From the NCBI GenBank assembly GCA_016180645.1, contig JACPAV010000007.1, positions 124,001 through 188,000 of the forward strand: a stretch of 64,000 nt of DNA. Reading direction: 5' to 3'. This stretch comes from Nitrospirota bacterium (GTDB lineage Bacteria; JACPQY01). Positions within the stretch are counted from its first letter, which is position 1. Every line of letters starts with the position of its first letter. The translations under genes were made by a program, and so were the position numbers. Below are positions 1-64,000 of this stretch, piece by piece. The notes under the pieces are model-generated. The model was not told the DNA's origin and made no database searches. It saw nothing but the letters and a program-made list of their open reading frames with translations.

Positions 1-4
1 TTCC

Positions 5-1810
5 TCATGGGGTCTTCTCGCGTCGCCAATACTCTGCGATCTGATCGATGAACAAATCCATCCGGATCATGAAGTTGTCGCGGTCCCGCAGGAACCCGAT
101 GCCGGAGTAGGCTCCCGCGATCCGGTCATACTCAAACCGGAACTTGAAAGGCGCGATGAGGTATTCGACGGCCGGCTGGAGGAGATACGAGAGCGAATCG
201 AACTCCCCGTATTCGGCGATCGTGGCGAACGAGGGGGCCAGATAGCCTCGACCCAGCGTGTATCCGGTCTGGATCAGGAAGGTGGATTTGTAGCCATTCA
301 CCTTCATTCGAACGAATCGCGGCTGCGAGAGGGTCTGGTCTCCCTTTCCCGGAACGGTCAGTCTGGCGACGAAGGCGTCCTCCTGCACGCTGAACGAAGC
401 GCCCTTCTGGAGATCGGCCCAATGTTCCCCAATGACCTGGGCGGAGATGAAAAATGTCTGGCGGGGATTGAGCGCCCGAATCCACTGGTTGTGATCCGCG
501 CCCAGCGCCCACTTCACCACATCGGAGCGCGGGAGCGTCCCTTCGCGCCCGGATTCCAGGACGGCCTTCTGCCGGGCGAGGACATCGGTGAGGGCAACCG
601 GATCGACTCGCCGGGTTTCGTCCAGCTCGAAGGTGGGCGCGAGAAGCGGGATGTTGGTTTCGGGGAGAAAGTAGGGGTGATCGTAGAGAAGCGCCGTCTC
701 TCCGCGCAGGATCGTGTAGGGAGAGAAAGGGACCGGGCCCGAAACCGTGGCGCCGGTAATCATGATTTTCGGGTAGGCCAGTTCGAGAAACGGGGTGCCC
801 TTGGGATATTCCTTGTCGATGATGGGGGCCGTGGACGAAATCGCCGTCTTGATCTGCTTCGTGAGCGACGTATCGAAGGCGAGTCGTGGTGTGGGCGATT
901 CGGGATAGGTCCAGTAGTGGGCCGTGGTGTAGCTCATGTCGCCGGCGTTGAAGAGCAGACGGCCGCCTGTGCGCGCATCGTCCCATCGGTTCTTGGAGAG
1001 GAGCCGGAGCGAGAGGGGGGATGGGGGACCGGTAATGACCGACCACGGGCCTTCCTGTGGAACGGTGGGACCGGGCGTCAGGGCCGGGAGAGGCTCGTAG
1101 AACCCTTCCAGGGCGACGTTGTAAACCGGACCGGCCGAGCCGACATCGTACGATCCCTTGAGCATGACGGATGGCACGCGCCGCTCGTCCAGCGGGGTGA
1201 GGAATCCTCCGAAGGTCTGGTCGAGCGGATTGATAATGTCCAGAATGCGGAAGACGTCGGCCTCGCCCCAGGAGAGGTTTTGTTTTCCGATTCGGACGTT
1301 GAGATGGCGGAACGCGCGGAAGTCGCCGTAGACTTCATGGATTCGCGATTTCTGCCGGAGATTGTTGCGGACCGGCTCTGGGATGGTGTCCGTGAAGAGC
1401 TTCGGGCCGTAATCGTAAATGCCGTCGTACTCCACTCGCACGCCGAAGAAGAACTTGACCTGATCGATGGCGAGCCGCTCGTCCAGCATCTGGAGCGAGG
1501 GCGTGACGCTTCCCCGCTTGGACATGTCGATGTTGAGCTGGGGTTCCAGATAGTAGCGGTTCTGGAGAAGCGAGTAGGCCTCCATATCGAACGTCGGCAC
1601 GAAGGTCTGTTGGGGCGATTGCGGATCGCGCAGATCCAGCAGGGTGTACCCTTTTCGGAATCCTTCCGGCTCCTGCGCGAGGAACCGCGCCTGTGTGTAG
1701 GTTTTGAGGGTGACCTGCACGGCCCGATCTTCATCGAGGAAAACGACGGCTCCTGCGGTAGTGGAGTGAGCCGCCAAGACCAACAGCGCCATAGCGAACG
1801 TTCTCTTCAT
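5..1810 (-). CDS. DUF1302-like outer-membrane beta-barrel protein
   Basis: Predicted 601-residue outer-membrane protein. Seen: a Sec signal peptide (MKR, hydrophobic core, A-G-A near residue 21), then a long polar/aromatic alternating sequence with no further hydrophobic helices, as in beta-barrels. From about residue 173 it has RIGKQNLSWGEADVFR followed by INPLD, the pattern I associate with DUF1302 proteins. Its ATG overlaps the stop of the upstream transporter gene (ATGA at 1807-1810), so the two are translationally coupled. DUF1302 barrels are often found with MMPL transporters and YCF48 proteins, as here. An envelope lipid or hydrophobic-substrate export route is inferred; the substrate is unknown. 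Confidence 0.75.
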   Translation of the reverse strand: MKRTFAMALLVLAAHSTTAGAVVFLDEDRAVQVTLKTYTQARFLAQEPEGFRKGYTLLDLRDPQSPQQTFVPTFDMEAYSLLQNRYYLEPQLNIDMSKRGSVTPSLQMLDERLAIDQVKFFFGVRVEYDGIYDYGPKLFTDTIPEPVRNNLRQKSRIHEVYGDFRAFRHLNVRIGKQNLSWGEADVFRILDIINPLDQTFGGFLTPLDERRVPSVMLKGSYDVGSAGPVYNVALEGFYEPLPALTPGPTVPQEGPWSVITGPPSPLSLRLLSKNRWDDARTGGRLLFNAGDMSYTTAHYWTYPESPTPRLAFDTSLTKQIKTAISSTAPIIDKEYPKGTPFLELAYPKIMITGATVSGPVPFSPYTILRGETALLYDHPYFLPETNIPLLAPTFELDETRRVDPVALTDVLARQKAVLESGREGTLPRSDVVKWALGADHNQWIRALNPRQTFFISAQVIGEHWADLQKGASFSVQEDAFVARLTVPGKGDQTLSQPRFVRMKVNGYKSTFLIQTGYTLGRGYLAPSFATIAEYGEFDSLSYLLQPAVEYLIAPFKFRFEYDRIAGAYSGIGFLRDRDNFMIRMDLFIDQIAEYWRREKTP

Positions 1811-4104
1811 TTAGTCTGGGACCTCCCTGGAAGGATCATTTTGGCCAAGACCGGTACAAAGATCAATGCTCCAATGTAGTTCAAAATCATGAGGAGGGCC
1901 AGCAAAAGCGCCATTTCGGATGTGAACTTGAGCGGGGTGAATACCCAAAAGATGACCCCGGCCACGAGCGTGGTGGCGGTGAAGAGGACCGCCTTGCCCG
2001 TGGTCTGGATGGTGGTACGGTAGGCATCGAGGAAGTGGGCCCCCTTCCCCAACTCCTCTTGAAGGCGTTCGTAGACGTAGATGCCGTAGTCGATGCCCAC
2101 CCCAATCCCCACGGCGGCCACGGGGAGCGAGTTGATGTTCATGTCGATCCCGCCGAGGTACATGAACGCCTCGGACAGAAATTGGGATAGGAGAAGAGGG
2201 GGGACGAGGATGAAGGCGGCGCGCAATGACCGATAAAAGAACAGGACCAGGAGGAATGTCGTGCTGAGAACAACGCCGAGGATGAGCCAATACGACCGTT
2301 CGACCTCTTCATTGACCGCGGCCAGGACGCCGAGGAGGCCGCCGGCCAGTCTGAACTTGATCTCGGCGGTGCTCATCTCCTTTGCGAGGCGCTGTGCTTC
2401 GGCCACGATCTTCTCGATGATTCCCGCCGAAAAGTCGGTGTAGAAAAGCGTGACCGTGGCGTCCTTGAAATCGGTGCTGAACAGGCTTTGGAGTTCCCGG
2501 CCCTGCGAGAGGGGGAACGCGATGGCGCCGACGTCGCTCTCGCGGTACGGGAGGATCTCCCAGTTGGGATCGCCCTCCCGGAAGAACATGTAGACGCGAC
2601 TGACCACTTGCGTCAGCGTGATCGAGCCGGAGGCGTTCGTCGCCTCCTTCAGGCGCTCGGCGAAGCGATCGATCGTCCGGAGATTCTCGATCTTTTTCAC
2701 GGCTCCCGCCTGATCGCCCTCGACGATGACGACGAACCGGTTGGAGCCGGCGAAATTCTTGTTTACGTGCTCGGTGGCGACGTTGTAGGGGTGGTCAGCG
2801 GGCAGGATGGCCGCGCCCGGCATGAGGTTGCCCACGCGGAGCCGGGTGCCCACAATTCCCCCGCCCACGATGAGGACGATGAACAGAACGAACATGGCCT
2901 TGATTCGCCGTTCCCCGGCCAGAATGCGGATCTCGATGCGGGCCAGGAGGTCGTAGAACTTGCGCGAGGAAAAATAGGGCTTTGATCCCGGAGGGGGGAA
3001 GAGAGAAAGCAGCACCGGCGACACCGTCAGCACCCCGATGAGAATGCTGCCGATCCAGAAGCTGGAATAGACGGCGAGTTTCCACATCAGAGGAATGCCG
3101 GAGACGGCGATCGTCAGAATGCCGAGTCCATCGGTGATGATCGACAGGAGGGCCGGGCGCATGAGGGGTTTGAATGAACCTTGGACGGCCGCCACCTTGT
3201 TCGGATACTTCCCGAAGTCGGTGTAGTAACGCTCCATGATTTGCACCGAGTGGCTGAGGGCCCTCGCGGAGAGGAGGAGCGGGACGACGAGGAGGAGCGG
3301 ATCGATGGCGAGTCCGACCAGGCCCGCCATGCCGAGGCCCCACTCGGCGGACACCAGCGCGGCCACGAATGGAATGACCACCCCTTTCCCGTCGCCGAAG
3401 AAAAAGAACAGCATGAGGAGCAGTGCGGCGGCCGTAATCGCGAAGACCATGTGGATTCGCGGCATGTAGTGGTGAATCCACGAGTACAGGGCGGGAAAGC
3501 CCGTGATGTGAATTTCGGTGGAAGGGGAGGTGAACTTGGACTGGAATTCCTGGAGTCGGTCCCCGAGGTAATGGAAGTCGAGTTCCTCTTCCCAGAGACC
3601 CACGACCAACAAGGTTGATCGCCCATCTTCCGAAACGATGAACCCCTTGACCCCTTGATTGCGTTCGATGTTGAGCCGGATTTCATTGGAATCTTTTTCG
3701 TCCTTGGGGAGCGATTCGACGATCGGGGCCGAAGCGACGGAGAACCCCCGCACTCGGAAACCGCGGACGGAGGGGTGTGTCAGCGAAATCACCTGGAAGG
3801 GGTTGACCCCCTTCGTATCCATGAGGAACCGCGTGGCTTCATCGAGCTTCCGCATGAACGGCGGGTCGACCACGTGGCCTTCCTTGTTTTCCATCACGAC
3901 GAGCAGGAGATTGGCCGTGCCGAAGAGCTTCCGGAACTCCCGGTAGACCTTGATGAAGGGATGGCGGGGCGGATACAGCTCGAAAAAATTCGTGTGAATG
4001 CGAACGCGGCTCAGTTCGTAGCCGAAGAAGATCGTGCCGAGGATGGCGAAAGCGAGGGCGGCCACCCGGTGGCGGAGAACGAAAGCGAGGTAGCGCGCCG
4101 TCAT
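1807..4104 (-). CDS. RND/MMPL-family transporter
   Basis: Predicted 765-residue inner-membrane transporter of the RND superfamily (MMPL type, hydrophobe/lipid exporters). An N-terminal membrane helix (about residues 10-30) is followed by a large extracytoplasmic loop, a block of helices (about 240-390), a second extracytoplasmic loop and a second helix block (about 620-760). This internal duplication is typical of the superfamily, and the length is typical for single-chain bacterial members. I chose the ATG at 4104 rather than an upstream in-frame start because it makes an ATGA overlap with the preceding gene (4101-4104) and begins with the expected MTARYLAFVLRHR. It forms one transcription unit with the YCF48 protein and the DUF1302 barrel. 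Confidence 0.88.
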   Translation of the reverse strand: MTARYLAFVLRHRVAALAFAILGTIFFGYELSRVRIHTNFFELYPPRHPFIKVYREFRKLFGTANLLLVVMENKEGHVVDPPFMRKLDEATRFLMDTKGVNPFQVISLTHPSVRGFRVRGFSVASAPIVESLPKDEKDSNEIRLNIERNQGVKGFIVSEDGRSTLLVVGLWEEELDFHYLGDRLQEFQSKFTSPSTEIHITGFPALYSWIHHYMPRIHMVFAITAAALLLMLFFFFGDGKGVVIPFVAALVSAEWGLGMAGLVGLAIDPLLLVVPLLLSARALSHSVQIMERYYTDFGKYPNKVAAVQGSFKPLMRPALLSIITDGLGILTIAVSGIPLMWKLAVYSSFWIGSILIGVLTVSPVLLSLFPPPGSKPYFSSRKFYDLLARIEIRILAGERRIKAMFVLFIVLIVGGGIVGTRLRVGNLMPGAAILPADHPYNVATEHVNKNFAGSNRFVVIVEGDQAGAVKKIENLRTIDRFAERLKEATNASGSITLTQVVSRVYMFFREGDPNWEILPYRESDVGAIAFPLSQGRELQSLFSTDFKDATVTLFYTDFSAGIIEKIVAEAQRLAKEMSTAEIKFRLAGGLLGVLAAVNEEVERSYWLILGVVLSTTFLLVLFFYRSLRAAFILVPPLLLSQFLSEAFMYLGGIDMNINSLPVAAVGIGVGIDYGIYVYERLQEELGKGAHFLDAYRTTIQTTGKAVLFTATTLVAGVIFWVFTPLKFTSEMALLLALLMILNYIGALIFVPVLAKMILPGRSQTK

Positions 4105-5186
4105 GGGGAGACCTTCACGACGGTTCCTTTTTGGCCGGCGAACAAGCACGAGCCATCCGGGAGGACCAGCGCCTTGCGGAACCACAGGGCATCGTAGTCC
4201 GGATTTCGAACGCGGTCCCACGCACGGCCCTCATCGAAGCTGAAAGCCATGAGACCATCGGAACCGGTGAGGCAGATCGTGCGCCCTTTCGCGTCGCCAT
4301 CGAATATGGCGTTGTCACCGATGGGCAGTTCGATTTTCTCAACGCGGGGGAACGTTCGGGGCTTGCCGAAGTGAAGCTTGAAGAGGGTTCCGAGGGAGCC
4401 GCCGGTCCATAACACTTTTCCGTCTCCGGTGACGAAGAACAGCGTCGGACCTTCCTCGGCTTCGGCGTCCTCCGGTGACGCGGAAGAAGATTTCTGGAGG
4501 GCCATGTCGTGGAACGTCTTTCCGCCGTCCTTTGATTCGAAGAGTTTTCCTCTCTCCGCAGCCACGTACAGCGTTCCATCATCCAACGCCAGGATGTCGT
4601 TCAGGATGACGTCGTTCCTTACGAAGAAATCGTGACCCGAGTCGGAGAGGGTGGCTGCCGCCTGGGGCGGTATCTCGCTGCCCTTGCCGTACGACTCCCC
4701 CGAACCGGGATCGGCAACATCGCGCGTGAGCACGGGAACGCCCATGAAATCGGGGCCGAATTTCACTTCGAGCGGCTGCTCGACCCAGGATTTCCCGGAA
4801 TCCTCCGAACGGAGAAGGGTGCCCCAATCTCCGACGGCGATCAGGCGGGTATCAGAGACAACGCCGATGCTCAGCAGATGATAGGAAGATGGGGTCTGGT
4901 TGCGGGACCACGTTCGCCCGCGATCGCGACTCAGGAACATGGAGCCGCCTTCACCGGCAACGGCCATGAGATCACCGTGCCTATCGATGGCCGTGATCAA
5001 TCCGTCCCCGAAGTAGTTGCAGGACTCCTGCTTCGGTTCGAGTTGGATCCGGCAGACGGCGCCGCGCTTGCCCGTTGCCCAGAAGTCGTTCCCGCCGGCC
5101 GGGGAAAGCGAATGGATGTCCCTGGGGAATTGGAAGCTGGTTGTTGAGAACTGCAATAGGGCGAGGACTCCCAGCCAGACGTGCAT
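4101..5186 (-). CDS. YCF48/BNR-repeat secreted beta-propeller protein
   Basis: Predicted 361-residue exported protein with a short hydrophobic N-terminus and repeated Asp-box-like motifs (SRDRGRTW, SEDSGKSW, SKDGGKTF, SFDEGRAWD). These motifs mark a BNR/YCF48 (HCF136-like) propeller. In photosynthetic organisms the family assists photosystem II assembly. In non-photosynthetic bacteria it recurs beside RND/MMPL and DUF1302 genes, as here, where an accessory or assembly role in the envelope is more likely. It is first in a three-gene overlapping operon (ATGA with the transporter). No strong Shine-Dalgarno sequence is visible before the ATG. Confidence 0.78.
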   Translation of the reverse strand: MHVWLGVLALLQFSTTSFQFPRDIHSLSPAGGNDFWATGKRGAVCRIQLEPKQESCNYFGDGLITAIDRHGDLMAVAGEGGSMFLSRDRGRTWSRNQTPSSYHLLSIGVVSDTRLIAVGDWGTLLRSEDSGKSWVEQPLEVKFGPDFMGVPVLTRDVADPGSGESYGKGSEIPPQAAATLSDSGHDFFVRNDVILNDILALDDGTLYVAAERGKLFESKDGGKTFHDMALQKSSSASPEDAEAEEGPTLFFVTGDGKVLWTGGSLGTLFKLHFGKPRTFPRVEKIELPIGDNAIFDGDAKGRTICLTGSDGLMAFSFDEGRAWDRVRNPDYDALWFRKALVLPDGSCLFAGQKGTVVKVSP

Positions 5187-5246
5187 GAGTGATTCATAGG
5201 CCGGGTGGCCGCAAAGTTCAAGGGATTAATCCCATGGAAGTGCGTA

Positions 5247-5275
5247 TTGCACTTTGGCCTCCCCGCCTGTATAAA
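5247..5275 (+). promoter_or_regulatory. Sigma70-type promoter for tRNA-Lys
   Basis: A -35 box TTGCAC (5247-5252) and a -10 box TATAAA (5270-5275) are separated by 17 bp. Transcription would start about 5282, seven bases before the mature tRNA 5' end. The match to the sigma70 consensus and the position make this a convincing tRNA promoter. Confidence 0.65.
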
Positions 5276-5288
5276 AAACGGGCTTTTG

Positions 5289-5361
<73 letters not shown>

Positions 5362-5366
5362 TGGAA

Positions 5367-5508
5367 GGGCACGTACTCACGCGCCCGCGAGCCAGGATGG
5401 TGAGCGCCGGGCCAATCGCGCAAGTGCGGCCCAGGACGGGCACGTACTTGCGCACACGCGAGCCACGATGGTGAGCCACAGGCCAATCGCGTGTGTGCGG
5501 TCCATGCC
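5367..5508 (+). repeat. 71-bp imperfect tandem repeat after tRNA-Lys
   Basis: Two units, 5367-5437 and 5438-5508, both begin GGGCACGTACT and share blocks such as GATGGTGAGC and GGCCAATCGCG at the same offset. Each contains a CGCGA...TCGCG dyad, so each could fold. The bases just before each unit (ACGGCCCA at the tRNA end, GCGGCCCA before unit 2) are also alike, so the duplicated block reaches the last bases of the tRNA. The rest of the 5362-5667 stretch up to hsdM has no gene that I can support. Confidence 0.7.
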
Positions 5509-5667
5509 ACAAGACGGTCTCCAACCGACCCGCGTTGCCAACTCCATGGATTTGAGCTACATACCGCAGGGTAAGCTGAAGCATGAAACGACAACGGCCA
5601 AAGGGGGGAGCGGAATCCCGGTCAATCCAGCATGTCAGTCTCCTGGGTCGGGCGGCGGCAGCCATCC

Positions 5668-7677
5668 ATGAATAACTTTGGCGAGAAGGTCAATTTCATC
5701 TGGTCGGTGGCCGACCTGCTGCGCGGGCCGTACAGGCCGAACCAGTACAAGGACGTGATGCTGCCCCTGACCGTTCTCCGGCGGCTGGATTGCGTCCTGG
5801 AACCTACAAAGGCGAAAGTCCTAGAGAAGCTGAAGAGTCTCCAGGGCGGCAAAGTGAAAAACGTCGAGCCGATTCTGTGCCGCGTCGCCGGCGTGCCGTT
5901 CTACAACACCAGCCGGTTCTCGTTCGAGAAGCTGAAGGGCGATCCGAACAATGTCGCCGCCAATCTCACCCACTACATCAAGGGATTCTCCAGCCGCGCC
6001 CGGGAAATCATCGAGCATTTCGGGTTCGAGGAGCACATCGCCAAGCTCGACAAGGCGGATCGCCTTTTCCTCGTCGTCTCGAAGTTCTGCGAGATCGATC
6101 TCCACCCGGACAAGGTGCCGAACATCGAAATGGGCACGATCTTCGAGGAGCTGATCCGAAAGTTCAACGAGGCGTCGAACGAGGAAGCAGGCGACCACTT
6201 CACGCCCCGCGAGGTCATCCGACTCATGGTGAACCTGCTCTTCCTGCCGGACAACGACGTGTTGACCACCAAGGGCATCGTCAAAACCCTTTATGATCCG
6301 GCGGCTGGAACGGGTGGAATGCTCTCCGTGGCCGAGGAGTATGTGCGTGAACTGAATCCGGACGCCCGACTGGAGGTCTTCGGTCAGGACTTCAACCCGC
6401 AAGCCTACGCTATTTGCGGGTCGGACATGATGATCAAGGGGCAGAGCCTCGACAACATCCGATTCGGCGACAGCTTTACCCAGGACCATCATGCGGGCAG
6501 AAACTTCGACTACATGCTCGCGAATCCACCTTTTGGCGTGGAATGGAAACCGCAGGAGAAGGTCATCCGCAAGGAGCACGAGGAACAGGGATTCGGCGGA
6601 CGCTTTGGAGCGGGACTGCCGCGCATCAACGATGGATCGTTCCTGTTCCTCCAGCACATGATCGGCAAGATGAAGGAGGCGAAGGAGGGCGGTACGCGGT
6701 TGGGGATCGTCTTCAACGGCTCGCCCCTTTTCACAGGGTCGGCGGGATCGGGCGAGAGCGAGATCAGAAAATGGATCATCGAGAACGACTGGCTGGAAGG
6801 CATAGTCGCCCTCCCGGACCAGCTTTTCTACAACACCGGCATCTACACATACCTGTGGATTGTCACGAACCGGAAGGAGAAGAGTCGGCGCGGGAAGATC
6901 CAGCTTGTGAATGGGACGACATTTTTCTCGAAGATGCGCAAGAGCCTCGGACAGAAACGGCATGAGATCGGCGAGTCCCATCGCAACGAGATCACGCGCC
7001 TCTATGGTGAATTCAAGGAGGGGGAATTCGTCCGCATTTTCGACAATCCGGATTTCGGATACCGCCGGATCACCGTGGATCGCCCGCTCCGGCTTAATTT
7101 CGCGGTTACTGAAGAACGAGTGGCCCGTCTGCGGGAAGCCTCGGCCTTCATGAGCCTTGCGGCGAGCCAGAAAAAGGACAAGAAGCTCAGGCTGGCGAAG
7201 GAGGGGGCGGGGCAGGAAGAGCAGAAGCTCATTCTGGCAATTCTCAAGAACAAGATGGACACCTCCACCTTCAAGAATCGCGAGGAATTTCTCGGAAGAC
7301 TCAAGCAGGCGTTCACAGACGGCCACTGGACGGTCGGCGGCCCGCTGATCAAAGCCGTCCTGGAATCCCTTTCCGAGCGGGACGAAAGCGCCGAAATTTG
7401 CCAGGACTTCAAGGGGAATCCCGAACCCGATCCGGAACTGCGCGACTACGAGAATGTTCCCCTCAAGGAAGACGTGACGGAGTACATGAAGCGCGAAGTC
7501 CTCCCTCACGTTGCTGATTGCTGGGTTGACGAGTCGAAAACCAAGATCGGCTACGAGATCAACTTCAACCGGTATTTCTACAAGTATGCACCTCCGCGTC
7601 CGCTCGCGGAAATCGAGGCGGACCTGAAGAAAATCGAGGGCGAGATTGCGGCAATGCTGGGGGAGACGTCCGAATGA
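5668..7677 (+). CDS. hsdM: Type I restriction-modification methyltransferase subunit M (system 1)
   Basis: N6-adenine DNA methyltransferase subunit of a type I restriction-modification complex, 669 residues. Seen: an HsdM-type N-terminal helical domain, SAM-binding motif I DPAAGTGGM at about residue 210 and catalytic motif IV NPPFG at about residue 286. A C-terminal extension after residue 460 ends in a Glu/Lys-rich helix, as in longer HsdM proteins. The ATG at 5668 starts MNNFGEKVNFIWSVADLLRG, where the family normally begins; an upstream in-frame ATG at 5632 is less likely. It is the first gene of a co-directional run to 20424 and overlaps the next gene by ATGA. Its partners hsdS and hsdR lie 6 and 9 kb downstream, separated by accessory genes. 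Confidence 0.93.
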   Translation: MNNFGEKVNFIWSVADLLRGPYRPNQYKDVMLPLTVLRRLDCVLEPTKAKVLEKLKSLQGGKVKNVEPILCRVAGVPFYNTSRFSFEKLKGDPNNVAANLTHYIKGFSSRAREIIEHFGFEEHIAKLDKADRLFLVVSKFCEIDLHPDKVPNIEMGTIFEELIRKFNEASNEEAGDHFTPREVIRLMVNLLFLPDNDVLTTKGIVKTLYDPAAGTGGMLSVAEEYVRELNPDARLEVFGQDFNPQAYAICGSDMMIKGQSLDNIRFGDSFTQDHHAGRNFDYMLANPPFGVEWKPQEKVIRKEHEEQGFGGRFGAGLPRINDGSFLFLQHMIGKMKEAKEGGTRLGIVFNGSPLFTGSAGSGESEIRKWIIENDWLEGIVALPDQLFYNTGIYTYLWIVTNRKEKSRRGKIQLVNGTTFFSKMRKSLGQKRHEIGESHRNEITRLYGEFKEGEFVRIFDNPDFGYRRITVDRPLRLNFAVTEERVARLREASAFMSLAASQKKDKKLRLAKEGAGQEEQKLILAILKNKMDTSTFKNREEFLGRLKQAFTDGHWTVGGPLIKAVLESLSERDESAEICQDFKGNPEPDPELRDYENVPLKEDVTEYMKREVLPHVADCWVDESKTKIGYEINFNRYFYKYAPPRPLAEIEADLKKIEGEIAAMLGETSE

Positions 7678-8273
7678 AATACGGCCGCCGGTCCGTCCGC
7701 TTGCAGGGCTACGACTACGCCCAATCCGGCGCGTATTTCGTGACGATGTGCGCGCAGGGGAGGGAATGCCTTTTCGGTGACGTGGTAGACGGCGACATCG
7801 TGTTGAATGACGCGGGACGAATCACGGAACGATGTTGGTTGGCAATTCCGGCCCATTTCCCCCATGTTCAATTGGACGTATTCGTCGTTATGCCCAACCA
7901 TCTTCATGGGGTCTTGTTGATCTACGACATCCCCGCCGCATCGGCCGTATCCGTAGGGGCGAAAAATATTTCGCCCCTACAATCCGACAAATCCGCCGGC
8001 CAACGGCCACGTGGGACATCGAAAACCATCGGTTCGGTCATTCGTGGATTCAAAATCGGCGTGACCAAATGGTTCCGGCAAAACACCTCGATCCACATGG
8101 TGTGGCAACGCAATTACTACGAACACGTCGTTCGCAACGACGACGAATTGAACCGCATCCGGGAATACATCGTCAATAACCCGGCGCAATGGGAAATGGA
8201 TCTGGAGAATCCAGCTGCGGGAGCGATCCGGCGGGTTGTCCCAACGGAAAGGCCGTGCGAAGACGCACAATGA
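7674..8273 (+). CDS. REP-associated tyrosine transposase-like protein (RAYT, Y1/HUH family)
   Basis: A 199-residue single-domain HUH protein of the TnpA_REP/RAYT group. Seen: the metal-binding HxH in MPNHLHG (His76, His78), an upstream Y1-type N-terminus (SGAYFVTMCAQGRE), and the C-terminal segment NYYEHVVRNDDELNRIREYI with candidate catalytic tyrosines. Such proteins nick and join single-stranded palindromes (REP elements). Unusually, it starts within the hsdM stop (ATGA, 7674-7677). A perfect palindrome is embedded in its own reading frame (7953-7980), and a 10-bp hairpin covers its stop codon. It may be a mobile intruder or a domesticated member of the operon. Confidence 0.85.
   Translation: MKYGRRSVRLQGYDYAQSGAYFVTMCAQGRECLFGDVVDGDIVLNDAGRITERCWLAIPAHFPHVQLDVFVVMPNHLHGVLLIYDIPAASAVSVGAKNISPLQSDKSAGQRPRGTSKTIGSVIRGFKIGVTKWFRQNTSIHMVWQRNYYEHVVRNDDELNRIREYIVNNPAQWEMDLENPAAGAIRRVVPTERPCEDAQ
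7953..7980 (+). repeat. REP-like perfect palindrome inside the RAYT gene
   Basis: Two perfect 12-base arms, GTAGGGGCGAAA (7953-7964) and TTTCGCCCCTAC (7969-7980), are separated by AATA. The element is read in frame as part of the protein (around residues 94-102, VGAKNISPL), so it adds residues without breaking the gene. GTAGGGG...CCCCTAC ends recur in the large folded element at 63066-63191. Confidence 0.85.
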
Positions 8274-8285
8274 CACATTGTGCGT
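8263..8285 (+). repeat. Perfect 10-bp hairpin over the RAYT stop codon
   Basis: The arms ACGCACAATG (8263-8272) and CATTGTGCGT (8276-8285) are perfect inverted repeats with loop ACA. The TGA stop at 8271-8273 lies in the hairpin. No T-run follows, so a classical terminator is unlikely. RAYT genes are typically flanked by REP palindromes, and this may be one. Confidence 0.65.
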
Positions 8286-8309
8286 ATGCGAAGTACACCC
8301 CGCCCATTC

Positions 8310-8327
8310 ACACCAATATTAGTGTTG
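8310..8327 (+). promoter_or_regulatory. Imperfect palindrome upstream of the HigBA-like pair
   Basis: The sequence ACACCAATATTAGTGTTG, about 10 bases before the toxin start, is a near-perfect dyad centred on AATATT. Toxin-antitoxin operons usually have such an operator bound by the antitoxin HTH protein. The operator function is inferred from position and symmetry only. Confidence 0.3.
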
Positions 8328-8334
8328 ACACATC

Positions 8335-8688
8335 GTGGAGTTCAGCGTAGAGTTCTACGAGTCGCCCGCGGGCCGATGTCCGGTTCGGGAGTTCCTTGAG
8401 GAATTGAGAACGGACGACCCGGATGACTTTGCAGCGGTAATGGCGGGACTCGTGAAGCTCCGGCAAAGGCGGAATCACCGGCCGCCGATTTCGAAGCCGG
8501 TGGGCGGGGGATTATTCGAACTGCGGCATGTGGGCAAGTTGAATTCGAGAGTGATGTACTTCTTTGTGAGGGGACGGCGGATTGTGACTGTACACGGGAT
8601 ACGCAACAAGGCGCGAGACATCTCCCCTCGTGATCGGGTGGCGGCATTGGAGCGGATGAGAGACTGGCGGGCGAGGAACGAAGCATGA
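8335..8688 (+). CDS. RelE/HigB-like toxin (phage gp49-like, DUF891)
   Basis: A 117-residue protein of the gp49-like branch of the RelE/ParE superfamily, ribosome-dependent mRNA interferases or related toxins. Seen: N-terminal VEFYESPAGRCPVREFLEEL, the central GLFELRH and RVMYFFVRGRRIVTVHGIRNK core strands, and a C-terminal helix. Translation would start at GTG 8335. The next gene, an XRE-type antitoxin, overlaps by ATGA (8685-8688), giving the toxin-first order of HigBA modules. It lies inside the type I operon between hsdM and hsdS, where it may stabilise the locus. Confidence 0.85.
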   Translation: MEFSVEFYESPAGRCPVREFLEELRTDDPDDFAAVMAGLVKLRQRRNHRPPISKPVGGGLFELRHVGKLNSRVMYFFVRGRRIVTVHGIRNKARDISPRDRVAALERMRDWRARNEA

Positions 8689-9026
8689 AAAAGACGAATT
8701 TCGACATCTATTTGGAAGAACAGATGAGAGACAAGGCTTTTGCGGCGCGGTTCCGTCGGGCGGGTGAGGCGTGGGACGTGGCCCTCCAGATTGCGGCGCT
8801 TCGGAAAGAGGCGGGTCTTTCGCAGAAGGAACTTGCCAAACGACTCCGCACGACCCAGCAACAGGTCAGTCGCTTGGAGTCGACGTCCTACGAGGGTCAT
8901 TCGCTCAGCATGCTCCGCCGGGTTGCGGCGGCGCTGGACGCCCGCGTCCGGGTGGTCCTCGAGCCGGCCCGCTCCCGCGGGCACACCATCCTTGCAGAGC
9001 GGCAGGCCAAATATGGAATCCGGTGA
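8685..9026 (+). CDS. XRE-family HTH antitoxin (HigA-like)
   Basis: A 113-residue DNA-binding protein. A helix-turn-helix is visible at about residues 35-75 (IAALRKEAGLSQKELAKRL, then TTQQQVSRLES), preceded by an acidic/aromatic N-terminal segment. It ends in a basic tail. The gene overlaps the upstream toxin (ATGA) and is the expected cognate antitoxin and autorepressor of the pair, as known for HigBA-type modules. Confidence 0.87.
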   Translation: MKKTNFDIYLEEQMRDKAFAARFRRAGEAWDVALQIAALRKEAGLSQKELAKRLRTTQQQVSRLESTSYEGHSLSMLRRVAAALDARVRVVLEPARSRGHTILAERQAKYGIR

Positions 9027-9074
9027 GACCGAGGGTTGAGGGGGCGGTGTGATGAGAAAGAGAAGGCAAGGCCT

Positions 9075-10580
9075 ATGACGGAACCGACGGTCATATGTCC
9101 AAAGTGCAAGCACGAGTTCAAACTCACGGAATCGCTGGCCGCGCCGCTGCTCGCGTCCCTCCGGCAAGACTACGAGAAACGACTGGCACAGAAAGATGAG
9201 GACTTTACCAAACGAGAGGGCGATCTGCGGCAGCGGGAAGAAGCGCTGGAGAAGGCCAAGCATGGGGTGGATGAACAGGTCTCCCAGAAACTGCGGCAGG
9301 AACGCGCCAAGATTGCCGCCGAGGAGGCCAAAAAGGCCAAGCTGGCGCTGGGTTCCGACTTGGAACAGAAGACGAAGGAGGTAGAGGACCTTCAGGGAGT
9401 TCTCAGGAGCAAGGACGAGAAGCTGGCCGAGGCTCAGAAGGCACAGGCTGACTTGATTCGTCTGAAGCGCGAGGTAGATGAAGCCAGGCGGGAAGCAGAA
9501 CTGAAGGTGCAGGAGGGGATTCAGGCGGGCCTTGCTGGCGAGCGCGAAAAGGCGCGGAAGGAGGCCGAGGGACGGTTGAATATCAAGATGGCGGAGAAGG
9601 ACGAAGCCGTCGCTTCTCTGCGGAAAGAAATCGAGGATGCCCAGTCAAAACTTTCCGAGGCGCAAATGGCCCAAGCTGAATTCGTCCGAAAACAGCGGGA
9701 GCTTGATGACGAGAAACGCAAGCTGGACCTGACGGTTGAGGAGCGATTGCGGGACGGCGCGGCGGGAATTCGCGAGCAGGGCCGCAAGGAAGCTGAAGAC
9801 CAACTCAAGCTCAAGGTTGCCGAGAAAGAGCAGACCATTACCTCCATGCAGAAACAGATCGAGGACCTCAAGCGTCGGGCCGAACAGGGATCGCAGCAAC
9901 TCCAGGGGGAAGTCCAAGAGATCGAACTTGAGCAACTTCTGCGTGCCAAATTCCCGCAGGACGATATCGAGCCTGTAGGCAAGGGCGAGCGGGGTGGCGA
10001 CATCATGCAGAGGGTTGTCGGCCCACTCGGCCAGCCGTGCGGTTCGATCCTATGGGAGTCGAAACGGACCAAGAACTGGAGCGATGGCTGGCTCGCGAAG
10101 CTCCGGGAGGACCAGAGATCCGCCAAGGCGGAAATTGCGGTGATTGTCAGCCAAGTTCTTCCGAAAGGTATCGATTCCTTCGATTTGATCGATGGCGTTT
10201 GGGTTGTCCATCCTCGCGCGGCGCTTCCGGTTGCCATGGCATTGCGCCAGACCTTGATCGAAGTCGGGCTGGCCCGCCAGGCTTCCGAGGGGCAGCAGAC
10301 GAAAATGGGAATGGTCTACGAGTACCTGACCGGCCCGCGATTCCGCCAGCGCGTTCAAGCCATCGTCGAGGCGTTTTCCAACATGAAAGAAGATTTGGAC
10401 AAGGAGAAAAAGGCCATCACGAAACAGTGGGCCAAACGCGAAGAGCAAATCGACCGCGTCATGCAGGGCACCGTCGGCCTGTACGGCGACCTCCAAGGCA
10501 TTGCGGGGAAAACCTTGCAGGAAATTGAAGGGCTTGATCTCCCAGTCCTTAATGCACTGACTCCAGATCCGGGAGAATAA
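9075..10580 (+). CDS. DUF2130 family coiled-coil protein
   Basis: A 501-residue protein. The N-terminus has a zinc-ribbon-like CPKCKHEF (about residues 7-14), followed by about 290 residues of charged heptad-rich coiled coil with internally similar blocks (QAQADLIRLKREVDEARR, MAQAEFVRKQRELDDEKR). A globular C-terminal domain contains GGDIMQRV, ILWESKRTKNW and IDGVWVVHP. The ILWESKRT strand resembles the D/E-x-K region of restriction-like nucleases, but this is not certain. DUF2130 genes recur in restriction-modification islands; the function is unknown. I preferred ATG 9075 (MTEPTVICPKC) over an upstream in-frame start at 9036. Confidence 0.82.
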   Translation: MTEPTVICPKCKHEFKLTESLAAPLLASLRQDYEKRLAQKDEDFTKREGDLRQREEALEKAKHGVDEQVSQKLRQERAKIAAEEAKKAKLALGSDLEQKTKEVEDLQGVLRSKDEKLAEAQKAQADLIRLKREVDEARREAELKVQEGIQAGLAGEREKARKEAEGRLNIKMAEKDEAVASLRKEIEDAQSKLSEAQMAQAEFVRKQRELDDEKRKLDLTVEERLRDGAAGIREQGRKEAEDQLKLKVAEKEQTITSMQKQIEDLKRRAEQGSQQLQGEVQEIELEQLLRAKFPQDDIEPVGKGERGGDIMQRVVGPLGQPCGSILWESKRTKNWSDGWLAKLREDQRSAKAEIAVIVSQVLPKGIDSFDLIDGVWVVHPRAALPVAMALRQTLIEVGLARQASEGQQTKMGMVYEYLTGPRFRQRVQAIVEAFSNMKEDLDKEKKAITKQWAKREEQIDRVMQGTVGLYGDLQGIAGKTLQEIEGLDLPVLNALTPDPGE

Positions 10581-10581
10581 T

Positions 10582-10770
10582 ATGATGGCCTTGCTTATTG
10601 ACATTCTCGCCTGGGGCACGGCCATCCTCACCGATTGGCAGCGAGATGCAATGCGTCGCCTGTTCCAGAAACAAGATCTCGATGCGCAAGATTCCGATGA
10701 CTTGTTTGCCATGCTGAAGTCTGCACGTGGGACACCCGATCCTCAGAACCGCCACTCCATGTTTCTTTAG
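10582..10770 (+). pseudogene. N-terminal stub of a defence-island AAA ATPase
   Basis: A 62-residue open frame (LAWGTAILTDWQRDAMRRLF, then DDLFAMLKSARGTPDPQNR) resembles the conserved N-terminus of long AAA ATPases found beside restriction-modification genes, which normally run for several hundred residues. Here the frame stops at 10770 with no P-loop, just before the adenine methylase cassette. It starts one base after the DUF2130 stop, so it was probably part of that operon before truncation. The family assignment is from memory of the motif and is moderate. Confidence 0.5.
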
Positions 10771-10896
10771 AGAGGTGGAAATCTGGTCACGATTCAAGAC
10801 CGGAAAATGTTGTTTCTCCGGAATTGTGATATACATTACACTGGTGGTGTCGTAGTGAACCACATTGCGGCTCGATCTTGCCAGCCAACTCCGCGA

Positions 10897-11823
10897 ATGC
10901 ACGGAAATGGTGGGCACATCTTAGATCAGGGGTTGTTGGAAGCGGGGTCACTCTCTCCCCACATTGCGCCGTCGCGCCCGTTTCTTCGTTGGGCCGGATC
11001 GAAGCGGTGGCTCTTGAGGCAGATTGTTCATATCCTGCCACGCCAGTTCGGTAGATACCACGAGCCATTTCTCGGGTCCGGCGCGCTCTTCTTCTTTCTC
11101 GGACCCCAGCGAGCGTTGCTGACTGATAAGTGTAGCGAATTGATTGATGTCTACACGATGATCAGGCATGAGGTGTCCACCATCATTCGATACTTGAGAC
11201 CGATGAAGCCGAACCGCGACCTGTTCTACGCCATTCGCAACCAGCCGAGCCGGGGCAGGCTGAAGCGAGCAGCCGAGTTCCTGTATCTCAACAAAACCTG
11301 CTGGAATGGGCTGTACCGCGTCAACTCGGAGGGACGGTTCAACGTTCCGTACGGGATGCCCAGAACGGACTTCATCGCGGACTTCGAAAATCTCCGTGCA
11401 TGCTCCCAGGTCCTTGAGAGGCCCGGAGTGAAGCTCCGGTCCTGTGATTTCGAGGCCGCCTTGGTGAACGTGAAGGCCGGCGATCTGGTTTACCTTGATC
11501 CGCCATACGTTACGCGGCACAACAACAACGGCTTCGTCGATTACAACGAAACTCTCTTCTCCTGGGAGGATCAGAGACGCCTAGCCACGCGCGCGCGGCA
11601 GATCGCAAATGCTGGGGCCTATGTAATCGTGACCAACGCCAACCATCGAGAGGTTGTGGAGCTTTACCAAGGCTTCAAGAGCCGTACTCTGACACGGTCT
11701 TCGACTCTGGCCTCTGACTTCAAGTGCCGGGGTCGAGTGAAAGAAGCCCTCCTGTACTCTCCGAATTGCGGGGAGGGACGTAGATCACCGTGCCGAAGGG
11801 TTCTTGGAGGCAGCGATGACTAG
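10897..11823 (+). CDS. DNA adenine methylase (Dam/D12 class)
   Basis: N6-adenine methyltransferase of the D12 (Dam/DpnM) class. Seen: the N-terminal SAM-binding motif FLRWAGSKRWLL, the motif-I-like HEPFLGSGALFF, LNKTCWNGLYRVN and the catalytic DPPY (about residue 200). The chosen ATG at 10897 is uncertain: an in-frame ATG at 10807 and a GTG at 10855 are alternatives, and no Shine-Dalgarno sequence decides. The 3' end overlaps the ParB-like gene by 8 bases. With that gene and the PRTase-like gene it forms a tight three-gene cassette inserted between the ATPase stub and hsdS, so it is probably a separate module rather than part of the type I enzyme. Confidence 0.88.
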   Translation: MHGNGGHILDQGLLEAGSLSPHIAPSRPFLRWAGSKRWLLRQIVHILPRQFGRYHEPFLGSGALFFFLGPQRALLTDKCSELIDVYTMIRHEVSTIIRYLRPMKPNRDLFYAIRNQPSRGRLKRAAEFLYLNKTCWNGLYRVNSEGRFNVPYGMPRTDFIADFENLRACSQVLERPGVKLRSCDFEAALVNVKAGDLVYLDPPYVTRHNNNGFVDYNETLFSWEDQRRLATRARQIANAGAYVIVTNANHREVVELYQGFKSRTLTRSSTLASDFKCRGRVKEALLYSPNCGEGRRSPCRRVLGGSDD

Positions 11824-12787
11824 ACGGACCAAGGCCCTTGTTCCCGAGCCGGTCGGTGTCAAGACCCTCCGGACGAACCAGCTCCAGCCGAATCCGCACA
11901 ATCCTAGGATGCTCTTCGACAAAGCGCCGATGAAGACGCTCCAAGATTCAATTGGTCAGGTCGGAATCCTGGTGCCGCTCACTGTCTACCAGCGCAGGTC
12001 GGACCGGCAATTCATCATCTTGGACGGCCAGCGGCGGTGGATCTGCGCACAGAAGGTCGGGCTGCCGACGGTGCCTGTAAATCAGGTCGCCGAGCCAAAC
12101 CTGGTTCAAAACATAGTGACGATGTTTCAGATCCACAAGCTGCGCAAAGATTGGGAGCTCATGCCGACGGCGCTCAAACTTGAAGTCCTCATAACGAAGC
12201 TGCAGGAGAAATCAGATCGCAAGCTGGCGGAACTGACGGGTCTGGATATCGCCGTCGTAACCCGTTGTAAGAAGCTGCTTTCGTACTCAAAGGAGTTCCA
12301 GGATCTGATGCTCGACCCAGACCCGGAAAAGCGCGTCAAGGCAGATTTCTTCATCGAGCTGTTTCCAGTCCTCCACGACAGGGTGGTCAAGAAGATGTCA
12401 CAACGCTCCCAAGGCCCCCTCGTTCGCAAGATGCTCGCGAAGCATCAAAGCACCGAGGGGGGTATCAGGGCAGTCACAGATTTCCGCAAGGTCAAGCAGC
12501 ATTTGGCAAACGCACGGAAGGCAGGCAAGGTCTCGGTAATCGCTCGCAGGTTTAAAGAGTTCGCCGAGAAGGTGGAGCTGAGTCCTGACCACCTGGTGAT
12601 TCCGGCGGCTAACGTGTCAGCCCAGGCAAGATCACTTCACGGCAAGGTCGAAAAACTCCAGGAAGCACTTGCAGGCCTTGACGTCGAGGCATACGTCGGC
12701 GAGGAAGCACTATGGGGCGCAATCGAGTCGCTACTTCGCACGGTTCGCAAATGCCTAGCGGTTGCAGGACGAAGGACCAATGAATGA
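11816..12787 (+). CDS. ParB/Srx-like N-terminal domain protein
   Basis: A 323-residue protein. Residues about 15-95 form a ParB/sulfiredoxin-like domain (LQPNPHNPRMLFDKAPMKTL, then IGILVPL and ILDGQRRWICAQKVG), with the D-G-x-R-R motif of the nucleotide-binding pocket. A helical HTH-like middle follows (KLAELTGLDIAVVTRCKKLL), then a long helical C-terminus. ParB-family folds act as CTP switches in segregation but also as nucleases or regulators in mobile elements. The ATG at 11816 has GGAGG six bases upstream and overlaps the methylase. The stop overlaps the next start (ATGA). No ParA is present, so plasmid-type segregation is unlikely. Confidence 0.8.
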   Translation: MTRRTKALVPEPVGVKTLRTNQLQPNPHNPRMLFDKAPMKTLQDSIGQVGILVPLTVYQRRSDRQFIILDGQRRWICAQKVGLPTVPVNQVAEPNLVQNIVTMFQIHKLRKDWELMPTALKLEVLITKLQEKSDRKLAELTGLDIAVVTRCKKLLSYSKEFQDLMLDPDPEKRVKADFFIELFPVLHDRVVKKMSQRSQGPLVRKMLAKHQSTEGGIRAVTDFRKVKQHLANARKAGKVSVIARRFKEFAEKVELSPDHLVIPAANVSAQARSLHGKVEKLQEALAGLDVEAYVGEEALWGAIESLLRTVRKCLAVAGRRTNE

Positions 12788-13611
12788 GAACACCCAAAGA
12801 TCGCGGGAAACCAGTCGACGCTGGCCGTATGAGATCTTGGCTGGACCGGTTCGACGGCTATCGAATTGCGGTGACAGATCAGCGAATCAGCGCTTGGCTC
12901 CAGCGCTTTAGACGAGATGATACTGATCTCGGAGCAAGGCTCCTCGACGCGGTCATGTTCCTCAGGTCCGAGGACATGGAGGAGGCACTGCGCAAGCTGG
13001 TGGACCATCTACCGGGTTGGGATAAAAGTCACGCGCGCCGGGAGGGGAAGTGGCGTTTCCTAGCCTTCTCAATCAGCGCTGGCGAGAGTGGAGATACGAT
13101 GCTCCACAAGTCACGAACCGCCCTCGGACTGACTGGCGGTCGATACGATCAACTATTCATCCACAAGGCCGATCTGCTCAAAGAGGAGCTTGGCTGCGAC
13201 GACAGCGTAGTTTTCTTTGATGACTTTGCCGGGACGGGTCGGCAAGCTTGTCGTGCGTGGCATGAAACCCTTGCGGAGTTACTTCCCGGAAGCCCAAGGG
13301 CGTATTTGGTCCTTGTTGCAGCTGGGGAGCGGGCCGTTGATCGCATTGCTCAGGAGACAGGATTGAAGGTCGTGACAAAACATGTACTCGGCGTTGGTGA
13401 TGACATTTTCTCAGGGGAATGCGAGCATTTCAGCCGAACGGAGAAAGAACGCCTGGTTGAGTATGGAAAGATAGCGGCTCGAAAGATGCCACGAGGCTAC
13501 GGGGACTGTGGCTTCGTGATCGTGTTGGCTCACAAGACTCCGAACAATTCGATCCCAATCCTTCATGCCAATCACGGTCACTGGAGAGGATTATTCCCGA
13601 GGCACGGATAA
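12784..13611 (+). CDS. Phosphoribosyltransferase-like conflict-system protein (PRTase-CE-like)
   Basis: A 275-residue protein. The central VVFFDDFAGTGRQ (about residues 141-153) resembles the PRPP-binding loop of phosphoribosyltransferases (hydrophobic strand, two acidic residues, then a G/T-rich turn). The C-terminus has the conserved-looking HKTPNNSIPILHANHGHW. I relate it to the PRTase-CE family described computationally in bacterial conflict systems, where it acts as a presumed effector or nucleotide-modifying enzyme. This assignment is from motif recognition. It overlaps the ParB-like gene by ATGA, so the two are co-translated with the upstream methylase. Confidence 0.6.
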   Translation: MRTPKDRGKPVDAGRMRSWLDRFDGYRIAVTDQRISAWLQRFRRDDTDLGARLLDAVMFLRSEDMEEALRKLVDHLPGWDKSHARREGKWRFLAFSISAGESGDTMLHKSRTALGLTGGRYDQLFIHKADLLKEELGCDDSVVFFDDFAGTGRQACRAWHETLAELLPGSPRAYLVLVAAGERAVDRIAQETGLKVVTKHVLGVGDDIFSGECEHFSRTEKERLVEYGKIAARKMPRGYGDCGFVIVLAHKTPNNSIPILHANHGHWRGLFPRHG

Positions 13612-13697
13612 CCGACAACTCGCCACCGGCAGCGCTTCAAGTGCTCAATCCTCATCCGCTGGGAGTCAGACATATTGCTTGCCGATCTGATGATGCC

Positions 13698-14987
13698 ATG
13701 AACTGGCGAGCGTATCCTGAAACCAAGCCGTCCGGCTTGGAGTGGCTGGGGGAGATTCCATCAGGCTGGCGGACCATGCGGCTCAAGTACTGCGCTTCCC
13801 TCGTCAACGAGAAAACAGATGGATTCGCCTCGGAATTGCCATACACCGGGCTTGAACACATCGAGTCCTGGACCGGAAAACGGGTTCAGACGGGTGAAAA
13901 ACCGGAAGCTGAAGGGCAGGCAAGCAAGTTCTGCGGGGGAGACCTCCTCTTTGGGAAATTACGACCGTATCTGGCCAAGGTTTTCCGTTCCGACGAAAGC
14001 GGCATCTGCACCGGAGAGCTGTTGGTCTTGCGGACGAAGAACGTCAGCCGTGACTACCTTTTCTACTATGTACTGGCACGGGATTTCATTTCAATCGTTG
14101 ACTCCTCCACCTATGGGGCGAAGATGCCCAGGGCAAGCTGGGAATTCATCGGAAATCTTCCAGCACTTGTTCCTTCTGACAATGAGCAACGCGCGATCGC
14201 GGCGTTTTTGGATCGGGAGACGGGGCGGATTGATGGGCTGATTGAGAAGAAAGAGCGGCAGATCGAACTCCTACAGGAAAAACGCGCGGCTGTAATCACC
14301 CATGCCGTGACGAAGGGCCTCGATCCGAAGGCCCCCATGAAAGATTCCGGCATCGAGTGGCTGGGAGAGATTCCGGCGCATTGGACTATTCGTCAACTTA
14401 AGTACGTGGCCACGTTTCAGAGAGGACATGATCTTCCAGATTCAGTGCGAGCGGAGGGGGCAGTCCCCGTCGTTACGTCTGGGGGCATTTCCGGGAGTCA
14501 TGATGAATACCGCGCAAAGGGACCCGGAATCGTAACGGGTCGGTACGGGACGATTGGCACGATTTACTATGTCGAGGATGACTTTTGGCCGCACAATACG
14601 ACGCTATATTGTAGCAATTCGCGAGGCAACAATATGAGGTTTCTCTGGTACCTGCTTCAGAATATCTCCGGCTTTTTTCTTCTCAACGCAGGAAAATCAG
14701 CGGTTCCGGGCGTAGACCGCAACGACCTGCATCCCATACCCGTAGCAATTCCTGTGGATGTTGACGAACAGAAGGAGATTGCAGGATTTCTCGACAGGGA
14801 GACGGTCAAGGGTGACGCCCTTTGTAAACGGATCGATGAATCCATTGCTGTTCTCCGCGAATACCGGACGGCGCTCATCTCGGCCGCCGTGACCGGCAAG
14901 ATCGATGTGCGGCCAGCGGACGGGGCACTCAGGAATCTGAACCAAGCCGATGAAGATGGACAAGACGTAACCGTGGTGGGAGAATAA
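13698..14987 (+). CDS. hsdS: Type I restriction specificity subunit S (system 1)
   Basis: DNA-recognition subunit, 429 residues with two target-recognition domains. Each begins with the same motif, SGLEWLGEIPSGW (about residue 12) and SGIEWLGEIPAHW (about residue 216). Each half ends in the conserved coiled-coil region: NEQRAIAAFLDRETGRIDGL in the first half and EQKEIAGFLDRETVKGDAL in the second. These halves set the bipartite target and bind two HsdM subunits. ATG 13698 begins MNWRAYPETKPSGLEW, as expected. It lies downstream of the Dam/ParB/PRTase cassette and 6 kb from its hsdM. The recognition sequence cannot be read from the protein. Confidence 0.92.
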   Translation: MNWRAYPETKPSGLEWLGEIPSGWRTMRLKYCASLVNEKTDGFASELPYTGLEHIESWTGKRVQTGEKPEAEGQASKFCGGDLLFGKLRPYLAKVFRSDESGICTGELLVLRTKNVSRDYLFYYVLARDFISIVDSSTYGAKMPRASWEFIGNLPALVPSDNEQRAIAAFLDRETGRIDGLIEKKERQIELLQEKRAAVITHAVTKGLDPKAPMKDSGIEWLGEIPAHWTIRQLKYVATFQRGHDLPDSVRAEGAVPVVTSGGISGSHDEYRAKGPGIVTGRYGTIGTIYYVEDDFWPHNTTLYCSNSRGNNMRFLWYLLQNISGFFLLNAGKSAVPGVDRNDLHPIPVAIPVDVDEQKEIAGFLDRETVKGDALCKRIDESIAVLREYRTALISAAVTGKIDVRPADGALRNLNQADEDGQDVTVVGE

Positions 14988-14992
14988 AGATC

Positions 14993-15400
14993 ATGGCGAT
15001 CAGAGTGATAGACGTAGAGAGAGCCAAGGCTCAAAAGCTTCTTGCCAAGGCTCATCTCCTGCGCCAATGGCAAGAACGTAGGCCACGGGCGGGCATTCGG
15101 ATGAGTTTGGATAAGACCTTCGTCCTCCCTAGAGGACATCAGAGAATTCAGTTCCGGCCTGACGTGGTGGTGCAGGACCAGAAGGGAGCCATACACGCCT
15201 TTTATGAGATTAAAACGGCGATACCCCATTCCACCGATCTCCGCCTGGCGGCCAGGCAGCTACAGTCTTATTCGCAAATGGCGCCGCACGCCATATGTGG
15301 AGTAGTGTTGCCCTCAGAGGCTCTTCAGGATTCGTCCATTCAGCAAGTGATCGCCGAAATCAGGGAGCGTTCCCCAGGATTCGAGATTTGGTCCATCTAG
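14993..15400 (+). CDS. Small PD-(D/E)XK nuclease-like protein
   Basis: A 135-residue protein with the core of a restriction-endonuclease fold: Asp57 in RPDVVV, then Glu72-x-Lys74 in FYEIKTA, followed by a helix with Gln89/Gln91 (RQLQSY). This spacing fits PD-(D/E)XK nucleases. It starts five bases after hsdS and is followed four bases later by a HEPN-like gene, so the three are probably cotranscribed. The family is not recognised more precisely; nuclease activity is inferred from the motif. Confidence 0.6.
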   Translation: MAIRVIDVERAKAQKLLAKAHLLRQWQERRPRAGIRMSLDKTFVLPRGHQRIQFRPDVVVQDQKGAIHAFYEIKTAIPHSTDLRLAARQLQSYSQMAPHAICGVVLPSEALQDSSIQQVIAEIRERSPGFEIWSI

Positions 15401-15404
15401 CTGA

Positions 15405-15992
15405 TTGAATCCACTCCTTCAGGAATTCACGTCCAACCTGACGAAGCAAGTCAGTCTGTACCAAAATATCCTGAATATGACGGGAGACAGGGCCAGTCCG
15501 GCCGTGAGGGCGTTCATTGCCGCGTCGCATTTGGTATTCATCTTTGGAATCTACGACGCATTCCTGCACCAATTGGTCTGGCGAAGGCGAGCGCGAAAGC
15601 CCATTGTGGCCGGAAAACTCAGCCAATCGCCGGAATTGTTTGCCAAGACTACGCTTTTCAATCCAAGGCGGATCCCCAAGGTGCTGAAGCCCTACTATCC
15701 TCCACCACCGCTCAAATGGAGCCACACCCTTGCCGACCTGATTTCACTTCGCGGTGTAGTGGCCCACGCCGGAGGAAACCCTGCACTCTTGTCGGATGAT
15801 GGCAGGAAGCTGTACAAGGAGACATTCGGGGGAACCATCCATGCAGGAGACGTTCTATTGACTCGCATACCTCATTCCGTGCAGGGGACAAGGAGAACTG
15901 TTGTTCCGCCACTCGGCACGACGCGTATTGACCTTGCCGAACGATGTCTCTTGGTTTTGGCGGAGTTTTACGACAATAAGCTCCTTCGCTGA
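15405..15992 (+). CDS. HEPN-like protein with an R-x4-H motif
   Basis: A mostly helical 195-residue protein starting at TTG 15405. Arg116-x4-His121 (RGVVAH) matches the RX4-6H signature of HEPN RNases and sits in a predicted helix after LADLIS. The N-terminal half (FIFGIYDAFLHQLV) is also helical, as in MAE_28990/RiboL-PSP-type HEPN proteins. HEPN proteins are typical effectors or toxins in defence islands. It lies between the PD-(D/E)XK gene and the zeta-toxin gene, all in the operon direction. The identity rests on one motif plus context. Confidence 0.5.
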   Translation: MNPLLQEFTSNLTKQVSLYQNILNMTGDRASPAVRAFIAASHLVFIFGIYDAFLHQLVWRRRARKPIVAGKLSQSPELFAKTTLFNPRRIPKVLKPYYPPPPLKWSHTLADLISLRGVVAHAGGNPALLSDDGRKLYKETFGGTIHAGDVLLTRIPHSVQGTRRTVVPPLGTTRIDLAERCLLVLAEFYDNKLLR

Positions 15993-16030
15993 TTGCTCTT
16001 GGACCAGATCGACGTGCGCGGGGCAGTCGG

Positions 16031-16621
16031 GTGAAGCGGAGGAGAAGGCCCGTCGTCGTTGTCCTCGCCGGGCCAAACGGCGCGGGAAAATCGACCGTCG
16101 GGCCGAGGTTGTTGAAAGAAACGCTCCGGGTGGTGGAGTTCATTAACACCGATACCATCGCCTTGGGACTTTCCGCTTTCCGGCCCGAAGGGGCGGCCAT
16201 CGAGGCAGGGAGGGTGATGTTACGCAGATTCGAGGAGCTTGCCCATAAACGGGAAAACTTTGCCGTCGAATCGACGCTCGCGGGGCGCACGCTCGCCCCT
16301 CGTCTGGCCGGGTTGAAGAAAAGGGGCTACAAGATTCACATCATTTTCATCCGGCTCGCGAGCGATGCACTCGCCATTGAAAGAGTCGCTGACCGTGTGA
16401 GGTCCGGGGGGCACAATATCCCCATAGACGTCATCCGACGACGGTACCGCCGAGGTCTCCGGAACTTCTTCCATTTCTACATGCCCCTTGCCGATGACTG
16501 GCGGCTATACGATAATTCTGGTCCAGTGGGTCCAAGGCTTGTGGCATTCGGAAGGAAGAAACTCAAGATCCACGTGATGGAGCCGGCTGTTTGGAGAATA
16601 GTGGAGGAAGGCGCGTCTTGA
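16031..16621 (+). CDS. Zeta-toxin family P-loop kinase
   Basis: A 196-residue P-loop kinase. Walker A GPNGAGKST is at residues 14-22, FINTDTIA follows (the zeta-type Asp that activates the substrate), then FAVESTLAGRT and RVADRVRSGGH (arginine-rich lid). The zeta-toxin superfamily phosphorylates UDP-GlcNAc or related small substrates, but many chromosomal members are uncharacterised kinases. GTG 16031 is the start. The next small gene begins within its stop (TTGA overlap), suggesting a coupled partner or antitoxin. Confidence 0.85.
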   Translation: MKRRRRPVVVVLAGPNGAGKSTVGPRLLKETLRVVEFINTDTIALGLSAFRPEGAAIEAGRVMLRRFEELAHKRENFAVESTLAGRTLAPRLAGLKKRGYKIHIIFIRLASDALAIERVADRVRSGGHNIPIDVIRRRYRRGLRNFFHFYMPLADDWRLYDNSGPVGPRLVAFGRKKLKIHVMEPAVWRIVEEGAS

Positions 16622-16890
16622 GCAGGAACAACGTTGATATTGACCGAATCTTTTCTGAGGGGAAGCTGATTGATAGGGCACTCCGGGATGGCGTGCGGGC
16701 CGCCATGATCCGGCACAAGCAATTGGGGCTGCCTGTCGTGGACTTTCAGGACGGGAAGATTGTGCTGGTCCCCCCGCAGAAGATCGACACCCTGCTTAGG
16801 GCGTCCAACGGCAGGAAGGTCAAACGCGCAACCCGCCACCGTCGCCGCAAGGCTCAGCCCGCGCCTCGCCGGTCGGCCAAACGGCGGTAA
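16618..16890 (+). CDS. Small basic partner protein of the zeta-like kinase
   Basis: About 90 residues from TTG 16618, which overlaps the kinase stop (TTGA). The N-terminal half (RIFSEGKLIDRALRDGVRAA, then HKQLGLPVVDFQDGKIVLVP) recurs, in my recollection, beside this branch of zeta-like kinases. The C-terminal 25 residues are very rich in Arg/Lys (KRATRHRRRKAQPAPRR). It is probably the antitoxin or partner of the kinase. An in-frame upstream ATG at 16591 would place its start inside the kinase gene and is less attractive. Confidence 0.6.
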   Translation: MSRNNVDIDRIFSEGKLIDRALRDGVRAAMIRHKQLGLPVVDFQDGKIVLVPPQKIDTLLRASNGRKVKRATRHRRRKAQPAPRRSAKRR

Positions 16891-16908
16891 TCCGCGAGGG
16901 GAGGCCCC

Positions 16909-19900
16909 GTGCCGGGGCAACACACCGAGAAAGCGTTCGAAACCGCCATCGAAGACTTCCTCGTCTCCGGGGGCGGGTACAGTAAGGGCGACAAGTCGGC
17001 GTACGATCCTGCGCGGAGCTTGTTCCCCCAAGAGGTCTTGGGATTCATCCGCGAGACTCAGCCCAAGGAATGGGAGTACCTCAAGAATCTCCAAAAAGAG
17101 AAAGCCGAAGAGATTCTTTTTGATGACCTCTGCCGCGCGCTCGACTCAAATCAGGAAGGCTGCCTCTCCGTGCTCCGGCACGGGTTCAAGTGCTTCGGAA
17201 AGCTGTTCCGCGTGGCGTATTTCTCTCCGGCCAGCGGTCTGAATCCGGAAATCCAGAAGCTCTACGATGCGAACCGGCTGACGATCACCCGTCAGGTCGT
17301 CTATTCAAGCCGGCACGGGAATTCAATTGATGTCGCGTTGGCGCTGAATGGGATTCCCGTCGCCACCGCCGAACTTAAGAATCCCATGACCGGCCAGAAC
17401 TGGCGTCACGCCATCCACCAGTACAAGAGCGACCGAGATCCTGCCGATCTGATCCTTCAATTCAAGAAGCGGGCGCTGGTCCACTTTGCGGCGGACCCGG
17501 ACGAGGTCTACATGACCACCCGCCTCGCGGGCGGCAATACCCACTTCCTGCCCCTCAACCGGGGCCATAACAACGGCGCGGGGAACCCGGAAAATCCCAC
17601 GGGGTGGAAAACGGCCTACCTCTGGGAGGAAATCCTGGAGCGGCACAGCTTTCTGGATATTCTCGCGCGATTCGTCCATCTCCAGGTCGAAGAGAAGAAG
17701 CTGGGCGGGAAGACCGTCAAACGAGAGAGCATGATTTTCCCACGCTACCACCAGCTTGATTCGGTCCGGCGGCTGGTTGCGGACGTGCGCCGGGAGGGGG
17801 CGGGGACGAACTATCTTGTCCAGCATTCCGCGGGGAGCGGGAAGAGCAACTCCATTGCGTGGCTCGCCCATCGGCTGTCGAGCCTCTACAACGAGAAGGA
17901 CGAGAAGGTGTTTGACTCGGTGGTGGTGGTGACGGATCGGGTTGTTCTGGACCAGCAGCTTCAGAACACGATCTATCAATTCGAGCACAAGCAGGGCGTC
18001 GTCCAGAAGATCGACGTCGATTCCGAACAGTTGGCGAAGGCGCTCTCCGCCGGAGTCCCCATCGTGATTACGACGCTTCAGAAGTTTCCTTTCGTGACCG
18101 AGAAGATCGGCGATCTCCCCAAACGGAAGTACGCCGTCATCATCGACGAAGCGCACAGCTCGCAGGGCGGGGAGACGGCGGCTGATCTGAAGGGTGTTCT
18201 CGGCGGCGCGGCCATCAGGGAGGAAGCGCAGAAGAAGAAGGAAGAAGAGGGGCTGACGGACTACGAGGAGGAGGTCTTGCGGACGATGGCCAAACGTGGT
18301 CGCCAGCCGAACATCAGCTTCTTCGCCTTCACGGCCACGCCCAAATACAAGACGCTCGAAGTCTTCGGTCGTCCAGGAGCGTACGGAAAGCCTCAGCCAT
18401 TCCATCTCTACAGCATGCGCCAGGCCATCGAGGAACGCTTCATCCTGGACGTTCTCAAGCACTACACGACTTACCAGACCTACTACCGCCTTGTGAAATC
18501 CATCGAGGACGATCCCAAGGTGGACAAGCGCAAGGCAGCCCGCGCGCTTGCACGGTTTATGAGCCTGCACCCGCACAACATCGCCCAGAAGACGGAGGTT
18601 ATGGTCGAGCATTTCCGCCATTTCACGATGCACAAGATCGGAGGCCGCGCGAAGGCCATGGTGGTCACGTCCAGCCGCCTCCATGCCGTGCGGTACAAAT
18701 TGGAATTCGACAAGTACATCAAGGAAAAGGGCTACAGGGGCATCAAGACGCTCGTCGCTTTCTCCGGAAGGGTGATCGATCCGGATGTACGGGGGATGGA
18801 GTTCACCGAGGAGGGCATGAACATCGATGCCAAGGGGAATCGAATCCGTGAGAAGGAACTCCCGGAGCGGTTCGGGACGGATGAATATCAAGTGCTTCTC
18901 GTGGCGGAGAAGTTCCAGACCGGGTTCGACCAGCCGTTGCTGCACACCATGTACGTGGACAAGCGACTTGCGGGAATCCAGGCCGTTCAGACCCTATCGA
19001 GGCTGAATCGGACATGCCCCGGCAAGGAGGACACCTTCGTGCTGGACTTTGTGAACGACCCGAAGGAGATCCAGGATGCGTTTCAACCGTATTACGAGCA
19101 GACGCTTGTGGGGGAGCGCGCCGAGGCGAAGCAACTCTACGAACTTCAGGCCAAGCTGAACGCGCATCAAATCTATCACGCGGAGGAAGTCGAGGAGTTT
19201 TGCAAGGCGTTCTATCGTCCCGCGCGGGAGCAAACCCCCGCCGATCATGCCCGCATGAACGCGTGTCTCGATCCCGCCGTGGGACGATTCAAGGAACTCG
19301 AGGAGGACAAGCGGGAGGAGTTCCGGAAAACCTTGATCGCGTATCGGAACCTGTACGCGTTTCTGTCGCAGGTGATCCCGTTCCAGGATTCGGACTTGGA
19401 GAAGCTCTACACGTACATCCGATTCCTTCTGGCGAAGCTTCCGAGGGAGGATCGGGGTCCCGTCTACGACTTCGAGGATGAGGTGGCGCTCAAGTACTAC
19501 CGGGTCCAGAAGATCGGCGAGGGTTCGATCAAGCTGGATGCGGGGAAGCAAGCGCCCATCTCCGGGCCGACGGAAGTCGGAACGGGAGTGGTCCGGGGAG
19601 TCCAGATCGAGCTGTCGAAATTGATCGACATCTTGAACGAGCGATTCGGGACGGAGTTTAAGCCGGGCGATCAACTATTCCTGGACTCGATCAAGGAGGA
19701 CGCAGTGGGCAACTCCAATTTGAGGCAGGCGGCATTGGCTAACACGATGGAGAACTTCGGATACGTCTTCCTGAAGGCGCTCGAAGGATTGTTCATCGAC
19801 CGGATGGAACAAAATGAGGAGATGACGGCGCGGTTCATGAACGACGGGGAGTTCAAGGAGGTGATCGGGAAACACCTCTTGAAGGAAGTCTACCAGCACA

Positions 19901-20424
19901 TCCGGTCACAGGGATCGAAAGGGCAAGCGGAGGTCCTGCCATTCCGGCGCGTGACGCCCTCGGAGAAGGACAAGTACCGGACTTGCCTGCCGTTGGTGCC
20001 GCTTCAGGCCGCCGCGGGCGCATTCAGTGGATCGCAGGCGGTTTCGCCGCAGGATGGCGAGTGGGTGGAAATTGATTCGGGGCACAAGTTGAGGCTGGGC
20101 ATGTTCGTGGCGCAGGTGAAAGGTCGTTCCATGGAGCCGCGCATCCCGGATGGCGCATACTGCCTGTTTCGCGCTCCTGTGGAGGGCTCCCGGCAGGGTC
20201 GGACTGTGCTGGCGCAGCATCGCGACATCCACGACCCCGATTCCGGCGGGCAGTACACCGTCAAACGGTATACCAGTCGCAAGGTGGCGGATGGCGCGGG
20301 TGGCTGGCGGCACGTCGAGATCGCCCTCCAGCCTGAGAACAAAGATTACGCCCCCATCATGCTGAAAGCCGACGACGAAGGTTCCATCTCCGTCATCGCC
20401 GAACTTTTGGAAGTGCTCAAGTAG
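16909..20424 (+). CDS. hsdR: Type I restriction subunit R with C-terminal LexA/S24-like domain (system 1)
   Basis: Translocase-nuclease subunit, 1171 residues from GTG 16909 with a GGGGAGG-like Shine-Dalgarno sequence. Domains: an HsdR-type PD-(D/E)XK nuclease (Asp about 140, ELK about 154-156); SF2 helicase with Walker A SAGSGKSN (about 307), DEAH (about 413), FTATPK and QTLSRLNRT; and a C-terminal helical region of the EcoR124I type. The last 140 residues add a peptidase-S24/LexA-like domain: catalytic-Ser motif GRSMEP (about 1072), catalytic-Lys motif VKRY (about 1117) and an upstream Ala-Gly bond in QAAAGAF (1036-1037), placed as in LexA-type self-cleavage. Typical HsdR proteins lack this. 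The domain could cleave or regulate the enzyme. Confidence 0.9.
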   Translation: MPGQHTEKAFETAIEDFLVSGGGYSKGDKSAYDPARSLFPQEVLGFIRETQPKEWEYLKNLQKEKAEEILFDDLCRALDSNQEGCLSVLRHGFKCFGKLFRVAYFSPASGLNPEIQKLYDANRLTITRQVVYSSRHGNSIDVALALNGIPVATAELKNPMTGQNWRHAIHQYKSDRDPADLILQFKKRALVHFAADPDEVYMTTRLAGGNTHFLPLNRGHNNGAGNPENPTGWKTAYLWEEILERHSFLDILARFVHLQVEEKKLGGKTVKRESMIFPRYHQLDSVRRLVADVRREGAGTNYLVQHSAGSGKSNSIAWLAHRLSSLYNEKDEKVFDSVVVVTDRVVLDQQLQNTIYQFEHKQGVVQKIDVDSEQLAKALSAGVPIVITTLQKFPFVTEKIGDLPKRKYAVIIDEAHSSQGGETAADLKGVLGGAAIREEAQKKKEEEGLTDYEEEVLRTMAKRGRQPNISFFAFTATPKYKTLEVFGRPGAYGKPQPFHLYSMRQAIEERFILDVLKHYTTYQTYYRLVKSIEDDPKVDKRKAARALARFMSLHPHNIAQKTEVMVEHFRHFTMHKIGGRAKAMVVTSSRLHAVRYKLEFDKYIKEKGYRGIKTLVAFSGRVIDPDVRGMEFTEEGMNIDAKGNRIREKELPERFGTDEYQVLLVAEKFQTGFDQPLLHTMYVDKRLAGIQAVQTLSRLNRTCPGKEDTFVLDFVNDPKEIQDAFQPYYEQTLVGERAEAKQLYELQAKLNAHQIYHAEEVEEFCKAFYRPAREQTPADHARMNACLDPAVGRFKELEEDKREEFRKTLIAYRNLYAFLSQVIPFQDSDLEKLYTYIRFLLAKLPREDRGPVYDFEDEVALKYYRVQKIGEGSIKLDAGKQAPISGPTEVGTGVVRGVQIELSKLIDILNERFGTEFKPGDQLFLDSIKEDAVGNSNLRQAALANTMENFGYVFLKALEGLFIDRMEQNEEMTARFMNDGEFKEVIGKHLLKEVYQHIRSQGSKGQAEVLPFRRVTPSEKDKYRTCLPLVPLQAAAGAFSGSQAVSPQDGEWVEIDSGHKLRLGMFVAQVKGRSMEPRIPDGAYCLFRAPVEGSRQGRTVLAQHRDIHDPDSGGQYTVKRYTSRKVADGAGGWRHVEIALQPENKDYAPIMLKADDEGSISVIAELLEVLK

Positions 20425-20519
20425 GTTGGGCCGCTTTGAATTCGTCCAGTGGCGGCTCGTATTACGGAGAACCCGCGAGGCTCAGTTGTCCATGGATGGG
20501 GACCTGCGGGCCTTCCCCG

Positions 20520-22292
20520 TCAGACAAGGAGGTTCAAGCGGCCGTTCGAATCGAAGTCGGAGCGGAGTTTTTCAAAATCTTCCCGTGCGAGGGGATGGTA
20601 CGTTGCGTCGTTGCGGCGGCGGAAATAGATGACCTCGGCGCGTTCAGGATGAAAATAGCCCGCCTTCAGCTCGCGCACGATGATCTTGTGGGTTTCGGTC
20701 AGAGGGAAAGTGTTCACAATTCGAATGAAGTCGGGGAACCATTTCCGATCCCGACCGTTGCGGCTGACTTCGCGTTCGCAATAGTCGAAAAAGGCCTGGG
20801 GATCGAAGGCCCGGCCGTCCTTGAGCTGAATCGCGGCCATGACCCATTCATCACTCACCGGATTGGGGACACCATAGGCGGCGGCTAGATACACGTCCGG
20901 GAAACCGCTCACGAGATCCACGACACAATCGGCGCTGAAGTTCTCGCCGTCTTTTCGAATCCAATCATCGGTCCGCCCGACAAAGTAGAGATAGCGATGG
21001 CCGTTGATCAGCCGGATCATTCCCAAGTCGCCGGATCGGTAGAGGCCATCGGAGAATTTCTTCTGCGTGGCGGCCTCATCCCCGTGATAGCCTTGGAAGA
21101 GTCCGGTAGGTGTACCCCCTCGCACGATCTCTCCCACCGCTTCCGCGTAGTTGAGTATATTTGCGCTCCCATCGAATTCAGCGGGGGGGCACGTTGCACC
21201 GCTCCCGTTTCGGATGAAGACGTTTTCGTCGGTAACCTCACCTACGCTGTCGATGGGGTCTCCTGGTCGGCAACACGTGGCGATTTCCGCCTCGGTGCTT
21301 CCGTACATCTCGTAGAAGTGTTCGAGTCCGAGCCATCGGATGAACTTGATGCGCTGCTTGCCGCTGGCGCCGGTTCCGAGGGCGAGGCGGAGCTTCCGGC
21401 GGGGATGGTCCCGCACCTCGCGGAGGATGCGGGATTCGTCGTCTCCGTATTTCTTTGCGATGGCTTCCAGGATGTATTGGACCGGCTGGCCGACGTAGTT
21501 CCAGTAGGTGGCGCCATGGTTGAATATGTCGTCCAGGTAGGCTGAAGCGGAGAACTTTTCCCGGAGAATGATCTTCGCCCCGACCGCATAGGCGGGCATC
21601 CAGTTCAGGTAATGCGCGTTGGAGTGGAAGAGCGGCATGCAGATGTAGCCGACGTCGTCAGGTTTGAGTCCGATCAGGTTGGCCGTGTAGGCCCCGATGG
21701 CGCGTAGCTTTCCGTGGCTGTTGAGGATCCCTTTGGGGAGGCCGGTTGTGCCGGAAGTATAGATCACCATCCAGGGAGTAGAAGCGTCGACTGGAACATC
21801 CGGCGGTTCTTCCGCCGCCGATCGGAGGCTGGATCGAAGGGAGGAAAACCTTGACTCAATCGTTCCGCCGGGGCCCGCGAGCAGGAGAGACTTGGCGGCG
21901 AGATCTGGGCTATTTGCTCTTGCCTTCTCAAGGACCGGCCGGTGAGTGTCGTCGGCCACGAGGATATCGGCGCCGCTTTTCTCGATGACGCGTGCGAGTG
22001 TATCGCCTCCGAGACCGGTGTTGATGGCGAAGAGTGTGCCACCCGAGAAAGCGGCTCCGCCGAAGAGATACAGGTAGTCGAGGCTATTGCGCATCAGCGC
22101 AGCCACCTGCGGTGGCTTCGAGGAGTCCCGCCGTGCGGCGAGGAGCATGTGGGCCCACAGGCAGGAGGTCCGGAGGTAGTCCGCGTAGGTTACGGTCTGA
22201 TCTCCAATTTGCACCATGACGCGCCCCGCGGATTCGGGATCGGTCCCGCGCTGAATGACCAACTCATTAAAGGTGAAAGGAGAGACCTGCAT
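20520..22292 (-). CDS. AMP-forming acyl-CoA synthetase (FATP/FadD-like)
   Basis: ATP-dependent acyl-CoA ligase of about 590 residues. Seen: phosphate-binding loop IYTSGTTGLPKG, the YGSTEAE adenine-binding motif, RSGDLG, GRTDDWIRKDGEN and the C-terminal catalytic-Lys region PLTETHKIIVRELKAG. The GENFS hinge variant is typical of very-long-chain/FATP-like synthetases. Several starts are possible (TTG 22334, ATG 22310, ATG 22292); I prefer 22292 (MQVSPFTFNELV). It is divergent from the flavin oxidoreductase gene and begins a lipid-metabolism block. The substrate is not determinable from sequence. Confidence 0.88.
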   Translation of the reverse strand: MQVSPFTFNELVIQRGTDPESAGRVMVQIGDQTVTYADYLRTSCLWAHMLLAARRDSSKPPQVAALMRNSLDYLYLFGGAAFSGGTLFAINTGLGGDTLARVIEKSGADILVADDTHRPVLEKARANSPDLAAKSLLLAGPGGTIESRFSSLRSSLRSAAEEPPDVPVDASTPWMVIYTSGTTGLPKGILNSHGKLRAIGAYTANLIGLKPDDVGYICMPLFHSNAHYLNWMPAYAVGAKIILREKFSASAYLDDIFNHGATYWNYVGQPVQYILEAIAKKYGDDESRILREVRDHPRRKLRLALGTGASGKQRIKFIRWLGLEHFYEMYGSTEAEIATCCRPGDPIDSVGEVTDENVFIRNGSGATCPPAEFDGSANILNYAEAVGEIVRGGTPTGLFQGYHGDEAATQKKFSDGLYRSGDLGMIRLINGHRYLYFVGRTDDWIRKDGENFSADCVVDLVSGFPDVYLAAAYGVPNPVSDEWVMAAIQLKDGRAFDPQAFFDYCEREVSRNGRDRKWFPDFIRIVNTFPLTETHKIIVRELKAGYFHPERAEVIYFRRRNDATYHPLAREDFEKLRSDFDSNGRLNLLV

Positions 22293-22349
22293 GATCCACG
22301 ATCGTACCATCCCTGTGGGGGAGAACCCAATCAAACCTTGCCAAAAGGC

Positions 22350-22377
22350 TTGTCACGAGGATGCCTTGGAGTACACT
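22350..22377 (+). promoter_or_regulatory. Candidate promoter of the flavin oxidoreductase gene
   Basis: A -35 TTGTCA (22350-22355) and a -10 TACACT (22372-22377) are separated by 16 bp, in the intergenic region between divergent genes. The leader to ATG 22394 would be only about ten bases, which weakens the call. Confidence 0.35.
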
Positions 22378-22393
22378 CCGTGCGAGGCAAGAA

Positions 22394-23932
22394 ATGGCGC
22401 GAGCATTCGACGCGATCGTGATCGGGACCGGCATTGGCGGCCTCACGGCGGGTCTGTCCCTCCAACGCGCCGGACGAAGCGTCCTACTTCTCGAAGCCGG
22501 AAAGCAGTTCGGTGGGATGCTCAATCCGTTCGCGCGGAAGCACTATCATTTCGACGTGGGCATCCACTATGTGGGCGAGGCGGGTCCCGGCCAGACGATG
22601 CGCGGGGTACTCGATTCGCTCGGCCTTGAGGAGATTCGATTTCGTGAGATCAATCCCGACTGCATAGACCGGTATGTGTTCGATGGCTACGAGGCAAAGC
22701 TTGTGAAAGGCATCGACCGCTGGGGCGACCTCCTTGTGAAGGATTTCCCAAAGGAAGAAGTCGCGATCCGCCGGTTTCTGGATCTCATGAGGGGCTGCGA
22801 GACACTCTCGAAGGCCGCCATGAAACGGCCCACGCTGGCGGAGGCGGTCCGCGTGCTCAAGATGTCCGGAGACTTGATTCCCTTGTTCACTCGTCCGTAC
22901 TCGGATCTTCTCGCCCGCTATTTCAAGGATCCGGTTCTGCGAAACGTGTTCGCGGGCCCGGGCGGCGACATCGGCGTGCCGCCCAGCCGCGCGAGCGCCA
23001 TCACCTCCATTGTTCTCCTGACGCACTATCTGGGCGGCGCGTACTATCCCGTCGGCGGGAGCGGCGCCATGCGCGACGCCTATGTGACCGCACTGGAGAA
23101 ACACGGAGCGGAGTTGAAGCGAAACGCGTTGGTTCGTCGGATCGAGGTCCTCGGCAAACACAAGTTCGCGGTCGAAACGGAGAAGGGAGAACGCTTCGAA
23201 GCGCGTTCGGTGATTTCGAACGTGGACGTGAAAAACACCGTCGAAATGATCCATGGGAAGAAACCGAGCTACCGAACGCGACGGAAAGCCAAGAGCATCC
23301 GCCCCAGCCTGGGATCGTTCTGCGTGTATGTGGCGACCGATCTCGATGTTTCGAAGTCCGGCGTCACCGACGCCAACATTTGGCACTACGGAACGAATGA
23401 CATCGAGGCGCTCTATCAAACGGTCTATGACAATCGGATTCCGGAAAAGCCATTTTTTTTCCTCACCTCGCCCACGTTGAAGGACCCGGAGTCCGAGCGC
23501 GCGCCCGCGGGTCACCAGATCGTGGAGTTCATCACCTTTGCGCCCACGGAACCGTTCAAGCCGTGGTTCGAGAAGCCGGCCATGAAGCGGGGTCCGGCGT
23601 ATGGCGCGATCAAGGAGGAGATCGCTGAGAAGGTCCTGGAGAGTGCCGAGCGGTATGTGCCGGGACTGCGTGATCACATCGTATTGAAGGAGAGCGCGAC
23701 CCCGGCCACGGTCTGGCATTTTGTGCGCGGACGCGAAGGGGGCATCTACGGTCCCGAGCACAGTCCCGATCAGACGACGTTCCGCAGATTCACTACTCAA
23801 ATAGGGATACCGGGGCTTTACCTCGCCGGCGCCAGCGTGCTCGGGGCGGGGATCATGCCGTGCCTGATCAGCGGGATGATGGCCTCGAAGGCTTGCATGA
23901 AGCATCTGGGGCGCCAAAAGGCCGGTGCATAA
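22394..23932 (+). CDS. Phytoene-desaturase/RetSat-type FAD oxidoreductase
   Basis: A 512-residue flavoprotein of the CrtI/CrtISO/retinol-saturase superfamily. Seen: N-terminal Rossmann motif IVIGTGIGGLTAGLSLQRAG, ending in the acidic ribose-binding LLLEAG; GGAYYPVGGSGAMRDA in the middle; and the C-terminal FAD motif GLYLAGASVLGAGIMPCLISG. These enzymes saturate, desaturate or isomerise polyenes and other hydrophobic chains. ATG 22394 (MARAFDAIVIG) is preferred to 22361. The next gene, an alpha/beta hydrolase, overlaps or directly abuts, so the two are likely cotranscribed. A lipid or polyene substrate is inferred. Confidence 0.85.
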   Translation: MARAFDAIVIGTGIGGLTAGLSLQRAGRSVLLLEAGKQFGGMLNPFARKHYHFDVGIHYVGEAGPGQTMRGVLDSLGLEEIRFREINPDCIDRYVFDGYEAKLVKGIDRWGDLLVKDFPKEEVAIRRFLDLMRGCETLSKAAMKRPTLAEAVRVLKMSGDLIPLFTRPYSDLLARYFKDPVLRNVFAGPGGDIGVPPSRASAITSIVLLTHYLGGAYYPVGGSGAMRDAYVTALEKHGAELKRNALVRRIEVLGKHKFAVETEKGERFEARSVISNVDVKNTVEMIHGKKPSYRTRRKAKSIRPSLGSFCVYVATDLDVSKSGVTDANIWHYGTNDIEALYQTVYDNRIPEKPFFFLTSPTLKDPESERAPAGHQIVEFITFAPTEPFKPWFEKPAMKRGPAYGAIKEEIAEKVLESAERYVPGLRDHIVLKESATPATVWHFVRGREGGIYGPEHSPDQTTFRRFTTQIGIPGLYLAGASVLGAGIMPCLISGMMASKACMKHLGRQKAGA

Positions 23933-25196
23933 CGTGAAAGACCGAAAGACGTCGCCGGAGGACTCGCGATCCACGATTGTCTCGCGCATCGCTCACGAGG
24001 CCTACCAGCATGCGCCACGGATTCTGCCCAAGGGCCCGTGGTGGAGATACCTCGAAAGCAACTTCAGCGAACGGCCGGAAGGGTTTGAGCTGAAATTCCG
24101 CGACCTGTGGCGTGTGGAAGCCACGGCCGCATCCGACGTCTTCATCCGTACTGCCGGCGCCTCGCTGATTGGAGCACTGGCCCTTCCCATCGGCTACCAC
24201 CCCTTCAAGATCCGAGAGATGTTTCGAGATCGGGACTTTTATGAGTTGATGGCGGATAGCGGCGACCCGCAACAATTCTTTCACGAGCCTCCAAAGGACC
24301 ACCCGATTCGGAGGGAAACGCCGCGGTGGCCGTACTTCCGTCCGGAAGGGGGGGTGTGCGAGGACCTCAGCTTTGAGAGTCCTTTCGAACCGGTGAATCC
24401 GCACCTTCGGAAGAGCTACCTCAGCATTGGGGAGAACCGGATCGCCCGCGCGAGGTATTGGAGACACAACGAAGGGCCGAGGCCGACGATCATCGCGGTG
24501 CACGGGTTTTTTGCCGACCCCTACTGGTTGAACGAGTGGTTCTTCGCCTTGCCGTGGTTCTATCGCAAAGGGTGCGACGTGCTGCTGTACACGCTGCCCT
24601 TCCACGGTCGAAGACAGTCAAAGTTTTCTCCTTTCAGCGGGCACGGTTTTTTTGCCTACGGGCTTTCCCATATGAACGAGGCTTTCGCGCATGCCGTGTA
24701 CGATTTCCGGATCCTGATGAATTTTCTTGAGCGCGAGATGGGTGCGAAGAAGATCGGCGTGACAGGGGTGAGCCTGGGGGGATACACGTCGGCCATCCTG
24801 GCCTGTGCCGAACCGCGCCTCCAGTTCTCCGTTCCCAACGTGCCGGTGGTGAGCATTGCGGACCTCGTGTTGGAATGGGAACCGGTGGGGAAGGCCGTGC
24901 GGCTGATGCTCTTCGCGCTTCGGAGGTCGGTGAAGGACATCCGCCACATGCTGGCCGTGCACTGCCCTCTGACCTACCGCCCGGTGCTCCCCAAGAACCG
25001 GTTGATGATCATCGGCGGCGTGGGCGACCGGTTGGCCCCTCCCAAGCATTCGCGTCTCCTTTGGGACCATTGGGGCCGCTGCCGCATCCACTGGTACCCC
25101 GGCAGCCATCTGCTTCATCTCGACAAAGGCGACTACCTCCGCCAGATGGCGAAGTTCCTCACCGAGATCCGATTCTTGGAGCCTAGCCACCGTTGA
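23925..25196 (+). CDS. Alpha/beta hydrolase (ABHD18-like)
   Basis: A 423-residue hydrolase. Seen: the oxyanion-strand motif AVHGFFADPYW, nucleophile elbow GVTGVSLGGYTSA (Ser in GVSLGG), the acid strand LMIIGGVGDRLAPP and catalytic His in GSHLLHLDKG. The long N-terminal extension (about 150 residues) and the FHGRR motif resemble ABHD18/DUF2048-type hydrolases. The start is GTG 23925 (8-base overlap with the upstream gene) or GTG 23934. It probably acts on an ester or thioester in the same pathway as the preceding oxidoreductase. No signal peptide is seen, so it is cytoplasmic. Confidence 0.82.
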   Translation: MHNVKDRKTSPEDSRSTIVSRIAHEAYQHAPRILPKGPWWRYLESNFSERPEGFELKFRDLWRVEATAASDVFIRTAGASLIGALALPIGYHPFKIREMFRDRDFYELMADSGDPQQFFHEPPKDHPIRRETPRWPYFRPEGGVCEDLSFESPFEPVNPHLRKSYLSIGENRIARARYWRHNEGPRPTIIAVHGFFADPYWLNEWFFALPWFYRKGCDVLLYTLPFHGRRQSKFSPFSGHGFFAYGLSHMNEAFAHAVYDFRILMNFLEREMGAKKIGVTGVSLGGYTSAILACAEPRLQFSVPNVPVVSIADLVLEWEPVGKAVRLMLFALRRSVKDIRHMLAVHCPLTYRPVLPKNRLMIIGGVGDRLAPPKHSRLLWDHWGRCRIHWYPGSHLLHLDKGDYLRQMAKFLTEIRFLEPSHR

Positions 25197-25260
25197 TGTG
25201 TGGGGAGCTCCTGAGCCGGAAGCCGGAGTTCCTTGACTGAAAGCCGTGGGGTAAGAACCT

Positions 25261-25572
25261 ATCAGGGTTATTGAAGACTACCGCGGGGCGAGTGTCCGAC
25301 TTACCGATGAACGCCTCAAACACATCCTCGGTCATCCCGAAATGGCCGGCATGGAGGGCGAAATTGGAGAAGTTCTCAAGGCACCGGAAAAGGTCCTTCA
25401 GTCAGCGACGGATGAGCACGCCCACTTGTTCTACCGGCATCTTGAACGGACGAACCTGGGCGGAAAGTGGCTATGCGTTGTGGTAAAGTATTCCGGTGAT
25501 GACGCCTTCGTCTTGACGAGTTACTTGACCGACAAGCCGAAGAAAGGAGAGCAACTATGGCCCAAAAAGTGA
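25261..25572 (+). CDS. RelE/EndoU-like small nuclease-type protein (DUF4258-like) with a non-standard start
   Basis: The open frame reads RVIEDYRGASVRLTDERLKH, then ILGHPEMAGM and DEHAHLFYRHLE. It ends KWLCVVVKYSGDDAFVLTSY, a C-terminal strand pair like DUF4258/BECR-type small toxins. Homologous-looking proteins begin M-R-V-I-E; here the codon at that place (25261) is ATC, and the only in-frame ATG is at 25342, after the first conserved helix. Either ATC/ATT initiates or the start was lost. The downstream DUF2283 gene overlaps by 16 bases, giving a toxin-antitoxin-like pair. Confidence 0.55.
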   Translation: MRVIEDYRGASVRLTDERLKHILGHPEMAGMEGEIGEVLKAPEKVLQSATDEHAHLFYRHLERTNLGGKWLCVVVKYSGDDAFVLTSYLTDKPKKGEQLWPKK

Positions 25573-25793
25573 AAATCTGGTTCGATCCGGAGGGGGATTA
25601 CCTTGAGGTGCTTTTTTCGGACCGGCCGGGATTCATGCGTGCGACGCAGAACGACGCGGTCATGGAGAGGGTGGACAAGCAGGGCAACATTCTCGGTTTC
25701 TCGATCATGAAAGTCAGCCGCTTGAAAGGCGAAGCTCCCCTCGTTGCGAATCTCTCCGGCGGTCCGATGCACGATTCAAGACCTGTCCCTTAA
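25557..25793 (+). CDS. DUF2283 domain protein (putative antitoxin-like partner)
   Basis: A 78-residue protein with the DUF2283 pattern: VKIWFDPEGDYLEVLFSD at the start and ERVDKQGNILGFSIMKVS in the middle. Start ATG 25557 has a good AAAGGAG Shine-Dalgarno sequence inside the upstream gene, with which it overlaps by 16 bases. DUF2283 proteins commonly pair with DUF4258 proteins, and an antitoxin role has been suggested for such pairs. The function here is inferred from pairing. Confidence 0.8.
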   Translation: MAQKVKIWFDPEGDYLEVLFSDRPGFMRATQNDAVMERVDKQGNILGFSIMKVSRLKGEAPLVANLSGGPMHDSRPVP

Positions 25794-25823
25794 GTTGTAA
25801 CCATGCAAGGCTGGAGTTGAGAC

Positions 25824-25950
25824 CTACTCGCCGATGATTTTGACGAGGACGCGTTTCTTGCGGCGGCCGTCGAACTCGGCATAGAAAATCTGCTCCCACG
25901 GGCCGCGGAGGCTGCTTCTGTAGAGCGAGGGATGCGGCTGTGGTAGGGTC
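25824..25950 (-). pseudogene. 3' remnant of a YjbQ/UPF0047 gene
   Basis: Read on the minus strand this short stretch encodes [20 protein letters not shown], then [10 protein letters not shown] and stop. It matches the typical C-terminus of YjbQ/UPF0047 proteins (W-x-x-I-x-x-x-E-F-D-G-x-R, ending I-G-E). The remaining roughly 100 N-terminal residues are missing: the region upstream is occupied by the acyl-CoA dehydrogenase gene on the other strand. It is therefore a truncated relic. Confidence 0.6.
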
Positions 25951-25955
25951 GAGAC

Positions 25956-27113
25956 GTGGATTTCGGCGTCCCGGATCAGCTGAAGGACATTCGCGCAGCC
26001 GTGCGGGATCTGTGCAAACAGTTCCCGGGGGAGTACTGGCGCGGTCTGGAACCGGACCGATACCCTGAAGCATTCGTTTCCGCTCTCACGAAACATGGCT
26101 GGCTCGCGGCCCTAATCCCACAGCCGTACGGCGGCGCCGGTCTGGGACTAACCGCCGCGAGTGTGATTCTCGAAGAGGTGAATGCATCCGGCTGCAACGC
26201 GGCGGCATGTCACGCCCAGATGTACATCATGGGCACACTGCTTCGTCACGGGAGCGAAGAACAGAAAAAGAAGTTCCTTCCGAAAATCGCCTCCGGTGAA
26301 CTGAGACTCCAGGCGTTCGGTGTCACTGAACCCACCGTGGGTTCAGATACCACCAAAATCCAGACGACCGCGGAACGGACGGGCGCCGGCTATGTCATCC
26401 GGGGACAGAAGATCTGGACCTCCCGCGCGGAATATTCCGATCTCATGCTGCTCCTGGCACGAACGACGCCGCTCGACAAGGTGAAGAAGAAGACGGAAGG
26501 GCTTTCCACGTTTCTCATCGACATGAAAGCCGCGGGGAAGAAGATGACCATCAAGCCGATCAAGACGCTGATGAATCATTCCACTACGGAAATCTTTTTC
26601 GACGGAGTGGAAATCCCGGCGGACGCGTTGGTCGGCGAAGAAGGGAAAGGGTTCAAGTACATCCTGGACGGGATGAACGCCGAGCGGGTGCTCATTGCAG
26701 CTGAGTGCATCGGCGATGGACGGTGGTTCATCGAGAAGGCGGTCAAATATGCCTCGGAGCGGGTTGTCTTTGGCAAACCGATCGGAGCCAATCAAGGCGT
26801 GCAGTTCCCGATAGCGCGCGCGCATGCGGCCATCGAGTCGGCAGACCTCATGCGATACAAGGCGGCGTGGCTGTTCGAGAAGGGGCAACCGTGTGGGGCG
26901 GAGGCCAATACGGCGAAGCTTCTGGCATCTGAAGCCTCCTGGCAGGCCGCGAATGTCTGTCTCGATGCGCATGGGGGTTTCGGTTTTGCGCAGGAGTACG
27001 ACGTGGAGCGGAAGTTCCGCGAGACACGGCTGTATTCGGTCGCGCCTATCTCGAACAATTTGATTCTGGCGTACTTGGGGGAGCATGTGCTCGGGCTTCC
27101 GCGTTCGTATTGA
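25956..27113 (+). CDS. Acyl-CoA dehydrogenase
   Basis: A FAD-dependent acyl-CoA dehydrogenase, 385 residues (normal length), starting at GTG 25956. Seen: the N-terminal helical domain, FAD/substrate motif [13 protein letters not shown], the [10 protein letters not shown] strand and C-terminal [20 protein letters not shown], where the catalytic base region lies. It oxidises an acyl-CoA to the enoyl-CoA and passes electrons to ETF. It is followed by a class III CoA transferase and a GNAT-like gene in the same direction. This suggests a small acyl-CoA degradation or modification cluster, possibly for a branched or dicarboxylic acyl group. Confidence 0.92.
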
Positions 27114-27137
27114 GGGATCGGGAGGCCAGGGGTCCAT

Positions 27138-27165
27138 GAGATTGCTTCGCTGCACTCGCAATGAC
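27138..27165 (+). repeat. Interspersed repeat copy 1 (GAGATTGC...CGCAATGAC)
   Basis: A short imperfect palindromic element beginning GAGATTGCTTCG and ending CTCGCAATGAC, in the gap between the dehydrogenase and CoA-transferase genes. Related copies lie at 31032-31078 and, as an inverted pair, at 32648-32751. Confidence 0.6.
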
Positions 27166-27203
27166 ATTGGGGACGCCGGTCACAATCTTACTCGGCAGTC
27201 TTT

Positions 27204-28400
27204 ATGAGCCGGCCGCTAGACGGGATTCGCGTCCTGGATCTGACAACCTCCATAGCGGGACCGTATTGCACTTTGATTCTGGGAGCGCTCGGCGCCGACG
27301 TGATCAAGATCGAGCACCCTGAGCGAGGCGACGACACGAGAAGTTGGGGACCCCCGTTCTGGAACGGCATCAGCGCGGCGTATCTCTCGATGAATGCGAA
27401 CAAGAAATCACTGGCGGTGGATCTCAAGAAGCCATCGGGCCGGGACATCGTGCTGCGCCTTGCGGAGAAGGCCGACATCTTCGTACAGAACCTACGTCCC
27501 GGTGAAGTGGAGAGGCTTGGACTTGGATTTGATGTGGTGAAGAGTCGAAATAGCCGGGTGATCTACTGCTCGATCGGGGCCTACGGCGATCGCGGCCCGC
27601 TGAAAGACCAACCGGGGTACGATCCGCTGATGCAGGCTGCGGCGGGAATCATGAGCGTCACGGGTGAACCGGAGCGCCCACCGTCGCGAGCAGGGGTATC
27701 TGTGGTGGATCAAGGGACGGGGATGTGGGCCGTGATCGCCATCCTCTCGGCCCTCCGGGTACGGGACACCGCCGGAGCGCAGCACGTCAAGACTTCGCTT
27801 TACGAAGTGGCGGTCAATTGGCTCGCGTTTCAGATTGCGGGCTATTTGGGTACGGGAAACACGCCCAGACCCATGGGCTCGGCGCTGGGCTTGATCGCGC
27901 CCTACGAGGCGTTCCAAGCAGGTGATGGATGGCTCATGCTGGCTGCGGGGAACGATCGACAGTTCGCAGCCCTGTGCAGGTTGCTCGGAATGGAATCTTG
28001 GGTTTCCGACCCGCGGTTCAAATCGAACCCTGATCGGGTGGCCCATCGGGCCGTTTTGTCGGCATCCATAGCGGACAAGATTCGGGGTGAGGCCGTTCAG
28101 GTGTGGCTGGAACGTCTGCGTGGCGCCGGCGTTCCTGCCGCCCCGGTTCAGGACATCGCGCAGGTCGTGTCCCATCCCCAAACCGAAGCGACGGAAATCC
28201 TCAAGGCGCTGCCGCATCCCAAGATTCCAGAACAACGACTGGTCCGATTTCCTCTGGATCTGGGCGGGGTCTCCGTCGATCATGTATCTCCGGCGCCCTC
28301 GCTGGGAGAGGATTCGGCAGCCATTCTTGCGGCGGCCGGATATTCACCGGCTGAAACCCAACTTTTCATTTTGGAAGGGGTCGTTCGTGGAGATTCTTGA
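27204..28400 (+). CDS. Class III (CaiB/BaiF/Frc) CoA transferase
   Basis: A 398-residue CoA transferase. Seen: N-terminal PLDGIRVLDLTTSIAGPYCT with GADVIKIEHPERGD, the signature NANKKSLAVDL, and the catalytic-Asp region VSVVDQGTGMWA (about residue 169). Family members swap CoA between carboxylic acids through an aspartyl-CoA mixed anhydride. The 3' end overlaps the next gene by 14 bases. Its partner is presumably the adjacent acyl-CoA dehydrogenase, the transferase activating the acid that the dehydrogenase then oxidises. The substrate is not determinable. Confidence 0.92.
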   Translation: MSRPLDGIRVLDLTTSIAGPYCTLILGALGADVIKIEHPERGDDTRSWGPPFWNGISAAYLSMNANKKSLAVDLKKPSGRDIVLRLAEKADIFVQNLRPGEVERLGLGFDVVKSRNSRVIYCSIGAYGDRGPLKDQPGYDPLMQAAAGIMSVTGEPERPPSRAGVSVVDQGTGMWAVIAILSALRVRDTAGAQHVKTSLYEVAVNWLAFQIAGYLGTGNTPRPMGSALGLIAPYEAFQAGDGWLMLAAGNDRQFAALCRLLGMESWVSDPRFKSNPDRVAHRAVLSASIADKIRGEAVQVWLERLRGAGVPAAPVQDIAQVVSHPQTEATEILKALPHPKIPEQRLVRFPLDLGGVSVDHVSPAPSLGEDSAAILAAAGYSPAETQLFILEGVVRGDS

Positions 28401-29550
28401 GCTTGACGGCCGCAGTTGGTTGCGCGAGTTCTTTCAGATCCAGTTGGAGGTCTACCGGAACGATGCGAATTTCGTGGCCCCGCTTAGAGTCGAACGAAAA
28501 CACTTCTTCAACCCTGAGAAGAATCCCTTTTTCAAGCATGCCGAGTGCAGCTACATCGTGGCTCGGGAAGGAAATCGGCCCTTGGGGTGCCTGATCGCCT
28601 TCATCGACCGGGCCTTCGCAAACTTTCACAAGGAGGACACGGCCCACTTTGGGTTTTTCGAAACCACGAACGATCCCAAAGTCTCCGGCGCCCTCATAGG
28701 GGCAGCTCTCGATTTCGCAAAGAGGAAGGGAATGAAAACACTGAGGGGCCCGTTCAATTTCTCGACCAATCATGAGTGTGGACTCCTCGTTGACGGATTC
28801 GGTTCAACGCCCATGATTCTTATGACCTACAATCCCGCCTACTACGTAAAGCTGTTGGAGGCTGAAGGCTTGACCAAGGCGATGGATCTTCTGGCCTACC
28901 GGCTGGATGCGAAACCGCTGCCCCCTGCGCTTCGCTCCGGGGACGGCGAGGTGAATCGCCATGGGACCCTCGCGCCGCCCGAACCCTTGAAAGCGGTCGC
29001 GCAGAGTGTCGGGCAGAAGCAGGGCGTCCGTGTTCGCAATATGCGAAAACGGGAGTTCGACACCATCGTCGATTTCTTCGGCGAGGTGTACAACGACGCG
29101 TGGAGCAAGAACTGGGGATTTGTGCCGATGGACCGTGAAGAGTTCCGATTCGTCGCGTGGGGCCTGAAGTACTTTCTGGATGAGGACCTGTGCTACTGGC
29201 TTGAACTGGACGGCAAGCCGATCGGCCTTTCGATTACCATTCCCGATTACAATGTGCCCCTGCGCCCAATGCAGGGGAAGATCCTGCCCTTTGGGCTGCT
29301 GAAGTTCCTTGCGGCCCGAAAGCGGATAAATTCAGCCCGTGTGTTCGCCCTTGGTGTGAGGAAGGAGTTCCACGATCAAGCCTTTGCCTCATTGCTGTAC
29401 CTCAAGACGTGGGAAGAAGTGTTGAAGCGCGGCTACGAATGGGTCGAGATGTCGTGGATTTTGGAATCCAACCCCCGCATGCGCCGCGCCATCGAGATGG
29501 CCGGCGGGAAGGTTTACAAGACCTATCGGGTATTCGAGCGAAAGGTCTGA
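28387..29550 (+). CDS. GNAT-like N-acetyltransferase family protein
   Basis: A 387-residue protein with the layout of a GNAT-like acyltransferase in two halves. The N-terminal half has LRVERKHFFNPEKNPFFKHA, GCLIAFIDRAF and the FFETTNDPKV region. The second half has IVDFFGEVYNDAWSKNWGF, GLSITIPDYN and a final LESNPRMRRAIEMAGGKVYK acetyl-CoA-fold strand/helix. GTG 28387 is chosen because conserved residues begin there; the long frame upstream is antisense-like shadow coding over the CoA transferase. It overlaps that gene by 14 bases, so they are cotranscribed. The substrate is unknown. Confidence 0.78.
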   Translation: MEILELDGRSWLREFFQIQLEVYRNDANFVAPLRVERKHFFNPEKNPFFKHAECSYIVAREGNRPLGCLIAFIDRAFANFHKEDTAHFGFFETTNDPKVSGALIGAALDFAKRKGMKTLRGPFNFSTNHECGLLVDGFGSTPMILMTYNPAYYVKLLEAEGLTKAMDLLAYRLDAKPLPPALRSGDGEVNRHGTLAPPEPLKAVAQSVGQKQGVRVRNMRKREFDTIVDFFGEVYNDAWSKNWGFVPMDREEFRFVAWGLKYFLDEDLCYWLELDGKPIGLSITIPDYNVPLRPMQGKILPFGLLKFLAARKRINSARVFALGVRKEFHDQAFASLLYLKTWEEVLKRGYEWVEMSWILESNPRMRRAIEMAGGKVYKTYRVFERKV

Positions 29551-29590
29551 TTGCGCTTGGGAGGTCGCCCGGGGATCCCGTTTGTCGGGG

Positions 29591-29619
29591 TTGACGAATA
29601 CACATTGAACTGGCATTCT
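29591..29619 (+). promoter_or_regulatory. Candidate promoter of vapBC
   Basis: A -35 TTGACG (29591-29596) is followed after 17 bp by CATTCT (29614-29619), a weak -10. A TATACA lies slightly further on (29619-29624). The position, just before the Shine-Dalgarno sequence of vapB, supports a promoter; the exact -10 is unsure. Confidence 0.3.
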
Positions 29620-29644
29620 ATACACACGGGAAGGAGAGATGGCG

Positions 29645-29848
29645 ATGCGGACGAATATCGTGATCGATGACAACTTGATGGCGCGAGCTCAGCGCGCGGC
29701 GGGACTCCCCACGAAGAGGGCTACCGTCGAAGCGGGTTTGCAGCTCCTTCTTCAGATCAAGGCACAAGAAGGCCTACGTCGGTTGAGAGGGAACATCCGC
29801 TGGATCGGCGACTTGAATCGGATGCGCAGGTCTCGTTCGGAGCGCTGA
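29645..29848 (+). CDS. vapB: VapB-type antitoxin
   Basis: A small antitoxin (about 67 residues). The N-terminal MRTNIVIDDNLMARAQRAAG is the ribbon-helix-helix DNA-binding start typical of VapB/type II antitoxins, followed by GLPTKRATVEAGLQLLLQ. The C-terminal basic helix (LRRLRGNIRWIGDL) would bind the toxin. ATG 29645 has GGAG eight bases upstream; an in-frame ATG at 29639 is only two bases from it. The stop overlaps the toxin start (CTGA). Confidence 0.87.
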   Translation: MRTNIVIDDNLMARAQRAAGLPTKRATVEAGLQLLLQIKAQEGLRRLRGNIRWIGDLNRMRRSRSER

Positions 29849-30252
29849 TCCCGCTGGTTATCGTTGATACGACGGTCTGGATCGACTACTTCCGGGGAAC
29901 GCCAACTCCTCACACACGGTGGCTTGACCTTGAACTTGGACGTCAGCGACTTGGGATTACCGACCTCATTTTATGTGAGGTGCTCCAAGGCATTCCGGAC
30001 GATCGGACCTTCGATCGGGTGCGGGGGGAGTTGACTTCGCTCGAAGGGTTCGCGACGGGTGGGATGGATTTCGCGATGGAGGCCGTCAGAAACTACCGTC
30101 GGCTCCGTGCCCACGGGAAGACCGTGCGCAAGACGATGGACGTGTGGATTGCCACTTTCTGCATTCGTGAGGGACATTCACTCCTTCACAACGACCGTGA
30201 TTTCGACGCGTTCGAGCGTTTTCTGGGCCTCTCCGTCATCCATCCCGACTAA
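29845..30252 (+). CDS. vapC: VapC-type PIN-domain toxin, apparent CTG start
   Basis: A PIN-domain ribonuclease of 135 residues if read from CTG 29845. Seen: N-terminal VIVDTTVWIDYFRG with the first catalytic Asp, LILCEVLQGIPDD (Glu), and DVWIATFCIREGHSLLHNDRDFD with the C-terminal acidic residues. All catalytic acids are present. The first in-frame ATG (29980) would delete the first Asp and half the fold, so initiation must be upstream. CTG 29845 overlaps the antitoxin stop as CTGA, mirroring the usual ATGA. VapC toxins cleave tRNA or rRNA. Confidence 0.85.
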   Translation: MIPLVIVDTTVWIDYFRGTPTPHTRWLDLELGRQRLGITDLILCEVLQGIPDDRTFDRVRGELTSLEGFATGGMDFAMEAVRNYRRLRAHGKTVRKTMDVWIATFCIREGHSLLHNDRDFDAFERFLGLSVIHPD

Positions 30253-30303
30253 CGCCTACTGCGCGGCGGAGACCCCGATGGGGGCCGCTCCGGACTCCTG
30301 TCC

Positions 30304-30957
30304 TCACGCGGCACTACCCCATCCTTGGGGGGCGCATGTTACGCCGGTGCCGCCGAGGCCGCAGTAGCCCATGGGGTTCTTGGCGAGGTACTGCTGGTGG
30401 TAGTCCTCGGCGTAGTAGAACTGCGGTGCGGACAGAATCTCAGTGGTGATCGCCCCGTATCCGGCGGTCTTGAGCGCGCGCTGGAAATCGTCGCGTGAAG
30501 CTTCGGCGGGGCGCTTCTGCTCCGGCGAGTAGGCGTAGATTCCGGATCGGTACTGGGTACCGACATCATTGCCCTGACGCATGCCCTGGGTGGGATCGTG
30601 ACTTTCCCAGAAGATTTTGAGGAGGTCGGTGTACCGAACCGCGGCGGGATCGAAAACGACTCGCACCACTTCCGCGTGGCCGGTCCGTCCGGAGCAGATT
30701 TCCTCGTAGGTGGGATTCGGGGTGTGACCTGCGGCGTATCCGACGGCAGTGGAATAGACGCCAGGAGCCGACCAATACTTTTTCTCGGCGCCCCAGAAAC
30801 ATCCCATGCCGAACATGGCCAACTCCTTGCCGGGAAACGGCGGCGAGAGGGGATTCCCGTTGACATAGTGACGGGAAGGCACGCGCATGGGTTCTGTCCT
30901 CCCCGGCAGGGCTTCATCCTTCGACGGCACTCGCAATTTGTTTGACTTGCCAAACAT
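30304..30957 (-). CDS. msrA: Peptide-methionine (S)-S-oxide reductase MsrA
   Basis: Repairs methionine-S-sulfoxide in proteins; 217 residues. Seen: catalytic GCFWGAE (about residue 53), [24 protein letters not shown] and [19 protein letters not shown], plus [14 protein letters not shown] with a C-terminal resolving Cys candidate. An N-terminal extension of about 45 residues is present, with no clear signal peptide. The start ATG 30957 has GGGAGG in front. Convergent with vapBC. Confidence 0.95.
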
Positions 30958-31031
30958 GGTGTTGCCTCCCTCGATGAATGGGTGAAGGTGCAGGGCCGAA
31001 TGTTACTGGAGAAGTCCACAATGACGGGCGG

Positions 31032-31078
31032 GAGATTGCCACGTCATCCGCCTTCCGGCGGATTTGACTCGCGATGAC
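31032..31078 (+). repeat. Interspersed repeat copy 2
   Basis: Begins GAGATTGCCACGTC and ends TCGCGATGAC, with an internal ATCCGCC-TTCC-GGCGGAT hairpin (31046-31063). It lies in the 138-bp gap between msrA and aroD, which otherwise contains only the msrA Shine-Dalgarno region. Same family as 27138-27165 and 32648-32751. Confidence 0.6.
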
Positions 31079-31095
31079 CTCCGCCTCGGTCGTGG

Positions 31096-31809
31096 CTACA
31101 ATCTTCGCGCGATGTCGCGGAAGTTGGGGAGAGAGTACTGGCCGGGAGCGGTGGGGGAGTCGAGGTAGGCGTAGGCCCAGCGGGAGCCGAAGAGGGGCGC
31201 GAGAAGACGCAGAGGCCGGGCGAGGTCGCCCATCGGAATGGCGACGAGGGGTGTCTTTCGGTTTTTCAAGGCGAAATTGAGGAGGCGGAGCGCGTCCTCC
31301 AACGAAGCCGCGTGACATGCGATTTTCACAACGTCGGCTTTGGCGGACTTGGCCTTCTTGAGCCACGAGATGAGCACCGAATCCGGGGGCGTCCTCTTGA
31401 AATCGTGAACCGAAACCACCAGCGTCTTCTTCCGCTGTGCGCAGAGGGCAGCGACTTTTCCGGCGATCAGAGAAGCCAGTTCAACGTCGATCCCTTCGAC
31501 TTCCTCCGCCAGGCAGTCGAAGAGAAAATACCGCTGCTTGTCGTCCAGCGATTTCGATAGTGGTCCGCCCCCTTCCTTGTTGGAGCGAACCGTCAGCAGG
31601 AAGGGGCACGGAAGAACGGCCTTGAGTGATTGAACCATGCGAAGGTATTCCGGGAGCGGTTTCGGATCGAAATGGTCGAGCCGAACTTCCACGAGGTCCG
31701 GCCCCCATGAACGCCACGTGGGAAACATCTTCTCAGTGCCCTTCCCCGTGTACACCCCGGCCACAGGAAACTGGACATTGAACGTGAAGCGCCCTATCGT
31801 GGTGGCCAT
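31096..31809 (-). CDS. aroD: Type I 3-dehydroquinate dehydratase
   Basis: Third step of the shikimate pathway, dehydroquinate to dehydroshikimate; 237 residues. Seen: LVEVRLDHF (substrate-binding Glu/Arg), TVRSNKEGG, VSVHDFKRTP (catalytic His), VVKIACHA (Schiff-base Lys) and the C-terminal FGSRWAYAYLDSPTAPGQ. All are diagnostic of type I enzymes. It stands alone between msrA and a divergent hydrolase. A shikimate kinase (43501-44037) lies elsewhere in the window. Confidence 0.93.
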   Translation of the reverse strand: MATTIGRFTFNVQFPVAGVYTGKGTEKMFPTWRSWGPDLVEVRLDHFDPKPLPEYLRMVQSLKAVLPCPFLLTVRSNKEGGGPLSKSLDDKQRYFLFDCLAEEVEGIDVELASLIAGKVAALCAQRKKTLVVSVHDFKRTPPDSVLISWLKKAKSAKADVVKIACHAASLEDALRLLNFALKNRKTPLVAIPMGDLARPLRLLAPLFGSRWAYAYLDSPTAPGQYSLPNFRDIARRL

Positions 31810-31864
31810 GCGGGAAAGGTTAGCACTACTCCGCCGCTTTTCGTAGGTCCGGTCTCAGGCGAAC

Positions 31865-32623
31865 ATGCAGAGCAAAATCAGTTTCAAGAACTCGAAGAAC
31901 CAGTTGCTTTCGGGCGTGGTTCACGTGGGGAGCGAGGGGAAGAACCGGCCGTGGGTGATCTTGTGTCACGGCATGTTTTCCAGCAAGGAGGGGCGGAAAG
32001 CGAGGGCGCTGGCGGAGCGGTGCGAGGGGGCCGGATTGAACGCACTTCGGTTTGACTTCACTTCCTGCGGGGAGTCGGAGGGTGAACCGGGGCTGATCCT
32101 TTACGGCCAACAGGTGCGTGATGTTTCCTCCGCGGTCGATTTTCTCGAGGACGGGTATACCCCTTCGAGGTTGAGTTTGGTCGGTTCCAGCATGGGTGCC
32201 GCCACGGCGATCCTCCATGCGGCTCGGAGACCCTACAAGCTCGCCTGTGTCGTCCTCATCGCCTCGCCATCCAGCACGTTGCAGTATGTAAACGACTTCA
32301 TGTCCGAGGATCAGGTTCGGGAATGGAAGAAGACCGGGATGTGGGAGTCCGGCGCGAACCGTGTGCGTTACGAATTCGCGGATGATGCGCGGCCATTCAA
32401 TATTCTGGAGTCGGCCCGCCTTCTCCATCTCCCCACGCTGGTCCTCCACGGGAGCGGCGACGAGCTTGTTCCGCTGAAGTGCGCCCAGGAGATCTATGCC
32501 GCGCTGCCGAAGACGCGCAGTCTGACCATTCTGAACAAGGCGGACCACCAGTTCACGAAGGAGGAAGATCGTGAAAGGGTGGTGAAGCTGACCGTGGAAT
32601 GGTGCCGGACGTTCGGGGCGTAG
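31865..32623 (+). CDS. Alpha/beta hydrolase
   Basis: A 252-residue cytoplasmic hydrolase. Seen: VILCHGMFSSKEG (oxyanion region), nucleophile elbow LVGSSMGAATA, acid strand VLHGSGDELVP and catalytic His in NKADHQFTKEED. It resembles small serine esterases/peptidases of the Hydrolase_4 or DLH type. Divergent from aroD with only 55 bp between. The substrate is unknown. Confidence 0.85.
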   Translation: MQSKISFKNSKNQLLSGVVHVGSEGKNRPWVILCHGMFSSKEGRKARALAERCEGAGLNALRFDFTSCGESEGEPGLILYGQQVRDVSSAVDFLEDGYTPSRLSLVGSSMGAATAILHAARRPYKLACVVLIASPSSTLQYVNDFMSEDQVREWKKTGMWESGANRVRYEFADDARPFNILESARLLHLPTLVLHGSGDELVPLKCAQEIYAALPKTRSLTILNKADHQFTKEEDRERVVKLTVEWCRTFGA

Positions 32624-32647
32624 TCGGTTGTTCTGCAAATGATTGTA

Positions 32648-32751
32648 GAGATTGCTTCAGTCCGGGCCAGGATGCCCGTCCTTCGCAATGACGCTTGCTG
32701 GGAGTCGTTGCGAGCGAAGCCCCGCTTAGCGGGGCGAAGCGAAGCAACCTC
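32648..32751 (+). repeat. Inverted pair of interspersed repeats (MITE-like)
   Basis: The first unit begins GAGATTGCTTC (32648) and ends TTCGCAATGAC (32692). The second unit is its inverse, beginning GTCGTTGCGA (32704) and ending GAAGCAACCTC (32751), with an internal GCCCCGC-TTA-GCGGGGC hairpin. The result is a terminally inverted element of about 104 bp in the gap after the hydrolase gene. Confidence 0.65.
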
Positions 32752-32790
32752 GATCCCTGATACTCCGCCGACTCTTTTTCTTCGGAGCGT

Positions 32791-33261
32791 TTACTCGATG
32801 ACGAATTCGGTGAAGTAGACTTTCTTGAGACCGCGGGGCGGGAGCGTGTTCCGGATCGCCTCGAAGATGGCGTAGCGCAAGTCATCGCGGGCGAAGGAGT
32901 TGAGGAGGTCGTTGGAAGATCGGTCGGCCAGGATCAGAATGATGTAGTCCTGGTATTCGTGCATGCGCCCCTCGGCTTCCCTCCGGGTTTCCGGGGAATC
33001 CAGATCGAGTACAACCACCAGTCTCAGCTTCTGACGGTCCGTCAGCGTGCCGGTGGTCGGAGGCAGGGTGAGGATCGTGGGGGCGTTCGTGGCGGCCGCT
33101 TCCGGGGCCTCGATTCCGCTCGGAACGAGGGCGGCCGCCGCTCCAAGCGGCACCTCTGCGGACTTCGTCGAGGCCGCCGATTTTTCAGGCGGTGTTCCCG
33201 GTTTCTTGCAGGAAGGTGCAAGGAGGAGCGCGGCAAGCGCGGCCACCGACCAGATTTTCAT
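32791..33261 (-). CDS. Lipoprotein with FliL-like C-terminal region
   Basis: A predicted 156-residue lipoprotein: MKIWSVAALAALLLAPSC gives a signal peptide with lipobox LAPSC. A low-complexity Ala/Pro/Thr linker follows (about residues 20-75). The C-terminal 80 residues (KLRLVVVLDLDSPETRREAE, RMHEYQDYIILILADRSSND, KKVYFTEFVIE) resemble the periplasmic domain of flagellar FliL, including the final TEF-type strand. No flagellar gene is nearby. ATG 33261 overlaps the upstream DUF2851 stop (ATGA). Confidence 0.65.
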   Translation of the reverse strand: MKIWSVAALAALLLAPSCKKPGTPPEKSAASTKSAEVPLGAAAALVPSGIEAPEAAATNAPTILTLPPTTGTLTDRQKLRLVVVLDLDSPETRREAEGRMHEYQDYIILILADRSSNDLLNSFARDDLRYAIFEAIRNTLPPRGLKKVYFTEFVIE

Positions 33262-34727
33262 GAGCGGGCAATCTCCATCAATGAGGAGGGTATGGGGCAA
33301 CGCTCGCATCCGTCAAGCCCTTTCGAGCAGAAATCTTCGTAGATGCGGTGGAGCCCCTGCTGGAAGCGGGCCGAACGGAGCAAGGGATTTCCTTTGGCTG
33401 CCGGAGTCCGGAGGGAACGCCCCCCTCGGGTGAGCGAACTTCCGAACATCCGCCTTACTGCGGCCCTCTCGATGCGGTTCTCCGGAAGGCGCGGTGTGAC
33501 TTCAAAAAGGGCATGCGCGGCCTTCTCGCGCTCGATCGAATTCTCATGGCGCGCCCAAGCCGAGGCGAACGGGAGCAGAAAATTCAGAAGGAGAATGTCC
33601 CGCGTATCGGCTCCGATTCGAGGAGCCGAAATCCCATGGCGACTCACACTCTGAAGGAGGGCGCACTTGGCCGGGCGAGGGATAAGCATCCCGAGTCCTT
33701 CCCGAAGGCGCTGAAGGCCCTTCCGAGGCGATTCGGCGGGATCGAGGGCTCGGATCATCTGTTCGAGAACCAGCCAACCCCGATCCAGAAACAGCGTAAG
33801 GAGCGTGTGCGTGATGAAGGCCACGCGGCGAGGATGGGAAAGGCTGGGTCGGGCGCTTCGGCGGGGGGATCCATCCAATCCGGAACGAAGGGCTCCCATC
33901 AGAAGTCTCTCCGTGCGCTCCTCCGCCGGGAGGGGACCGCCCTCCATAAGGGCGCGGAGACCGACATTTCGACATGCGAGGGCGGCGTGCAGGTAGGTTT
34001 CGCGAAAACCGCCGAAGCCCCAGTTCTCCACCCATGAGCAGACGAAGGCTTCGGAGAGGGAAGCCGACTCGCCAATCCAGCGTTGCGCGCGGCGGATTTT
34101 CGTCTCGAACCGCGCATCGGCGGCCTTCGAGATCCAATCCATCATCTTTTTCCGGGCAGGGCCCGCGTCGGCGATGTGCGGGTGGCAGAAACCCAAAGCC
34201 GAAGGGGAACGCCCCGGATAGTGCTCGGGATCGATTTCTCCCACAAGATCTTCAAGAGGTCGTACCAGACATTCCTCCAGTATGGCTTGCGGGATCGCCT
34301 TGTCCGAAAAATTGCGCGGCGGGGAAGAGCCGGATCCCCTCCATAGGGCCGCGTGCAGCACAACGCCGTTGTAGGCCTTGTCGGCCCCGTGACCGTGGGT
34401 CTTCCAGTCGCCTGCCCGGAGGTGCAACTCCACATCGCCCGTAACCTGTCGCTCACCGATCCTCAGCCGCGCCTGGGTGAAGTCCGGTCCCGGACCGACG
34501 TTCCAGAATCCGGGAAACTCGACCACGATGCGATCACCGCCCTCGGAGGCGAGGAGCCGTGGGATGAAGAGCTGGTCGTACCAGAGGCACCGAAGAAAAC
34601 TTTCAGAGACGGGGGGCCGCGCTTCTCCGGTCCGTGACGTCTCGCGGAGCTCGGATGGCTGGGGCGCGTAGCGGTGGACCCACTCTTCGTACTCTGCGGC
34701 GTAGTTGACCTGGGAGTGGGGGGCCAT
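33258..34727 (-). CDS. DUF2851 family protein
   Basis: A 489-residue protein of unknown function. The N-terminal portion shows the DUF2851 pattern: ESFLRCLWYDQLF, VEFPGFWNVGPGPDFTQARL, GDVELHLRAGDWKTHGHG and KAYNGVVLHAALW. The D/E-rich strands in that block look enzyme-like, but no role is established. A C-terminal CSKGLDGCERCPI Cys cluster is visible. Its ATG overlaps the hisE stop by one base (TGATG), within a four-gene overlapping operon. Confidence 0.8.
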   Translation of the reverse strand: MAPHSQVNYAAEYEEWVHRYAPQPSELRETSRTGEARPPVSESFLRCLWYDQLFIPRLLASEGGDRIVVEFPGFWNVGPGPDFTQARLRIGERQVTGDVELHLRAGDWKTHGHGADKAYNGVVLHAALWRGSGSSPPRNFSDKAIPQAILEECLVRPLEDLVGEIDPEHYPGRSPSALGFCHPHIADAGPARKKMMDWISKAADARFETKIRRAQRWIGESASLSEAFVCSWVENWGFGGFRETYLHAALACRNVGLRALMEGGPLPAEERTERLLMGALRSGLDGSPRRSARPSLSHPRRVAFITHTLLTLFLDRGWLVLEQMIRALDPAESPRKGLQRLREGLGMLIPRPAKCALLQSVSRHGISAPRIGADTRDILLLNFLLPFASAWARHENSIEREKAAHALFEVTPRLPENRIERAAVRRMFGSSLTRGGRSLRTPAAKGNPLLRSARFQQGLHRIYEDFCSKGLDGCERCPIPSSLMEIARS

Positions 34728-35050
34728 CAGCGGTCCGTTTTCGACTTACCCCTTCTCTTGCCTTTCCGGGCTTCCAGCTCCTTCAAGATGTCCTCGATGC
34801 CGACGTTTTCCGCGGCCATGAGCACAAGGATGTGGAACCAGAGGTCGGCCAATTCGGAAATCAGCCTCCTCCTACGCCGCGTGAGCGAGGCCAGGGCGGT
34901 TTCAAAAGCCTCCTCGCCGATTTTCTTGAGAATTTCCACGCGGCCTTTCCTGATGAGCGATGCCACGTAGGACCCTTCAGGCAGGGTGCGCTTACGGGCC
35001 TCGATGACGTTCGTCAATTCAATAAGAGTGTCGAACCTACCTCGCTTCAT
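34727..35050 (-). CDS. hisE: Phosphoribosyl-ATP pyrophosphohydrolase
   Basis: Hydrolyses PR-ATP to PR-AMP in histidine biosynthesis; 107 residues. Seen: GSYVASLIRKGRVEILKKIG, then EEAFETALAS and ELADLWFHILVLMAAENV, the metal-binding E/D helices of HisE (MazG fold). The tail is basic. It is not in a his operon: its ATG overlaps the 3' end of a fused spermidine-synthase gene by 14 bases and its stop touches DUF2851. A promiscuous MazG-like pyrophosphatase is an alternative, but the core motifs fit HisE. Confidence 0.82.
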   Translation of the reverse strand: MKRGRFDTLIELTNVIEARKRTLPEGSYVASLIRKGRVEILKKIGEEAFETALASLTRRRRRLISELADLWFHILVLMAAENVGIEDILKELEARKGKRRGKSKTDR

Positions 35051-38000
35051 CGAGCCTCCTCATCACGTATCGGGCCGTCATATTTCTGGCGTTCAGCTCC
35101 AGTGCGCTCCGTGCCAGTTGCACGGCCTGAGTGGTCTTCCCCGCCTCCAGAAGAGACAGAGACGCCATGGCCAGAAGCTCATCGTTGGATCTCTTCATCC
35201 CACCGGCTTCCTGTACGGCGCGGAGAAAATACGTGGCCGCCGCATCGTGCTCGCCGTACCGCCATGCGATTTCCGCCAACCGTCTCCAGTTCGGCAAGCG
35301 ATCGGTGGCCAGCCGTGGTATGGCGGCTGCCACTTGGTTGAGCGCTTCTACCATCGATCCTCGCTGGGTCCATGATACGGCGTTTTCGGCTTCTTTGAAC
35401 AGCATCTCAATGAACGTCTGGACCAGCCAGCGGTCTTTCCAGTCTTCGGGGGACGCCTTCAGGTGCTTGCGGAGGATCTCCATTGCCTTCTCCGGACGGT
35501 TGATGGCGTTGTAGAAGCCGATGCGGTACCGATCCTGCGCGTAGTTGGGGTGGGGGGAAAGCTCCTCCATGGTCCGCATGAGCACGGAGGCGATCTGCCC
35601 GGTTTCCGCGCCTCGTGATAGGTAGTACTGGAGGATCGAGGTCAGGTCGCTTTCCCTCAGTGGATGTTGTTGAGTGTAACGGGCGAGGAAGAGGCCGCTC
35701 CGATCGAGTGATCGCATCCGGGCATCATGATTCCGAAGGGCCGTCGAGGTGGCCCCGGAGTAGAAGTTGCGCGCCGCAGCGTAGTCGAGAAGCGGGGCGT
35801 CGTCCGTGTGCACCGGCCGGTCGCCCGAAACGAGGAATCGAAACGCTTCTTCCGGAAGGGCTTGGAGGGCGAGGAGCGTTGCCGGTTCGGTCACCTGAAT
35901 GCGACCGAGGTCTTCGCGAATGGCGGCGTTGTCGAATTGGGCGCGAAGGTGGTCGAAGTCCATCCCGATCGAGCGATTTGATCCGATAAGCAGAAGGTCG
36001 GTGGCCAGGGTGTTCCATACCGTTACATGGGGGAACACCGATCCGAAGGTGTTCAGGATGATGGAGAGAGTCGGGTCGTCCATTTCGTACAGGTGGAACC
36101 ATTGCACCATCAATCCGCCCGACCGCAGATGATCTCGGGCGGACTCGAAGAATTCCTTTGAGAAGAGGCCGGCCACACCCGCCATCCACGGATTGGACGG
36201 CTCGCTGATGATGAGGTCGAACCGACCGGGAGAAAGCTTCAGGTATGTCTTGGCGTCCTCGACGTGGACGTGAAACCGGGGATTCGAGTGCACGAATCGG
36301 TTGTGCTGTTCGAAGCCGCGGGAAGCCTCCACCACGGCGGGAGAGATCTCAACCTGATGCACCGAGGTTCCCGGATACAGGAGGACCGAGGAGGCGGTGA
36401 TCCCGCTTCCCATTCCCACGACCAGGACGTCCTCGGTGCGGGGCTTGATGAGCATCGGGATGTGCGCGCTAAGGAGTTCAGTCGGTAGATCGGCATAGGA
36501 GGAGGCGTCGGTCTTGGCGCCCACCTTCAGACTGATCTCTCCATTCAAATCCCGGACGAGGGAGACGGAGCCGTTCGAGTCGTCCTTCAAGTACAGGACT
36601 TGACCGGCCCGGACGCTTTCTTCCCGCCATTTGTTCACGGGCAGAGGCGGCGGTGCGCCGCGGAACCGGTATGGCCCGGACTGCAAGGCCATGGGACTCC
36701 AGTGGACAGCCCTCATTCCCAGAGGGACCACCACGAGAACGACGGCGCCCCCGGCCGCGAACGGGAGCGTAAAACGCGAAATCGCGCTCGCCCAAAGGAG
36801 CAGGCCGGCGCCCAAATTGAGGGCAATCACCACTTCAACGGCCGGTTCGATGCCGAGCCACGGGATGAAGAGAAGAGCAGCGACCAATGCCCCGGAGAGA
36901 TTGCCCGCCGTATTCCAAAACAGGACATTGCCGACCCGCCTGCCGAGCGATTCGGGCGCGCGGGCGGTTGCCGAGGCGGCCAGGGGGAACGTCATCCCAA
37001 TCAGTACGGTGGGCACGAACATCACAGCGACCAGTCCGATGAAGGTCAAACCGTTGTACAACCAGAAACTGGGGGCGCCCGGCTGAAGCAGCATACGGAG
37101 CTTGGCAAAATAGAACGGGAGATCTTGAAACAAAGGGTAGAGGAGGAGCAGGCTGGCGCCGATTCCGAATTCAGCGATCATGAAAACACGCAGAGGATCC
37201 ATCTTTCGCAGTGCCGGAGCCCCGACCGCCAGGCTGCCCAGCGCGATGCCGAGGATGAACGTGGCCAGCATGATCGAAAACGCGTAGACGGAAGACCCGA
37301 GCGAAAGCCCGATGATTCTGGCCCAGAGCACTTCGAGCGCGAAGGACGCGAAGCCCGAGATGAAGATGCCCGCCAGTGCGACGGCCTGCCGGCCCGTGCC
37401 GTAGTCGGGTTCGCTGGACGGTTCCGGGGGGGGGGGAGGTGTTCTGCGGACCGCTCCCACAATCGTCCTCCTGAAGCCCATGACGAGGAGGCCGACCGCG
37501 ATATTGGCAAAGGAGCCGACATGCATCGAAAGGCTCAAGCCGATCGTTTCAATGAGTACGAATCCGGCCAGGAGGGTTCCGGCCACGGCTCCAATCGTAT
37601 TGGCCGCGTTCAACCAACCGGCGGTCTTTCCCACCGCTGTGCCGGCCGGCCGGCACAGGCGGACAAGCACCGGGATCGTTCCGCCCATGAGGAACGTCGG
37701 GATCAGCATGGTGAGGATTGAGAACGCCGCCTTGAGAAGCGTCACGGCGCCCGGCCATTCTTCGTACCATCGTTCTCCGATGATCGTGTAGGCGGTGCCT
37801 AGTCGTGTGAATATTTCAGGATAGAGACCGCAGTAGAAGCCGATGAGGATCTCGATCCACGCGTAGACCGTCAGGAGGTCGTACGTATTGGCCGGTGCGG
37901 CCTTGGACCCCAGCCGATCCGCCCATCGCCCGAGCGTGGCACTGCCCAGCGCGATGCCGCCCATGAACACGGAGAGCACGATGGCCTGTGCATGACTGGT

Positions 38001-38111
38001 GTGGCCGAGATACAGATACAGAAATCGCGCCCACAGAGTTTCGTAGAGCAAGCCGGCGAATCCCGAGAGCAAAAGGCAGAAGCAGAGGAGGGGAAAAACG
38101 AAGTAAGGCAT
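35037..38111 (-). CDS. Fused MFS-type membrane domain, spermidine-synthase-like domain and TPR tail
   Basis: A 1024-residue fusion. Residues 1-210 and 240-490 hold many membrane helices of the spermidine-synthase-associated transporter type (FAGLLYETLWARFLYLYLGH at the start). Residues about 560-760 are a polyamine-synthase/methyltransferase-like Rossmann domain (DVLVVGMGSGITASS, HQVEISPAVVEA, FDLIISEPSNPWMAG). The C-terminal 200 residues are TPR-like helices. Such fusions are known, but the catalytic reaction is unproven and aminopropyl transfer is not certain. A run of 11 C residues in the coding strand (37426-37436) encodes TPPPPPEP in a loop. Confidence 0.82.
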   Translation of the reverse strand: MPYFVFPLLCFCLLLSGFAGLLYETLWARFLYLYLGHTSHAQAIVLSVFMGGIALGSATLGRWADRLGSKAAPANTYDLLTVYAWIEILIGFYCGLYPEIFTRLGTAYTIIGERWYEEWPGAVTLLKAAFSILTMLIPTFLMGGTIPVLVRLCRPAGTAVGKTAGWLNAANTIGAVAGTLLAGFVLIETIGLSLSMHVGSFANIAVGLLVMGFRRTIVGAVRRTPPPPPEPSSEPDYGTGRQAVALAGIFISGFASFALEVLWARIIGLSLGSSVYAFSIMLATFILGIALGSLAVGAPALRKMDPLRVFMIAEFGIGASLLLLYPLFQDLPFYFAKLRMLLQPGAPSFWLYNGLTFIGLVAVMFVPTVLIGMTFPLAASATARAPESLGRRVGNVLFWNTAGNLSGALVAALLFIPWLGIEPAVEVVIALNLGAGLLLWASAISRFTLPFAAGGAVVLVVVPLGMRAVHWSPMALQSGPYRFRGAPPPLPVNKWREESVRAGQVLYLKDDSNGSVSLVRDLNGEISLKVGAKTDASSYADLPTELLSAHIPMLIKPRTEDVLVVGMGSGITASSVLLYPGTSVHQVEISPAVVEASRGFEQHNRFVHSNPRFHVHVEDAKTYLKLSPGRFDLIISEPSNPWMAGVAGLFSKEFFESARDHLRSGGLMVQWFHLYEMDDPTLSIILNTFGSVFPHVTVWNTLATDLLLIGSNRSIGMDFDHLRAQFDNAAIREDLGRIQVTEPATLLALQALPEEAFRFLVSGDRPVHTDDAPLLDYAAARNFYSGATSTALRNHDARMRSLDRSGLFLARYTQQHPLRESDLTSILQYYLSRGAETGQIASVLMRTMEELSPHPNYAQDRYRIGFYNAINRPEKAMEILRKHLKASPEDWKDRWLVQTFIEMLFKEAENAVSWTQRGSMVEALNQVAAAIPRLATDRLPNWRRLAEIAWRYGEHDAAATYFLRAVQEAGGMKRSNDELLAMASLSLLEAGKTTQAVQLARSALELNARNMTARYVMRRLDEAR
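37426..37436 (-). repeat. Poly-C(11) tract within the fused transporter-synthase gene
   Basis: Eleven consecutive G on the plus strand (C in the coding strand) encode part of a proline run in a cytoplasmic-type loop. Homopolymers of this length are prone to slipped-strand changes that would shift the frame of the last two thirds of the protein. Confidence 0.6.
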
Positions 38112-38229
38112 GGGGCGATTGTAGGCACGGCAGGCATGCAGTGCAACCGGATGGAATGGATGAGAGATGTGGACTGCGCGAGTCCTTCAATTTTACTTTA
38201 CTGGAGGGGGGCGCTATCGTGAATTCGGT

Positions 38230-40319
<2,090 letters not shown>

Positions 40320-40323
<4 letters not shown>

Positions 40324-42032
40324 GTCAACTCAGGGCTTGGCACCGTGCGCCGGGTGCAGAGCCGCGCACCGCTCCATTTTTCAAGAAACTCAACGCCTTC
40401 ATCCTTCGCGACGGAGAATTCAGCCTCTCCACCTTCGTGGATCTCGTGGCGGACGTGTATGGGGAGCGGACGGTCCTATTTCTGGAAGGACCATCGGCCT
40501 GTTTTTCGGCCAAGACGCTGTCCTACAACGAGGCGCGGAGATTCGTGGAGCGCGCAGCGGGGGCCTTGGCCGGGCGCGGCGTGAAGAAAGGCGACCGTGT
40601 GGTCCTCTTCATGGGCAACTCCGTCGAACTGGGGCTCCTGGCCTTCGCCGTCATGCGCCTGGGCGCTGTGGTCATCCCCGTCAACGCTCAGTATCGAAGC
40701 GCTGAAGTGGATTACATCATCACACACAGTCGGGCCGGCACCGTGATTACGGATGCGACCACCCGCTCAAGCGTCTCGCCCGGTGCGCCCGGTTTGACCG
40801 CCGTCCGGAATTGGCTGGACCTTGATCCGAAGGCGCCTTCGCCGTTCGAATCTCTCTCCTCACTCCTGGCCGCGGCCGCTCCGGCGCCCCCCGCACCCCT
40901 CGCGGACGATGATCCCGTGGGCATTTTCTACACATCCGGCACGACGGGGCATCCCAAAGGGGCGGTGCTGACCAACAAGGGCTTCATGTTCCACATCCGC
41001 CGGAGCCTCCGGATGGGTACGCTGATTCCGAAGCGCAACATCCATGCGATCCTCCATGCCCTTCCGCTCACCCACATCATGGGATTCTTGGTCTTCATGG
41101 CCTTTTTCTGCTCGGGCAGTCCGATAGTGTTCCTGGGTGGATTTGAAGCCGGAAAGGCGATCGAGGCGATCGAGCGATACGGGATCACCCTGTTCGTCGG
41201 CGTCCCCGCGATGTACGGGATGATCCTTCAGGAAAAAATCCCCAACGGCGCTCTCCAAACCATGCGGGTCATGGTCTCGGCGGCGGATGTTCTCCCACCG
41301 GAGTGGGCCGAGCGGATTCGCCAACTGGCCTCCCGACCTTTCCTCGGACTGTTCCGCAAGAGGCCGATCTTCGCCGAGTTCTACGGTCAGGTGGAGACGA
41401 CCGGTGTCACGTGCGCCAAGTTGAGCCTTCCGTTCGTAAAGTACGATGCGGGATGCGTCGGCCGGCGGATGCCGGGGGTCGAGGTCAAGATCATCGGGGC
41501 GGACGGGAAGGAAGTGAGGAAAGGCGAAGTGGGAGAGGTCGTCGTGAAGGGCGACAATGTGCTCCAAGGCTATTGGGGCTCGGCGGAGCAAAAAGATGTG
41601 TTCACGGCGGACGGATGGTTCCGAACGGGCGATCTGGCGAAGAAGGGAAGTCTTGGGTTTTTCTATTTTGTGGATCGGGAAAAAGACATGATCAAGAGCG
41701 GAGGCTATTCGATCTTCACGCGCGAGGTGGAGGAGTTGCTCATGAGTCACCCTCAGATCCTGGAGGCGAGCGTTTTCGGGATTCCCCATGCGGTTAAGAA
41801 AGAAATCCCGGTGGCTGCCGTGAGGCTCAAGCCCGGCGAATCCGTCGCGGGAGAAGAGATTGTCGAATGGGCGAAGCAGCATATCGCGCCGTACAAGTCT
41901 CCGCGGAAGGTGGTTGTCGTCGATGATTTTCCCAGGGGATCGACGCAGAAAATTCTGAAGAAGGAACTGAAACGTCTGTATGCGCACCTGGGTGAGGCGC
42001 TGCGGGAAGAGGCGGCGGCAAAGGCGTCGTGA
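40320..42032 (+). CDS. AMP-dependent acyl-CoA synthetase/ligase
   Basis: A 570-residue ligase. Seen: [30 protein letters not shown] (adenine motif), the G-x-F-x-T-G-D-equivalent [31 protein letters not shown] and the C-terminal catalytic-Lys [13 protein letters not shown]. It activates a carboxylic acid to its CoA thioester via an acyl-AMP. ATG 40320 overlaps the DUF255 stop (ATGA), and the following GTG overlaps its stop (GTGA). Upstream in-frame sequence is shadow coding within the DUF255 gene. A fatty or aromatic acid substrate is likely. Confidence 0.9.
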
Positions 42033-43330
42033 CGGACAGCTATCTCGCCACCCATCCGCGCCTTCGCCTCCTGACCGTGGCCGGCGTCCTCGTCCGGATG
42101 TATGCCCGGACGTGGGGAATCCGGCCGCTCAAGCCCGCTCTCGGGCGCGACCGCTATTGGGAGGTCAAGAAAGGCGTGGCGCGGCGCAACGGACGGATGC
42201 TGTACAAAAACATCCTTCGACTCAAGGGACTGTTCATCAAGGTGGGACAGTTTTTATCGGTGAGAGTCGATCTGCTGCCCAAGGCCTATACACGCGAACT
42301 GACCAAGTTGCAGGATCAAGTGCCGGCGGCGGACTACGCGCAGATCCGCCGACGCGTTGAGGCCGAATTGAAGCAGCCCATCGAGAAGGCCTTCAGGGAG
42401 TTCCGGCCCGTTCCCATCGCCGCCGCCTCGCTGGGGCAGGTGCATGAAGCCTGGCTGCACGATGGGACGCGCGTGGCCGTCAAGGTGCAGTACCCGGGCA
42501 TCGAGGATGTGGTGAACTGCGACCTCGAAATCCTCCGACTGATCATGAAATGGTACGCCATGTTCCGGAGGGAATTTCAGAGTACATTCCTCCTCGAGGA
42601 ATTTCGTCAGCATGTTTCGCGGGAACTGGACTATGTACAGGAGGGGAAGAGCGCGGAGCGCGTGGCGCGGAATTTCGGAGACGACTCGCGCGTGGTGGTG
42701 CCCAAGGTCATCTGGTCCCACACGACCCTGAAGGTTCTCACGCTGGAGTTCATCGAGGGGATCAAGATTACGGACAGGGATCGGATCCTGGCGGCCGGAT
42801 ACGAAATGGCCGATATTTCAAAGCTCCTGATGGACTGCTACTTCCGCCAGATCTTCCGCGATGGATTCTTTCACGCCGACGCCCATCCCGGCAACCTTTT
42901 CATCGTGCCGGGGCCGAAACTCGCACTTCTGGATTTCGGCCTCTCGAAAGAAATGGACCCCAAGTTCCTGCCGAATTTCATCGGGTTGGCCGCCGCCATC
43001 TACGGGAAGGATCCGAAACAGGCGTCGGAATGCTTCCGTGAACTGGGGCTGCGGGTCCTGAATCAGAAAGAAGATACCTTTCTGGAATTCTCGGAGTTCA
43101 TCATCAAGAACATGGATGACGTGATTTACAAGAACCCCAAAAAAATCGACTACCAGAGCATCATGGATCAGGTGCTGGAGATGGTTCGGACGCATCCCGT
43201 AGTGAACATCCCGAGTGATTTCGTACTTCTCGGACGACTCCTGGGCCAGCTCTCCGGCATCGGGCGCCAGCTTGGGGTGAGCGTGAACATGCAGGAAGTC
43301 CTCCTCCCTCATCTGGCCGGCGCGCGGTAA
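42029..43330 (+). CDS. ABC1/AarF (UbiB-like) atypical kinase
   Basis: A 433-residue ABC1-family protein. Seen: the family-specific KxGQ motif (GLFIKVGQFLSVRVDLLP), the Ala-rich nucleotide loop AAASLGQVHEAWL, VAVKVQYPG (VAVK lysine), FFHADAHPGNLF (catalytic loop) and LLDFGLSKE (the DFG-like metal site). Members support ubiquinone or lipid metabolism as ATPases/kinases. No C-terminal membrane helices are obvious. It starts at GTG 42029 overlapping the acyl-CoA synthetase stop. The context hints at isoprenoid/lipid homeostasis. Confidence 0.92.
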   Translation: MTDSYLATHPRLRLLTVAGVLVRMYARTWGIRPLKPALGRDRYWEVKKGVARRNGRMLYKNILRLKGLFIKVGQFLSVRVDLLPKAYTRELTKLQDQVPAADYAQIRRRVEAELKQPIEKAFREFRPVPIAAASLGQVHEAWLHDGTRVAVKVQYPGIEDVVNCDLEILRLIMKWYAMFRREFQSTFLLEEFRQHVSRELDYVQEGKSAERVARNFGDDSRVVVPKVIWSHTTLKVLTLEFIEGIKITDRDRILAAGYEMADISKLLMDCYFRQIFRDGFFHADAHPGNLFIVPGPKLALLDFGLSKEMDPKFLPNFIGLAAAIYGKDPKQASECFRELGLRVLNQKEDTFLEFSEFIIKNMDDVIYKNPKKIDYQSIMDQVLEMVRTHPVVNIPSDFVLLGRLLGQLSGIGRQLGVSVNMQEVLLPHLAGAR

Positions 43331-43335
43331 CCGCA

Positions 43336-43399
43336 GTACCATGTTGCTGAAGTCTTTGAGCAGATATGGAATCCGTTTCCAGTGTTGGCAACATGGTAC
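43336..43399. repeat. 12-bp perfect inverted repeat in the intergenic gap
   Basis: The arms GTACCATGTTGC (43336-43347) and GCAACATGGTAC (43388-43399) flank 40 bases between the ABC1 gene and aroK. No T-run follows, so it is not a typical terminator. It could be the ends of a small element, an operator pair or a recombination site. Confidence 0.55.
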
Positions 43400-43500
43400 A
43401 TACGCCCCGCCGCCATGCAGAGTGTCGAAATGAGAGCGGGGCTACCGTACCGCGCGCCAGCGTGTAATTGCTCAATCAACTCCTCAACGCGGTACTAGAC

Positions 43501-44037
43501 TTGGCAACCCTGATCGGCGTCGGCTCCAACGTAATCTTCACCGGTTTCATGGGGGCCGGGAAGACCACTGTGGGAGGCATCGTGGCCGCGCGGTTGGGGC
43601 GGGCTTTCCACGACGTTGACGTCCTCATCGAAAAGGATTCCGGGATGAGTATCAACGACATTTTCGACCGACGGGGCGAGGCTTTTTTCCGGGACGAGGA
43701 AACCCGCATGCTCACCCGGTTGGAATCAGCGGAGCAGGCCGTGATGGCCACGGGAGGCGGGATCGTCCTGCGCGAGGAAAACTGGGCGATCATGAGGCGG
43801 ATGGGAAAAGTGGTGTCCTTGCTCGCGTCGGCCGACGTGCTCTATGAGCGCGTGAAAGACCTTGCCCATCGGCCCCTCTTGAAAGTGGTCCACCCCAAGG
43901 ATGAATTGGTCCGGTTGCTCGGCCTCCGGGCGCCGCTCTATCGGAAGGCGGATCTGTTGATCGATACGGATCGGCGCACCCCCGAGGATGTGGCCGCCAC
44001 CGTGCTGCGCGAACTGGGTCTTCTGCCGAAATCCTGA
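43501..44037 (+). CDS. aroK: Shikimate kinase
   Basis: Phosphorylates shikimate in aromatic amino-acid biosynthesis; about 178 residues. Seen: Walker A GFMGAGKTT, the shikimate-binding DVDVLIEKDSGMSINDIFDRRGEAFFRDEE region, GGGIV (substrate Gly-Gly-Gly) and RPLL (lid Arg). The start is uncertain: no ATG is near, TTG 43501 gives a normal-length N-terminus and TTG 43468 adds eleven residues. Convergent with hsdM of island 2, 40 bp away, so it marks the island's left edge. Confidence 0.9.
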   Translation: MATLIGVGSNVIFTGFMGAGKTTVGGIVAARLGRAFHDVDVLIEKDSGMSINDIFDRRGEAFFRDEETRMLTRLESAEQAVMATGGGIVLREENWAIMRRMGKVVSLLASADVLYERVKDLAHRPLLKVVHPKDELVRLLGLRAPLYRKADLLIDTDRRTPEDVAATVLRELGLLPKS

Positions 44038-44077
44038 AAACGAAATCTTTATTTAGGCGTGCGGGAGATCGAACCCC

Positions 44078-45547
44078 TCATGACGATGGGACGTCTTCTT
44101 CAATCGCTCGGAACTGCCCCAATGCGGATTCGAGGTCATCGGCGATCTCGGCAGCGATGACGCCCGGGGAGGGAAGATTCGCCCACTCTTCGAGAGATTC
44201 GTCCTTCAGCCAGAAGATGTCGAGGTTGGCCTTGTCCCGCTTGATGAGTTCGTCGTAGGAGAAGGACTTGAACCGTTCGCTCTCCTTGCGTTGGTGACGG
44301 TTCTTCGGGTTGAAGCAGCGAACGAAATCGTTCAAGTCCTCGCGTTTGAGCGGGTTCTCCTTGAGCGTGAAGTGCATGTTCGTCCGGAGATCGTGGATCC
44401 AGAGCTTTTGCGTCCAGGGCTTTTCGCCGGCAGGTTTTCGGTCGAAGAACAGGACGTTCGCCTTCACGCCTTGCGCGTAGAAAACCCCGGTGGGCAGACG
44501 CAGCAGGGTGTGAACGTCCGCCTGATGAAGGAGCTTCCGGCGAATCGTTTCCCCGGCGCCGCCTTCGAAGAGGACGTTGTCGGGGACAACAATCGCCGCC
44601 CTGCCGTGCTGTTGGAGCAAGGTGAACACGTGCTGGAGGAAATTGAGCTGTTTGTTGCTCGTTGTCGCCCAGAAATCGTCCCGATGGATGGTCAGGCTTT
44701 CGCGCTCGGCGCGCCCCTCGTCGTTCACAATGGTTACGCTGCTCTTTTTCCCGAAGGGCGGATTCGTTAGGACCATTTCGTAGTGGCGTCCGCCCTGGTC
44801 CGCCAGGGCATCCCGGACATCGATGGGAACCTTGTCCGCGCCATTCCCGCCGATGCCGTGAAGGAGCAGGTTCATGCAACAGAGCCGGGCGACGCCGTCA
44901 ACCAGTTCAAGGCCGTAAAGCGTCCCGCTCTTGAGGCGTTTCTTCTGTTCGCGGTCCAACGTGTGGTGCTTGGCGATGTAGTCGTGGGCGGCGAGGAGGA
45001 ACCCGCCCGTTCCGCACGCGGGGTCGCAGACGGTCATGCCCGGTTCAGGCCGCATCACCTCCACGAGGGCGGCGATGAGCGGACGCGGCGTGAAGTACTG
45101 GCCGGCGCCGCCTTTCACGTCCTCGGCGTTTTTCTGGAGCAGGCCCTCGTAGGCGTCGCCCTTCACGTCGGCGGATAGGGACGACCAATTTTCCTTGTCA
45201 ATCAGGTCCACGATGAGTCGCCTGAGTTTTGCGGGGTCCTGAATCTTGTTCTGGGCCTTTCGGAAAACGAGTCCGAGCATGCCCTTTTCTTTTCCGAGCG
45301 ATTCCAAGACGCGCCGGTAATGCGTTTCGAGTTCTTCGCCGTCGCGGGCCAATAGACTCGGCCAGTCGGAACCTTTCGGAACGGGTGAGGGCTTGTTGAG
45401 CGGAGGTCGCGTCTGCTCGTCCGCCATCTTGAGGAAGAGAAGGAACGTCAGTTGCTCGACGTAATCGCCGTACGACAGCCCATCATCCCGAAGGATGTTG
45501 CAATAGTTCCAGAGCTTCTGGACGAGTTGTTGGGAATGTTCGGCCAT
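44078..45547 (-). CDS. hsdM: Type I restriction-modification methyltransferase subunit M (system 2)
   Basis: A 489-residue HsdM of the compact type. Seen: N-terminal HsdM helices (QQLVQKLWNYCNILRDDGLS), EDVKGGAGQYFTPRPLI, motif I DPACGTGGFLLAA and motif IV LTNPPFGKKSS. An in-frame ATG at 45568 would add seven residues; ATG 45547 (MAEHSQQLV) is the more usual start. It is the last gene of the minus-strand system-2 operon; hsdS and hsdR lie 7-10 kb upstream, separated by accessory cassettes. A partial copy of its 5' end lies at 48918-48985. Confidence 0.93.
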   Translation of the reverse strand: MAEHSQQLVQKLWNYCNILRDDGLSYGDYVEQLTFLLFLKMADEQTRPPLNKPSPVPKGSDWPSLLARDGEELETHYRRVLESLGKEKGMLGLVFRKAQNKIQDPAKLRRLIVDLIDKENWSSLSADVKGDAYEGLLQKNAEDVKGGAGQYFTPRPLIAALVEVMRPEPGMTVCDPACGTGGFLLAAHDYIAKHHTLDREQKKRLKSGTLYGLELVDGVARLCCMNLLLHGIGGNGADKVPIDVRDALADQGGRHYEMVLTNPPFGKKSSVTIVNDEGRAERESLTIHRDDFWATTSNKQLNFLQHVFTLLQQHGRAAIVVPDNVLFEGGAGETIRRKLLHQADVHTLLRLPTGVFYAQGVKANVLFFDRKPAGEKPWTQKLWIHDLRTNMHFTLKENPLKREDLNDFVRCFNPKNRHQRKESERFKSFSYDELIKRDKANLDIFWLKDESLEEWANLPSPGVIAAEIADDLESALGQFRAIEEDVPSS

Positions 45548-45578
45548 ATCTACAGTGGTCCCAGACATCTGTTCGGAT

Positions 45579-46583
45579 TCATGCCAGCGTGTATCGTCCG
45601 GATTTTCTTGTTCCGCTGCGTTCTACCAGCTTCGCATCAATAAGCGGCGTAAGCAGATCCAGTGCCCCTTGTTTCGAGATCTTCAAGGCTTTCCAGATTT
45701 CAGCGGGCCTCATACCGCCACGGTCGCGAAGCAATTCGAGCAACTGTTCCTGTTTCGGTCTGAGCAGGAGCTTCTCTCCATGACATCCGGTAGACCATTC
45801 CCGGATTCGGCCCCAAACGTTTTCCAAGGTCACATGGACACCCTCGGCGGTATATTCGAGCCAGCTCGTCAGATTGCCGTCTGCCCGCTTGGGCTCGTCC
45901 AGGGCTTCGTAATATCGGTGCCGGTCGTTCCAATAGAACTCATCAACCGAGAAAATATGCTGCGTGTCGAAGCCTCGTCGGTACAGTTCCCACAAAGCCA
46001 GAATTCGGCCGGTCCGTCCGTTTCCATCGGCGAACGGGTGTATGTCCTCGAATCGGTGATGGACGACGGCCGATGTGATGACCGGCGACCACCGGAGCGA
46101 ACGATCGTTCCACCACGCCAATAGTTCAGACATCAGGCCGGAGACTTGCAAGGGAGGCGGGGGCATGTGCTTCCCCACCCTGACTTGAATGTCCCGATAC
46201 CGGCCTGCTTCCCCTTGTTGCATGACCCCCGTTGAGATAAGGCGGTGGATTTCCAGAACATGCCCGTGAGTCACCACCTTCACGGAAGAATTCTTTTCAA
46301 CGTATCGTAGGGCCGCCAGATGGTTCAAAACCTCGCGTTTTGACCGGGGCGTGGCGTCCGGCAGCGATTTGCCTTCAGCCAGTGCGCGCACTTTCTCCAA
46401 CGTCAGTGGGTTTCCTTCGATTGCCGTGGACGAGTGGGCCGTTCGGGTTCGGCTGTCCCTTTGAAGTTTCGGGACCCATGGCGCCTGGAGGGTGGACATG
46501 AGGATTTTCTCGCGCAGGGCCGCGATCTTCTCGATCCACTCGACGAGGAGGCCGGTTACCTGAAAGAGGGGTTCGTATGCCAC
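45579..46583 (-). CDS. Fic-domain protein (AMPylator-like), next to hsdM
   Basis: A 334-residue Fic protein. Seen: an N-terminal inhibitory-helix motif SSTAIEGNPL (class II type, near residue 54), active-site loop HPFADGNGRTGR and a C-terminal winged-helix-like region (RDRGGMRPAEIWKALKISKQ). Fic enzymes transfer AMP or similar groups to Ser/Thr/Tyr hydroxyls; the inhibitory Glu indicates self-control. Fic genes recur in type I operons with unclear purpose. It lies directly upstream of hsdM on the same strand. Three 11-bp repeats 24-45 bases before its start may regulate it. Confidence 0.92.
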   Translation of the reverse strand: MAYEPLFQVTGLLVEWIEKIAALREKILMSTLQAPWVPKLQRDSRTRTAHSSTAIEGNPLTLEKVRALAEGKSLPDATPRSKREVLNHLAALRYVEKNSSVKVVTHGHVLEIHRLISTGVMQQGEAGRYRDIQVRVGKHMPPPPLQVSGLMSELLAWWNDRSLRWSPVITSAVVHHRFEDIHPFADGNGRTGRILALWELYRRGFDTQHIFSVDEFYWNDRHRYYEALDEPKRADGNLTSWLEYTAEGVHVTLENVWGRIREWSTGCHGEKLLLRPKQEQLLELLRDRGGMRPAEIWKALKISKQGALDLLTPLIDAKLVERSGTRKSGRYTLA

Positions 46584-46596
46584 CCCGTCACACTAC

Positions 46597-46628
46597 AGAT
46601 AAGTCCAGTATTAGTCAAGTATGAGTCA
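46597..46628 (-). promoter_or_regulatory. Direct-repeat operator/promoter region of the fic gene
   Basis: On the plus strand AGTATTAGTCA (46607-46617) and AGTATGAGTCA (46618-46628) are adjacent 11-bp repeats, with a degenerate third (AGATAAGTCC, 46597-46606). Read on the minus strand they contain two TTGACT -35-like boxes. Phased 11-bp repeats place protein contacts on one helix face, suggesting an operator. Confidence 0.45.
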
Positions 46629-46670
46629 ACCGTCAAGGGTCCGGGTGTGTCCAGACCCGGCACCTGCCCG

Positions 46671-46770
46671 AGGATGCGGCGTGCAAGTTGGACTGGCGGA
46701 GGCGGGAGGCGCGAGAGAGGTCGGAGGCGACGAGTTTTTCGATCTCCTCGACCGCGCTCAGGCGGCGCAT
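46671..46770 (-). pseudogene. hsdS 3'-end fragment, copy a
   Basis: On the minus strand it encodes RRLSAVEEIEKLVASDLSRA then SRLRQSNLHAASSG, the C-terminal coiled-coil end of the system-2 HsdS, with no recognition domain. It shares a 23-bp identical core (from 46691) with copies b, c and the intact hsdS. The DUF4276 gene stop lies inside this fragment, so the junction is at about 46772. Confidence 0.85.
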
Positions 46771-47387
46771 TGAGAAGTGGGCCCCGTCCTCAGACTCTCC
46801 AGCATCTTCCTGATCTCGCGATAGCATTTGTCGAAGGAATCGGAATTGCGGGCCGTGGCCATGTCGAACACGGCGGCTAATGCCGGCTGATCATCCGTTT
46901 CAGAATAGCTCTCGCCGCTCGACATATGCGCACTTAACCAACCCTTTGCATCGCGGATGCCCTCCGGATCTGGAGGAGTCGTGATCCTTGTTGCCAGGTT
47001 ACGCTTGCCGCACAATGATCCCACCGCCGCAATGAACCACGCTTCGAATTCCCTTTTTGCCAGGATTACGGAAATGAGTGTGTCGCCCCGGGCGCGCCGC
47101 GCGCGTTCCAGAAGAATCGGCCCTTCCCTCGCTGGGCAGCAACCATTCCAATCACAGTCAAGAATTACGAGGATTCCACCTCGCCCCCGGAGCTTCCTGG
47201 CGGCAAGCTCGACCGAGCGCTCGACTTCTCCAGCCTTGATGAGGCGTGAGGCGGGCACCCGAAGGGGAGGCAGGACATGAGGGACGAAGCCGGCATCTAT
47301 CTCCTGCGCGATTCGGCGCACAAGAATCGGAACGGCCTCGATTTCCCCGTGGCCCTCCACAATTGCCGCAATTCTCACTTCCATCAT
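46758..47387 (-). CDS. DUF4276 family protein (TOPRIM-like)
   Basis: A 209-residue protein. N-terminal VEGHGEIEAVP (Glu in a V-E-G motif) and a following ILDCDWNGCCP (D-x-D) give a TOPRIM-like acid arrangement; LAKREFEAWFIAA follows. DUF4276 genes usually pair with an AAA ATPase, as here, with an ATGA overlap (47384-47387). The architecture parallels two-gene OLD/PARIS-type systems, in which an ATPase senses and a TOPRIM protein acts. Its last four residues (QCAA) are read from the hsdS fragment, showing that the gene end was created at the junction. Confidence 0.78.
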   Translation of the reverse strand: MMEVRIAAIVEGHGEIEAVPILVRRIAQEIDAGFVPHVLPPLRVPASRLIKAGEVERSVELAARKLRGRGGILVILDCDWNGCCPAREGPILLERARRARGDTLISVILAKREFEAWFIAAVGSLCGKRNLATRITTPPDPEGIRDAKGWLSAHMSSGESYSETDDQPALAAVFDMATARNSDSFDKCYREIRKMLESLRTGPTSQCAA

Positions 47388-48607
47388 GCTTTCAGATCGG
47401 CAAAGAGATCCAATTGCGAAGGGACGATCTTGTCTAGAGCTTCCTCATCCGGTTCCAATTGGTTGAGTCGCATGAGTTCGCCGGCGCTGTACAGACGATC
47501 TCTGATGGCTGACCTACCGGCGTCGTCGAGCGGTCCGATCTTGGTTTCTCCATTCCGATTGATTACAGCCAGGATGTTATGGTCCGCGATTTCCTTATCG
47601 TCCAACAGATCGGGGCTGTGACTGGTTACCGCCGTCTGAGTGGTTCTCGATGCAGCGCGCAATCCATCCCGCAATACGCCGGCCGCGCCGGGGTGCACCG
47701 CAGCTTCCGGCTCTTCGATGCCCACGAACAGAACTTTCTTTCGGCCGCCATCGGATGACTGAAATAGTGCGGTCAAGACGCCAAGAGCGCGCAGGGTGCC
47801 GTCGGACATGTTCTCAGCCATGAACCGCCAAGGATCCCGGCTGGTTCCCACGAGCTGGCGAAATTCCAGCGTTTCCTTCTTGCCGATATGTTTGACGTCT
47901 ATGCCTTGGATGCCCGGTACCACCTTGGAGAGCAAACCTACGATGCGAGCATGCAGATCCTTGTTTTCCCTTTCCAGTACCCCTAACACGCTCGCCAGAT
48001 TACTCCCGTCACGCTTGAGGACGCTTCCGGGATCGGGGGGCTGTAAGTCGCGGATTTCGTCTGGGTTCAGATTATAGAATCCCATGTGGGACAGCGCATC
48101 ATAGATTGGCCTGAAGGATGGCAAACCCGCCGCTGCCACCAGGTACAAACGATCACATGCCGCGGGGGGTGTTACGTCCATGCTGGACTGCTTCACACTA
48201 CCGTCGATCACTTTGTAAAAGTTCGCGGGCAGGCGGCCCTTGTCACGAACATGGCATTCTTCCTGCTGGACCTCGAATCCCCCCTTTTTCTGAGCACCGA
48301 CACGAAAGGCATAGAATCCCTCGCTTTGATCCGGCAACCGCCAATCCACGCGGATGCCGAAATGGGTTGGATGCCCCGATGACCGCCGCCGAACCTCATT
48401 GATCCCGCCACGGTCTCGCAGGGCGTGCTCCAGAGATGAATTGATGGAATCGGAAACCAGCCGTAGAGCGTCGAGAAAGTTGCTCTTGCCTGCGCCGTTT
48501 TGTCCGACGAGGAAGGTCAACGGACCCAATGCGACAGAGCACTCCTTGATGCTCTTATAATTGTTCAGTACCACCCTGTTCAGAAAAATAGAATCAGGCA
48601 CCATCAC
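47384..48607 (-). CDS. AAA ATPase (AAA_21/RecF-like) partner of DUF4276
   Basis: A 407-residue ABC/RecF-type ATPase. Seen: NYKSIKECSVALGPLTFLVG, Walker A GQNGAGKSNFLDAL (about residue 37), signature-like NMSDGTLRALGVL, Walker B LFVGIEEPEAAVHP and the H-loop TSHSPDLLD. This layout is shared with OLD-type and PARIS AriA-like ATPases. It overlaps DUF4276 by ATGA, so the pair forms one functional module. Placed between hsdS fragments a and b. A phage-defence role is inferred from pairing and location. Confidence 0.82.
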   Translation of the reverse strand: MMVPDSIFLNRVVLNNYKSIKECSVALGPLTFLVGQNGAGKSNFLDALRLVSDSINSSLEHALRDRGGINEVRRRSSGHPTHFGIRVDWRLPDQSEGFYAFRVGAQKKGGFEVQQEECHVRDKGRLPANFYKVIDGSVKQSSMDVTPPAACDRLYLVAAAGLPSFRPIYDALSHMGFYNLNPDEIRDLQPPDPGSVLKRDGSNLASVLGVLERENKDLHARIVGLLSKVVPGIQGIDVKHIGKKETLEFRQLVGTSRDPWRFMAENMSDGTLRALGVLTALFQSSDGGRKKVLFVGIEEPEAAVHPGAAGVLRDGLRAASRTTQTAVTSHSPDLLDDKEIADHNILAVINRNGETKIGPLDDAGRSAIRDRLYSAGELMRLNQLEPDEEALDKIVPSQLDLFADLKA

Positions 48608-48752
48608 CTCCCGGTTCGCCAGAGTACCGAAATTCGTTTCATAGTGTATAGACGCTTATACTGCACTCGGTGATTCTTTCAAACGTCGGGTGCCCATCAC
48701 CGGGGATTTCGGATACCAAAGCATTCGTGGCGGGTAGGGATCTCACCGGTTC

Positions 48753-48913
48753 CTACCACAGATCGCCGGAGAAGGCGGCGTGCAGGATGGACTGGCGGAG
48801 GCGGGAGGCGCGGGAGAGATTGGCGGCGACGAGCTTCTCCAATTTTCCGACTGCGCTCAGCCGGCGCTCAGCCTCGGCGACGATGCGGTCGTATTCATCC
48901 GATGATGATGGTA
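48753..48913 (-). pseudogene. hsdS 3'-end fragment, copy b
   Basis: Encodes DEYDRIVAEAERRLSAVGKL, EKLVAANLSRASRLRQSILH and AAFSGDLW, then a stop: the complete HsdS C-terminal end without recognition domains. About 44 bases from 48790 are identical to the intact hsdS at 52518. The 145-bp gap 48608-48752 beyond it holds only AT-rich sequence that may contain the ATPase promoter. Confidence 0.87.
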
Positions 48914-48917
48914 GGCC

Positions 48918-48985
48918 CCTCATCCCGCAAGATATTGCAATAATTGCCAGAGCTTCTGGACGAGTTGTTGCGGACTGTTCACGTC
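48918..48985 (-). pseudogene. hsdM 5'-end fragment fused to hsdS copy b
   Basis: On the minus strand the sequence reads NSPQQLVQKLWQLLQYLAG then a stop. The DNA is strongly similar to the start of system-2 hsdM (QQLVQKLWNYCNILRDDG, 45545 downwards). It is followed within five bases by hsdS copy b. The fragment is a deletion scar: a former hsdM...hsdS locus reduced to its two ends. Confidence 0.75.
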
Positions 48986-49013
48986 CCACCAATCAACGAG
49001 ACGCCCCCCTTTC

Positions 49014-49781
49014 TCAAGAAGAAAGGTGGCCTAGCGCTTGGTCTTTCTGGGACCAATAGAGTGGTTGAACTTCGTAATTTCGCAGGACGTTCAAATACTC
49101 TTCATTCGGAGGGTTCACCGGATCGTTGATTATGGTAAACGCCTGCAAAGGTTCTGGCCTGATAAGTTTAACATCGGCGACCGCGAACGCGAACAAGGTC
49201 GATTGTTCCCTCGTGAGGTTGTTAATGGCTTGGAGGACTCTCTCCGGACACTTGCTCGATTTTGGAAGGGCGAAATCGAACTTGTGATCAATGCCACCTT
49301 TTCCGGCCAGCTTGAAGTCTCTGAAGACGGATACCCCCCGCTCGCTGAGGAAATGCGCCACGTCTTCCTTGAAAAAAGACACGACGTGTTCTTGGCCCAT
49401 GACGAATAGGTCGCCGATGGCCAGGATTGCTTGAATCAGATTGTGCTTCTTCTGCGGAAAATCGTGTTCACCACTCGTGACAACGATATCATCGTTCTCC
49501 CGGCGAACGCCAAATCCGTTCAGAATTGCCGTAAGATGAGCGTTCCGTTTTTCGGTGGAAAACTCAAGCCCCGATGCTCTGAGATCGCCTAAAGTCTCCC
49601 CGTCGTCGGTGAGAAGAAGCATTCCGTTCCTCTTTTCTACAAATATCTCAATGGCATCATTGAATCTGTCGAGAAACGGCGTGGTGATACGGCAAGCCTC
49701 CCCCACCTTGGTGGCAGAAAACTCCTCTCTCAGCCATCGAAGGTATCGCTCAATCAGCACTTGGCAGTCATTCTTTGTCAT
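49014..49781 (-). CDS. DUF1828/DUF1829 domain protein
   Basis: A 255-residue protein. The N-terminal half matches DUF1828 (CRITTPFLDRFNDAIEIFVE, then LLLTDDGETLGDLRASG and LNGFGV). The second half matches DUF1829, with SVFRDFKLAGKGGIDHKFDF and VADVKLIRPEPLQAF. Conserved Asp/Glu/Lys residues in the second half could form a nuclease-like site, but the function is unknown. It overlaps its upstream partner by ATGA (49778-49781) and lies between hsdS copies c and b. Confidence 0.75.
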   Translation of the reverse strand: MTKNDCQVLIERYLRWLREEFSATKVGEACRITTPFLDRFNDAIEIFVEKRNGMLLLTDDGETLGDLRASGLEFSTEKRNAHLTAILNGFGVRRENDDIVVTSGEHDFPQKKHNLIQAILAIGDLFVMGQEHVVSFFKEDVAHFLSERGVSVFRDFKLAGKGGIDHKFDFALPKSSKCPERVLQAINNLTREQSTLFAFAVADVKLIRPEPLQAFTIINDPVNPPNEEYLNVLRNYEVQPLYWSQKDQALGHLSS

Positions 49782-50248
49782 GGCTGGAAGGTGGTTTGAA
49801 ACTCGGGCCGGTTCAGAATTGCACAGAACGCAAGGAATTTATCGAACATCGCGAAGTCCGATCCGTCACCTCCAGATGGCCAAGACGGCAAGTCATGGAG
49901 TTCGTACGCCACGGCTACATCAAAGCCCTCACGATAGATGTGCAGATGGGTTCGATCTATCCTGATACCGGGTTTGTAAGGCGCATTGGGAGGGTTCTTG
50001 TGCGGTCTTGCCTTGAGGCAAAGCCGGGCCAGAACAATGACAACTCGTCCCCGCGTTTGATAGTGCACCTTGAACTGATCGCGCTTGCTGCGGTCATAAT
50101 TCAAGATGAACACCTCTCTCTGATCCGTGGAACGCAGAGACCTCTCGTATTTCATCGGCGTGCTGGGGGAGAACTCTATGAGAGTCCTTTCCAGGAACTC
50201 CTTGGGAAGAGCCAGCAAGAAATCAGCTTCAGACTGAGTCAGCGGCAT
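49778..50248 (-). CDS. Partner of the DUF1828 protein (DUF6978-like)
   Basis: A 156-residue protein. Beta-rich features: DQREVFILNYDRSKRDQFKV, RGRVVIVLARLCLK and RIDRTHLHIYREGFDVAVAY. In my recollection small proteins of this pattern (DUF6978) neighbour DUF1828 genes. The ATGA overlap with DUF1828 supports a two-gene module. No catalytic motif is obvious beyond a conserved His/Tyr/Glu strand. Confidence 0.55.
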   Translation of the reverse strand: MPLTQSEADFLLALPKEFLERTLIEFSPSTPMKYERSLRSTDQREVFILNYDRSKRDQFKVHYQTRGRVVIVLARLCLKARPHKNPPNAPYKPGIRIDRTHLHIYREGFDVAVAYELHDLPSWPSGGDGSDFAMFDKFLAFCAILNRPEFQTTFQP

Positions 50249-50348
50249 TCGTGCCTGATCATTTCTGCATCCTTAACAAAGACGCTCATCACGACGTCTC
50301 TGCCGGAGGGGATGCCCATTTGTTTCAGAGTATACTTTCTCCGGCTGA

Positions 50349-50515
50349 TTAGACAACTTCCCCATCGACCTCACGCGGAAGCAGATTTCCGGAAAATGCC
50401 GCGTGGAGAATGGACTGGCGGAGGCGGGAGGCGCGGAGGAGGTTGGCGGCGACGGTCTTTTCAAGTTCTTCAACCGCGCTCAAGCGACGTTCGACCTCGA
50501 CGATGATGCGATCAA
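50349..50515 (-). pseudogene. hsdS 3'-end fragment, copy c
   Basis: Encodes DRIIVEVERRLSAVEELEKT, VAANLLRASRLRQSILHAAF and SGNLLPREVDGEVV, then a stop: the HsdS C-terminal coil and tail. It shares the 23-bp core (from 50413) with the other copies. The TcmP gene ends at its upper edge (50516). Confidence 0.87.
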
Positions 50516-51676
50516 TCAAGTCCAGATGAGAATATGTTTCTTGCCCCGAGCAGGTACTCTCTGCCGTTCCCGCAGTCCCTCGATGTTCAGGTGCCCTGCT
50601 TTCTGCCATTCCTCAAGCCACATTTTCAGATCGGACCCCCATGTCATCGGTTCGGACAACGCGAGCAGCCATGCCTCGTCGTAGGGCAAACGGCGCCGTT
50701 TCTCCAGGACCCCTAACAAGAGGCGACGCGACTTCTCCAGGTACCGCTCCCTCAATCGGTTGTAGTAGCTGGGGTCGTGCATCTCCTTGCTGTTGAATAG
50801 TTCGGATTGACCTGCCTTCGATATGCGCCGCCGTTGCTGAGCATCGGCGCGGGCCTTCTCCTGGACCTGCATGGCTTTCTTCTCGACATCCTTGAACACC
50901 TCGACGCCCTTCACATTCCGGGTTGCATAGATGAGGTGATAGTGGGTTTGGTCCTTTTGCGGATCAAGTACGATTGCCGTACAGGTGTGGTTGAACCCGC
51001 CCGTCCGCTTTACATTGAGAGCGTATTCGCCCACCGCCGCATCGTCTCGATCCTGTCCGGACAATGTTGCAATTGTCTCGCGGAAATCTTCCGAGCCGAA
51101 CATCTTCCTGAAGCTTTCTTTTGTCTCGTACTGTGGCGAATCAATGAATCGCCTTATGGCGCTGGTCATGAAATTGATCAGTACTTCCCCCGGCCGACAT
51201 TGAAGGAGGGGGGCAATCGTATCGAGCTCGAACCCCGCCCAGCCGGACGGGTCAATCAGAATGAACGGAAAAGAGTTTTGGCCGCCACGCCGGACGAAAT
51301 CGAGAATTTCTGGGATGGATTGTTCCAGGGCGGCATTTCGGGTCTCGATCGTCGCATAGTCGATGGTTCTTGCGAATTCGTCGAGCCTCGAATACGCCGT
51401 TGGGTCCGCTTCCAAGAAGAAACAGCGGATCGAGACATCCTTCCCACGTTGGGTGTGCGCGTCGCGAGCCTTTCGTAATTCATTCAATGCAGTCGCAAAA
51501 GAGCTGTCCGCAAACTTGTTCGAGCGGACGTTCCAAGGACCGGAAAAACAATCCACATAAGTGATCGTGTTGCACCAGGAACCGATGATGTGCGCGAAAC
51601 GCTCCAGGTATTTCTGGAGAACAAAATGTTTTACGAATGTTTGTTCGCGCCCAGCATACAATTCATCATTGCTCAT
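50516..51676 (-). CDS. tcmP: Three-Cys-motif partner protein
   Basis: A 386-residue TcmP protein. Seen: REQTFVKHFVLQKYLERFAH, TYVDCFSGPWN (the methyltransferase-like start), FFLEADPTAYSRL, FPFILIDPSGWAGFE and the C-terminal SEPMTWGSDLKMWLEEWQKA. The fold appears Rossmann-like. TcmP genes are found beside DUF5131/Gp37-Gp68 proteins, which carry the three cysteines. ATG 51676 forms an ATGA overlap with that upstream gene and is preferred to 51688. The function of the pair is unresolved. Confidence 0.88.
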   Translation of the reverse strand: MSNDELYAGREQTFVKHFVLQKYLERFAHIIGSWCNTITYVDCFSGPWNVRSNKFADSSFATALNELRKARDAHTQRGKDVSIRCFFLEADPTAYSRLDEFARTIDYATIETRNAALEQSIPEILDFVRRGGQNSFPFILIDPSGWAGFELDTIAPLLQCRPGEVLINFMTSAIRRFIDSPQYETKESFRKMFGSEDFRETIATLSGQDRDDAAVGEYALNVKRTGGFNHTCTAIVLDPQKDQTHYHLIYATRNVKGVEVFKDVEKKAMQVQEKARADAQQRRRISKAGQSELFNSKEMHDPSYYNRLRERYLEKSRRLLLGVLEKRRRLPYDEAWLLALSEPMTWGSDLKMWLEEWQKAGHLNIEGLRERQRVPARGKKHILIWT

Positions 51677-52482
51677 CCACTTGCCCACCTTCGAGCTTCA
51701 GCTTCAATCTCCCGCATGGCCTGAAGTCGTTCTTCTTCCACCGGCGATCGCACCGGCGGACGTGTGGGGAATTCGTCATAGGTTTTCCCATCCAGTCTGC
51801 GACCGGCCTCGCTCTTGCGCACGCCGCCCCATTGCTTGAAAAAGAGGGGGATTCCCGCCGCTCGACACTGGCGTCGAATCTTCCGCACCCACTCTGCTTT
51901 CATCGGCCTGGCGCCCGAACCGCTTTCACCGCCGACAATCACCCAGCCAATACCGCGCAGATTGATTCTTCCCAGATCTTCCAAGAGGGGCTCGATTGAA
52001 AGGAATCGCATTTGAGCGGGCGCGGTTCGCAGGTGGTCTACGCGTGGCAGTCCACGTTTTCGGTTTTCGACGCTCGCGCCCCACCAGATATGCTCTTGCC
52101 GACCCGCTCCGCGCAACTTTGAGCGCAGCATCGTCACCATTCGTGCAGTGCGCTTGGTAAGAACCTGAAATGTGTGCCAATTGGCCCGAACCATGACTTG
52201 TGCGACGGCGGCAATGTAATCGTCCGGGATGTCCTCGTGGAAGAGGTCGCTCATCGAATTGACGAAAATCATCCGGGGGGTGCTCCAGCGTAGTGGATCG
52301 AAAAGCTTCTCAGGGACCAGGCGAAGCTCGAACCCATCCTCAAAGGGATGGCCGGGTACGCCGCGAAACCGCTCGGCGAAGGTCTCGGCATAGCAATGGG
52401 CGCAACCCGGACTGATCTTGGTGCACCCGCGAACCGGATTCCATGTTGCATCTGTCCACTCAATCTTGGAGTGATCAGCCAC
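51673..52482 (-). CDS. DUF5131 (phage Gp37/Gp68-like) three-Cys protein, radical-SAM-like
   Basis: A 269-residue protein with C-x6-C-x2-C (Cys20, Cys27, Cys30 in GCTKISPGCAHCYAETFAER), a radical-SAM-like iron-sulfur ligand pattern. It also has MIFVNSMSDLFHEDIPDDY, FQVLTKRTARM, WWGASVENR, RFLSIEPLLED and WVIVGGESGSGARPM. This is the Gp37/Gp68 family found in phages and defence islands, partnered with TcmP. Its start lies inside the 3' end of hsdS (8-base overlap), so it is read from the same transcript. Confidence 0.9.
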   Translation of the reverse strand: MADHSKIEWTDATWNPVRGCTKISPGCAHCYAETFAERFRGVPGHPFEDGFELRLVPEKLFDPLRWSTPRMIFVNSMSDLFHEDIPDDYIAAVAQVMVRANWHTFQVLTKRTARMVTMLRSKLRGAGRQEHIWWGASVENRKRGLPRVDHLRTAPAQMRFLSIEPLLEDLGRINLRGIGWVIVGGESGSGARPMKAEWVRKIRRQCRAAGIPLFFKQWGGVRKSEAGRRLDGKTYDEFPTRPPVRSPVEEERLQAMREIEAEARRWASG

Positions 52483-53878
52483 GAGAAAGCCCTCCTGAAA
52501 ACGCTTGGTGAAGGATCGACTGGCGGAGGCGGGAGGCGCGGGAGAGATTGGCGGCGACGAGGTTCTCCAGTTCTTCGACCGCGCTCAACCGGCGCTCGAC
52601 CTCGGCGACGATGCGGTGTTGCTCGGGGAGGGGCGGAATGGGAACACAGTCAACTCGTAAATCCTCCAGATGTATATGCTGGAGTCCCGAACCTTTCGGA
52701 ACCATTTGTGCTTGGACTTGCGGTGAGGACAGAGAAATGCCCAGGAAGTCGTTCATTTCGTAAAGGACAGGCTTAACCAACGCGACTGAAACGAAAATGC
52801 TGAATTCAGTGTCAGTCTTCACCACCCTGACCACACCGAGCGTGCCGTCTTTAGAAATCAGGATGTCTCCCTGCTCAGGGTTCGCTCGTTTGATGAACTC
52901 CTCATGATCTTTTTGCGTCACATGATTCAGCTTTTTGAAGTCGACACCGGGGCCTGCTGTCAGATTACGTACAGTAACGAACGGCACACCGCTTGAAACG
53001 TAATTGGGCTTCTTGTGAACGCCATCGACAACTTTTGTTGATAACGAGTCAACCGAAGCCCATGTCCAGCCCTTGGGAAGCGGCGGGAGGTTGGAGGTGT
53101 CGGGGGGCTTGGGTTCCGTGTAAGCTTTCAGCGGTCGGCCGTCAGCTCTCAGCTTTTTTCCCGACGCTTCACGGCGGGCGGTGAGGATGCGTTCGAGGAG
53201 TTGGGCGCCGGATTCGAAGGGGCGGCCTTCCTTCCGGGCGAGTTCGGCCTCCGTTGGGACGAGTTTCCCTTCGCAGGCGGCTTTGAGCACGGCGGCTCGG
53301 TAACGCTTCAGATTCTCCTGCACGCGCTTGAGCGCGGCCACCCCCGCGTCCAGCCGCGTGAACTGCTTCTCGATCTCCGCGACGATTTGAACCTGTTCAT
53401 TCGCGGGAGCAAGTGGGAAAGTGATTTTGCCAAGCGTTTGCCCGTTGACGTTTGGCTGTCCGATCCCGCGTTTGCCCGTTTCAATTTGCGTCCAGTAGTC
53501 TGGACTTTGAAAGTAAGCATAGAGATAACGAGGTGAGACTTCAGGTGATAGGCGGACACGGATCAGATACGAGGCAAATACAGAAGGAGGACATTCTCCA
53601 ATAAGGTAACTTTTCCCGGTCGTCGCGCCGGTCCGCGCAAATACTATGTCACCGGGCAAGAGTCGGTATTTCTGAAAATCTGTTTTCGAGATGCTGCAAG
53701 ATGGAACTGAAGACCAGATTACTTTTCCATCTTGAATATCGGTGATGCGAAGAAAACGCGGCCCGTCCCTTCCCTGGATTGCTGATGCAGTGTACCCATA
53801 TTGAACGAGGGGAGCCACATCCTTGACACGAACACGTTTCCACAAACGTGAGGTGACTCGGGAACGATCAGATCTCAT
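52475..53878 (-). CDS. hsdS: Type I restriction specificity subunit S (system 2)
   Basis: A 467-residue specificity subunit with two recognition domains. The first has RDGPRFLRITDIQDGKVI and closes with LAPANEQVQIVAEIEKQFTR. The second has LPKGWTWASVDSLS and closes with PLPEQHRIVAEVERRLSAVE. The C-terminal coil (ENLVAANLSRASRLRQSILH) is the segment repeated in fragments a-c. Its ATG overlaps the stop of a short hsdR-end fragment. The intact copy lies nearest hsdR, as expected for the original operon. Confidence 0.93.
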   Translation of the reverse strand: MRSDRSRVTSRLWKRVRVKDVAPLVQYGYTASAIQGRDGPRFLRITDIQDGKVIWSSVPSCSISKTDFQKYRLLPGDIVFARTGATTGKSYLIGECPPSVFASYLIRVRLSPEVSPRYLYAYFQSPDYWTQIETGKRGIGQPNVNGQTLGKITFPLAPANEQVQIVAEIEKQFTRLDAGVAALKRVQENLKRYRAAVLKAACEGKLVPTEAELARKEGRPFESGAQLLERILTARREASGKKLRADGRPLKAYTEPKPPDTSNLPPLPKGWTWASVDSLSTKVVDGVHKKPNYVSSGVPFVTVRNLTAGPGVDFKKLNHVTQKDHEEFIKRANPEQGDILISKDGTLGVVRVVKTDTEFSIFVSVALVKPVLYEMNDFLGISLSSPQVQAQMVPKGSGLQHIHLEDLRVDCVPIPPLPEQHRIVAEVERRLSAVEELENLVAANLSRASRLRQSILHQAFSGGLSRG

Positions 53879-53908
53879 TCCGCCAACGCCTCGTTGAAAT
53901 CGAGCGTA
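53877..53908 (-). pseudogene. hsdR 3'-end fragment, copy 3
   Basis: On the minus strand it encodes DFNEALAE followed by TGA overlapping the hsdS ATG. It is similar to the HsdR C-terminus LDELNEALAA; 17 bases (CGCCAACGCCTCGTTGA on the plus strand) are identical to the end of hsdR at 55298. This is probably the original hsdR/hsdS junction. Confidence 0.6.
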
Positions 53909-53917
53909 GAGGTCATA

Positions 53918-54136
53918 CCCTCACTATTACCCTTATTTGAGGGCATTACCCTTTTTCGCAGACACACGCCTGCCTGAACCGGCTGTTCGCGGCCCAAACT
54001 GAATAGGATCACGAATACGGGCCGTGATCCTATTAATCGCTCCCGGATCAGATTCGTTCCCATTTGGCATCCCGTCCTTTTCCCAGGCACCGAATCCTTC
54101 TTGCGCGCCGCGCCTCAGCCAAGTCTCGTTACCTCT
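53918..54136. other. Inter-fragment region with TTACCC repeats and a hairpin
   Basis: It lies between two hsdR-end fragments. The block CTATTACCCTTATTTGAGGG (53926-53945) resembles the sequence at the fic 3' end (54225-54262), suggesting the relic of a second, deleted fic gene. A perfect 12-bp inverted repeat, AATAGGATCACG (54002-54013) and CGTGATCCTATT (54023-54034), lies in the middle. No intact gene is seen. Confidence 0.5.
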
Positions 54137-54200
54137 TCACGCGGCGAGCGCCTCGTTGAGTTCATCCAGCAGCTTCGGAAAAGACTCGCCGAAGGACGGG
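54137..54200 (-). pseudogene. hsdR 3'-end fragment, copy 2
   Basis: Minus-strand reading FGESFPKLLDELNEALAA then TGA, almost identical to the HsdR C-terminus FGELFPKLLDELNEALAA. The upstream hsdR sequence is absent: the fic gene ends 40 bases away. With the true hsdR end (55298) and copy 3 it gives three consecutive hsdR ends. Confidence 0.85.
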
Positions 54201-54239
54201 CGGGTCTTTCCGAAGCATTCCACGATATTACCCTTATTA

Positions 54240-55301
54240 TTACCCTCTTTTAAGGGTAATACCTCTTCTCGTCCAACGGGTGCCGGGACCCCGACCAAGG
54301 CACGCCACCCCGCCGCTCTTCTGAAGGGCGCGAAGCACGTGCCGAATCATGTCCCGGCTCACGCCCGGGCAGGCCCGCTCAAGATCGGTGAGGCTGAAAT
54401 CCGTGTCGAATCCCCGAATGGCGTCCTCGATAAGGGCCGTCTTTGCTCCCCGAGGCGCCTTGATGTTCCCCACGCGTTCCTCGAATTCTTTGTAGGCGGT
54501 CTTGAGGGTGTAGAGGAGATAATTTGCGAACGGCCAGGGGTCGTGCTTGCCCTCATGCCAACCATGCGAACTTTGTTCAAGGGTCTCGTAGTAGCGGTCC
54601 TTGTTCTGCTCGATGAGGCGCTCCAGGCTGATGTAACGACCCACCTCGTAGCCCAGATGGTAGCACTGAAGCAGGAGGAGAAGTCTTGAAACGCGGCCGT
54701 TGCCATCGCGGAAGGGATGAATGCAGAGAAAATCGAGATTGAAGGCGGCCAGGACGATCAGGGGATGAACCGCACGGTCTCGCATGGCCGAGCCCCAAGC
54801 GTTCACAAGGTCGCGTGTGGAGGCCGGAGTCTTGCCGGCGGGAACCGTCTTGAATCGGACGCGGATACGCCCGCCCGGGTACTTTTCGATGATGTCGCTG
54901 TCCTTTTCCTTGTATTTTCCGGCGTCCCATATTCTTCCCCTGGCCAAACGGTGAAGCTCCCGCACGGCCTTCTCCGTCACCGGCAGCCTCGATCCCTTCT
55001 CATGGATGAGTTTGAGCGCCTCCCGGTAGCCGTGGACTTCCTCCTCGTTGCGATCCCGGAGGACGGGCCTGCCGAGCACCAAAGTGCGGATTCGCTTCTG
55101 ATCGACGACAACGCCCTCGATCCGGTTCGAGGAGATCGCGCTTTCGATCAAGGCGTGTTCGCGCAGTACCTTGAGACGCTGAGGAGACTGGCGGGTGAAG
55201 AGCTCCTGCCTTCCGCGCGATTCGCCGAGTTCGGCGAGGTACCATGCCGTGGCCGTCGGAACGGAATCCATGCCTTTGGCCAGCAGGCGAAACGTCATCA
55301 T
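54240..55301 (-). CDS. Fic-domain protein next to hsdR
   Basis: A 353-residue Fic protein. Seen: the inhibitory motif SSNRIEGV (near residue 56), active-site HPFRDGNGRVSR (about residue 200) and the C-terminal winged-helix DLERACPGVSRDMIRHVLRA. It differs from the other Fic (45579-46583) in sequence and HPF-loop (R for A), so the two were acquired separately. ATG 55301 overlaps the hsdR stop (ATGA). Its last codons lie in a GGGTAAT-rich repeat (54225-54262) that is repeated at 53918-53955. Confidence 0.92.
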   Translation of the reverse strand: MMTFRLLAKGMDSVPTATAWYLAELGESRGRQELFTRQSPQRLKVLREHALIESAISSNRIEGVVVDQKRIRTLVLGRPVLRDRNEEEVHGYREALKLIHEKGSRLPVTEKAVRELHRLARGRIWDAGKYKEKDSDIIEKYPGGRIRVRFKTVPAGKTPASTRDLVNAWGSAMRDRAVHPLIVLAAFNLDFLCIHPFRDGNGRVSRLLLLLQCYHLGYEVGRYISLERLIEQNKDRYYETLEQSSHGWHEGKHDPWPFANYLLYTLKTAYKEFEERVGNIKAPRGAKTALIEDAIRGFDTDFSLTDLERACPGVSRDMIRHVLRALQKSGGVACLGRGPGTRWTRRGITLKRG

Positions 55302-58057
55302 GCCGCCAACGCCTCGTTGAGTTCATCCAGCAGCTTTGGAAACAACTCGCCGAAAAGCTGATGGGCCTTACCCAAGCCTCCGCGCTGACTGAAGGGAGAG
55401 TAGTCGAAGTCTTGTGCCTCGATGCTGAGGCTCGTGGAGATATGATCTCTGATGAATTCGAGCCACGCAAGCTGCTCGGCGTTGAACAACGTCCCCTTCG
55501 ACGATTTTGACTCCAGCCACGTCTTGAATCGGGTGTGGACGCTCTCGGCAAACGGTTGAAGGATAGGTTGGTGGGCCAAAGAGAAATGAACCAATGATAC
55601 AAGGTCGGCGAACCGGCCCGTTTGCGAACGTCCCCGCACTTTCGTCGGCTCGACGGAAGCAAACGCATCCCATAGACGATCCTCCGTCCACGCCGCGTGA
55701 TTTTCCCGGAGTTTCCGTTCCAAATCCTTCAACATGGCCTCCGTCAACCGGTGGCGATAGGGCCGCGAATAGAGGATCTGAAGCGCCTCGATCTCGGACT
55801 TGTGCTGCTCGATGTATTCGCGAAATGACGCTGTGGTCTTCCGAGCGTTAAGATCAGACTGGGGCGTGCCGCCCGCAAAGAGTACGCGGTCCCGTGAAAT
55901 CACGTCGATCACTTGGTCCGCCGTCCGATGCACTTTGATCAAGAGTTGCCGCAGATCCGGATTCCCCGCGAGCGGCGCGGCAGCCGCCTGCGCAAGGCCG
56001 TCGGCGGCAGTTTTCAGGGCGGCGGCCGTCGGCTCCTTGTAGCCCGGCGTACTTCCAGCCGCAGCCTCTGCGATTTTGTCCGGATTCACGGCATCCAGGA
56101 GCCTGCCGGCGATCTCGGACAGGGTCTTCCCTTTCGCGGTCGCCGTCACTTCATCGGCGAGGTGTTCATCAAGCCGCTTTTCCAGTCGGATGAGACGGCC
56201 GGCCAGACTTTCGAGAGAGTCCGCATCCCGTGCCCCGAGGGCAACGGCATCCAGGAGCTTCTCGAATAAAACATTCGGCTTTTTCTCGAATGGACGAGAA
56301 TCGGTCTTGTCGCGTTCACAGACCCCGACGGCGTCCACGATCACGAACCGCGATTTTCTCTTGATTCCGGGGTTGACCTGTTCCATTTCGGTCTGGGAAA
56401 TGACGCGCACGCCCCGGCCCTTCATCTGCTCGAAAAAACTGCGGGATTTCACGGAGCGCATGAAAAAGACGATTTCCAACGGCTTGATGTCGGTTCCCGT
56501 CGCGATCATATCGACGGTGACGGCAATGCGAGGAAAGTAGCTGTTCCGGAACGTCTTGATGAGGGTTTTCGGGCTTACGCCGGTGGTGCGATAGGTGATC
56601 TTCTGGCAAAAGTCATTCCCCTTGTCAAAGACTTCGCGGCAGATGCGGACGATGTCCTCCGCGTGGGAGTCGTCCTTCGCGTAGATCAACGTCTTGGGCA
56701 CATCCTCCCGGCCCCGAAAGATGTCCGTGAACAACTTTTCCTTGAAGGTTTTCAGCACCGTGCGGATTTGGTCCTCGGCGACCACGTCCCGGTCGAGTTG
56801 TCCGGCCTCGTAGCTCAGATCTTCATCGAGCAGCTCCCACCGTTTCTTTCGCGTCAGTCGGTCGCGCTTGTCGACGTAGAATCCGGCGTCGATTTTCGAT
56901 CCCGCGTCCGTGATGTGCGTCCGGATTTGGTAGACGTCGTAGGGCACGTTTACGCCATCCGTTACCGCCTGCTCATGACCGTATTCCATCACAAGATTTT
57001 GTTTGAAGAATCCGAATGTCTGTTTCGAGGGCGTGGCCGTAAGTCCGATGATCTTGGCGTCGAAATACTCCAAGACCTGCCGCCAAAGGTGGTAAATCGA
57101 GCGATGGCATTCGTCCGTGATGATGAAATCGAACGTCTCGATGGGGAATTTCGGGTTGTATTCGACGGGGACGGGCTCCTTGAATACGGATTCCGCCGAC
57201 TCGATGCCAAGTTCATCCAGATCGGGCGGCGGTTCCGACTCGCCCTTCAACATCGAATAGACCCGCTGGATGGTGCCGATGACCACGCGGGCCGGGGAGT
57301 CGAGGGTGTTGGAGGTCAAATGTTGAACGTTGTACTCCTCTGGGAACTTGTAATTGTTGACCGGGGAAACGAATTGCTGAAATTCTTTCAGGGTTTGTTC
57401 GCCCAGATTGCCCCGATCCACGAGGAAGAGAATGCGGCGCGCGCCGGCATACTTGATCAGGCGATAAACGAAATTGACCGCGGTGAAAGTCTTGCCTGAG
57501 CCGGTGGCCATTTGGATGAGAGCGCGGGGGCGGTTGGCGGCAAAGGATTCTTCCAGTTTCTTGATGGCGCGTATTTGGGCGGACCAAAGGCCCTTCTCGA
57601 TCAGTTCGGGCATTTCGCGAAGGCGCTGGTTGAGCTGATTTCCTGCGTTCACCCATTCGAGCAGGGTCTCCGGTCGATGGAATGCAAACACAAGGCGGCT
57701 GCGCGGCTCCGGATCGAGTCCGTTGGTGAAGTAGGTTTCCGTCCCGGTGCTCTCGTAGGCGAATGGAAGCGGATCCCGCCACGCCTGCATGCCGGAGGGG
57801 ACTCCCCTGATGTACTTCCCGGACTGTTCTTCGACCCCGCTGAGGGTGTGCCCTTCTTTCTTGGCCTCGACCGTTCCGATGGCCTTGCCGTCTACGAACA
57901 GGGTGTAGTCGGGCTCTCCCGTCTTCATGGAGAGGTTGCATAGCGCGACGCCCCTGGATGCGGCCAGGTTGGCGGCCGCTTTTTCCTGTACGACCCACCC
58001 ACATTGATCCAATAAGCTATCGATGGTGGTTCGAGCTTTGTCTTCAGGAGTTCTCAT
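55298..58057 (-). CDS. hsdR: Type I restriction subunit R (system 2)
   Basis: A 919-residue translocase-nuclease. Seen: N-terminal nuclease core EPDYTLFVDGKAIGTVEAKK (PD-(D/E)XK), Walker A ATGSGKTFTAV, FIITDECHRSIYHLW (DECH), GLTATPSK, DMIATGTDIKPLE and QMKGRGVRV. The C-terminal EcoEI-type domain ends FGELFPKLLDELNEALAA. It starts the minus-strand operon at ATG 58057. The 137-bp gap to the next gene (58058-58194) holds no recognisable gene. Unlike system 1, no S24 domain is attached. Confidence 0.94.
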   Translation of the reverse strand: MRTPEDKARTTIDSLLDQCGWVVQEKAAANLAASRGVALCNLSMKTGEPDYTLFVDGKAIGTVEAKKEGHTLSGVEEQSGKYIRGVPSGMQAWRDPLPFAYESTGTETYFTNGLDPEPRSRLVFAFHRPETLLEWVNAGNQLNQRLREMPELIEKGLWSAQIRAIKKLEESFAANRPRALIQMATGSGKTFTAVNFVYRLIKYAGARRILFLVDRGNLGEQTLKEFQQFVSPVNNYKFPEEYNVQHLTSNTLDSPARVVIGTIQRVYSMLKGESEPPPDLDELGIESAESVFKEPVPVEYNPKFPIETFDFIITDECHRSIYHLWRQVLEYFDAKIIGLTATPSKQTFGFFKQNLVMEYGHEQAVTDGVNVPYDVYQIRTHITDAGSKIDAGFYVDKRDRLTRKKRWELLDEDLSYEAGQLDRDVVAEDQIRTVLKTFKEKLFTDIFRGREDVPKTLIYAKDDSHAEDIVRICREVFDKGNDFCQKITYRTTGVSPKTLIKTFRNSYFPRIAVTVDMIATGTDIKPLEIVFFMRSVKSRSFFEQMKGRGVRVISQTEMEQVNPGIKRKSRFVIVDAVGVCERDKTDSRPFEKKPNVLFEKLLDAVALGARDADSLESLAGRLIRLEKRLDEHLADEVTATAKGKTLSEIAGRLLDAVNPDKIAEAAAGSTPGYKEPTAAALKTAADGLAQAAAAPLAGNPDLRQLLIKVHRTADQVIDVISRDRVLFAGGTPQSDLNARKTTASFREYIEQHKSEIEALQILYSRPYRHRLTEAMLKDLERKLRENHAAWTEDRLWDAFASVEPTKVRGRSQTGRFADLVSLVHFSLAHQPILQPFAESVHTRFKTWLESKSSKGTLFNAEQLAWLEFIRDHISTSLSIEAQDFDYSPFSQRGGLGKAHQLFGELFPKLLDELNEALAA

Positions 58058-58194
58058 CGTGGCCGGTATCCTCGCTGCCGAAGGTCATGTTTTTCCGTCA
58101 ATGCGGATTCTATGGGAATCTTGGCAGGGGGACAAGTTGGCGCCCCGCTTGGGGAAGGAGGGGGAATCAGAGGAACGGGCAGGGTGAAGAGGAA

Positions 58195-59214
58195 CTAGAA
58201 GGTTTTCAGGACGCGGTGGGTCTGCTTGCAGTGGGGCCCATATTTCATAAGCTGGTCAAACCACGTCAGATAGTCGAAGCCGATCGCAAAGTTCATGGAG
58301 CATCCGGTGTGGCCGTCCGGGTGGTCGTAGTGGAAAATCAGGTGGCCCAATTCGTGGGTCTGATACCACGCGGTCATCTCGAGGGCGCGTGGGTCATTCC
58401 CGGAGAATTTCCGTTCACGGAGGAAGTACTTCAGGTCTGAGAGCAGGGGAAAGCTGGACATGATGACCATGCCATCCAATTCCGTCTTGCTCCGGTATGT
58501 GACCCCCGTGGAAACCCCGCCGCGGAGGGAGGAGTGGAGCGCCGGGCTGTAGGTCTCGATGCTGGCGACGAGCTGGTTGGTCACGACGATATCGTATTCC
58601 TTCTGATTTCTCGCGAGCCATTCCCAATTCAGGAACTGTTCGTACGGGGCGCCGGTGAGCAAGGGCTTCCCATTGTCGAGCTTGACCTCCCGGAGCTCGC
58701 GGTACTTCGAAACGTGACAGCGGGCGAGTTGATCCGCCAGCTCCTCCTTCGTCGGTGCCGATTGGAGCGGCCCGCAGCCGGTGTAGGATCCAATGGAGCG
58801 TTTGATTTCCTCGATCGGCTCATCCTTCCAGATCTCCACGAAAGCTTTCCCCAAATCGGCGGGATCATCCTCCTCGGCGTTGAAGTAGTTGGACTTGTAA
58901 GGGTTCTGTTCCGCCACCGGATCGTAGTAGGTGTGGAAATAGGCGTCGATCGGAAGGCGGCCGCGATCGACGAAACGGATGTGGTAGTCCCACTCCTTCT
59001 TGAATGCCTCCTCCATGATCACCAGCATCTTGCGGTAGTCCGAAATGGAGATGCCGGGGATTTCGGGATTCGTCACGAAGACCGTTTGCAACACGGTGAC
59101 CTTCGGCTCCTGCTTCATCGATGAAATCCAATTGCAGGAAGGCGCGAACAGGGCCATGAGCAGGCAAGCCCCTGCGACACGGGTCGCCCAGGGACGTTTC
59201 AACGACACGGACAT
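58195..59214 (-). CDS. Putative metalloprotease-like lipoprotein
   Basis: A 339-residue secreted lipoprotein: a hydrophobic N-terminal segment with lipobox LFAPSC. Near the C-terminus is a zinc-binding-like HELGHLIFHYDHPDGH (HExxH plus further His), followed by GCSMNFAI, whose Met could be a Met-turn as in metzincin/archaemetzincin-like proteases. The spacing HExxH...H differs from the metzincin consensus and lacks the Gly, so activity is uncertain. ATG 59214 lies 16 bases after the stop of a small upstream gene; an alternative start at 59253 would overlap it. Confidence 0.6.
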   Translation of the reverse strand: MSVSLKRPWATRVAGACLLMALFAPSCNWISSMKQEPKVTVLQTVFVTNPEIPGISISDYRKMLVIMEEAFKKEWDYHIRFVDRGRLPIDAYFHTYYDPVAEQNPYKSNYFNAEEDDPADLGKAFVEIWKDEPIEEIKRSIGSYTGCGPLQSAPTKEELADQLARCHVSKYRELREVKLDNGKPLLTGAPYEQFLNWEWLARNQKEYDIVVTNQLVASIETYSPALHSSLRGGVSTGVTYRSKTELDGMVIMSSFPLLSDLKYFLRERKFSGNDPRALEMTAWYQTHELGHLIFHYDHPDGHTGCSMNFAIGFDYLTWFDQLMKYGPHCKQTHRVLKTF

Positions 59215-59230
59215 CGGGAGCGGATGGCTT

Positions 59231-59533
59231 TCAGAATCGCTTGGGGATCGCATTCTTGGAATCCGGTTTGATCTTCTGGAGGAACATCTCGACCTGCCGA
59301 CGGCCGTAGAGGGGGATAACGTACCGATCGTGCTTGGCGAAAACCTTTCCCGCCCGAAGTTGGAGTTTTCGAAGCAGGGCGCGAACGCCCTCGGCTTCCC
59401 GCCTTGAGGGCAGGGAGAGTCGGATTTCCCAGCCCGTGCGTTTACCGCCGAGTCGTTTGTCGACTTTTACGCGGATGTAGCCGTGGCGTTCGTAGATGCC
59501 ACGAAGAGCCCGTCCGGAATCGGCCTTCTCCGT
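59231..59533 (-). CDS. Small basic conserved-looking protein, apparent ACG start
   Basis: An unbroken minus-strand frame of about 100 residues, too poor in starts to be found by ATG rules. It reads EKADSGRALRGIYERHGYIR, VKVDKRLGGKRTGWEIRLSL, LLRKLQLRAGKVFAKHDRYV, and ends PLYGRRQVEMFLQKIKPDSK, NAIPKRF. The regular strand-helix pattern and the RY-V-I-P-LYG motif look like a real domain, perhaps LAGLIDADG-like. A GGGAGG Shine-Dalgarno sequence lies just before ACG 59533, where an ATG would be expected. The start codon is either ACG or lost. Confidence 0.5.
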   Translation of the reverse strand, partial: TEKADSGRALRGIYERHGYIRVKVDKRLGGKRTGWEIRLSLPSRREAEGVRALLRKLQLRAGKVFAKHDRYVIPLYGRRQVEMFLQKIKPDSKNAIPKRF

Positions 59534-59644
59534 TGTTTCCTCCCTAGTTCCTAATACCTTTTACGGTCGCCAGCCAGATTATCTTGAACCTTGCGCATCT
59601 GTCAACGAGATTCGTGCGGAGTCCGGCATTGCGACCTGTCGGAC

Positions 59645-59680
59645 GGGGGGGGGGTGGTCCCTGGGCGGTCGGGGGGGGGG
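59645..59680. repeat. Twin poly-G(10) tracts
   Basis: Two runs of ten G (59645-59654 and 59671-59680) separated by 16 bases, between the small gene and the M48/TPR stop codon. Such tracts can form G-quadruplexes or slip in replication; sequencing error is also possible. Confidence 0.5.
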
Positions 59681-59687
59681 AGGCGTC

Positions 59688-61115
59688 CTATTCCCTGAAG
59701 ATTTCACGCATTTCGCGCTTGATCCGTTTGCCGTCCGGGCTGTCCTCGCCGAAGAACGAAATGGATTTCTTGAAGTGGACCAGCGCCTTCTCCGGGTCGT
59801 CGTTCGCGAGAAACGACAGGGCCAGATAGTAGTGGGCAGGGCCGAGCGATTCACGTTTTCCGTACAGGACGCCGAGCTGGTAGTTGGCCTCCGCGGAGCT
59901 CCGGCGTTGCTCCACCGCCCGTCGATAGAGGGCGATGGCCTCGTCGGCCTGTCCCTTCGTTTCAAGCGCCTTGGCGAGGGACAACGCGCTCAAGTAGTCG
60001 CTGGGGTAGGCTGCGGCCGATGCGCGGAATCTCTCGATCGCGGCGTCGGTTTGACCCATTTCGAAGTAGACGCGGCCGAGATCCCGCTCCACGTAGGGTT
60101 TGTTCCGGAACTCCGCCCCGAGCTGTTTGAACTGTTCGATGGCGTTCGCCGGGCGGCCGGCGGCAAAATAGGCCAGGGCGAGAAGGTATCGCGAGGTGTC
60201 ATCCTTCTTCGTTTCGGCATCCTTCTCGTATGATGGGATCAGAGAGGCTCCGCCCGGGGAATACCGCACGCGGAGGAGGGTGCGGAATTTTTCGAAGGCG
60301 AGGTCGAAGGGCCGGGCCGGAGCCTCGCCCTCTTCAGGAGGGGCGGCGGCGGAGCGGATGCGTTCTTCTTCAAGGGGGTGGGTCAGGAGATAAGGGGGAA
60401 GTCCCGTGGGGCTGAGACGTGTAGCCAGCTTCATTTTCTCGAAGAGCGACTGCATCCCGCGCGTATCGCGCCCGCCTTTCCGCATGTATCGCATCCCCTC
60501 CGCGTCGGCCTCCCGCTCCTGCTGACGGCTGAAAGCGTACTTGGCTTGAGCATTGGCGCCGACGGCGCCGGCCATGATGCCCATGGCCGCTTTCGGATTG
60601 TCCGGCGCCAGGAACATGCTTCCAAGAATGGCCGCCATCATGCCGATATCAAGAAGGTTGTTCTTGGAGAAACTCTGGGACGCGTGGTGCTTGTTCACAT
60701 GGGCGATTTCGTGTGAGAGGACGGAGGCCAGTTCGTCCGGCGTGTCGATAATGGTGAGCAGCCCGGTATTGACGTAGACGTACCCGCCGGGAACGGCGTA
60801 GGCGTTGATGTCGTCATCTTCCACGGCGGTGAACCGGTAGTGGAAGGGCTGAGGTTCGATCGGTTTGAGGAGGGACCCCCCGAATCCGTCGAGGTAATCC
60901 TGCACGTCCGGATCGCGCACGAGCTTGAGGTAGTCCCGGACTTGGCCGTTGAAGCGACGGCCGATCTCTTCCTCCTGCGAATTGGTGAGAGAGGAGGAGC
61001 GGCCACCGCCGGTTGCCCAGGCGTGGGCGATGGGAAGGCCCGAACAAGCGGACACGGAGCCCTGCAATACGAGGAGAAGCCATGCGATTCGAATCACGAA
61101 ACCCCTGAAAACCAT
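59688..61115 (-). CDS. Periplasmic M48 metalloprotease with TPR repeats (BepA-like)
   Basis: A 475-residue exported protease. Seen: a hydrophobic signal/lipoprotein-like N-terminus ending SACSG, protease core with YVYVNTGLLTIIDTPDELAS then HEIAHVNKHHAS (zinc-binding HExxH), and READAEGMRYMRKGG (third ligand Glu). Degenerate TPRs fill the second half (about residue 290 on). This is the layout of BepA/YfgC, which handles outer-membrane protein assembly and degradation. ATG 61115 (MVFRGFVIRIAWLLL) is preferred over 61166. The C-terminus lies beside the poly-G tracts. Confidence 0.85.
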   Translation of the reverse strand: MVFRGFVIRIAWLLLVLQGSVSACSGLPIAHAWATGGGRSSSLTNSQEEEIGRRFNGQVRDYLKLVRDPDVQDYLDGFGGSLLKPIEPQPFHYRFTAVEDDDINAYAVPGGYVYVNTGLLTIIDTPDELASVLSHEIAHVNKHHASQSFSKNNLLDIGMMAAILGSMFLAPDNPKAAMGIMAGAVGANAQAKYAFSRQQEREADAEGMRYMRKGGRDTRGMQSLFEKMKLATRLSPTGLPPYLLTHPLEEERIRSAAAPPEEGEAPARPFDLAFEKFRTLLRVRYSPGGASLIPSYEKDAETKKDDTSRYLLALAYFAAGRPANAIEQFKQLGAEFRNKPYVERDLGRVYFEMGQTDAAIERFRASAAAYPSDYLSALSLAKALETKGQADEAIALYRRAVEQRRSSAEANYQLGVLYGKRESLGPAHYYLALSFLANDDPEKALVHFKKSISFFGEDSPDGKRIKREMREIFRE

Positions 61116-61176
61116 CGTACTCCCATCGGCAGAATGTGTCACTTGGGGCGCCTTGCCCAGAGACAAACGCGGGATT

Positions 61177-61851
61177 TCAATCGGCTTGCGAAAGGTCGAA
61201 GGGTCCCCCGCGAGGCAAAAGGGGCTGGAGGGGACAGGCTTCGCAGCGGGGTTTCTTCCGACAGAAGTGCTTCCCGATCATGACGACGAGGGCGTGATAC
61301 TCGTTGAAAAACGCCGGATCGGATTCGATTCCGCTTGTGATCAGGGTCTGGACGGCATGGTAGTCCGCGTCTTTCTCCGCCCAACCGTGGCGATGGAAAA
61401 TTCGCAGGGTGTAGGCGTCCACGACGAAAATGGGATGGCCCAAGGCATAGAGGAGGATACTGTCCGCTGTTTCCGGCCCGACCCCATGGACGCCGAGAAG
61501 TTCTTCGCGCAGTTCTGCCGTGGGCCGGCGCGCCATTTTCTTCCAATCGCCGCCGTATCGTTCGACGAAATAGCGCACGTAGCTGCGGAGTCTCCGGGCC
61601 TTCACACGGAAGTATCCCGCCGGACGAATCAAGGCTGCGAGCTTCGGGAGCGAAAGAGCCGCAATCCGCTCCGGTTTCAGCATGCGGGCTTCCTGAAGTC
61701 GGGCGATGGCTTTCTCCACGTTCCCCCAGTTCGTGTTCTGCGTGAGGACGGCCCCCACCATCACCTCGAACGGCGAGTTGGCGGGCCACCAGTGTTGCGG
61801 GCCGAGCCGTGAGAACATGAGACGAAAGATCCTACGTACCGGTACGGACAT
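61177..61851 (-). CDS. Endonuclease III-like HhH-GPD DNA glycosylase
   Basis: A 224-residue base-excision repair glycosylase. Seen: FEVMVGAVLTQNTNWGNVEK, the helix-hairpin-helix LLGVHGVGPETADSILLYAL, catalytic Asp in FVVDAYTLRIFHRHGW (VDAYT) and a C-terminal cluster HFCRKKPRCEACPLQPLC-like region (CxxxxxxCxxC), probably with a 4Fe-4S site. The ATG at 61851 (MSVPVRRIFRL) is chosen; the long upstream frame is antisense to queA. Divergent from queA. Confidence 0.88.
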   Translation of the reverse strand: MSVPVRRIFRLMFSRLGPQHWWPANSPFEVMVGAVLTQNTNWGNVEKAIARLQEARMLKPERIAALSLPKLAALIRPAGYFRVKARRLRSYVRYFVERYGGDWKKMARRPTAELREELLGVHGVGPETADSILLYALGHPIFVVDAYTLRIFHRHGWAEKDADYHAVQTLITSGIESDPAFFNEYHALVVMIGKHFCRKKPRCEACPLQPLLPRGGPFDLSQAD

Positions 61852-61935
61852 CCGTGAACGGTAGGACACGTGAACGCGGATCTCAAGTCTGCCCCGGACC
61901 TTCCCCCCTTTGCGCGGGAAGGTTACGATGAGACC

Positions 61936-63000
61936 ATGTCTTGGATCGACGAATTCGACTACCACCTTCCTCGGGAACGGATCGCTCAGATTCCGGCGGA
62001 GAAGAGGGATCAGTCCCGGCTGCTGGTGCTCGATCCATCTGCCGGGTCCATCGACCACGATACGTTCGAGCGCCTGGATCGATATTTTTCCAATGGGGAT
62101 CTGATGGTGATCAACGACTCCAAGGTCGCTCCCCTGAGGCTGCGGGGAAGGAAGCCCAGCGGGGGAGCGGTGGAATTGCTTCTCATCCGACCGGAGATAT
62201 CGGACCGGCGCTGGTACGCCCTTGCGAAGCCTCTCGGACGCCTGCCGTTGGGTTCGCCCATCGTCCTCGATGGAGGGGGGTCTGCCGTTATTCGGGCGAG
62301 AGGGAGAAGACAGATCCTGATTGAGTTCGAGATCGACGGGTTGACCGTGGGTGAGTATCTTTCGCGCCATGGTGAAATGCCCGTTCCTCCCTATATTCGG
62401 AGAAAGGCGGGTGACCCCAGGCTGGCGGTGGATCGGGACCGATACCAGACGGTCTACGCGAAGGAGGAGGGATCCGTGGCGGCGCCGACGGCGGGGCTCC
62501 ATCTCACGCCGGAGCTTCTGGATCGATTGCGGGCCGTCGGGGTGACTCTGGCGAGAGTGACTCTAAGTGTGGGCCCGGCCACCTTCATGTCCCTGGATGA
62601 TCTGGAGGAAGATTCGGCCACCCTGCCGCCCGAAAACTATTCTATTTCTCCCGAGACCGCGGATCTGCTTTGTCGGGCCCGTCGGGACCGAAGAAGGGTG
62701 GTCGCCGTAGGGACCACGGTGACTCGCACGTTGGAGGACTGTTTTGGAAGAGAGGGTGAGATCCGATCCGGCCGATTCGCCGCCTCACTTTTTGTGAGAC
62801 CGGGGCATCGATTTCGGATTGTCGACGGCCTGATCACGAACTTCCATCAACCGCGCACGGGGGTTCTGGCTTTGGCGTGCGCATTTGCGGGGACGGAATT
62901 TCTAAGAAAGGCATACGCGGAGGCGATTCGATTGAAGTACCGCTTTCTCTCGTATGGGGATTCGACTTTCATCCTCAGAGCCGCGGGTCGTACCGGTTAA
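61936..63000 (+). CDS. queA: S-adenosylmethionine:tRNA ribosyltransferase-isomerase
   Basis: Builds epoxyqueuosine in tRNA from preQ1 and the ribosyl group of SAM; 354 residues. Seen: FDYHLPRERIAQIPAEKRDQ, NDSKVAPLRLRG, EEGSVAAPTAGLHLT, VGTTVTRTLE, TNFHQPRTGVLALACAFAG (usual form TNFHLPKS) and YRFLSYGDSTFI. ATG 61936 (MSWIDEFDYHLP) is chosen over 61870. It is single, divergent from the glycosylase, with no tgt neighbour. The Gln and Arg-Thr-Gly in the TNFH motif deviate from the consensus. Confidence 0.94.
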   Translation: MSWIDEFDYHLPRERIAQIPAEKRDQSRLLVLDPSAGSIDHDTFERLDRYFSNGDLMVINDSKVAPLRLRGRKPSGGAVELLLIRPEISDRRWYALAKPLGRLPLGSPIVLDGGGSAVIRARGRRQILIEFEIDGLTVGEYLSRHGEMPVPPYIRRKAGDPRLAVDRDRYQTVYAKEEGSVAAPTAGLHLTPELLDRLRAVGVTLARVTLSVGPATFMSLDDLEEDSATLPPENYSISPETADLLCRARRDRRRVVAVGTTVTRTLEDCFGREGEIRSGRFAASLFVRPGHRFRIVDGLITNFHQPRTGVLALACAFAGTEFLRKAYAEAIRLKYRFLSYGDSTFILRAAGRTG

Positions 63001-63065
63001 GAATACGTCCAGGAATGTCCAGAAATGCCAAATGAGCCGGTTCGTAGCCTGGGAGCAAGCAGCGA

Positions 63066-63191
63066 GTAGGGGAGCAGCTTTAGCTGCTCCCAAGCAGGGA
63101 GGACCCCGTGCCACGGAGGGTACGGGGCCATGCAATGTCGCCGCGCCAGGGATGGCGCGGCATGGAACATGGCCTGAAGGTCCTCCCCTAC
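63066..63191 (+). repeat. Large nested palindromic element (REP/BIME-like)
   Basis: A 126-bp element with several hairpins. Outer arms GTAGGGGAG (63066-63074) and CTCCCCTAC (63183-63191); alternative outer pair GGGAGGACC (63097-63105) with GGTCCTCCC (63179-63187). Inner pairs: GGGAGCAGC/GCTGCTCCC (63070-63091), CCCCGT/ACGGGG (63104-63127), GGCCATG/CATGGCC (63126-63174) and GCCGCGCC/GGCGCGGC (63140-63161). It lies in the 284-bp gap after queA. No T-run or gene is seen. The ends match the palindrome inside the RAYT gene. Confidence 0.7.
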
Positions 63192-63222
63192 GGCAGGTGA
63201 GTTTTCGGACGCACTCTCATAC

Positions 63223-63261
63223 CCAAAACAAAACCGCCCCTGCCGTGAGGCAGAGGCGGTC
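63223..63261 (-). terminator. Rho-independent terminator of the SCP2 gene
   Basis: On the minus strand the stem CCGCCTCTGCC pairs with GGCAGGGGCGG around loop TCAC, followed by TTTTGTTTT. It lies 24 bases after the SCP2 stop and is a strong intrinsic terminator. Confidence 0.9.
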
Positions 63262-63284
63262 GAGTTGTTTCTTGTTTGGAAAAA

Positions 63285-63728
63285 TCAGGCCGTTCCGAGA
63301 ATGGCTCCAAGTCGCATGGCCAAGCTCATGTCGCCTTGGATTCTCAGTTTGCCCTGCATGAACGCGGCCTGCGGGTTGAGCGTACCGGTGTTCATCGCCT
63401 TCCAGTCGTCAACCTTCAGCGTGATCGTGCACTGGGCGGGATCGGGGGTGCCGCTGGCCACAGCCAAGGCCCCATCGGCGACCTTGATCTGCCACTGGCC
63501 CCCGCCGTCGCCTTCCAGATTGAATTGATAGACGGCCTTCACGCCCTTTAACCGTTCGGCACCCTGAGGGTTCTTGGTGGCGCCGTAGGGCATGATGATC
63601 TCGAATACCTGTTTCGGAGTAGCATTCTTGAGGACCTGTTGACGCAGGGCGTTCCGATCGGCGCCCACGCTGTCAATGATCTTCTTGATTTCCTCCGGAC
63701 TTGATTGCGGAGTGACTTCGTCTGCCAT
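63285..63728 (-). CDS. SCP2 sterol-binding domain protein
   Basis: A 147-residue single-domain protein. Seen: VYQFNLEGDGGGQWQIKVAD, GTPDPAQCTITLKVDDWKAM and the C-terminal PQAAFMQGKLRIQGDMSLAM, the SCP2 lipid-binding fold with its hydrophobic tunnel. ATG 63728 is preceded by AAGGAGG. It may carry fatty acyl-CoA or other lipids, in line with the acyl-CoA genes in the window. It is monocistronic, with the strong terminator downstream, and divergent from larC. Confidence 0.92.
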   Translation of the reverse strand: MADEVTPQSSPEEIKKIIDSVGADRNALRQQVLKNATPKQVFEIIMPYGATKNPQGAERLKGVKAVYQFNLEGDGGGQWQIKVADGALAVASGTPDPAQCTITLKVDDWKAMNTGTLNPQAAFMQGKLRIQGDMSLAMRLGAILGTA

Positions 63729-63805
63729 AAATCCTCCTTTTCCTGGCTGATTTAGCATTGGGTCCCTTTTTTGTCAAGAGAAGCTGGAGTAGAATGCCGC
63801 TTTGG

Positions 63806-64000
63806 CGTGAAAATTCTTTATCTGGACTGCTTTTCCGGCCTGAGCGGAGACATGTTCCTCTCGGGTCTGGTGGATCTTGGCCTGCCGGTTCGAACCCTGG
63901 CGGAGGAACTCGCCAAGCTTCACGTGGGGAGGATCGGACTTCGATTCGGTCACGTTCGGCAGAAAGCGATCCGGGCCCGGCGGCTGACTCTTTCACTCCC
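63806..64000 (+). CDS. larC: LarC-like nickel-pincer cofactor biosynthesis protein (5' part)
   Basis: A partial gene running off the window: GTG 63806 encodes KILYLDCFSGLSGDMFLSGL followed by VDLGLPVRTLAEELAKLHV. The DCFSG(L/I)SGDM-F motif is the signature N-terminus of LarC (DUF111), which inserts nickel into the lactate-racemase pincer cofactor. Only about 65 residues are present. The rest, and any larB/larE neighbours, lie beyond the window. Confidence 0.82.

Follow-up and report, generated by a model that had tools for sequence, protein, structure and literature searches.

A predicted LexA/UmuD-type self-cleavage module fused to the restriction subunit HsdR and shared with other bacterial defence enzymes

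The window, a stretch of 64,000 nucleotides from a Nitrospirota bacterium (assembly GCA_016180645.1, contig JACPAV010000007.1, positions 124,001 to 188,000 of the forward strand), carries hsdM and hsdS genes in the same locus as an hsdR gene whose product ends in an S24/LexA-like module, placing the latter in a type I restriction-modification system (Table 1). The type I operon is split: hsdM and hsdS are separated by consecutive genes for a Dam-like D12 adenine methylase, a ParB-N protein and a PRTase-CE protein (10807-13611). An ORF resembling REP-associated transposases overlaps the end of hsdM and is followed by a HigB/HigA-like toxin-antitoxin pair (7674-9026; judged from the sequences), and a zeta-toxin-like kinase gene with a small following ORF lies directly 5' of hsdR (16031-16890). 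A Fic protein occupies the position before hsdR in two related loci, L025 and L058, the latter having the compact gene order hsdM, hsdS, Fic, hsdR-S24. A second type I system on the reverse strand of the window (44081-58057) includes an EcoEI-type HsdR that has no S24 module and is thus a natural control within the same genome. The host genome also encodes RecA, LexA and ClpX.

Table 1 Features of the type I locus and of the HsdR-S24 protein, with positions in the window
Feature	Position	Strand	Remarks
hsdM, same system	5632..7677	+	HsdM_N and N6_Mtase
hsdS, same system	13641..14987	+	Methylase_S
hsdR with C-terminal S24 module	16909..20424	+	1171 aa, GTG start; full-length homologues 73-76% identical
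HSDR_N nuclease domain	17092..17538	+	residues 62-210; D141, E155 and K157 invariant
SWI2/SNF2 SF2 motor	17749..18462	+	residues 281-518; Walker A GSGKS 309-313 and DEAH 413-416 invariant
T1R_D3-like second motor domain	18850..19029	+	residues 648-707 (Pfam)
S24/LexA-like module	19945..20421	+	residues 1013-1171; Pfam, model, fold matches, hhalign
Predicted scissile bond Ala1036-Gly1037	20014..20019	+	context LPLVPLQAAA/GAF (bond at the slash)
Predicted nucleophile Ser1074	20128..20130	+	82/82 modules, a count ascertained by a search pattern that contained Ser; in GRSMEP
Predicted general base Lys1119	20263..20265	+	81/81 modules; in TVKRY

The hsdR gene is one uninterrupted ORF of 1171 codons. 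Pfam places HSDR_N, SWI2_SNF2, ResIII, a T1R_D3-like domain and Peptidase_S24 in its product, all above their cut-offs. The PD-(D/E)xK nuclease is matched by PF04313 with 54.1 bits (cut-off 25.1), the SF2 translocase motor by PF18766, PF04851 and PF22679, and the S24 peptidase by PF00717 at residues 1034-1162 (E 4.5e-8, 33.2 bits, cut-off 23.3). The NCBIfam model for hsdR, TIGR00348, scores 200.6 bits, below its curated cut-off of 284.55, which implies that the window protein is an HsdR of another subfamily. The first-pass annotation had named a frameshift or misassembly at about position 20000, joining two genes, as a finding that would refute the fusion; the probability of such an artefact is negligible, since the frame runs open without a stop and end-to-end homologues with the same arrangement occur in independent genomes of three other organisms (L025, L033 and L058, at the identity given in Table 1) and, at about 60% identity, in ten more. 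An AlphaFold model of the full-length protein was poor (pLDDT 52, 18 sequences) and was left out of the argument. The sequence evidence supports the view that the protein is a complete and apparently intact type I restriction subunit to which a LexA/UmuD-type module has been added at the C-terminus.

That the module is an added part follows from comparison with plasmid-borne HsdRs, which end where the module begins. The HsdR body of the window protein is found in 762 plasmid records. The closest plasmid relative, from Ketogulonicigenium vulgare (WP_013368424.1), shares 59% identity over residues 3-998 and likewise belongs to an hsdM-hsdS-hsdR operon, but it ends at 1012 aa (annotated 5992 to 9030 of its locus) and contains nothing of the module; a Natronococcus plasmid HsdR (53%) also lacks it. 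Haloarchaeal plasmids carry the HsdR body, and the module is absent from the one checked. In the EcoEI-type HsdRs of L081, L086, L091 and L098 the same module is found, but near the N-terminus, where it interrupts HSDR_N after the first helix and before the catalytic core. The second HsdR of the window (55301-58057, reverse strand) has this EcoEI-type site without an insert.

Modelled alone, the module gave a confident structure (pLDDT 88.5, pTM 0.84), and its best fold match is LexA of T. maritima (3k2z; Z 12.8 over 126 residues, rmsd 3.0), followed by E. coli LexA (Z 12.5), RecA-bound lambda CI (12.4) and UmuD' (10.8). A signal peptidase identity was rejected, as the fold match is weaker (Z ~6) and the sequence shows no sign of a membrane anchor. 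Alignment of the module with the host's own LexA by hhalign (95.8% probability, E 7.7e-9) superimposes the SM and TVKR motifs that hold Ser and Lys. Together with the Pfam match, these results bear out the earlier proposal of a LexA/UmuD-like domain with a Ser-Lys dyad, and the structure prediction that it had called for returned the LexA fold. The annotation had taken a lack of Ser-Lys geometry in the predicted structure as refuting; fold and alignment lend support to such a geometry. In the PDB, LexA is reached by fold comparison only, as PDB sequence searches with the module or its profile gave no real match, and the profile does not reach the PDB LexA sequences at E 0.01. The cleavage loop, residues 1033-1052, is modelled at low confidence (pLDDT 62-65), and the part holding the bond is drawn as a short helix rather than as a docked strand. 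In LexA, the scissile bond can lie at the dyad or about 20 Å away from it (PMC3834820).

The module resembles LexA, phage CI and UmuD (PF00717, S24) in its fold, in its Ser-Lys dyad and in an Ala/Cys-Gly bond placed upstream at similar spacing. It differs from them in being attached to a 1000-residue restriction motor instead of a DNA-binding domain: the N-terminal winged helix of the LexA repressor is absent, its place is taken by HsdR, and a separate LexA is encoded in the genome. Moreover, the module represents a separate subfamily with conserved motifs of its own (DPxTGG, WxH and RxG).

Codon positions place the predicted nucleophile at Ser1074 and the predicted general base at Lys1119. 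Both lie in the GRSMEP and VKRY motifs recognized in the first-pass annotation, which had numbered them about 1072 and about 1117; the upstream Ala-Gly bond is exactly where it had been put. Lys1119 and the bond lay outside the search pattern. Around the bond, P2 is Ala in 78 of 81 modules, P1 is Ala in 75, Cys in five and Val in one, and P1' is Gly in 74, Ser in four and Thr in three. Among free LexA/UmuD-type proteins, P2 is Ala in only 14 of 24 (Fisher p 1.3e-5, with relatedness ignored). The members with P1 Cys are Bacteroidales fusions to Schlafen group 3 (SLFN-g3) helicases (L082, L083, L085, L100 and L101), where the sequence AAC-G is like the UmuD cleavage site. In a separate family-profile survey of 386 genomes, mostly of different families, the module was found in 16, and Ser and Lys are kept in every row that covers those positions. 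Conservation of both dyad and bond is the pattern of an active self-cleaving enzyme and not of a relic; self-cleavage by the module is well supported by this invariance, as far as sequence can tell.

A scan of about 85,000 genomes yielded 341 relatives, of which the best 80 were kept; the rest of each protein was clustered and representatives were scanned for domains to define partner classes. Among these 80, the partner is an HsdR in 22 loci, in addition to the window. The first-pass annotation had suggested a search for the same fusion in other HsdR proteins, and the fusion proves to be far more widespread than a single case. The partner is a DEAD/MZB helicase in 19 loci (the member tested scores best against Druantia DruE), an SLFN-g3 helicase in 15, an Eco57I/DrmMI-like methylase of DISARM/Dpd-like loci in four, an EcoEI-type HsdR in four, type III Res proteins of two groups in three and two, and a type ISP enzyme in two, with single loci for a methyltransferase-HNH protein (L096) and an HTH protein (L087). 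The module is thus carried by about eight defence-enzyme classes besides the HsdR type of the window. It has the same invariant residues throughout, on partner enzymes that are unrelated or distant. Most partners are motors (HsdR, EcoEI HsdR, type III Res, type ISP, DruE-like and SLFN-g3), but a motor is absent from the module-bearing chain in the DrmMI-like methylases and in L096. All hosts among the best 80 loci are bacteria, and archaea are not represented there even though the HsdR body occurs on haloarchaeal plasmids, an absence that counts in favour of the RecA-dependent reading preferred below.

Some individual loci deserve mention. In L087 (6441-7277), the module on a short HTH protein has the form of a free-standing repressor; the fusion module may stem from such a protein or have given rise to it. 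L036 and L053 are DISARM/Dpd-like loci with a DpdE/DrmD-like helicase, in which only the Eco57I/DrmMI-like methylase bears the module; L036 also holds a DruE-like helicase. L024, a DruE-like-S24 helicase, lies on a contig labelled as a Klebsiella pneumoniae MAG, yet the proteins most closely related to it come from a cyanobacterium and a planctomycete, and the label is doubtful. A second module in the same locus, as would suit a paired switch, was found nowhere except as fragments in L063 and L089.

Several observations indicate that the module is transferred in one piece. The tree built from 81 modules requires 22 changes of partner label; its well-supported branches alone require at least five changes for HsdR, in a tree where so short a domain leaves many forks unresolved. 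Even within the HsdR subfamily of the window protein, a single module clade is rejected for 14 close relatives (AU p 0.0006), and the window protein and that of L058 share 77% of the HsdR body and 52% of the module. On these sequence comparisons, the module is best read as belonging to a distinct S24 subfamily, which has been shuffled onto many restriction and phage-defence enzymes driven by motors. Phage records searched with a single query gave no match and neither did a single-sequence viral scan, whereas a profile scan of viral contigs found two true fusions, L103 (HsdR-S24) and L104 (type III Res-S24). As these contigs are classed as viral, phages or prophages may carry the fusions.

RecA filaments stimulate the cleavage of LexA, CI and UmuD. 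The reading we favour, whose chances of being right or wrong we consider evenly balanced, is that the module is a portable LexA/UmuD-type self-cleavage switch, in which a RecA-triggered cut would leave an Ala-Ala end and lead to disposal of HsdR by ClpXP. We infer that RecA would be the signal, that cleavage would control restriction, and that it would turn restriction off rather than on; ClpXP would be the presumed agent of disposal. In an undamaged cell, HsdR-S24 would be uncut and active. The trigger would be RecA filaments assembled on single-stranded DNA, which could result from breakage of the cell's own DNA or from cuts made by the enzyme itself; Ser1074 and Lys1119 would then cut the bond between Ala1036 and Gly1037 and the 135-residue module would depart. 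The remaining body would end in ...LQAAA-COOH, an ssrA/LexA-like tail that ClpXP could take, and with HsdR destroyed restriction would stay off until the damage is repaired, so that restriction alleviation would be built into the enzyme.

The first-pass annotation had supposed that cleavage might release or switch the nuclease. The predicted cut neither frees nor divides the nuclease domain, although a C-terminal piece of about 15 kDa, the last 135 residues, would indeed go. What would remain is essentially the whole HsdR, followed by a short tail whose last residues are LQAAA. As this amounts to a normal HsdR plus a tail, removal of the module alone would not inactivate the enzyme, and so either the tail would be a degradation signal (off, the favoured alternative) or the module would be an inhibitor (on). 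The stricter conservation of P2 Ala in modules than in free proteins is as expected if the Ala-Ala end matters. Type I restriction is known to be alleviated after DNA damage, for EcoKI through ClpXP proteolysis of HsdR, in which no degron has been found (PMC3874165, PMC4231737), and the motor has been argued to be key to this alleviation (PMC4231737), which suits a module whose partners are mostly motors. In S. aureus, once CI and LexA have cleaved themselves under the action of RecA, their N-terminal fragments are taken by ClpX (PMC10584840). EcoKI alleviation is the same process as proposed here, a damage-linked switch-off of HsdR by proteolysis (PMC4231737, PMC11109961), but there ClpXP sees the translocating HsdR directly, and PMC11109961 describes it as not being an SOS function. 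Several observations speak against the favoured reading: EcoKI alleviation is no SOS function and works without such a module, the five Bacteroidales members with P1 Cys would not end in Ala-Ala, the loop with the bond is modelled at low confidence and as a helix, and the module also occurs on methylase partners whose own chain has no motor.

Cleavage activates UmuD, and by analogy the module could restrain HsdR, for example through forced dimerization or by keeping it from touching the methylase core, until damage signals during phage infection lead to a cleavage that frees the active enzyme. The cleavage product would closely match the HsdRs that naturally lack the module and are complete proteins. 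The conserved Pro lies nine residues from the P1' Gly (P1028 to G1037), which is the spacing in UmuD, as opposed to eight in LexA; P1 Cys also occurs, as in the UmuD cleavage site. However, a nuclease activated whenever RecA filaments form would hit a damaged chromosome with unmethylated sites, and the near-invariant Ala-Ala end suggests disposal. We regard an on switch of this kind as unlikely.

We also think it rather improbable that the module is a self-cleaving switch acting in cis with a trigger other than RecA, such as stalled translocation, strain within the R2M2S1 complex or some other stress. The sequence signature of its own and a Ser-to-Lys strand stretch longer than in LexA would be compatible with such a trigger, and the LexA-like protein IrvR is reported to depart from the RecA rule (PMC7101444). 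Motor partners could provide the force. Nevertheless, RecA is the known trigger for the relatives of the module, and the hosts seen are all bacteria. A dimerization or docking part with a relic dyad would fit the fact that LexA-type C-terminal domains dimerize and a model that does not show the bond in the active site, but this is very unlikely, because a relic would lose the Ser, the Lys and the small-residue bond, and practically all members retain them, in about nine partner classes and many phyla.

The S24 fold and its chemistry are known, as is HsdR. Their recurrent, shuffled combination across defence classes, with an S24/LexA-like module on HsdR or on other defence enzymes, was not found described in the literature searched, which comprised papers outside subscription; the architecture may be listed in domain databases. 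The main text of recent surveys on defence helicases and restriction systems (PMC12458937, PMC12839542, PMC11090510, PMC12707154) makes no mention of LexA or S24.

How a cell with damaged DNA survives its own restriction enzymes is a question of long standing. With EcoKI it is ClpXP that provides the solution, while the marking of HsdR remains unexplained (PMC4231737). In the fusions described here, a damage sensor seems to have become covalently joined to the enzyme in the course of evolution, and the predicted cut would expose a degradation tail. We tentatively extend this, as a possibility somewhat on the doubtful side, to a general damage switch at the protein level: the module would, time and again, have been transferred to type I, type III and type ISP enzymes, DISARM/Dpd-like methylases and Druantia-like or Schlafen-type helicases, RecA filaments would report breaks in the cell's own DNA, and the motors would be destroyed (or fired) without a transcriptional step. 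The presence of the same module on many defence classes may reflect a shared control principle, one that could be addressed with one set of point mutants, in the Ser, the Lys and the P1' Gly, and the module could mark those defence enzymes that need a damage switch.

Follow-up and report, generated by a model that had tools for sequence, protein, structure and literature searches.

Operon layout and embedded cassettes

The window, a 64,000-nt stretch of a Nitrospirota genome, carries a type I restriction-modification operon in the order hsdR-hsdS-hsdM (R, S and M below), with further genes lodged between its members; all features described here lie on the minus strand. The three operon genes are intact: hsdR (55298..58057; Pfam EcoEI_R_C/ResIII), hsdS (52475..53878; 467 aa), and hsdM (44078..45568; 496 aa), which shares 95% amino acid identity over residues 8-291 with the hsdM of G001. 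The G001 locus is the sole comparison site for the window operon and carries another cassette set. The unoccupied form of such an operon is three genes with overlaps of about 4 nt: operons without inserts and with 4-nt overlaps at both R-S and S-M make up 10 of 41 related loci, and 30 of the 41 have at least one ORF separating S from M.

A single-gene cassette, Fic1 (54240..55301; Pfam Fic), lies between hsdR and hsdS, the hsdR stop and the Fic1 start overlapping by 4 nt in the sequence (ATGA). The three two-gene cassettes that the first-pass annotation placed downstream of hsdS were confirmed. The first combines a DUF5131/PDC-M30B gene (51673..52482; Pfam and a PADLOC family match at 6e-100) with a PDC-M30A-like gene, also called TcmP (50516..51688; family match 6e-12). 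The second is PDC-M24, made of DUF6978/PDC-M24A (49778..50248; 3e-31) and DUF1828-DUF1829/PDC-M24B (49014..49781; 4e-83), and its plasmid relatives reach at most 40% identity. The third is HEC-01, made of an AAA ATPase/HEC-01A gene (47384..48607; 1e-160) and DUF4276/HEC-01B (46758..47387; 1e-68). Before hsdM stands Fic2 (45579..46583), a Fic protein with a C-terminal winged helix in Pfam, which adds a fourth, previously overlooked cassette to this region. The cassette genes lie between the genes of another defence system, and their predicted role is anti-phage.

Repeated gene ends in the window

As first reported, the 3' end of hsdS occurs four times in one orientation, with exact cores at 46690, 48789, and 50412 and, with one edge mismatch, at 52517; 23 bp (CGCGCCTCCCGCCTCCGCCAGTC) are identical in all four copies, and the intact gene and fragment b share an exact run of 44 bp. 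By sequence match, fragment a (IDRIIVEVERRLSAVEELEKTV...LPREVDGEVV*) occupies 50349..50513, fragment b (EYDRIVAEAERRL...SGDLW*) 48753..48890, and fragment c 46660..46768, the last without a stop codon and without the start of the conserved region. Their alignable extents are 50382-50513, 48759-48890, and 46666-46768, at 79-91% identity (E 5e-16 to 3e-38), and these four places are the only strong matches to the hsdS C-terminus in the organism's own genome. Chance or codon convergence of the core is ruled out: homology spans 100-130 bp, up to the stop codon in a and b. A specific breakpoint at the hsdS codon where a, b, and a fragment in the related locus L055 all begin was also rejected, as fragment c and the fragment of locus L125 begin elsewhere; the shared start may be a detection limit, because the target-recognition domain (TRD) upstream is too variable to align.

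The cassettes had been described as following an hsdS end directly. This holds for the first, which overlaps hsdS by 8 nt, but DUF6978 begins about 100 nt past fragment a and the AAA gene about 150 nt past fragment b; the overlooked Fic2 follows fragment c. On the other side, a few bp separate the PDC-M30A-like stop codon from the start of fragment a, and the DUF4276 reading frame terminates within fragment c.

The other two operon genes have left ends as well. Between cassette 2 and fragment b lies an hsdM 5'-end remnant reaching codon ~29 (48915..48985), of which 48915-48980 matches 45478-45541 at 88% identity over 66 bp; it is fused to fragment b in an M5'//S3' joint, a joint type that arose independently in L125 as well. 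Between hsdR and hsdS, sequence comparison identified two extra hsdR 3' ends that bracket Fic1 and a Fic 3'-end remnant. Copy 2 (54131..54216) has its own stop and is 79% identical to the resident hsdR end, and it matches the G001 hsdR end at 52/57 bp. Copy 3 (about 53875..53910) has a TGA that overlaps the hsdS ATG (ATGA), and for this reason looks like the original R/S junction, comparable to the 4-nt R-S and S-M overlaps of unoccupied relatives. The Fic remnant (53916..53958; 77% to 54229-54271) points to a second Fic insertion that has been lost in part.

Gene-end repeats in related loci

We surveyed 70 oriented related loci for pieces of R, S, or M repeated elsewhere in the same locus (40-250 bp, E<1e-5). 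The repeated pieces comprised 11 gene ends and no interior segment, and all 11 were in direct orientation; the M5'//S3' joint of L125 comes from the full list and is additional to these. Several apparent extra hsdS ends 150-300 bp past hsdS in the phylum of G040 were not counted, as they match at about 40%, mainly in the variable C-terminal tail. Gene-end repeats recur in several phyla. Repeats of the hsdR 3' end flank an MNT-HEPN pair in L050, and repeats of the hsdM 5' end flank HicBA in L077; repeated hsdM 5' ends also occur in L082 and L085, and a repeated hsdM 3' end in L086. In L120 an hsdR 3' copy and two hsdM 5' copies are stacked round RloA/B-like and AbiE pairs, and L055, from a Verrucomicrobiaceae MAG, is a relic of the form R5'-S3'-cassette-M5'.

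Unoccupied-site comparisons were available for L077 (against L100, L074, and L076) and for L081 (against L051). Positions 8809-10207 of L077, from its own cassette C1 into hsdM codon ~33, are 92% identical to the C1-hsdM junction of L100, and its HicB block is 91% identical to part of a hicB gene that immediately precedes hsdM in L089. L077 is therefore a stacked mosaic of two cassettes, each borne singly by other relatives. No evident homology was seen at its C1/HicB junction, nor, in aligned sequences inspected by eye, at its hsdM codon 33//HicB joint or at the M5'//S3' joint of L125.

Origin of the fragments and route of insertion

Fragments a, b, and c differ from the intact hsdS mainly by synonymous changes, as does the functional pair formed by the window hsdS and that of G001. 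The fragments are short and the per-pair P values modest: under local duplication in which one copy evolves neutrally, P=0.031 (a), 0.030 (b), and 0.014 (c), and P=0.001 for the hsdR 3' end of L120. This pattern disfavours one local duplication as the source of all fragments, as the first-pass annotation had anticipated, and argues that a, b, and c would be the ends of different functional hsdS alleles. Fragment c (87/103 bp to the G001 hsdS end) and hsdR copy 2 are no less similar to the genes of G001 than to their own. From the substitution pattern we infer that the window's own fragments came from donors. Against this, no close relative of window cassettes 1-3 adjoining an hsdS was found. 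The hsdM 5' remnant of L077 tells another story: it matches its own intact hsdM at 98/108 and that of L100 at 94/108, with non-synonymous changes present, and it fits a local target duplication, so that donor origin is not universal. The hsdM 5' copy of L082 is likewise closest to its own intact gene.

The first-pass annotation further held that each cassette brings the hsdS end of its donor. The fragments do behave as different functional alleles, but such ends do not belong to the cassettes themselves. Among nine loci with a homologous PDC-M24 gene, hsdS lies directly upstream in one (L144), restriction-modification genes lie a few kb off in one more, and most have no such gene within the stretch examined. 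This rules out cassettes intrinsically tagged by hsdS ends, and of the two outcomes named beforehand as speaking against the idea, cassettes lacking an hsdS boundary elsewhere and a single local duplication, it is the former that we observe. Since PDC-M24 homologues elsewhere are often without an hsdS boundary, the gene ends are better read as landing-site scars. Stepwise stacking at a conserved gene end, as first proposed, is supported; a special role of the hsdS 3' end is not, because the ends hsdR 3', hsdM 5', and hsdM 3' serve equally, here and in relatives.

We consider it probable that cassettes were added singly through donor gene-end homology and an illegitimate far junction, leaving direct repeats of gene ends. 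The accessory cassettes (Fic; DUF5131 with the PDC-M30A-like gene; PDC-M24; HEC-01; Fic) would have entered one by one where R meets S and S meets M, each on a donor fragment in which the cassette is linked to a small part of the adjacent operon gene. This part would recombine homologously with the resident conserved end (hsdS 3', hsdR 3', or hsdM 5'), and the other side of the fragment would be joined without homology. In the simplest version, which we infer, the fragment would close on itself by end joining and integrate by one crossover; the operon gene would remain intact with the cassette beside it, while on the far side a displaced or duplicated end of that gene would persist as a direct-repeat scar. 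Where operon genes overlap, both can survive an insertion only through duplication of the gene end, and this would account for the persistence of such scars. The M5'//S3' joint before fragment b would be an end-joining scar of this kind, and the joints of L077 and L125, with no evident homology by eye in the same alignments, agree with one homologous and one non-homologous junction. There is a precedent in Escherichia coli, where linear DNA with one lacZ end gave 56/60 recombinants with part of the lacZ end duplicated; the 14 duplications sequenced measured 109-950 bp, and the outcome was attributed to one crossover with DNA that had recircularised (PMC3240628). It counts against the proposed route that two of the three two-gene window cassettes end a few bp from an hsdS fragment, which is tighter than random end joining needs.

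A true insertion with long target duplication is an unlikely competitor. There the resident end is duplicated, e.g., when a long staggered break is filled in; the recipient supplies both copies, and one decays (Nobusato, Uchiyama, Ohashi, and Kobayashi 2000, as cited in PMC1643837, PMC3031569, and PMC4978471). Long, variable direct repeats round inserted genes are its defining pattern (PMC1643837, PMC3031569), and the hsdM 5' copies of L077 and L082 are compatible with it. The differences shown by the window's hsdS fragments and by the hsdR 3' end of L120 are too synonymous for one neutral copy, however; fragment c and hsdR copy 2 match G001 no worse than their own genes, and the M5'//S3' joints of the window and L125 are left unexplained by target duplication alone. 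Somewhat less probable still is a tandem duplication of the whole operon, or recombination of two R-S-C-M operons, after which large deletions would have stripped away the M, R, and S bodies and spared only the ends. Such a history would leave the M5'//S3' joint and the R5'-S3' joint of L055, and L075 and L108 do carry internal hsdM deletions with both ends preserved, but it requires several independent deletions, each halting within ~30-140 bp of a gene end. Moreover, the 70 loci showed no longer remnants or interior pieces, and L077 differs from its relatives by a small block added at the hsdM 5' end, the remainder being colinear.

We rejected, as very improbable, an assembly artefact in which metagenomic sequence was wrongly joined at the conserved end of hsdS. 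The draft genome behind the window comprises 65 contigs and 4.7 Mb, but the copies differ (79-91%), each has a unique junction, and the same anatomy is seen in numerous unrelated assemblies, among them the single-contig 6.66-Mb genome that holds L085. Partial hsdS copies near hsdS are a hallmark of phase-variable systems, and the fragments could be silent segments for specificity switching. We rejected this reading, the least probable of all: the fragments are only the last ~33-47 codons, all direct, and neither TRD-bearing silent copies nor inverted repeats were found. Pfam identified no recombinase, integrase, or transposase gene among the window cassette genes, and a transposon, an integrase-dependent element, or an integron cassette with a fixed att/attC site was rejected also on the variety of insertion points (R3', S3', M5', M3').

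Cassette addition at gene ends has known likenesses. It shares with insertion by long target duplication the genes between long direct repeats and the association with restriction-modification, including a restriction-modification system of Helicobacter pylori inserted with a direct repeat in another such cluster (PMC4978471). It differs in that defence or toxin-antitoxin cassettes enter the operon at gene ends, several of them stacked, with copies often from different alleles and with M5'//S3' joints. With homology-facilitated illegitimate recombination or recircularised single crossover it shares one homologous gene-end junction and one illegitimate one, end duplication being common in E. 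coli; unlike that laboratory plasmid system, with duplications of 109-950 bp, the repeats here span ~30-140 bp, possibly after trimming (PMC3240628). As in tRNA- or guaA-type integrative elements, the intact gene is kept, a displaced 3'-end copy lies on the far side, and accretion is in tandem; unlike them, no integrase was found, four gene ends are used, 5' ends included, and the repeats are not identical att cores. Accessory defence or toxin-antitoxin genes between hsdR, hsdS, and hsdM are known from rlo/mlo in Campylobacter jejuni hsd loci (PMC5183652) and DarTG2 in an EPEC type I system (PMC12255303), and the window cassettes match the PADLOC candidates PDC-M30, PDC-M24, and HEC-01. We found no description of gene-end scars, their order, or an insertion route in what we read of these reports (PADLOC PDC/HEC, PMC5183652, PMC12255303).

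Tentatively, conserved operon-gene ends may be general docking sites that need no recombinase, with pieces of gene end plus cassette circulating among R-S-M operons across phyla and the operon acting as a cassette array built on homology, in which scars preserve the order of insertion. Much has been published on defence islands and on embedded defence genes; how a functioning restriction operon takes up further genes and stays intact is, to our knowledge, mostly unknown. Gene-end scars let the step-by-step assembly of a defence island be read; they are a footprint to search for, order in time, and count, and the same repeats could allow later cassette loss.

The window operon and its repeated gene ends

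The operon lies on the minus strand of a draft genome (4.7 Mb, 65 contigs) and starts with hsdR (58057-55298), Fic1 (55301-54240) and hsdS (53878-52475). These are followed by genes for DUF5131 (52482-51673) and a PDC-M30A-like protein (51688-50516), fragment a, DUF6978 (50248-49778) and DUF1828/1829 (49781-49014), a remnant of hsdM, fragment b, AAA (48607-47384) and DUF4276 (47387-46758), fragment c, Fic2 (46583-45579) and, last, hsdM (45568-44078). Fragments a to c are additional hsdS 3' ends, with cores placed by the first-pass annotation at 50413, 48790 and 46691; the window sequence bears out these positions as well as the 23-bp and 44-bp identities reported among the copies. Read in the hsdS frame, the intact 3' end gives HRIVAEVERRLSAVEELENLVAANLSRASRLRQSILHQAFSGGLSRG, fragment a DRIIVEVERRLSAVEELEKTVAANLLRASRLRQSILHAAFSGNLLPREVDGEVV and fragment b DRIVAEAERRLSAVGKLEKLVAANLSRASRLRQSILHAAFSGDLW, each closed by a stop, and fragment c gives RRLSAVEEIEKLVASDLSRASRLRQSNLHAASSG without one. 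A search of the whole genome revealed no strong hsdS-end match beyond these four. An anti-phage function of the cassettes is predicted from their family names.

Comparison of the window with itself revealed copies that the first reading had overlooked. A 5' remnant of hsdM, 88% identical to the true start of the gene, lies between the DUF6978 cassette and fragment b (48915-48980), and two extra hsdR 3' ends (54131-54216 and about 53875-53910) enclose a Fic 3' remnant. The last hsdR copy overlaps the start of hsdS by ATGA, as intact hsdR overlaps Fic1. The phenomenon thus covers the gene ends of the whole operon, at both internal boundaries.

Three direct repeats of about 11 bp (TTGACTCATACTTGACTAATACTGGACTTAT) precede Fic2 and hsdM (46583-46625). 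They also occur just 5' of hsdM in L053, a related locus, and G001, a relative from the same family, has a nearly identical element immediately upstream of its hsdM. This triple repeat may be an operator; in EPEC, the RM promoter to which RptR binds likewise has three direct repeats as the binding site (PMC12255303). Elsewhere in the genome, a second PDC-M24 pair (L140, C18:26800-28000), 38% identical to that of the window, has no RM genes within about 9 kb. At 5355-5504, in the window's other defence region, about 79 bp are directly repeated (82%).

Occupied and unoccupied operons in relatives

Related hsdS ends came from a scan of genome contigs (19 loci), and further loci from 84 genomes of the phylum of G040 and from 386 broadly sampled genomes queried with hsdM. 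Phyla follow the grouping of the search tool, under which those of G021, G040 and the window are distinct. Where hsdS and hsdM occur in order (41 loci), the two genes are at most 200 bp apart in 10 (from -8 to +3 nt, most overlapping by 4 nt) and separated by at least one ORF in 30; hsdR and hsdS lie within 200 bp in 16 of the 35 loci where hsdR was seen. Cassettes of relatives include UPF0175 and PIN proteins, AbiEi/AbiEii, RloB with an AAA protein, AbiL- and AriA-like proteins, and HicBA-like and MNT-HEPN-like pairs recognised from sequence. The locus of G001 (L049; hsdR 88% and hsdM 95% identical over the aligned parts) has one hsdS end, and four other genes separate its hsdS from a truncated hsdM. 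A stop ends this hsdM at residue 291 (6792-7616), so the RM system is probably inactive; the cassettes appear intact. In two other genomes (G121, G124), only about residues 1-60 and about 425-495 of hsdM are left, joined together (L075 2034-2362, L108 9743-10101, oriented); these internal deletions spare the two ends of the gene.

Singly occupied relatives allow the stacking to be read directly. The order is hsdS, cassette, hsdM in L100, L074 and L076, and hsdS, the same cassette, hsdM 5' remnant, HicBA, hsdM in L077. L077 (8809-10207) and L100 (8972-10371) are 92% identical from the cassette through the intergenic stretch to about codon 33 of hsdM, and the alignment ends where the HicBA block starts; this block matches at 91% the hicB piece directly 5' of hsdM in L089. 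L081 and L051 give the same picture where hsdM begins (89%). The hsdS-hsdM slot can therefore contain two of its alternative occupants in a stack, with a gene-end scar between them.

Such scars are general across loci. Self-comparison of each locus revealed repeated hsdR 3' ends (L050, L120), hsdM 5' ends (L077, L082, L085, L120 twice, L125), an hsdM 3' end (L086) and, in L125, a joint of hsdS 3' and hsdM 5' ends. Under a stricter filter, the repeated hsdR, hsdS and hsdM pieces comprise 11 gene ends and no interior, all direct; they are not all independent, as several are from the window. Among the other genes of these loci, repeats of ends and of interiors both occur, mainly of paralogues. 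Mis-assembly of metagenomes does not explain the scars, because L085 comes from a genome assembled as one contig of 6.66 Mb. Two of the scars in L120 are 98% identical to each other and share a 60-bp insert, which indicates that a scar itself was copied or reused.

Several loci show further arrangements. L055 (Verrucomicrobiaceae) is an RM relic, with an hsdR 5' piece, an hsdS 3' end, three genes and an hsdM 5' piece, flanked by an array of repeats (CGGTGAACGAGCCACCGATCC...) and another direct repeat (6900-7310, 9705-9745). In L120 an array of tandem repeats, 80 bp each, follows a GIY-YIG gene and adjoins the displaced hsdR 3' end (6951-7167, oriented). In L102 the gene that follows hsdM has a second copy of its 3' end (12455-12504, oriented) between hsdR and hsdS (7335-7385, 90%), one more gene-end scar, of a non-RM gene.

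Origin of the copies and a proposed route of insertion

The copies could be ends of different alleles, as the first-pass annotation supposed, or local duplications. Differences between intact hsdS and fragments a, b and c are mostly synonymous (14.3/11.7, 12/8 and 14/10, respectively), and so are those that distinguish the functional hsdS of the window from that of G001 (14/8). When local duplication was simulated with one copy evolving neutrally, the observed values were rarely reached (P 0.031, 0.030 and 0.014 for a, b and c; 0.001 for the hsdR 3' end of L120), and a model of two selected copies fits the window fragments. From these substitution patterns we conclude that the window fragments would mostly be ends of different alleles. 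The same simulation did not reject local duplication for L077, L082 and L086, and local duplication of the target may happen too. The PDC-M24 cassette elsewhere usually has no RM neighbour, so the cassettes are not defined by hsdS ends.

Defence genes embedded in type I RM loci are known from rlo/mlo (PMC5183652) and DarTG2 (PMC12255303), and this embedding is also already known for the candidate families of PADLOC. RM insertions with long direct repeats are likewise on record (Nobusato 2000, as cited in PMC1643837 and PMC4978471). We found no description in the literature of the combination of stacked cassettes with scars of hsdR, hsdS and hsdM ends in an RM operon, recurring across phyla and with singly occupied and unoccupied relatives.

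Each insert has one junction within homologous gene-end sequence; the other, read by eye in L077 and L125, has no evident homology. Joints of an hsdM 5' piece to an hsdS 3' piece would be the two ends of a piece running from hsdS 3' end through cassette to hsdM 5' end, joined together; an end-joined circle integrated via one crossover would give such a joint directly. In E. coli, linear DNA bearing a single chromosomal gene end produced mostly duplications of that end (56 of 60; 109-950 bp in the 14 sequenced), interpreted as single crossovers by recircularised molecules (PMC3240628). Classical HFIR yields deletions instead. In an operon with 4-nt gene overlaps, both genes would come through an insertion intact only if the gene end were duplicated, so that the survivors would carry scars.
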